A DNA stretch of 14,104 nucleotides, taken from positions 9,484 through 23,587 of the forward strand of contig JADLKH010000001.1 of NCBI GenBank assembly GCA_015657435.1, read 5' to 3'. Made by a program: the position numbers and the translations under genes. Below are positions 1 to 14,104 of this stretch, piece after piece (positions within the stretch are counted from its first letter, which is position 1; every line of letters starts with the position of its first letter). The notes under the pieces are model-generated. The model had not been told where the DNA came from. It did no database searches and worked only from the letters and a program-made list of their open reading frames with translations. The stretch is from Synergistales bacterium. GTDB lineage: Bacteria; Synergistota; Synergistia; Synergistales; 79-D21.

Positions 1-144
1 TCCTCCCCTAACGCGCGACATCGATTCCTTCGTCGCGAAAACATGGTAACCGGACCTTCCCAGAGCTTTGACCAACAGGCTTTCGACGGTCTGCACACCC
101 TGGCCGGCCGCCCCGCAAAGGACGACGGCTATCTCCGAAGCCAT
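1..144 (-). CDS. 2-oxoacid:acceptor (ferredoxin) oxidoreductase subunit, N-terminal part (cut by window edge)
   Basis: The first 48 codons of a larger gene that runs off the left edge. The protein begins [20 protein letters not shown], with the glycine-rich G-x-x-G-Q-G loop and the following '[13 protein letters not shown]' segment typical of the gamma-type domain at the N-terminus of KorA-like subunits. These cytoplasmic enzymes oxidatively decarboxylate 2-oxoacids to acyl-CoA and reduce ferredoxin. The ATG at 144 is preceded by GGAGGAAAGCC, a strong ribosome-binding site. It lies 20 bases downstream of the HMA protein gene on the same strand, so the two are probably co-transcribed. Substrate (2-oxoglutarate, branched-chain or other) cannot be decided from 48 residues. 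Confidence 0.8.
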
Positions 145-164
145 CGGCTTTCCTCCGTTCGGAT

Positions 165-359
165 TCAGGCCGGCTTTTCCGCCGGATAGTCGATCCGCTC
201 AAGTTCCAGACGGGCGGCCTCCTCATCCGACGCTTCCACCGAAACCGTCTTTCGTTCCAGGTCCACGGAACATTCGATGCCCTTTTCTCCCAATCCCTTC
301 TTGATCCGTGCCACGCAATGTCCACATGACATATCCGGAACAGACAGAGTGATTTTCAC
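165..359 (-). CDS. Heavy-metal-associated (HMA, CopZ-like) domain protein
   Basis: A single-domain HMA protein of about 64 residues. The metal-binding motif M-S-C-G-H-C lies in the first loop ([16 protein letters not shown]), followed by the usual strand-helix pattern. Such proteins bind Cu(I) or similar soft metals through the two cysteines and pass them to P-type ATPases or regulators in the cytoplasm. Start choice: an ATG at 365 directly abuts GGAGGG with no spacer, while the in-frame GTG two codons later has six bases between GGAGGG and the start, so GTG at 359 is preferred. It lies upstream of the oxidoreductase subunit and is divergent from the ArsF-like gene. Metal specificity is not readable. 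Confidence 0.8.
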
Positions 360-372
360 CGTCATCCCTCCG

Positions 373-400
373 TTGGTGTTGGATTGATTTTTATTATACC
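373..400. promoter_or_regulatory. Divergent promoter region between the HMA and ArsF-like genes
   Basis: On the minus strand a perfect -10 TATAAT lies at 398-393 with no good -35. On the plus strand TTGGTG (373-378) and TATACC (395-400) are spaced by 16 bases and could serve the 473 gene. The two -10 elements overlap, so transcription in the two directions may be mutually exclusive. Seen as motifs only. Confidence 0.4.
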
Positions 401-472
401 GCTGTCTGTATGTTTATTACTATGAATCGAAACCTTTTGCTGGTAAAATCCGGAAGAGAAGGAGAGGGATAA

Positions 473-934
473 ATGAAGAGGATCCTTGGCTGGGGGCTCT
501 TGGTTTTTGCTTTTTTCTCCCTTGGTTATGCCGGGTGGCTAACCTTCGGGAACAACGAAAAAGAACATGAAACCGCCGGCTCAAACGACGTCGGAACGGT
601 GATCGTGTATTTTATCCATGGGCGGGCAAAATGTCCGACTTGCGACTTGATCCTCGCCAAAACACAAGCGGTCCTTGAAACCTCGTTTGCGGAGGAAATG
701 CAAATCGGGCGGTTGAAACTCGTGAAGGTTGACGTCGAAAAACCCGGCAACGAGCATTTCATGCAGGATTTCAACCTTTTCACGACTTCAGTCGTGCTTT
801 TTCATCAAGCTACGGGTGGCCGGAAGACCTGGAAAAACCTTGAGAAAGCCTGGGAACTGGCTGATGATAAAGAAGCCTTTTCGGATTATTTCAAGACTTC
901 CCTCAGTCGTTTCCTAGAGGAGATCAGGCCGTGA
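473..934 (+). CDS. Membrane-anchored thioredoxin-like protein, ArsF-like family
   Basis: A 153-residue protein with one N-terminal membrane segment (about residues 5-24) and an outward-facing thioredoxin-like domain. The redox motif C54-P-T-C57 follows a strand 'TVIVYFIHGRAK'. The layout (anchor, CPTC-type motif, about 150 residues, followed directly by a CcdA-like permease) matches the family annotated as nitroreductase subunit ArsF, which accompanies ArsG-type permeases; the family name is from memory and the original biochemical role may not apply here. It could simply be a thiol-disulfide carrier receiving electrons from the permease. ATG 473 follows GGAGAGGGATAA. Its last four bases overlap the next gene (GTGA), implying translational coupling. 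Confidence 0.7.
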   Translation: MKRILGWGLLVFAFFSLGYAGWLTFGNNEKEHETAGSNDVGTVIVYFIHGRAKCPTCDLILAKTQAVLETSFAEEMQIGRLKLVKVDVEKPGNEHFMQDFNLFTTSVVLFHQATGGRKTWKNLEKAWELADDKEAFSDYFKTSLSRFLEEIRP

Positions 935-1611
935 CGCTCTTCCTTTTGGCGGCTTCCGCCTTCTGGCTCGGAGTCCTGACCAGCCTGAGCCTCTGCACGA
1001 TCGCAACGAACACGGCCGCCTTCACATTTCTTGTTCGGAACTTCGCGGACGGAAAGAAGTTGTTTCAGGCTTCCCTCAGCTATACCCTTGGAAGGGTTCT
1101 CGTTTACATCCTGCTCGGCTACGGCTTGGCCGCGGGCTTTCTTTCCATCCCGGGCGTTTCTTCGGGACTTATGCGGGATTTCGGTCGTTTCCTCGGCCCG
1201 ATCCTCATCATTGTCGGCGTTCTGGTCCTGGATTGGGTGCGCTTTCCCTTTAGAATACCCTTCAACCTCAACCCGGAAAGTCTTTTCAAACCGGATATAT
1301 TCCATTCCTTCCTTATGGGAGTCCTCTTCGCTCTAGCCTTCTGCCCCGTCGCCGCCGCACTCTTTTTCGGGGCTCTGGTCCCTCTTTCGATCGACAGCCG
1401 CTCCCCCGTTCTTCTGCCCGCGCTTTACGGATTCGGCACAGGACTTCCGATTGTCGCGCTCGTCTTCTCGCTACGGCTCGGAAGCCTCGTCTTCAGGAAC
1501 CGGCTCGTTATTCTCTCCCGTTGGGAAGGAATCATGCGAGGGATCACCGGCGGAGCATTCGTTGCGGTGGGACTCTACCAAACCCTAACAATCCTTTTCC
1601 CCGTATTTTGA
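931..1611 (+). CDS. CcdA/DsbD-fold membrane permease, ArsG-like family
   Basis: A 226-residue polytopic membrane protein with about six hydrophobic segments. One cysteine lies in each of two matching segments: C22 in 'SLSLCTIATNTAAFTF' and C138 in 'ALAFCPVAAALFFGALVPL'. Paired intramembrane cysteines are the hallmark of CcdA/DsbD electron-transfer permeases, and the CPVAAALFFG signature resembles the group called ArsG. It probably passes reducing equivalents to the co-encoded thioredoxin-like protein; transport of an arsenical is the database label for relatives and is not shown here. The start is GTG inside the stop codon of the upstream gene. No separate promoter is needed. Confidence 0.72.
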   Translation: MTLFLLAASAFWLGVLTSLSLCTIATNTAAFTFLVRNFADGKKLFQASLSYTLGRVLVYILLGYGLAAGFLSIPGVSSGLMRDFGRFLGPILIIVGVLVLDWVRFPFRIPFNLNPESLFKPDIFHSFLMGVLFALAFCPVAAALFFGALVPLSIDSRSPVLLPALYGFGTGLPIVALVFSLRLGSLVFRNRLVILSRWEGIMRGITGGAFVAVGLYQTLTILFPVF

Positions 1612-1622
1612 CGCCCTCCGGC

Positions 1623-1652
1623 TTTCCGGCACGGAGCGGTTTCCCTTATAAT
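1623..1652 (+). promoter_or_regulatory. Promoter of the zinc-ribbon gene, with palindrome around the -10
   Basis: TATAAT at 1647-1652 with a weak -35 (TTTCCG, 1623-1628, 18-base spacer). The -10 sits inside the inverted repeat TTCCC-N7-GGGAA (1641-1657), which could be an operator for an unknown repressor or chance. Confidence 0.45.
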
Positions 1653-1699
1653 GGGAATCAGGTGAAGCGATGTCGCCCATGAGAAGGAGGAGGATCGGC

Positions 1700-1873
1700 A
1701 TGCCGAAGTTCCGTTGCCTGAACTGCAACCATGAATTCGAGCTCGAAGAAAAACCCTCGACCCTGAAATGTCCGAAGTGCCTCAGCCGCTTCGTTCACCT
1801 GCTCGAGGGAAAGCCTTTGAAGGGGAAATCCTGGGGAGCAAAGAGCTTCAGTGTACCAGGATTGAAAAAGTAA
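1700..1873 (+). CDS. Small zinc-ribbon protein
   Basis: A 57-residue protein starting MPKFRCLNCNHEFEL with two C-x2-C knuckles (C6/C9 and C22/C25), the pattern of a rubredoxin-like or FmdB-type zinc ribbon, then a basic tail ending VPGLKK. The chosen ATG at 1700 has AAGGAGGAGGATCGGC in front; a longer reading from 1670 would add a basic, unsupported extension. It has its own promoter and ends just before a strong terminator, so it is probably a one-gene transcript. Role unknown: zinc or iron binding is inferred from the cysteines only. Confidence 0.7.
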   Translation: MPKFRCLNCNHEFELEEKPSTLKCPKCLSRFVHLLEGKPLKGKSWGAKSFSVPGLKK

Positions 1874-1890
1874 ACGCGCGAGATGGGAAA

Positions 1891-1929
1891 GGCCGGGAAG
1901 GGCGGATCCGCCCTTCCCGGCCTTTTTTT
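1891..1929 (+). terminator. Strong intrinsic terminator after the zinc-ribbon gene
   Basis: Perfect 14-bp GC-rich stem (1891-1904 with 1909-1922) closed by the tetraloop GATC, followed by seven T. On the opposite strand only three T follow, so for the convergent cstA transcript it would be a weaker stop. Confidence 0.9.
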
Positions 1930-1948
1930 GCCCTTATCCGAAGAACGC

Positions 1949-3538
1949 CTACGCTTTCTTCAGGGCAGCCCAGGCTTCCTTGACCAGAAGCATCGCGAGC
2001 AGGAGCAGGACGACGGAGATTCCGGAAAGGAACAGGTTGCTCAGGTTGTCCTTGATGAGAAGGAAAAGCGCTGCGATCGTCGTGACGAGCATGAAGACCA
2101 TCGGGATCATGACGAAGTTCGCGCTCTTCTTCAGACCCTTGATGATCCAGACGCCGATCGCCAGGAGCGCCAGCGCGGCCACAAGCTGGTTGGAGGCGCC
2201 GAAAACGGGCCAGATCAACTGCCATGCGGGTTTTCCGCCTGTCTTCATGAACACGAGTGCGCCTGCGACGGCAACCCCGATTGCGGTCGCCGTGTAGCGG
2301 TCCACCTTCATATCCGTGAACTCCTGCAGCTGATAGCGGGCAAGACGGGTCGCCGTGTCCAGCGAAGTCAGGATGAAAGAGTTCAGGGCCAGCAGCCCGA
2401 GAGAGGTCCCGATCTTCTCCGGAATACCGATAAGGGCAGCGAACCTGCCGAGCCCGATTCCGTAAGTGACGGTAGGACCACCCTTGAGCATGCCGCCGCC
2501 GATCATGATCGTCCCGATGGCGATGACCGCAACAAGGCCTTCGATCAACATGGCCCCGTATCCGACCCCGATCGCGTCAGTTTCCTTGCGGAGCTGCTTT
2601 GCCGTCGTTCCGCTACCGACAAGGGAGTGGAACCCGGAAATGGCTCCGCATGCCACGACAACAAACAGGAGCGGCCACAGCGGTTCTCCCTTGGGTCCGG
2701 AAAAGCCCGTGAAGGCGGGAAGATTCACTTCGAAGGTTTTCGCTCCAAGGATCATCCCCACCGCTCCGATGAAGAGGGAGAAGTAAAGCAGGTAGGAAGC
2801 GAGGTAGTCGCGGGGCTGGAGGAGAAGCCAAACGGGCAGGACGGAAGCGGCGAAGATGTAGACGATGAGCACCCAGCGCCAGGTGGTGTTGGGGAGGGCA
2901 AAGTTCTGTTGAACCCATTCGGCGGAGTTTCCGTAGAAAATCGCTCCGATGACGATCGGAACCATGACCAGGGTCATGACCAGCAGGGAAACACCCTTAC
3001 GGTAGATCAGCACTCCGAAGACAACGGCCAGTCCGATGTAGAGGAGTCCCGAGAAGGCCACCGCCGGGTCGGCCGCAAAAGTATTGGCGGCCAGTTCGAG
3101 GAAAACGGCAATAACGAGGGTCAGGGCGAGCCAGGTGAAGGTGAGGAAGATCTTTTTTGCACGGTGACCGATCCAGTGGTCCACCACTTCCCCGACGGAA
3201 AGCCCCTTGTGCCGGATGGATGCGACGAGAGCACCGGCATCATGAACGCCACCGAGAAAAGCCGATCCGATCAGACACCAAAGGTAGGCCGGCAGCCACC
3301 CGAACATGGCCGCCGCAGTGATGGGTCCGACGATCGGGCCGGCGCCTGCGATCGACGCGAAGTGATGGCCGAGAAGGACCGCCGGATGGGTCGGCACGTA
3401 ATCCATCCCGTCGAAATAGACCTTTGCGGGGGTATCGTTCTTGTCGTCAAGCCCATAAAGGTTTTTCTGGAATTTTCCATAAATCATGAAAGCCGCTGCG
3501 AAAAAGACAACTGCAATGACAAACAGCATGGTAAGCAT
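1949..3538 (-). CDS. cstA: Carbon starvation protein CstA family transporter
   Basis: A 529-residue inner-membrane protein made almost entirely of hydrophobic helices. The family's highly conserved N-terminal stretch is clear: 'YVPTHPAVLLGHHFASIAG' around residues 48-66 and 'GAGPIVGPITAA', then 'GSAFLGGVHDAGALV' near residue 91. CstA/BtsT proteins take up peptides or pyruvate; the enterobacterial members have about 700 residues, so this is the shorter form common in anaerobes, with the C-terminal domain reduced. ATG 3538 follows AGGAGGTGAAATGAAGA. The gene lies 45 bases behind the unrecognised gene ending at 3584 and may share its transcript. It converges on the zinc-ribbon gene. Substrate cannot be read from sequence. 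Confidence 0.93.
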   Translation of the reverse strand: MLTMLFVIAVVFFAAAFMIYGKFQKNLYGLDDKNDTPAKVYFDGMDYVPTHPAVLLGHHFASIAGAGPIVGPITAAAMFGWLPAYLWCLIGSAFLGGVHDAGALVASIRHKGLSVGEVVDHWIGHRAKKIFLTFTWLALTLVIAVFLELAANTFAADPAVAFSGLLYIGLAVVFGVLIYRKGVSLLVMTLVMVPIVIGAIFYGNSAEWVQQNFALPNTTWRWVLIVYIFAASVLPVWLLLQPRDYLASYLLYFSLFIGAVGMILGAKTFEVNLPAFTGFSGPKGEPLWPLLFVVVACGAISGFHSLVGSGTTAKQLRKETDAIGVGYGAMLIEGLVAVIAIGTIMIGGGMLKGGPTVTYGIGLGRFAALIGIPEKIGTSLGLLALNSFILTSLDTATRLARYQLQEFTDMKVDRYTATAIGVAVAGALVFMKTGGKPAWQLIWPVFGASNQLVAALALLAIGVWIIKGLKKSANFVMIPMVFMLVTTIAALFLLIKDNLSNLFLSGISVVLLLLAMLLVKEAWAALKKA

Positions 3539-3583
3539 TCTTCATTTCACCTCCTAAGATTTTTTCGTTGCGTCTCTCAGGGT

Positions 3584-4138
3584 TCAAATCCCTTGGCGAT
3601 CATCACCTCCCGGCTGATTCCCTTCTCTTGCCTTTTTGGAATACTCAAGTCCCATTGAAACCCAGTACGCAAGATCGGCAAATCTCTTGTGGGGTTTGTC
3701 CCCCGAACGGAAGGAGTAAATCTCCACCCAACCGCGGAATCCCCAAAGAAAGGTTTTTTGACGATGCTTCTGCCACGTTTCTTCTCCAAGAAGGAGGATC
3801 CTGTGCGCCATCACCTCCGGTTCACCTTTCCAATCACGTAGGATCATCCGGACACTTTCCTCTCCCCGGTGATCCCAGATGATGTAGTCATCCGCATAGT
3901 AACGGGCCACTTCGCCCAACAGGGCTCCCTTTCGGAAGGTCACGCGGCGGTAGACTCCTGCTAGTCCCAAGCTCGCCCAGGGTGTAAAGCCGATTTCTTC
4001 CCAGTATTCGTCGATTTTCTTCAGGCACGCATAGCGTTCGGAAAACAAACGGCTTCCTCCGATCTGGTACGGACTAAAAAAATGATACAACGGAGAAAGC
4101 GGATTGTCAGCTAATTCATTGAATAATATATATGGCAT
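3584..4138 (-). CDS. Unrecognised protein upstream of cstA
   Basis: No family recognised. The 184-residue reading from ATG 4138 is soluble, rich in aromatic residues and arginine/lysine, with segments 'RYYADDYIIWDHRGEES' and 'TFLWGFRGWVEIYSFRSGD', and no membrane helix or signal peptide. ATG 4138 has no ribosome-binding site and lies only about five bases past the T-run of the preceding terminator. An in-frame TTG at 4048 is preceded by GGAGGA with a good spacer and would give 154 residues. The extra 30 residues look protein-like, so the start is unresolved. Being just upstream of cstA, it could be co-transcribed, but nothing indicates a shared function. Confidence 0.6.
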   Translation of the reverse strand: MPYILFNELADNPLSPLYHFFSPYQIGGSRLFSERYACLKKIDEYWEEIGFTPWASLGLAGVYRRVTFRKGALLGEVARYYADDYIIWDHRGEESVRMILRDWKGEPEVMAHRILLLGEETWQKHRQKTFLWGFRGWVEIYSFRSGDKPHKRFADLAYWVSMGLEYSKKAREGNQPGGDDRQGI

Positions 4139-4142
4139 ACAA

Positions 4143-4179
4143 TGAAAAAACGATACCGGGCGATTCACCCGGTATCGTT
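4143..4179 (-). terminator. Intrinsic terminator of the rubrerythrin-like gene
   Basis: Perfect 12-bp stem (4149-4160 with 4168-4179), 7-base loop, then a run of six T on the minus strand (plus-strand A at 4145-4150). It separates the rubrerythrin-like gene from the genes downstream. Confidence 0.88.
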
Positions 4180-4200
4180 AATTATTATCGGTCCATCCTC

Positions 4201-4668
4201 TTAAAAGGCGTGGAACCCCTGAATATGTTCCCTCATATCCTCATAGTTTTTCCGGGCCGTTCCCATGTGCCCTTCCTCCATGGATTTCAGCTCCTGGAAC
4301 ATCTTCCTTGCTTCCCCCTCTGTCTCTTCGGCCATTTTTCCGTAAAGTTCCGCCGCTCGCATTTCAGAGATGAAGACGGCGGAGGCAATCCTGAGGAGAG
4401 AGTAAGAATTCTTGAATTCGTCCGCCTGGACCTTTAGGGCGGGGTCGACGACAAGGTTCGGAACCCTTTCGAATTTCTCGCCATAAAGCTCGGTATAGTA
4501 ATTCATCAGAGAATCCCGATGGCACGTTTCCCAATCCGCGATCTTGTTCAGCTCTTCCGCCAGGTGTTTTTTATCGGTATTTGCAGCCCAGGCCCGATAG
4601 AATTCGCTGGCTTCGATCTCAGAATGGATGGCCAGTTTCAATGCTTCTTTCATGTCGAACGACGCCAT
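4201..4668 (-). CDS. Rubrerythrin-like ferritin-fold (diiron) protein without rubredoxin domain
   Basis: A 155-residue all-helical protein with the internal duplication of the ferritin-like four-helix bundle. Iron ligands are visible in both halves: Glu in 'HSEIEASEFYRAW', the E-x2-H motif E47-T-C-H50, Glu in 'SEMRAAELYGKM', and E131-E-G-H134. Rubrerythrins reduce peroxide in anaerobes; this one lacks the rubredoxin knuckle, so an external electron donor would be needed. The start at ATG 4668 follows GGGGGAGTTCTG; an upstream in-frame extension lies over the promoter and is rejected. It is monocistronic: own -10 element upstream and strong terminator downstream. Alternative: a ferritin-fold protein of other function (iron handling). 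Confidence 0.85.
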   Translation of the reverse strand: MASFDMKEALKLAIHSEIEASEFYRAWAANTDKKHLAEELNKIADWETCHRDSLMNYYTELYGEKFERVPNLVVDPALKVQADEFKNSYSLLRIASAVFISEMRAAELYGKMAEETEGEARKMFQELKSMEEGHMGTARKNYEDMREHIQGFHAF

Positions 4669-4713
4669 CAGAACTCCCCCTTTTAAGGTGATAATTGACC
4701 GAACTTTTGTTTT

Positions 4714-4741
4714 ATTATACCACCCGGACATCTTCTTGAAG
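4714..4741 (-). promoter_or_regulatory. Promoter of the rubrerythrin-like gene
   Basis: Perfect -10 TATAAT on the minus strand (4719-4714), preceded at 16 bases by a poor -35 (CTTCAA, 4741-4736). It lies about 45 bases upstream of the chosen start. Confidence 0.55.
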
Positions 4742-4762
4742 GGAGGGATTTTGCACGATCCC

Positions 4763-4791
4763 TTGCCAAGGCCACGCAGGGCCGGTATAAT
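4763..4791 (+). promoter_or_regulatory. Promoter of tRNA-Val
   Basis: -35 TTGCCA (4763-4768), exact 17-base spacer, perfect -10 TATAAT (4786-4791), 13 bases before the mature tRNA 5' end. Confidence 0.85.
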
Positions 4792-4804
4792 ACGCTCCGT
4801 TTCC

Positions 4805-4879
4805 GGGCGACTAGCTCAGCGGAAGAGCGCTTCCTTCACACGGAAGAAGTCACAGGTTCGATCCCTGTGTCGCCCACCA
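4805..4879 (+). tRNA. tRNA-Val (anticodon CAC), CCA encoded
   Basis: A full cloverleaf: acceptor stem GGGCGAC/GTCGCCC (7 bp), D arm GCTC/GAGC, anticodon stem CTTCC/GGAAG with loop TTCACAC (anticodon CAC at 4837-4839, reading GTG codons), T arm ACAGG/CCTGT around TTCGATC, discriminator A, and encoded CCA at 4877-4879. It is a single-gene transcript with its own promoter and terminator. The prophage-like island begins just beyond it, and tRNA 3' ends are frequent integration sites, but no second copy of its 3' end was found in the window. Confidence 0.97.
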
Positions 4880-4890
4880 AGTAATAGCAA

Positions 4891-4923
4891 GGGGTTGAGC
4901 CACTTCAGGCTCAGCCTCTTTTT
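4891..4923 (+). terminator. Intrinsic terminator of tRNA-Val
   Basis: 9-bp stem GGTTGAGCC/GGCTCAGCC (one G-T pair), 6-base loop, then TCTTTTT. Confidence 0.88.
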
Positions 4924-5063
4924 CATTGCGGACTTTATATGGACTCCATAAAGAATTTCTTCCTCCGGTTTTCTCTTGCCATCACCGCTTTTTCACCAAT
5001 GCTCCATATTGCCTTATCCAACTTCAGAGACTTTCCCTCGGACAACTTTCGTTATGGATATCT

Positions 5064-5092
5064 TTGTGTAAGTCCGGATGTTGCTATATAAT
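5064..5092 (+). promoter_or_regulatory. Promoter upstream of the umuD remnant
   Basis: TTGTGT (5064-5069), 17-base spacer, perfect TATAAT (5087-5092), about 37 bases before the remnant's GTG start. No clear LexA box (neither CTG-N8-ACAG type nor GAAC-N4-GTTC type) was seen. Confidence 0.55.
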
Positions 5093-5128
5093 TACCAAGT
5101 GTTATCTTTACGAATGGGGTGACACATC

Positions 5129-5400
5129 GTGACATCTGCAAAGCTTAAGAACCCGGCCGAATTCATAGGAAGGCTTCTGGTGCGAAACCCCGCCGCTTCG
5201 TTCGTTTTCCGGACAGACGGAGGAGACCCTGGCAGGCCCGTAAAGCAACTGATCGTCTCATAGACCGGTCAGTTGAGCCGAAACCCGGCCACAAAGCCAT
5301 CGTGATTAAAAATGGGAAACTGGTTAGAACATATATAGAGGAAGGTTTTGTACCTAGCGAAATCTGGGGAAGCATTACATGGGAGATTTTCTCCCCTTAG
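5129..5400 (+). pseudogene. umuD: Inactivated UmuD-like (S24 peptidase) gene
   Basis: Two reading frames must be joined to recover the protein. The first (GTG 5129, stop near 5265) gives 'NPAEFIGRLLVRNPAASFVF', matching the UmuD stretch before the active site. The second, from about 5240 to the stop at 5400, gives 'ATDRLIDRSVEPKPGHKAIV' and ends 'EIWGSITWEIFSP', matching the C-terminal half. The catalytic G-D-S-M is replaced by G-D-P-G, so the serine is lost, the segment after it is deleted, and the expected lysine region reads 'KLVRTY'. UmuD is the cleavable accessory subunit of the error-prone polymerase; no umuC follows. Frameshift, internal deletion and loss of the nucleophile make this a clear pseudogene. 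Confidence 0.78.
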
Positions 5401-5419
5401 GGAGGTCCCGTCGAAAAAG

Positions 5420-5453
5420 AATTAAGGGGGGCCGTCATTCAGGCAGCCCCCTT
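5420..5453 (-). terminator. Probable terminator of the truncated replication-type gene
   Basis: On the minus strand a GC-rich hairpin (AAGGGGG pairing with CCCCCTT, plus an inner 3-bp GCC/GGC helix after a bulge) is followed by AATTCTTTTT. It lies directly after the minus-strand gene ending at 5462. Confidence 0.5.
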
Positions 5454-5461
5454 CCGTTGTC

Positions 5462-5701
5462 CTACTTTTTTCGGCTTTCGAGCCAGGCTGCAATCTTCTT
5501 CCTGTTCCCGAAAGCCACCACGGCCGCGATCTCCTCTGCGCCGAACGGGGAGAGGCCACCGTCCTGGACATAGTTCGCGCACCACCACCACAGACAGTGA
5601 AGGTGCCCGATCATCTGGGGCACGCCGATCCCCAGGAGCCGGGCGGCCTTGCGCGTCTTCGGGTGTTCCTTCGGGGTGTCGTGGCTTTCTATCCAGGTCA
5701 T
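5462..5701 (-). CDS. N-terminal domain of a phage-type replication protein (probably truncated)
   Basis: A 79-residue protein beginning MTWIESHDTPKEHPKTRKAA, followed by 'LLGIGVPQMIGHLHCLWWWC' and ending 'NRKKIAAWLESRKK'. This is the N-terminal winged-helix pattern of phage and plasmid replication initiators of the type that open with W-I-E-x-H-D. In such proteins this part is followed by a longer C-terminal region; here a stop comes at residue 80, so it is either a truncated gene or a stand-alone DNA-binding domain. ATG 5701 follows AAAGGAGAAGGAC, better placed than the upstream in-frame start at 5737. DNA binding is inferred. Confidence 0.6.
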   Translation of the reverse strand: MTWIESHDTPKEHPKTRKAARLLGIGVPQMIGHLHCLWWWCANYVQDGGLSPFGAEEIAAVVAFGNRKKIAAWLESRKK

Positions 5702-5769
5702 GTCCTTCTCCTTTCGGGGAATCCTGCCAGGTCGCATACCCCTTGGCCTTATGCCAGATTAAAGTTGCA

Positions 5770-5799
5770 ATTATTTTTCTTTTCCCTCAGGTTCGTCAA
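5770..5799 (-). promoter_or_regulatory. Possible promoter of the replication-type gene
   Basis: Minus strand: TTGACG (5799-5794), 18-base spacer, AATAAT (5775-5770). Lies 70 bases before the start codon. Confidence 0.4.
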
Positions 5800-5865
5800 T
5801 TAATTTTTGCTTTGCGGCTTATGCTAGCCTTTTTCTAACGGTGCACATTCGCCTTGGAGGTAGCC

Positions 5866-6096
5866 ATGTCCAGAACAAGTATGCCTTGCAGACAATCCGG
5901 CATATACAGTTGCCTAGCCTGCGAAGAAGCGAATGTTCTTCATGAGCTTCCCATCGCCGAGGGGAACCGCTTTCCCGCCTGCCGGGTAAACAAGGCGGTC
6001 TGGTGGATCCTAAGGACCCCTCTCCCCGACAACGAATTGCCGCCTGCTGCCGAACAATACGGCCTCCCGCCGGATATCGGCCTGGACCACCCCTGA
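5866..6096 (+). CDS. Small zinc-ribbon-like phage-type protein with one ligand missing
   Basis: A 76-residue protein. Residues 13-50 read 'IYSCLACEEANVLHELPIAE' then 'GNRFPACRVNKAVWW', resembling small zinc ribbons with pattern Y-x-C-x2-C ... E-G-x-R-F-P-x-C-x2-C. C16, C19 and C39 are present but the fourth position is Asn42, so zinc binding may be weakened or lost. A proline-rich tail follows. The start at ATG 5866 is set by GGAGGTAGCC; an upstream TTG reading is not supported. It diverges from the replication-type gene. Function unknown. Confidence 0.6.
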   Translation: MSRTSMPCRQSGIYSCLACEEANVLHELPIAEGNRFPACRVNKAVWWILRTPLPDNELPPAAEQYGLPPDIGLDHP

Positions 6097-6171
6097 TCAT
6101 CGGACAATTCGCTCTTATTTTAACTATGTTTTCTCTTTCGCTTGAGAAGGCAAGTCTCTTTATTCATACCG

Positions 6172-6200
6172 TTGCCTTTCTGCATCCTTTGCCTTACAAT
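6172..6200 (+). promoter_or_regulatory. Promoter of small-RNA-like unit 1
   Basis: TTGCCT (6172-6177), exact 17-base spacer, TACAAT (6195-6200). No protein gene follows on this strand; the next feature is a hairpin terminator 50 bases on. Confidence 0.6.
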
Positions 6201-6206
6201 TCACTT

Positions 6207-6284
6207 CGATCGGGAGTTCACCCCTCCTGCAAATAAACACTTTTCACCTGTGCCCGCCCCGCCTTGACCTCGGGGCGGGCTATT
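6207..6284 (+). ncRNA. Candidate small RNA 1
   Basis: The predicted transcript of about 78 bases has no start codon with a ribosome-binding site. It can form a 5' hairpin (CGGGAG/CTCCTG, around 6211-6228), an A-rich single-stranded middle (AAATAAACAC), and a 3' hairpin with a perfect 10-bp stem GCCCGCCCCG (6252-6261) with its complement at 6271-6280. The T-tract after the stem is poor (TATTCG), so termination may be leaky. The layout is repeated at 7560 and 8817. In the 311 bases between the neighbouring genes nothing else is visible. Confidence 0.4.
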
Positions 6285-6407
6285 CGTATGCCCTTACGGC
6301 GCATGTTCCCGCTTTTTCATTGGTCAGGATAGATCATCCTCTTCGCCCGCCCTGCCCATTAATTAAGAGTCATATAATGTTTGGAAACGCCTGCCTCCTG
6401 AAAGCCC

Positions 6408-7229
6408 CTAGGCCCCCTCTTTGCCTTCAAGGTCCAATGAGACCTGTTCGCGGCTCCCGGATGCCTCCTGGGGCATCGTGGAGGGGGCTTCCTCGATCGC
6501 GGGGATTTCCTCCCGGGCGATGTCCGTCACCTGCGCCATGTCCGGGGCGACCTCGACCTTCACCGCCCCGTCGCTCTCCTCCACCATCCGCCTCATCTCC
6601 ACGCTCATCGGAAGCCACTTCCAGGCATGCCTCAGAACGGTCTTGAGCCCCATCTCCTCGGGTTCGTCCTTCCATGGCCCCTGGAGGTTTCCCGAACGGT
6701 CATACGCTCCCTTGGAGTAGGTGTCCCTCCGCCTGAGGACCTCCTGCCAGGTCATGTAGTCGAAGAAGCACCCGCCGTCCTTGAACTTCGCCACGACATA
6801 GGCGCCCTTGGGGTCACCCCTTTCTCCGTCCTCGGCGGGCCTGTGGATCAGCTTCCTGTCCAGCCCGTACTCGACTTCGACAGCGTCGTTCGCGTAGACG
6901 ATCTGACCGTAGAGATCGGAGATCTCGCCGGACCTCCTGTCGAGAGCCAGCATGCCCCTGTAGCCGATCTGCAGCTGGAGGTCGTAGCTTTTCGCCTTGT
7001 CGTTCCAGTACGGGACGAGGTCGCAGTGCCCCAGGGGAACCGGTTCCAGGCCCAGCTGGGAGGCCGTGATGACCGATGCTACCAGACTCTGCGGAGAACA
7101 GGAAAGGAGCTTCGGGTTCTTGCGGATCGCGCTGAAGGCCACCATGGCCATCCGGTCCGCGGTCATGTGCTTCGGAAGGGCCTTTGCTATGGCCTCCTGC
7201 CTCGAGATGAGGAATCCCCAGATCTGCAT
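6408..7229 (-). CDS. recT: RecT-family single-strand annealing protein (N-terminally shortened)
   Basis: The RecT core is unmistakable: 'AIAKALPKHMTADRM', 'AIRKNPKLLSCSPQSLVASV', 'ASQLGLEPVPLGHCDLVPYW', 'LQLQIGYRGMLALDRRSGEI', 'DPKGAYVVAKFKDGG', 'GPWKDEPEEMGLKTVLRHAW', 'WLPMS'. RecT anneals single-stranded DNA in phage recombination and partners a 5'-3' exonuclease. From the first plausible ATG (7229) the protein has 273 residues but lacks about 30 N-terminal residues compared with E. coli RecT, and this ATG has no ribosome-binding site. The frame stays open upstream into the exonuclease stub, where the text is no longer RecT-like. The C-terminal tail is acidic. The annealing core may be intact, but translation is doubtful. 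Confidence 0.82.
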   Translation of the reverse strand: MQIWGFLISRQEAIAKALPKHMTADRMAMVAFSAIRKNPKLLSCSPQSLVASVITASQLGLEPVPLGHCDLVPYWNDKAKSYDLQLQIGYRGMLALDRRSGEISDLYGQIVYANDAVEVEYGLDRKLIHRPAEDGERGDPKGAYVVAKFKDGGCFFDYMTWQEVLRRRDTYSKGAYDRSGNLQGPWKDEPEEMGLKTVLRHAWKWLPMSVEMRRMVEESDGAVKVEVAPDMAQVTDIAREEIPAIEEAPSTMPQEASGSREQVSLDLEGKEGA

Positions 7230-7383
7230 CTCGGGACTTGCGGCCGGCCTTTCCCCGCCGGTATGGGGGCTTCCAAGGGTTGAGCCCGCAGATGGCGGCC
7301 GAGTCGGATCCGCCGATCCCCCTCGTCCTCCTCCGAAGCCATTCTTCCCTGTCGAGATCCTTCGTCCTGACCAGAACGGCCAT
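7230..7383 (-). pseudogene. Stub of a YqaJ-type exonuclease gene joined out of frame to recT
   Basis: ATG 7383 has a strong ribosome-binding site (GGAAGGAGGAAAAGAG) and opens MAVLVRTKDLDREEWLRRRT then 'RGIGGSDSAAICGLNPWKP'. The segment E-W-L-x3-R-x-x-G-I-G-G-S-D with 'GLNPWK' is the N-terminus of the YqaJ/lambda-Exo-like viral recombinase. After about 39 to 45 residues the similarity stops and the RecT sequence follows in another frame. The remaining roughly 150 or more residues of the nuclease, including later catalytic residues, and the RecT start are missing. A single deletion removing the end of the nuclease gene and the beginning of recT explains this. Confidence 0.72.
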
Positions 7384-7559
7384 CTCTTTTCCTCCTTCCG
7401 GAAAGGCATACACGAAATCCTGTACGGACCAAACAGGATATTCTTAACTATATGTCCCGATTTCTCTCGGCATCGTTTTTTGTATTGCCGATACACTTGC
7501 AATTACAGTATTGATATTCCCTTAGCACTTTACTTTTTTTCTTTGTATGCTTTATTATT

Positions 7560-7636
7560 GGGCCACATGATATCTGGGATTGCTGACCTCAATCCCACCT
7601 CCACGGCCCGCCCTGACCAAGCGGGCCATTTTTTTG
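7560..7636 (+). ncRNA. Candidate small RNA 2
   Basis: A promoter-like region precedes it (TTTACT 7529-7534, 18 bases, TATTAT 7553-7558; or TTAGCA/TATGCT slightly upstream). The roughly 77-base product would fold into two hairpins: TGGGATT/AATCCCA with a 9-base loop, and a terminator GGCCCGC/GCGGGCC (7605-7611 with 7621-7627) followed by A and seven T. No open reading frame with a ribosome-binding site lies inside it. It runs opposite to the recombination genes and next to their start region. Two hairpins ending in a good terminator make this the best of the three candidate small RNAs. Confidence 0.5.
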
Positions 7637-7641
7637 CCCGG

Positions 7642-7882
7642 TCACTCCGCAAACAGGTCGCACAGCTCCCCGGCCAGGTTTCCGTGTCCTGAGTGGTGCA
7701 GCGCTTCCTACCTCCCGACCCCACCTGTCTCAGAAAACGCACTTCCTGCAACACGGCTGTCCTTCCCCCTGCAACGCGCTCCGTATCCCGCACCGCGTCC
7801 CTTCCATGGACACCAACCCCCTCGGGTTTCTCCTGGACCAGTCCCGGACCGTCCCGGTAAAGGGGCGGATCCGGGACATCCT
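7642..7882. other. Intergenic or eroded stretch without a convincing gene
   Basis: Open frames here on both strands show no recognisable family and no ribosome-binding site. On the minus strand a short peptide-like end, 'ALHHSGHGNLAGELCDLFAE', stops at 7642 but a stop codon lies just before it, so it is at most the tail of a broken gene. GC-rich base composition keeps frames open by chance. Confidence 0.4.
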
Positions 7883-8188
7883 TCAGCCGGCAGAGCCCGA
7901 CGAAGATCCGGCGCCTCGTTTTGAAGGAAGAGGCTCCATCCTCACGGGAACGCATGAATCCTCCCCAAGGAAGATGTCAATCCATCGTTCGAGTTCCGCC
8001 ATTTCGTACCGGACCGTCTTGCCGATCTTCAGGAATTTGGGCCCGGGCGTCCTGCTCTTCAGGACCCCTTCCATGCGAGTCCTCCTCAGGAAGGACATGC
8101 TCATCCCGATATAGGCCGCCGCATACCGCTCATCCACGAGCACGGGTTGCACGTCGAGTTCCTTCTCTTCCAGCCGCTTGCGTCCCAT
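7883..8188 (-). CDS. Excisionase/AlpA-like helix-turn-helix protein
   Basis: A 101-residue protein. Residues about 17-74 ('VLVDERYAAAYIGMSMSFLR', 'GPKFLKIGKTVRYEMAELER', 'WIDIFLG') form the winged-helix pattern of the MerR-like excisionase/AlpA (HTH_17) family: recognition of an L-x4-A-A-x-Y-I-G segment, then K-I-G-x-x-V-R-Y and D/E-L-x-x-W. These small DNA-binding proteins control excision or phage gene expression. ATG 8188 follows AAAAAGGAGGCAGGAAGA. A longer open frame upstream (to 8392) is unsupported and crosses a divergent promoter. The C-terminus is a Ser/Gly-rich tail of no known role. No integrase is in the window. Confidence 0.7.
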   Translation of the reverse strand: MGRKRLEEKELDVQPVLVDERYAAAYIGMSMSFLRRTRMEGVLKSRTPGPKFLKIGKTVRYEMAELERWIDIFLGEDSCVPVRMEPLPSKRGAGSSSGSAG

Positions 8189-8246
8189 TCTTCCTGCCTC
8201 CTTTTTCATCCGTTCCGTTTTGTAATTTGAGCAAACCGGCGCCATT

Positions 8247-8275
8247 TTCGCTTCATTCCTCTTCCGTGTTATCCT
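8247..8275 (+). promoter_or_regulatory. Possible promoter of the 69-residue zinc-ribbon gene
   Basis: TTCGCT (8247-8252), 17-base spacer, TATCCT (8270-8275); both hexamers deviate from consensus. Confidence 0.35.
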
Positions 8276-8303
8276 TTGATTGCCGCCGCAGATTGCAGGA
8301 GTG

Positions 8304-8513
8304 ATGCGATTGCCTTTCAAGGGAATCCAGTTCGAAATCCTTTGCTCTTCGTGCAACAGGTGGTTCAAGGTAAGTCTTGAAGCAATGATCAATGGAACAA
8401 GGGCCGCCTGCCCGACCTGTCACAAGGGACCGGAGATCCGCGCACCCTTCCAGGACAAGCTGGCCCTCCAGGCTCTCAAACGGCTGGCCAGGAAAGGCAA
8501 GGAAGCCAATTAG
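8304..8513 (+). CDS. Small zinc-ribbon phage-type protein
   Basis: A 69-residue protein with two knuckles, C14-S-S-C17 and C36-P-T-C39-H, separated by 18 residues: 'FEILCSSCNRWFKVS' and 'AACPTCHKGP'. A helical, basic C-terminal third follows ('LALQALKRLARKGKEAN'). Likely a small zinc-binding nucleic-acid-associated protein. ATG 8304 has AGGAG only two bases upstream; an in-frame TTG at 8310 has ideal spacing, so the start may be either. It diverges from the excisionase-like gene and converges, with a 4-base overlap of stop regions, on the next minus-strand gene. Confidence 0.65.
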   Translation: MRLPFKGIQFEILCSSCNRWFKVSLEAMINGTRAACPTCHKGPEIRAPFQDKLALQALKRLARKGKEAN

Positions 8514-8707
8514 CCACCCTGATTCCAGCCGAACTCTGCGGCGGCTTCCTTCATGGCTTCTCGAAGCAAGTCATGCAACCGGGAAATCGTGCTTCCCGTC
8601 ATCTCGACTCCTTCCGGCAACTCCCTCCTTTCCTCGAAAGTGCAGCAGTTCCTTTTCCCGGTCTTCGCGTCCGTGAAAACGAGCCCTACCGAAACATCGA
8701 CGTCCAC
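8510..8707 (-). CDS. Small phage-type hypothetical protein
   Basis: A 65-residue protein (starts V/M-DVDVSVGLVFTDAKTGKR) with a short beta-rich N-terminus, then a helix 'LHDLLREAMKEAAAEFGW'. Not recognised. Start GTG 8707 has GGAGGAGGG with a five-base spacer, which is the reason to accept it. It lies in the same orientation as recT and the excisionase-like gene. Confidence 0.6.
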   Translation of the reverse strand: MDVDVSVGLVFTDAKTGKRNCCTFEERRELPEGVEMTGSTISRLHDLLREAMKEAAAEFGWNQGG

Positions 8708-8781
8708 TGGAACCCTCCTCCTTCCTGCCGCCTGGCGAACAGGTTTTAATCTTTCCAGAGCTTTTTCCGTGACAATCCCTC

Positions 8782-8810
8782 TTGAACCTTTTCCGCTTTT
8801 GCCTTATCAT
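8782..8810 (+). promoter_or_regulatory. Promoter of small-RNA-like unit 3
   Basis: TTGAAC (8782-8787), exact 17-base spacer, TATCAT (8805-8810). The stretch TTGCCTTA-N2-ATTC around the -10 closely matches the one at unit 1 (TTGCCTTACAATTC), suggesting related promoters. Confidence 0.6.
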
Positions 8811-8816
8811 TCGTTT

Positions 8817-8888
8817 GCCTATCAGGAGTGCTTAAAAACAGGCAAGTTCTTCCGGTCAGGCCCGCCCGCAAAGGCGGGCTTATTTTTT
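8817..8888 (+). ncRNA. Candidate small RNA 3
   Basis: About 72 bases from promoter to terminator with no usable reading frame. Possible 5' hairpin TTGCCT/AGGCAA (around 8814-8845), then a strong terminator GCCCGCC/GGCGGGC (8860-8866 with 8873-8879) followed by TTATTTTTTT. It lies antisense-oriented upstream of the minus-strand gene at 8510-8707. Same architecture as units 1 and 2. Confidence 0.5.
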
Positions 8889-8924
8889 TATGGGTCTTCT
8901 TAAATCATTGTGTTTTTGCGGCCC

Positions 8925-9065
8925 TTATCGTTCTTTGCGCAGCTCTTCCGGGAGGCCTATCATTTCTTCGTTTGGTTTCTTTCCACCAAGGCGGAGCCTG
9001 CGGCTTACCCCCAAGCCAAGTTCGCGGGTTCCGTTCTTATTTGCCCTCCTATCTCCCCACGGCAT
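8925..9065 (-). CDS. Possible small arginine-rich protein
   Basis: A 46-residue reading (MPWGDRRANKNGTRELGLGV then 'SRRLRLGGKKPNEEMIGLPE'), very basic, unrecognised. ATG 9065 has AAAGGA nine bases upstream, and an in-frame GTG lies a few codons earlier. The same bases in another frame give 'KFLDAVGR-stop', matching the end of the gene at 9421, so this region may instead be a broken duplicate of that locus. Weak call. Confidence 0.3.
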   Translation of the reverse strand: MPWGDRRANKNGTRELGLGVSRRLRLGGKKPNEEMIGLPEELRKER

Positions 9066-9072
9066 CCAGGAA
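9053..9072. repeat. 20-bp direct repeat, copy 1
   Basis: CTCCCCACGGCATCCAGGAA; copy 2 lies at 9425-9444 with 19 of 20 bases identical. On the minus strand both encode F-L-D-A-V-G-R followed closely by a stop. Confidence 0.7.
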
Positions 9073-9155
9073 TTTCCTTTCACAATTACCCTTTGCCTAC
9101 TCCGACAAAATCTTTTCTTTCAGCTAGTTGTTGATTGAGAGTTAAAATCATCCGT

Positions 9156-9376
9156 GGCCACACCGGACTTTAGGAGGCGATCTAATGGCAAAGTGCAAGA
9201 CAACGAGCGAAAAAGTCGCTTCAAAGGCTGCCAAGGTCCTAAACGATCCGAAATCTTCGAAGACAGACAAGGCAATTGCCGGGAGCGCGCTCTCTCAAAA
9301 GAAACCGGAGAAGAAAAAGTAGCTTTTTGACTTAACCTTTGGCATAGAAGAAGCCTTATGCTTTACCGGTGTGGCC
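9156..9376. repeat. 11-bp inverted repeat flanking the 45-residue gene
   Basis: GGCCACACCGG (9156-9166) and its exact complement CCGGTGTGGCC (9366-9376) bracket the small gene at 9185-9322. They could be cassette ends, protein-binding sites, or a long-range RNA pairing between leader and 3' region. Confidence 0.55.
9185..9322 (+). CDS. Conserved small lysine-rich protein ('SKTDK-AGSALSQ' type)
   Basis: A 45-residue protein starting MAKCKTTSEKVASKAAKVLN, then 'DPKSSKTDKAIAGSALSQ', ending in a lysine tail. Short proteins with the pattern V-A-S-K-A-x-K-x-L-x-D/N-x-x-S-S-K-x-x-K-x-x-A-G-S-A-L-S-Q occur widely in proteobacterial genomes and mobile elements; function is unknown to me. ATG 9185 follows TTTAGGAGGCGATCTA, a very good ribosome-binding site. 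A weak -10 (TAAAAT, around 9142) lies upstream. Too short for default gene finders but convincing by its start site and family pattern. Confidence 0.72.
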   Translation: MAKCKTTSEKVASKAAKVLNDPKSSKTDKAIAGSALSQKKPEKKK

Positions 9377-9420
9377 CATTCCATTACGTACAAAGACCAT
9401 TCACTCATTAGGGAATCTCC

Positions 9421-9606
9421 TCACCTCCCCACCGCATCCAGGAACCTCCGCCCCTGATCCACCATGCCTCTTACCTCCGTCAGGAACCTCACCGTGCCGT
9501 CCTCGTCCGCCTTCCCGTCCTGAAGGTCGTCCACGATACCCAGCACCTCCACCGGACCCGCCGATAATTCCGACAGCCTCCCCACGTTTCCGATCAGTCC
9601 CCGCAA
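9421..9606 (-). CDS. Small phage-type protein coupled to the Cro-like gene
   Basis: A 61-residue acidic protein, 'VEVLGIVDDLQDGKADEDGT' then 'VRFLTEVRGMVDQGRRFLDA', predicted helical, not recognised. The only start candidate is TTG at 9606 (or a later GTG), which overlaps the end of the HTH gene by 13 bases; no ribosome-binding site is seen, so translation would depend on coupling to the upstream gene. The TTG lies inside a perfect 12-bp hairpin arm. Amino-acid pattern and even codon use argue for a real gene, but the start is weak. Confidence 0.5.
   Translation of the reverse strand: MRGLIGNVGRLSELSAGPVEVLGIVDDLQDGKADEDGTVRFLTEVRGMVDQGRRFLDAVGR
9425..9444. repeat. 20-bp direct repeat, copy 2
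   Basis: CTCCCCACCGCATCCAGGAA; partner of the copy at 9053-9072 (one mismatch), within the 3' end of the coupled phage-type gene. Confidence 0.7.
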
Positions 9607-9824
9607 CTCGGAAGCGAAACGGGTTGCGGGGACTGGGTAGGGTTTTGCAGAATTTCGTCGATGGAGACCCCATAAAGGCTAGAAATTCTACGCAGATTGT
9701 CTAATGAGGGTTCCATGCTCCCGTTTTCCCACCTCCAAACGGTATTAACCGAAACGCAAAGTCTTTCAGCTACTTCTTTTTGTTTTAGGCCCTTTTGTTT
9801 ACGTATTTTTCGTAAGCCCTCCAA
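9594..9824 (-). CDS. Cro-like XRE-family HTH regulator
   Basis: A 76-residue protein with a canonical XRE/Cro-CI helix-turn-helix: 'LRKIRKQKGLKQKEVAERL', 'VSVNTVWRWENGSMEPSLDN' and 'LRRISSLYGVSIDEIL'. It has no second domain, so it resembles Cro or a minimal repressor. Start: TTG 9824 has GGGGGTG at a six-base spacer; an ATG at 9863 would lie inside operator O1, lacks a ribosome-binding site, and adds unlike sequence (MRIYTLCRKGVPK). It diverges from the CI-like gene across three operators, and its promoter (TTGACG/TACATA) overlaps operator O2. Its recognition helix region (S-V-N-T-V-W-R-W-E) closely resembles that of the CI-like protein (S-L-N-T-V-Y-R-W-E), so both probably bind the same sites. 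Confidence 0.85.
   Translation of the reverse strand: MEGLRKIRKQKGLKQKEVAERLCVSVNTVWRWENGSMEPSLDNLRRISSLYGVSIDEILQNPTQSPQPVSLPSCGD
9596..9634. repeat. 12-bp perfect inverted repeat at the stop/start junction
   Basis: AGTCCCCGCAAC (9596-9607) and GTTGCGGGGACT (9623-9634), 15-base loop. In the minus-strand mRNA the hairpin holds the stop of the Cro-like gene and the TTG start of the next gene, so ribosomes finishing the first gene would have to open it. No T-run follows, so it is not an intrinsic terminator. Confidence 0.75.
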
Positions 9825-9856
9825 CTTTGGCACCCCCTTTCGACACAAAGTGTATA

Positions 9857-9869
9857 TACGCATAGCGTC
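9857..9869. promoter_or_regulatory. Operator O1
   Basis: TACGCATAGCGTC, one mismatch from the palindrome TACGC-N3-GCGTA. Lies in the leader of the Cro-like gene. Confidence 0.7.
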
Positions 9870-9898
9870 GAAGTAAATAGGACCACGGAACTATTTTC

Positions 9899-9911
9899 TA
9901 CGCTGTGCGTA
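9899..9911. promoter_or_regulatory. Operator O2
   Basis: TACGCTGTGCGTA, a perfect TACGC-N3-GCGTA palindrome, centre 42 bases from O1. It touches the -10 and probable start point of the minus-strand promoter. Confidence 0.78.
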
Positions 9912-9937
9912 TGTATGGTTTCGCCGTTAGCCGTCAA
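9910..9937 (-). promoter_or_regulatory. Promoter of the Cro-like gene
   Basis: Minus strand TTGACG (9937-9932), 16-base spacer, TACATA (9915-9910). The -10 overlaps O2, so regulator bound there would shut it. Confidence 0.5.
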
Positions 9938-9965
9938 TTGAATATTTCTACGAGTAGCGTAGTAT
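9938..9965 (+). promoter_or_regulatory. Promoter of the CI-like regulator (kinase operon)
   Basis: TTGAAT (9938-9943), 16-base spacer, TAGTAT (9960-9965). Operator O3 fills most of the spacer and touches the -10, predicting repression by occupation of O3. The -35 hexamers of the two divergent promoters are adjacent. Confidence 0.55.
9949..9961. promoter_or_regulatory. Operator O3
   Basis: TACGAGTAGCGTA, one mismatch from TACGC-N3-GCGTA; its flanks extend it to CTACG-N5-CGTAG. Centre 50 bases from O2. Confidence 0.75.
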
Positions 9966-9992
9966 TAGTTGTTGAAAGGTTAGGTGTTGCCC

Positions 9993-10676
9993 ATGCTTGG
10001 AAGTAGATTGAAAGAGAAGAGAAAACAGGCGGGGTATACGCTGGAGGATTTTTCAAAACAGATAGGAGTTTCATTAAACACGGTGTATCGCTGGGAGTCC
10101 GGTAAACACGAGCCCGACGATGACACTAAACGTCGAATTTGCGCTCTCTTAAGTATTTCTCTCGGCTACCTTATGGGAGATACGCAAGAAACCAGCGTAG
10201 AAATTGCACCTAGAGTCACCCCTATTCCGAATCAAAAACTCATTCCTATCCTCCACCCCTCCTACCTTGCCTGCGCAGGCGAAGGGCTCAACCTCCACGG
10301 CGTCACTATGGAGGCCTCGGAACATATCCCGCTTTCCGAAAAGGATTTGGGGACTATCGGCGAAGAGCCAATCTTCGGGGTGCGCGTGGAAGGGACTTCA
10401 ATGGAACCTGCGGATATAAAGGACGGCTCCGTGGCGATCATCAATCCGAACCAGGAAATCAGATACGGAGATCCGTGCCTAGTTTGCTTCGGAATCGACG
10501 AAGCGGCGATCAAGTTTTTGTACCCGCAACCTGGAGGCGGGCTACGGATTGAGTCAGCCGACCCTTCGTACAAGAAGCACCAGTTCACAAAAGAAGAGGT
10601 AGAAGGTGGACTGGTTAGGGTTGTAGGACCAGTAGTAGCTACGGTGTGGGTCGGTAAACCGAAACGGGGCATTTGA
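9993..10676 (+). CDS. CI/LexA-like transcriptional regulator: XRE HTH plus S24 self-cleaving domain
   Basis: A 227-residue protein. Residues about 3-60 are an XRE helix-turn-helix ('LKEKRKQAGYTLEDFSKQIG', 'VSLNTVYRWESGKHEPDDD'). Residues about 90-220 are an S24 (LexA/UmuD) peptidase domain with a candidate cleavage site A95-G96 in 'YLACAGEG', nucleophile S136 in 'RVEGTSMEPA' and the lysine K174 in 'EAAIKFLYP'; spacings (41 and 38) are close to those of LexA. Such repressors cleave themselves when RecA filaments form. ATG 9993 follows a weak AGGT-type site. It faces the Cro-like gene across three operators, so it likely sets a lysogeny-type switch, and it is the first gene of a probable operon with the kinase 33 bases on. 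Confidence 0.9.
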   Translation: MLGSRLKEKRKQAGYTLEDFSKQIGVSLNTVYRWESGKHEPDDDTKRRICALLSISLGYLMGDTQETSVEIAPRVTPIPNQKLIPILHPSYLACAGEGLNLHGVTMEASEHIPLSEKDLGTIGEEPIFGVRVEGTSMEPADIKDGSVAIINPNQEIRYGDPCLVCFGIDEAAIKFLYPQPGGGLRIESADPSYKKHQFTKEEVEGGLVRVVGPVVATVWVGKPKRGI

Positions 10677-10693
10677 ATTATTACACAATCCCT

Positions 10694-10711
10694 AAAGGAG
10701 GCGGCTCCTTT
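10694..10711 (+). promoter_or_regulatory. Hairpin covering the ribosome-binding site and start codon of the kinase
   Basis: AAAGGAG (10694-10700), loop GCGG, CTCCTTT (10705-10711). The 5' arm is the Shine-Dalgarno sequence and the 3' arm runs into the TTG start (10710-10712), so the folded mRNA hides both. No T-run follows, which argues against a terminator. Confidence 0.75.
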
Positions 10712-12056
10712 GTCTTATATCGTCATAAAAGAAATTGGCCAGGGAGGGTTTGGTCGCGTAGAAGAGGTAGTAAATGAAGATGGAGACCACCTAGCCTTAA
10801 AAACTTTTTTTTCAATAGCCGAGGCCAAGTGCCCTCCAGAGCTTTACGAAAACGCAAAGCTCAGATTTCTAAAAGAAGCCAAGATCCAACATTCTTTATC
10901 ACATCCAAATATAGTTCCTGTTCTTGAGCATTTCCTCGATTGCGACCCCCCTTCATATGTTATGCCCCTTGCAATATCCAGTCTTTCCCAAGATAAATTC
11001 GATAATTACATAACCAAAGAAAACATTTTACCAGTCATTTATGATGTCCTATCCGGTTTAGAGTATATGCACAGCAAAGGAATTTATCATAGAGATTTAA
11101 AGCTAAACAACATCCTCCGTTTTTTAGATGATAAAGAAATTCCTTATTATGCTTTAAGTGATTTTGGTTTTATCCATGTTGCCGACTCTTCAACTACAAT
11201 TCTTACTAGTGCAGGAATTGGATTTGGGCCAGACTATTACAAAGCTCCTGAAGTAGTAGATTGCCTGTCACAATGCAGCGTTTACTCGGATATTTATTCA
11301 GTAGGGTGCATTTTACATGATTTTGTTGGGATTAATAAGCGACTTCTTTGCAACGAAATAGATGAACCCGAAAACCCTTATGGGGGTATTTTATTGAAAT
11401 GCACAAAGAAGGTACCGAAAGAAAGGTATTCTTCGGTCGAAGCCTTAAGAAAAGCACTTTACCAATTTGAAGATAAGCCTTCTCTTTCGATTCCAGAAGA
11501 TAAAAACACCTCATTCTTAAAGCTTTTTAACTCGATTAAGAAAAAGGTGCATAATTTAGGGTTGTGTTTAGCTTTACGTGATTTTTTACTAGCAGAAACA
11601 GAGGATCTTCCTAAAATTCGTATTTTCGAAATACTTGACATTGATTCTTTTGAAGCTTTTTATAAATTAGATAAAAGTCTTGCAGACAATATCTCGTCTA
11701 TTTTTATAAAATGGGCTTCTTCTACGTCCCTTGACTTCTCTTTTTGTGATGTTGTAGCCAGAAGAATACTAACTATTTATAATATTTCCGATAATTGCGA
11801 AGTAAAAGCACACTGTTTGATCGCTTTTTTGCTATTGGGTACTAGTCATAATCGATGGTATGTAGAAAAACTATTCTACAAAATGTGTTCTTACCCTTTG
11901 GAAAATGAAGTAGAATCTTTATTAATTCAGAAAATGGAACATGATCCCTATACCACCTGCAAAGCAATCAAAAACTTAGAAGAATCTATAAATGTTGATA
12001 GAAAATGCTTAAATGCAAAGATAGCAAAAACCTTGGAGGTTATTTGTAATGATTGA
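10710..12056 (+). CDS. Eukaryotic-like Ser/Thr protein kinase with unknown C-terminal domain
   Basis: A 448-residue cytoplasmic protein without membrane helix. Kinase domain about residues 4-252: glycine loop G10-Q-G-G-F-G15-R-V, ATP lysine K31 (LALKTFF), helix-C Glu56, catalytic H127-R-D129-L-K131-L-N-N134, D151-F-G153, A179-P-E181 and the buried D194 (YSDIYSVG), so all catalytic residues are present. Residues about 255-448 are helical, AT-rich in coding and unrecognised. Start TTG 10710 with AAAGGAGG is the only one that keeps the N-terminal strand of the kinase. Eight bases overlap the PP2C gene. The gene is much more AT-rich than the flanks, suggesting separate acquisition. Position behind a CI-like gene recalls phage 933W stk. 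Confidence 0.92.
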   Translation: MSYIVIKEIGQGGFGRVEEVVNEDGDHLALKTFFSIAEAKCPPELYENAKLRFLKEAKIQHSLSHPNIVPVLEHFLDCDPPSYVMPLAISSLSQDKFDNYITKENILPVIYDVLSGLEYMHSKGIYHRDLKLNNILRFLDDKEIPYYALSDFGFIHVADSSTTILTSAGIGFGPDYYKAPEVVDCLSQCSVYSDIYSVGCILHDFVGINKRLLCNEIDEPENPYGGILLKCTKKVPKERYSSVEALRKALYQFEDKPSLSIPEDKNTSFLKLFNSIKKKVHNLGLCLALRDFLLAETEDLPKIRIFEILDIDSFEAFYKLDKSLADNISSIFIKWASSTSLDFSFCDVVARRILTIYNISDNCEVKAHCLIAFLLLGTSHNRWYVEKLFYKMCSYPLENEVESLLIQKMEHDPYTTCKAIKNLEESINVDRKCLNAKIAKTLEVICND

Positions 12057-12735
12057 TATCAGGGCTTTATCTGATAAAGGGCCTATTAACGACAATCAAG
12101 ATTTTTATTTGTTCAAGAACACAAAGTATAACGAGTCAATATTTTGCGTAACTGATGGGGTCGGTGGAAGACCTTGCGGTAAGATAGCTTCAAAACATGC
12201 TGCCGAGTCTTTTATTGATTATTTCTCATCGTTTTATTCCAACAATATATGGTATGGTGTTAATTATATTAACAACCTTTTACTTCATTATGCAAACAAC
12301 AACCCCACTTGCATAAACATGGCAACAACCTTGACCGGTGGATGGATTATAAACGGAGTTCTAACTGGCGTACATATTGGCGATAGCAGAGCGTTCTTAT
12401 TAAGAAGTGGATATATGAAACAATTAACAAAGGATCACAATGAATATGAAGAACATAAGGCGCGAATGATGATGTATGAAGGGCGAAAAAATGTTTTGAC
12501 AAATGCTCTAGGAATGAATTCTATAAAATTCGATTCTTTTAAAGAGTTTTTAAGATATAGAGATCGCATATTATTTATGACTGATGGTGCTTATAATTCT
12601 TTAAATGAAAATGAAATTGTTTACCTTAATAAGGTATATAGTAATAACGATTTATTTGTTAAGGCATTATTTAACCGAATAGCTTTAGCTCGTCCGACTG
12701 ATAATTATACTGTTCTAAGCGTCGACTATATCTGA
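12049..12735 (+). CDS. PP2C-family protein phosphatase
   Basis: A 228-residue soluble phosphatase of the metal-dependent PP2C/SpoIIE class. Motifs in order: 'SDKGPINDNQDF' (D18), 'FCVTDGVGGRPCGKIAS' (metal-binding D36-G37), 'LTGVHIGDSRAFLLRSG', 'QLTKDHNEYEEHKARM', 'ILFMTDGAYNSL' (D179) and 'RPTDNYTVLSVDYI' (D218-N). The core set of acidic metal ligands is present, so activity is likely. It should remove phosphates put on by the adjacent kinase or its targets, or keep the kinase silent. ATG 12049 lies inside the kinase gene (ATGATTGA overlap) with TTGGAGG upstream. It has the same AT-rich composition as the kinase gene. No terminator is evident after it. Confidence 0.9.
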   Translation: MIDIRALSDKGPINDNQDFYLFKNTKYNESIFCVTDGVGGRPCGKIASKHAAESFIDYFSSFYSNNIWYGVNYINNLLLHYANNNPTCINMATTLTGGWIINGVLTGVHIGDSRAFLLRSGYMKQLTKDHNEYEEHKARMMMYEGRKNVLTNALGMNSIKFDSFKEFLRYRDRILFMTDGAYNSLNENEIVYLNKVYSNNDLFVKALFNRIALARPTDNYTVLSVDYI

Positions 12736-13472
12736 TGCTTGATGCGAAATACTGCTCGAGGTTATTGGTCGGTCGGTGGCATTTTCTTCCATACGACTCC
12801 TCCACCGCTATGAAGCAAATTGAAATTGGCAGGGCACGAAGGGGCCCGATATCTAAACTTGTCTGACGTGCCCCAGTGAGAAGATTGACCTATCCCCCCC
12901 CTCCACCAGTTCAGGAGCATCGGCCCTAAGACGGCGAGAATTTTTCTTTCCGAGGTTGGCCTATCGATATGGGAGTTGCAAAGCCCTTTCCGCAACCTTT
13001 TTCTCCTTCTATACCCCATTCCTGAACATACCCTCAAAAGGGGTATCATTAAATGGCACGCCGTACCTTCCCCCTGTGACTGACGTGTAACTCCCTAACA
13101 AAAGGTGACGAAAAGGATGGCGAGGATATCTCTTTCCTAGGTCGAGGGGGATTCCTGGAAATAAGTCATTTGAAAACGCTTTACCCTGCAACGTTGTTGT
13201 GTTTTTTCGAATGGCTTTTCCTGAGGCGAATATAAAAATCCATCGAAACAATGCCGGGCGGGCATGATTCCCTTAACGCCCTAACCTTCTACTTTTTGCC
13301 TCCTCAAACCCTACGATTTTTAGCAAGAATATTCACTCTTGACTCCTTTCCCTATTTACTTTTTTACACGATAGGTATACGCTTGTTTGGCTATTGTGTT
13401 CACTTTTATAGATATATTGTCAGCCTGTATCGAGGATGATCTTATGTCGTTTCTGATCGGGGGTGTCCCTCG
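12736..13472. other. Non-coding or eroded island end
   Basis: No frame on either strand shows a family pattern together with a ribosome-binding site. Contents seen: an inverted pair GGGCACG/CGTGCCC around 12834-12873; an 11-base direct repeat TG(T/A)CTGACGTG at 12860-12870 and 13077-13087; ATACCCC (13011) and ATACCC (13028) that can each pair with GGGGTAT (13040-13046); and weak promoter-like sequence before the PAS gene (TTGTTT, 18 bases, TATAGA, around 13383-13412). It may be the scar of an insertion element or the far end of the island. Confidence 0.45.
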
Positions 13473-14104
13473 ATGTTCGACATCAGTTCCAAGGATCAGG
13501 CCTATAGGCTCTACGAAACGCTTTTCTCCGATTCGCCGGATGCCATCGCCCTGTGCGATATGCAGCAGGTCGTGGTAAAGATCAACCCCGCCTTCACGGC
13601 TCTCTTCGGCTTTACCGCGAACGACGCGGTGGGACGCCCCCTCGAGGAGCTCATCACCCCCACAGAGGAATTGAGATGCGAATCGGATCGCCTGACTTCC
13701 CGCATCCTGCACAAGAAAAAGGTGTTTACGCAGTCGACGCGGGCGCGGAAGGACGGTACAACCGTTCCCGTTTCGATCATGGGACTCACCTATCGCCTTC
13801 CCGGCGGGGAATCCCTGATGTTCTGGGACTACAGGGACATCTCCCCGCTCATAGACGCGAAGAGGAAGGCCGCCGAAGTCGAGCGCAAATTCAGGACGAT
13901 CTTCCACAATGCCCCCTACCCCATCTTCGTTCTGGATAAGGATTCCCTGCTCAGCTACACGAACCCCGCGATGGATCATCTCTTCGACCTGCCGGGCTAC
14001 AAGCTGATCGGCCTTCCCCTGAATGAAATTACCGGACCCGAGGAGCGGGAGGAAGCCATCCTCAAATTCAGGGAATGCGAAAAGGGGCATATCGTTTCCA
14101 TCGA
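13473..14104 (+). CDS. PAS-domain signalling protein, N-terminal part (cut by window edge)
   Basis: An open frame of 210 codons running off the right edge, starting MFDISSKDQAYRLYETLFSD. Two PAS domains are visible: residues about 12-125 ('SPDAIALCDMQQVVVKINPA', 'FGFTANDAVGRPLEELI', 'RKDGTTVPVSIMG', 'DYRDISPLI') and about 138 onward ('FRTIFHNAPYPIFVLDKDSL', 'GYKLIGLPLNEITG'), joined by a helical linker. The output domain (histidine kinase, diguanylate cyclase or sigma-54 activator) lies outside the window. ATG 13473 is preceded by GGGGGTGTCCCTCG. GC-rich composition returns here, so this is probably chromosomal rather than island DNA. No membrane segment precedes the first PAS domain, so sensing is likely cytoplasmic. 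Confidence 0.85.
   Translation, partial: MFDISSKDQAYRLYETLFSDSPDAIALCDMQQVVVKINPAFTALFGFTANDAVGRPLEELITPTEELRCESDRLTSRILHKKKVFTQSTRARKDGTTVPVSIMGLTYRLPGGESLMFWDYRDISPLIDAKRKAAEVERKFRTIFHNAPYPIFVLDKDSLLSYTNPAMDHLFDLPGYKLIGLPLNEITGPEEREEAILKFRECEKGHIVSI

Follow-up and report, generated by a model that had tools for sequence, protein, structure and literature searches.

A kinase-phosphatase gene pair in the cI operon of a prophage-derived element from a Synergistales bacterium: a candidate two-gene phage defence cassette

Introduction

What is the role of a Ser/Thr kinase gene and a PP2C phosphatase gene located directly behind the repressor gene of a prophage-derived element? The immunity regions of prophages are known to carry accessory genes, such as the cI-operon exclusion genes lambda rexAB and 933W-type stk, and single-kinase defence, in which a kinase domain is linked to abortive infection, is represented by staphylococcal Stk2 and PD-T4-6; to our knowledge, the latter two are single genes without a PP2C partner. 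A first-pass annotation of the 14.1-kb stretch of Synergistales DNA analysed here (the window) interpreted the arrangement as an immunity-type operon. Our analysis favours, with a probability of roughly 60%, a two-gene kinase-phosphatase defence cassette that a prophage-derived integrative element gained horizontally and carries as cargo in its cI operon. This reading is based on what the DNA displays directly, namely gene content, family pairing, a slot for defence cargo and a mobile context.

Organization of the locus and its host element

The core of the operon is as initially described (Table 1). The S24 regulator, kinase and PP2C all carry Pfam domains above cut-off, and the ORF coordinates confirm that the kinase gene starts 33 bases 3' of the CI stop in the same direction and overlaps the PP2C gene by 8 bases. 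In CI, the Ser and Lys of the S24 domain and a Cys-Ala-Gly cleavage region, which we take to be such from LexA/CI motifs, are identical in all three aligned CI sequences, in line with the earlier view that these residues are intact, and CI is 78% identical to the CI of two related elements. A forward-strand scan of the window for the palindromic pattern TACGCNNNGCGTA (at least 9 of 10 specified bases) recovered the same three operators as before and no others, all separating the CI gene from a Cro-like gene on the opposite strand. Their positions are kept in two related elements, with site 3 identical in all three and site 1 weaker in the relatives (7/10 in L010). From the sequence, the CI promoter is expected at operator 3. 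The true start of the Cro-like gene may lie further inside its ORF, which would place operator 1 upstream of that gene.

Table 1. Features of the window discussed in the text
Feature	Position	Strand	Basis
tRNA-Val (CAC)	4805-4879	+	ARAGORN, Rfam
Left attachment repeat (last 45 bases of tRNA-Val)	4835-4879		Repeat at 98%
Short replication-initiation-like ORF, 91 aa	5462-5737	-	PHROG match to first 64 of 288 profile positions
RecT-type single-strand annealing protein, early region	6408-7502	-	Pfam RecT 144.7 bits; PHROG 148
Excisionase-like HTH protein	7883-8392	-	PHROG 66, E 1.9e-7; Pfam HTH_17 below cut-off
Cro-like HTH regulator	9594-9863	-	Pfam HTH_3 68.9 bits, above cut-off; conserved in L010
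Operator 1, TACGCATAGCGTC	9857-9869		9/10 specified bases; pattern scan, alignment
Operator 2, TACGCTGTGCGTA	9899-9911		10/10 specified bases; pattern scan, alignment
Operator 3, TACGAGTAGCGTA	9949-9961		9/10 specified bases; pattern scan; identical in L010 and L126
CI-type repressor, HTH and S24 self-cleavage domain	9984-10676	+	Pfam HTH_3 and Peptidase_S24, above cut-off
Hairpin over kinase ribosome-binding site and TTG start	10693-10712	+	8 pairs
Ser/Thr protein kinase	10710-12056	+	TTG start; Pfam Pkinase 109.7 bits, above cut-off; family alignment A1
PP2C-type Ser/Thr phosphatase	12049-12735	+	Pfam PP2C_2 45 bits, above cut-off; family alignment A2

The pair sits, as judged from the sequence, inside a prophage-derived integrative element bounded by a tRNA-Val repeat, whose right attachment copy lies beyond the window (contig C4:33369-33413). 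The element is defective, which counts against a defence role; its replication-initiation-like ORF is probably truncated, and no phage structural genes were found within the window. A second element with near-identical operators resides in the same genome. The AT-richness reported for the kinase and PP2C genes is evident in their GC contents of 35.0% and 33.2%, compared with 51.4% for CI and 61.2% for RecT. Because the kinase family occurs in only 1 of 185 genomes of its own phylum and the pair has a GC content of 33-35% against 51-61%, it appears to have been gained horizontally.

The kinase-PP2C family

The kinase comprises 448 residues, with a kinase domain at about residues 1-255 and a C-terminal domain (about 265-445) that is modelled as all-helical. 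Sequence comparison places it in a kinase family whose members are about 440 residues long and share a helical C-terminal domain and an HNRWYVE motif. We defined the two-gene HNRWYVE family by full-length similarity, this motif and an adjacent PP2C gene, all of which are present in the window pair. The catalytic residues singled out in the first-pass annotation, kinase D129 and PP2C D36, are invariant in family alignments of 40 and 27 rows, respectively, and these intact catalytic residues are counted in favour of the defence reading.

The readable homologues give a divided picture. In all six other family members with readable DNA, PP2C lies directly 3' of the kinase, and all six are mobile: three are on viral contigs, including a P2-family prophage of E. 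coli KV7 and two with phage portal or GPD genes, and three are on Acinetobacter plasmids, where the companion cargo is a BrnT/BrnA toxin-antitoxin pair. A relative of the window CI, however, was found near none of the six (phmmer, E 1e-5; 4-22 kb of DNA each). This absence counts against the defence reading, and any DNA-damage control can therefore be supposed for this locus only. Pairing is also reflected in the 119 kinase and 119 PP2C rows, which have 15 longest-contig sizes in common, eight of them above 10 kb against 0.03 expected.

Two features of the pair count against the defence reading: the kinase is the most divergent alignment row, with 24 of 122 conserved columns changed (at most 8 elsewhere), and PP2C is shortened at residues 133-143. 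Together with the truncated replication ORF, the lack of structural genes in the window and the hairpin over the kinase start, the kinase changes would fit a decayed remnant, a pair that has lost expression or activity within a degraded element. Both frames are nevertheless open, overlap as in their relatives and keep every invariant column of the family alignments, and we consider such decay very improbable. The hairpin may, from its sequence, be an attenuator that limits kinase expression, which would also count against defence, although its folding is not beyond chance (z -1.20; 28 of 200 shuffles equally or more stable), and the count of 4 terminator-like sites does not exceed the 4.6 expected from shuffles.

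Structure searches gave no credible solved relative and no confident fold for the C-terminal domain (best Foldseek E 0.041, a designed helical repeat); whole-model searches returned kinase domains among the best 50 matches of each list, and a search with the C-terminal region alone found one further protein. Scans of viral contigs with either the window kinase or P0002, and of genome contigs with the window kinase, detected no relatives. The genome-contig scan with the alignment, which uses generic patterns, found kinase-domain relatives in at least 513 of at least 591 stretches; in the 80 kept stretches, matches end by query residue 295 at 24-36% identity, and these were left out of the context counts.

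Comparison with known kinase systems

Like the cI-operon exclusion genes, the window kinase lies directly downstream of a phage repressor gene in the same direction. The 933W-type stk product, listed as an immunity-region kinase, is a Ser/Thr kinase with 30.4% identity to the window kinase over 152 residues; it is a much more remote relative than the family members, and the Stx-phage records that carry it have no PP2C match. PADLOC scored the window kinase at 100.2 bits for PD-T4-6, yet its matches are restricted to the generic kinase domain and three generic kinase fragments scored 197.8-400.9, so PADLOC is uninformative for this protein and its PD-T4-6, Stk2 and mad6 matches were rejected as evidence of identity. 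The NCBIfam MAD6 model, which has a cut-off of 460 bits, gave 68.1 bits. A housekeeping Stp1-PknB (PASTA kinase) pair was likewise rejected (73.8 vs 450 bits for the PASTA kinase and 122.8 vs 230 for Stp1), and Pfam detected no PASTA domain in the window kinase. Within a phage collection, the kinase matches 32 records and PP2C matches 18, with 15 in common; judged by coordinates, the PP2C gene comes first in 14 of these 15, which is the order of housekeeping Stp1-PknB pairs, and Flotzy is kinase-first.

In Cronobacter phage phiES15 and in Escherichia phage Flotzy, a kinase gene overlaps by 4 bases with the gene directly behind it, which is annotated as PP2C in phiES15 and matches the window PP2C at 2e-12 in Flotzy. 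Their kinases (259 and 255 residues) are without the C-terminal domain, the match ending at residue 246, and the pairs lie near antitermination, lysis and terminase genes, whereas the window pair follows cI. The annotated phiES15 pair and the publication of KKP (PMC11341870) contradict, in kind, the first-pass statement that the pairing is not recognised as a described system. KKP (PfkA-PfkB-PfpC; Guo et al. 2024, Nat Commun) is a prophage kinase-kinase-phosphatase system, found mostly in temperate phages and mobile DNA, that acts in toxin-antitoxin function, phage defence and lysogeny control (PMC11341870). The window pair resembles KKP in kind, with a Ser/Thr kinase opposed by a PP2C encoded alongside it in mobile DNA and with both enzymes retaining their catalytic residues, and we count KKP as a working analogue in favour of the defence reading. 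It is nonetheless distinct. KKP comprises two kinases, PfkA with a cold shock domain (CSD) and PfkB with an FHA domain, and was defined by the order PP2C-kinase-kinase (PMC11341870). Its toxicity requires both kinases (PMC11341870), which counts against the defence reading here. The window holds one kinase with a different C-terminal domain, followed by PP2C: CI precedes it, no annotated-size kinase-type ORF follows PP2C in the window, and Pfam at E 0.01 gave kinase families only, with no cold shock or FHA domain in the 448 residues. In the absence of a second kinase, CSD or FHA domain, membership in KKP was rejected.

The cI slot and its cargo

Three other elements encode a close relative of CI, and in each of them the genes behind cI are either recognised defence genes or candidates for such a role: bSEFIR and CBASS genes in one, EcoRII-type restriction with defence candidates in another, and a DUF1828 defence candidate in the third. 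Four elements with close CI regulators thus carry four different cargoes, and the similarity between two element copies from the genome itself stops at the cI stop. Because related elements hold other antiviral systems at the same spot, the kinase-PP2C pair is most likely an anti-phage weapon. The immunity-operon reading thereby gains in its core, mobile cargo of a cI operon in a defence slot, and loses in generality, as S24 linkage is not family-wide.

As the first-pass annotation proposed, the two genes might be expressed from the repressor promoter, change upon DNA damage and exclude phages. In the scheme that we favour, which presumes co-expression, a toxic kinase and its antagonism by PP2C, CI would silence the element and probably limit its own operon, so that kinase and PP2C would be made at a low, balanced level, with PP2C removing phosphates from the kinase and from the targets of the kinase. 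On infection, PP2C would be blocked or outrun, either through a phage product or because the balance is lost, and the released kinase, possibly guided by its all-helical C-terminal part, would phosphorylate host or phage proteins and halt growth or phage production (abortive infection).

The same enzymes might instead tune lysogeny or relations between prophages, with the kinase phosphorylating a silencing protein or repressor and PP2C reversing this. KKP acts in both defence and lysogeny control and phosphorylates MvaU (PMC11341870); moreover, the pair directly follows a repressor gene, and the near-identical operators of the second element in the genome make cross-talk possible. We regard this as unlikely, since the three compared slots carry defence genes rather than regulators, an element without structural genes in the window would have little lysis to control, and the small plasmids that carry family members lack a prophage of their own for the pair to govern. 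More doubtful still is a general host-fitness or conversion pair without an anti-phage role, whose kinase would alter growth, persistence or stress physiology: in KKP, such kinases and their PP2C act on many host proteins (PMC11341870), and the BrnT/BrnA companions fit plasmid maintenance equally, but the defence genes in the compared slots and the placement of the family in P2-type phage cargo sites speak against it.

Returning to defence, a broader version is tentative and somewhat short of an even chance: HNRWYVE kinases and their PP2C partners could constitute a distinct, unnamed two-gene defence system on prophages and plasmids across phyla, captured here behind a self-cleaving repressor that would place prophage induction and kinase immunity under one DNA-damage switch, with the cI operon as an exchangeable socket. 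If the pair protects, the kinase-phosphatase principle of KKP would extend to a single kinase whose sensing or docking domain is of another type, and the operon of a phage repressor could serve as an exchangeable socket for immune systems. Seven CI-like loci of the phylum are more distant (36-38% identity; L118-L123 and L125); in the 2.8-3.7 kb covered there, kinase and PP2C genes of these families were absent, which counts against the defence reading. The CI alignment matched 13 viral loci, one being the related element L126 and the other 12 aligning at 27-44% over short stretches.

The repressor operon and its operators

In the window (G000:C4:9484-23587, from an assembly of 2.68 Mb), the repressor operon carries, in a defence slot behind cI, a kinase-PP2C cassette gained horizontally, which most likely works like a kinase-kinase-phosphatase (KKP) system with one kinase. 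The CI/S24-kinase-PP2C order with an opposite Cro-like gene, proposed in the first-pass annotation, was borne out with complete genes, and the three operators that it described were recovered as matches to TACGCNNNGCGTA (at least 9 of 10 bases; Table), a pattern scan giving no further match of this quality elsewhere within the window. The operator arrangement is kept in two related elements (mean column identity 88% in the alignment), where site 3 is identical to that of the window and site 1 is weaker. Across 185 genomes of the phylum, the 15-mer of site 3 has two exact matches, each upstream of an own-genome cI gene (n = 2 cI genes), and an 18-mer around it occurs once in the viral collection. 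Because site 3 sits at the expected position of the CI promoter, it suggests negative autoregulation of CI. Between sites 2 and 3 there is a CAATTG core that by eye resembles the common end of two divergent -35 boxes; a promoter scan listed none at this core. A hairpin between cI and the kinase gene spans the kinase ribosome-binding site and TTG start and is no stronger than in shuffled sequence; if it limits expression, it may be a point against the defence reading.

Table. Features of the window, its contig C4 and related loci
Locus	Feature	Position	Strand	Remarks
Window	tRNA-Val, last 45 bases	4835-4879		
Window	Cro-like gene	9594-9863	-	complete; Pfam above cut-off
Window	TACGCNNNGCGTA operators	starts 9857, 9899, 9949		
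Window	CI/S24 regulator	9984-10676	+	complete; Pfam above cut-off
Window	hairpin	10693-10712		
Window	kinase	10710-12056	+	complete; Pfam above cut-off
Window	PP2C	12049-12735	+	complete; Pfam above cut-off
Own contig	two PAS/HD-GYP-type sensor genes, SLH-type porin gene	C4:22956-29736		L009 2956-9736; by eye
Own contig	tyrosine integrase, phage-type	C4:31939-33216		Pfam Phage_integrase, 102.6 bits
Own contig	tRNA-Val repeat copy	C4:33369-33413		98% identity
L010, second own-genome element (G000:C4:255001-275000)	cargo after cI: DUF3644, PDC-S60 match, EcoRII-type nuclease, DNA methylase, Vsr	10281-19644		PADLOC PDC-S19, 1.5e-156 (DUF3644); 2.1e-16 (PDC-S60); unassigned ORFs between
L126, viral contig	cargo after cI: bSEFIR, YaaC-like gene, Vsr-like fragment, then SAVED effector, CBASS cyclase, E1-E2 gene	8001-16687		bSEFIR 3.4e-89; Vsr-like fragment by eye; E1-E2 gene cut by locus end
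L117, genus neighbour (G001)	cargo after cI: unassigned short ORF, DUF1828 gene			PDC-M24B, 3.8e-20; contig begins inside cI
L127, E. coli KV7	DUF262 gene, HEPN-domain gene	20841-22030		
L136, G001:C176	TRAP-transporter- and metabolic-like genes	1991-12569		by eye

Cargo of related elements

The slot after cI was compared in four elements with a close CI, namely the window, L010, L126 and L117, the CI identity to that of the window being 78% for L010 and L126 and, for the G001 element, 97% across the 118 C-terminal residues. The slot holds the kinase-PP2C pair in the window and recognised or candidate defence genes in all three of the others, and between the two own-genome copies DNA similarity stops at the cI stop codon. 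PADLOC models can be unspecific; Pfam backs SEFIR, SAVED, SMODS, ThiF, EcoRII and Vsr. This argument for defence stands independently of the kinase itself.

The second own-genome element has conserved operators and two PADLOC defence candidates in its cargo, and the viral genome apparently has two immune systems (bSEFIR and CBASS) in its repressor operon slot.

The kinase-PP2C family and its contexts

A protein search matched 412 proteins to the window kinase at E 0.001. Those listed (120 of 412, 119 without the query) show 35-41% identity over 93-100% of the query length, and their named sources include Morganella, Vibrio cholerae, Pantoea, Klebsiella, E. coli, Rhizobium, Sinorhizobium, a Cyclobacteriaceae assembly and Mucilaginibacter. 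Across 40 aligned kinases, the HNRWYVE motif of the C-terminal domain has invariant H, N, R, Y, V and E and a nearly invariant W; this domain is all-helical in both structure models (mean pLDDT 86.4 and 83.5), with which structure searches returned no match to a known fold.

Six other distinct members have readable DNA, on viral contigs L027, L028 and L029 and three Acinetobacter plasmids, and in 6/6 the PP2C gene lies directly downstream of the kinase gene on the same strand (10-base overlap to 57-base gap, as annotated or called). Among the matches listed (119 + 119 rows), kinase and PP2C share 15 values of longest-contig size, 8 of them above 10 kb, against 1.1 and 0.03 expected from jittered sizes. 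A phage portal gene lies near the pair in L027 and a GPD gene in L028. The L029 pair is identical to that of E. coli KV7, its single match among 5426 complete E. coli genomes in a DNA search that would miss divergent copies, and the KV7 pair lies in a P2-family prophage, flanked by replication and portal genes. Of the linkages to be scored among homologues, PP2C adjacency and phage or plasmid contexts were found; a relative of the window CI was present near 0/6 members (phmmer, E 1e-5, 4-22 kb of DNA around each). The pair is absent from seven more distant CI-like loci (2.8-3.7 kb each), which counts against the defence reading.

The small Acinetobacter plasmids (L110, L111 and L112) carry a BrnT/BrnA toxin-antitoxin pair alongside kinase-PP2C, and a DUF262 gene and a HEPN-domain gene form further cargo of the KV7 prophage.

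The kinase family occurs in 1/185 genomes of the phylum of the window genome (E 1e-25), and the kinase and PP2C genes are, as first remarked, far more AT-rich than the phage genes of the element, which together point to a recent horizontal gain of the pair. Of all rows in the alignment, that of the window kinase diverges most (24 of 122 conserved columns changed; next row 8), although it keeps every residue invariant in the family, while the window PP2C is shortened at residues 133-143; this divergence and shortening count against the defence reading. PADLOC kinase-model matches were rejected as evidence of identity, since they carry no specific information for the window kinase.

Comparison with known systems

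PD-T4-6 is a single gene. Among the open-licence papers listed, KKP was the only kinase-PP2C defence system, and no description of the present two-gene family was found there. In PMC11341870, the two KKP kinases are jointly toxic and neutralised by the PP2C, to which T4 Gp59 binds with modest inhibition; phage is limited by growth arrest, more than 1200 clusters were found (over 90% in temperate phages), and Stk2 is briefly compared in the discussion. A later paper reports that the KKP phosphatase is degraded as a result of Pf4 RepG4 (PMC13048266). The term PP2C is absent from the available text on DefensePredictor, which describes a HipA-type kinase system and metallophosphatases, and a review of marine toxin-antitoxin systems goes no further than citing KKP.

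The window pair shares with KKP the enzymatic opposition of kinase and PP2C but, having one kinase, is not a KKP member. KKP toxicity needs both kinases, a point against the defence reading of the window pair. In a one-kinase counterpart, the kinase would be the effector and PP2C its opposing brake, and the close or overlapping junction suggests that both may be translated together. The S24 regulator could provide a DNA-damage input; immune operons are reported to lie downstream of CapK-CapS, a pair responsive to DNA damage (PMC13373217). The interpretation originally proposed is partly supported, through the horizontal gain of the cassette, its link to cI and its place in a defence slot; S24 linkage was not seen in the six relatives read.

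The element and its integration site

The end of tRNA-Val is repeated just past the integrase gene, so the right end of the element falls beyond the window; the stretch between the repeats measures ~19 kb. Besides phage early genes (RecT, an excisionase-like gene and a fragment of a replication ORF), this stretch holds, by eye, two sensor genes of PAS/HD-GYP type and a gene for an SLH-type porin, so the element is composite or accreted. It is also defective, which counts against the defence reading. The host is, judging by the appearance of its proteins, putatively a member of Synergistota. In the same-genus genome G004, an intact tRNA-Val abuts the right flank, i.e., an empty site (its contig starts shortly ahead of the tRNA). 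At this site G002 carries another insert, of ~8.3 kb, and in G001 an integrase region related to that of the window genome (79% DNA identity) lies beside a repeat copy. With these states and the ~19 kb of the window genome, the tRNA-Val to purA interval is an integration hotspot. In G001, a related PAS/HD-GYP gene adjoins the integrase, and the DNA from the cI cargo to this gene holds TRAP-transporter- and metabolic-like genes.
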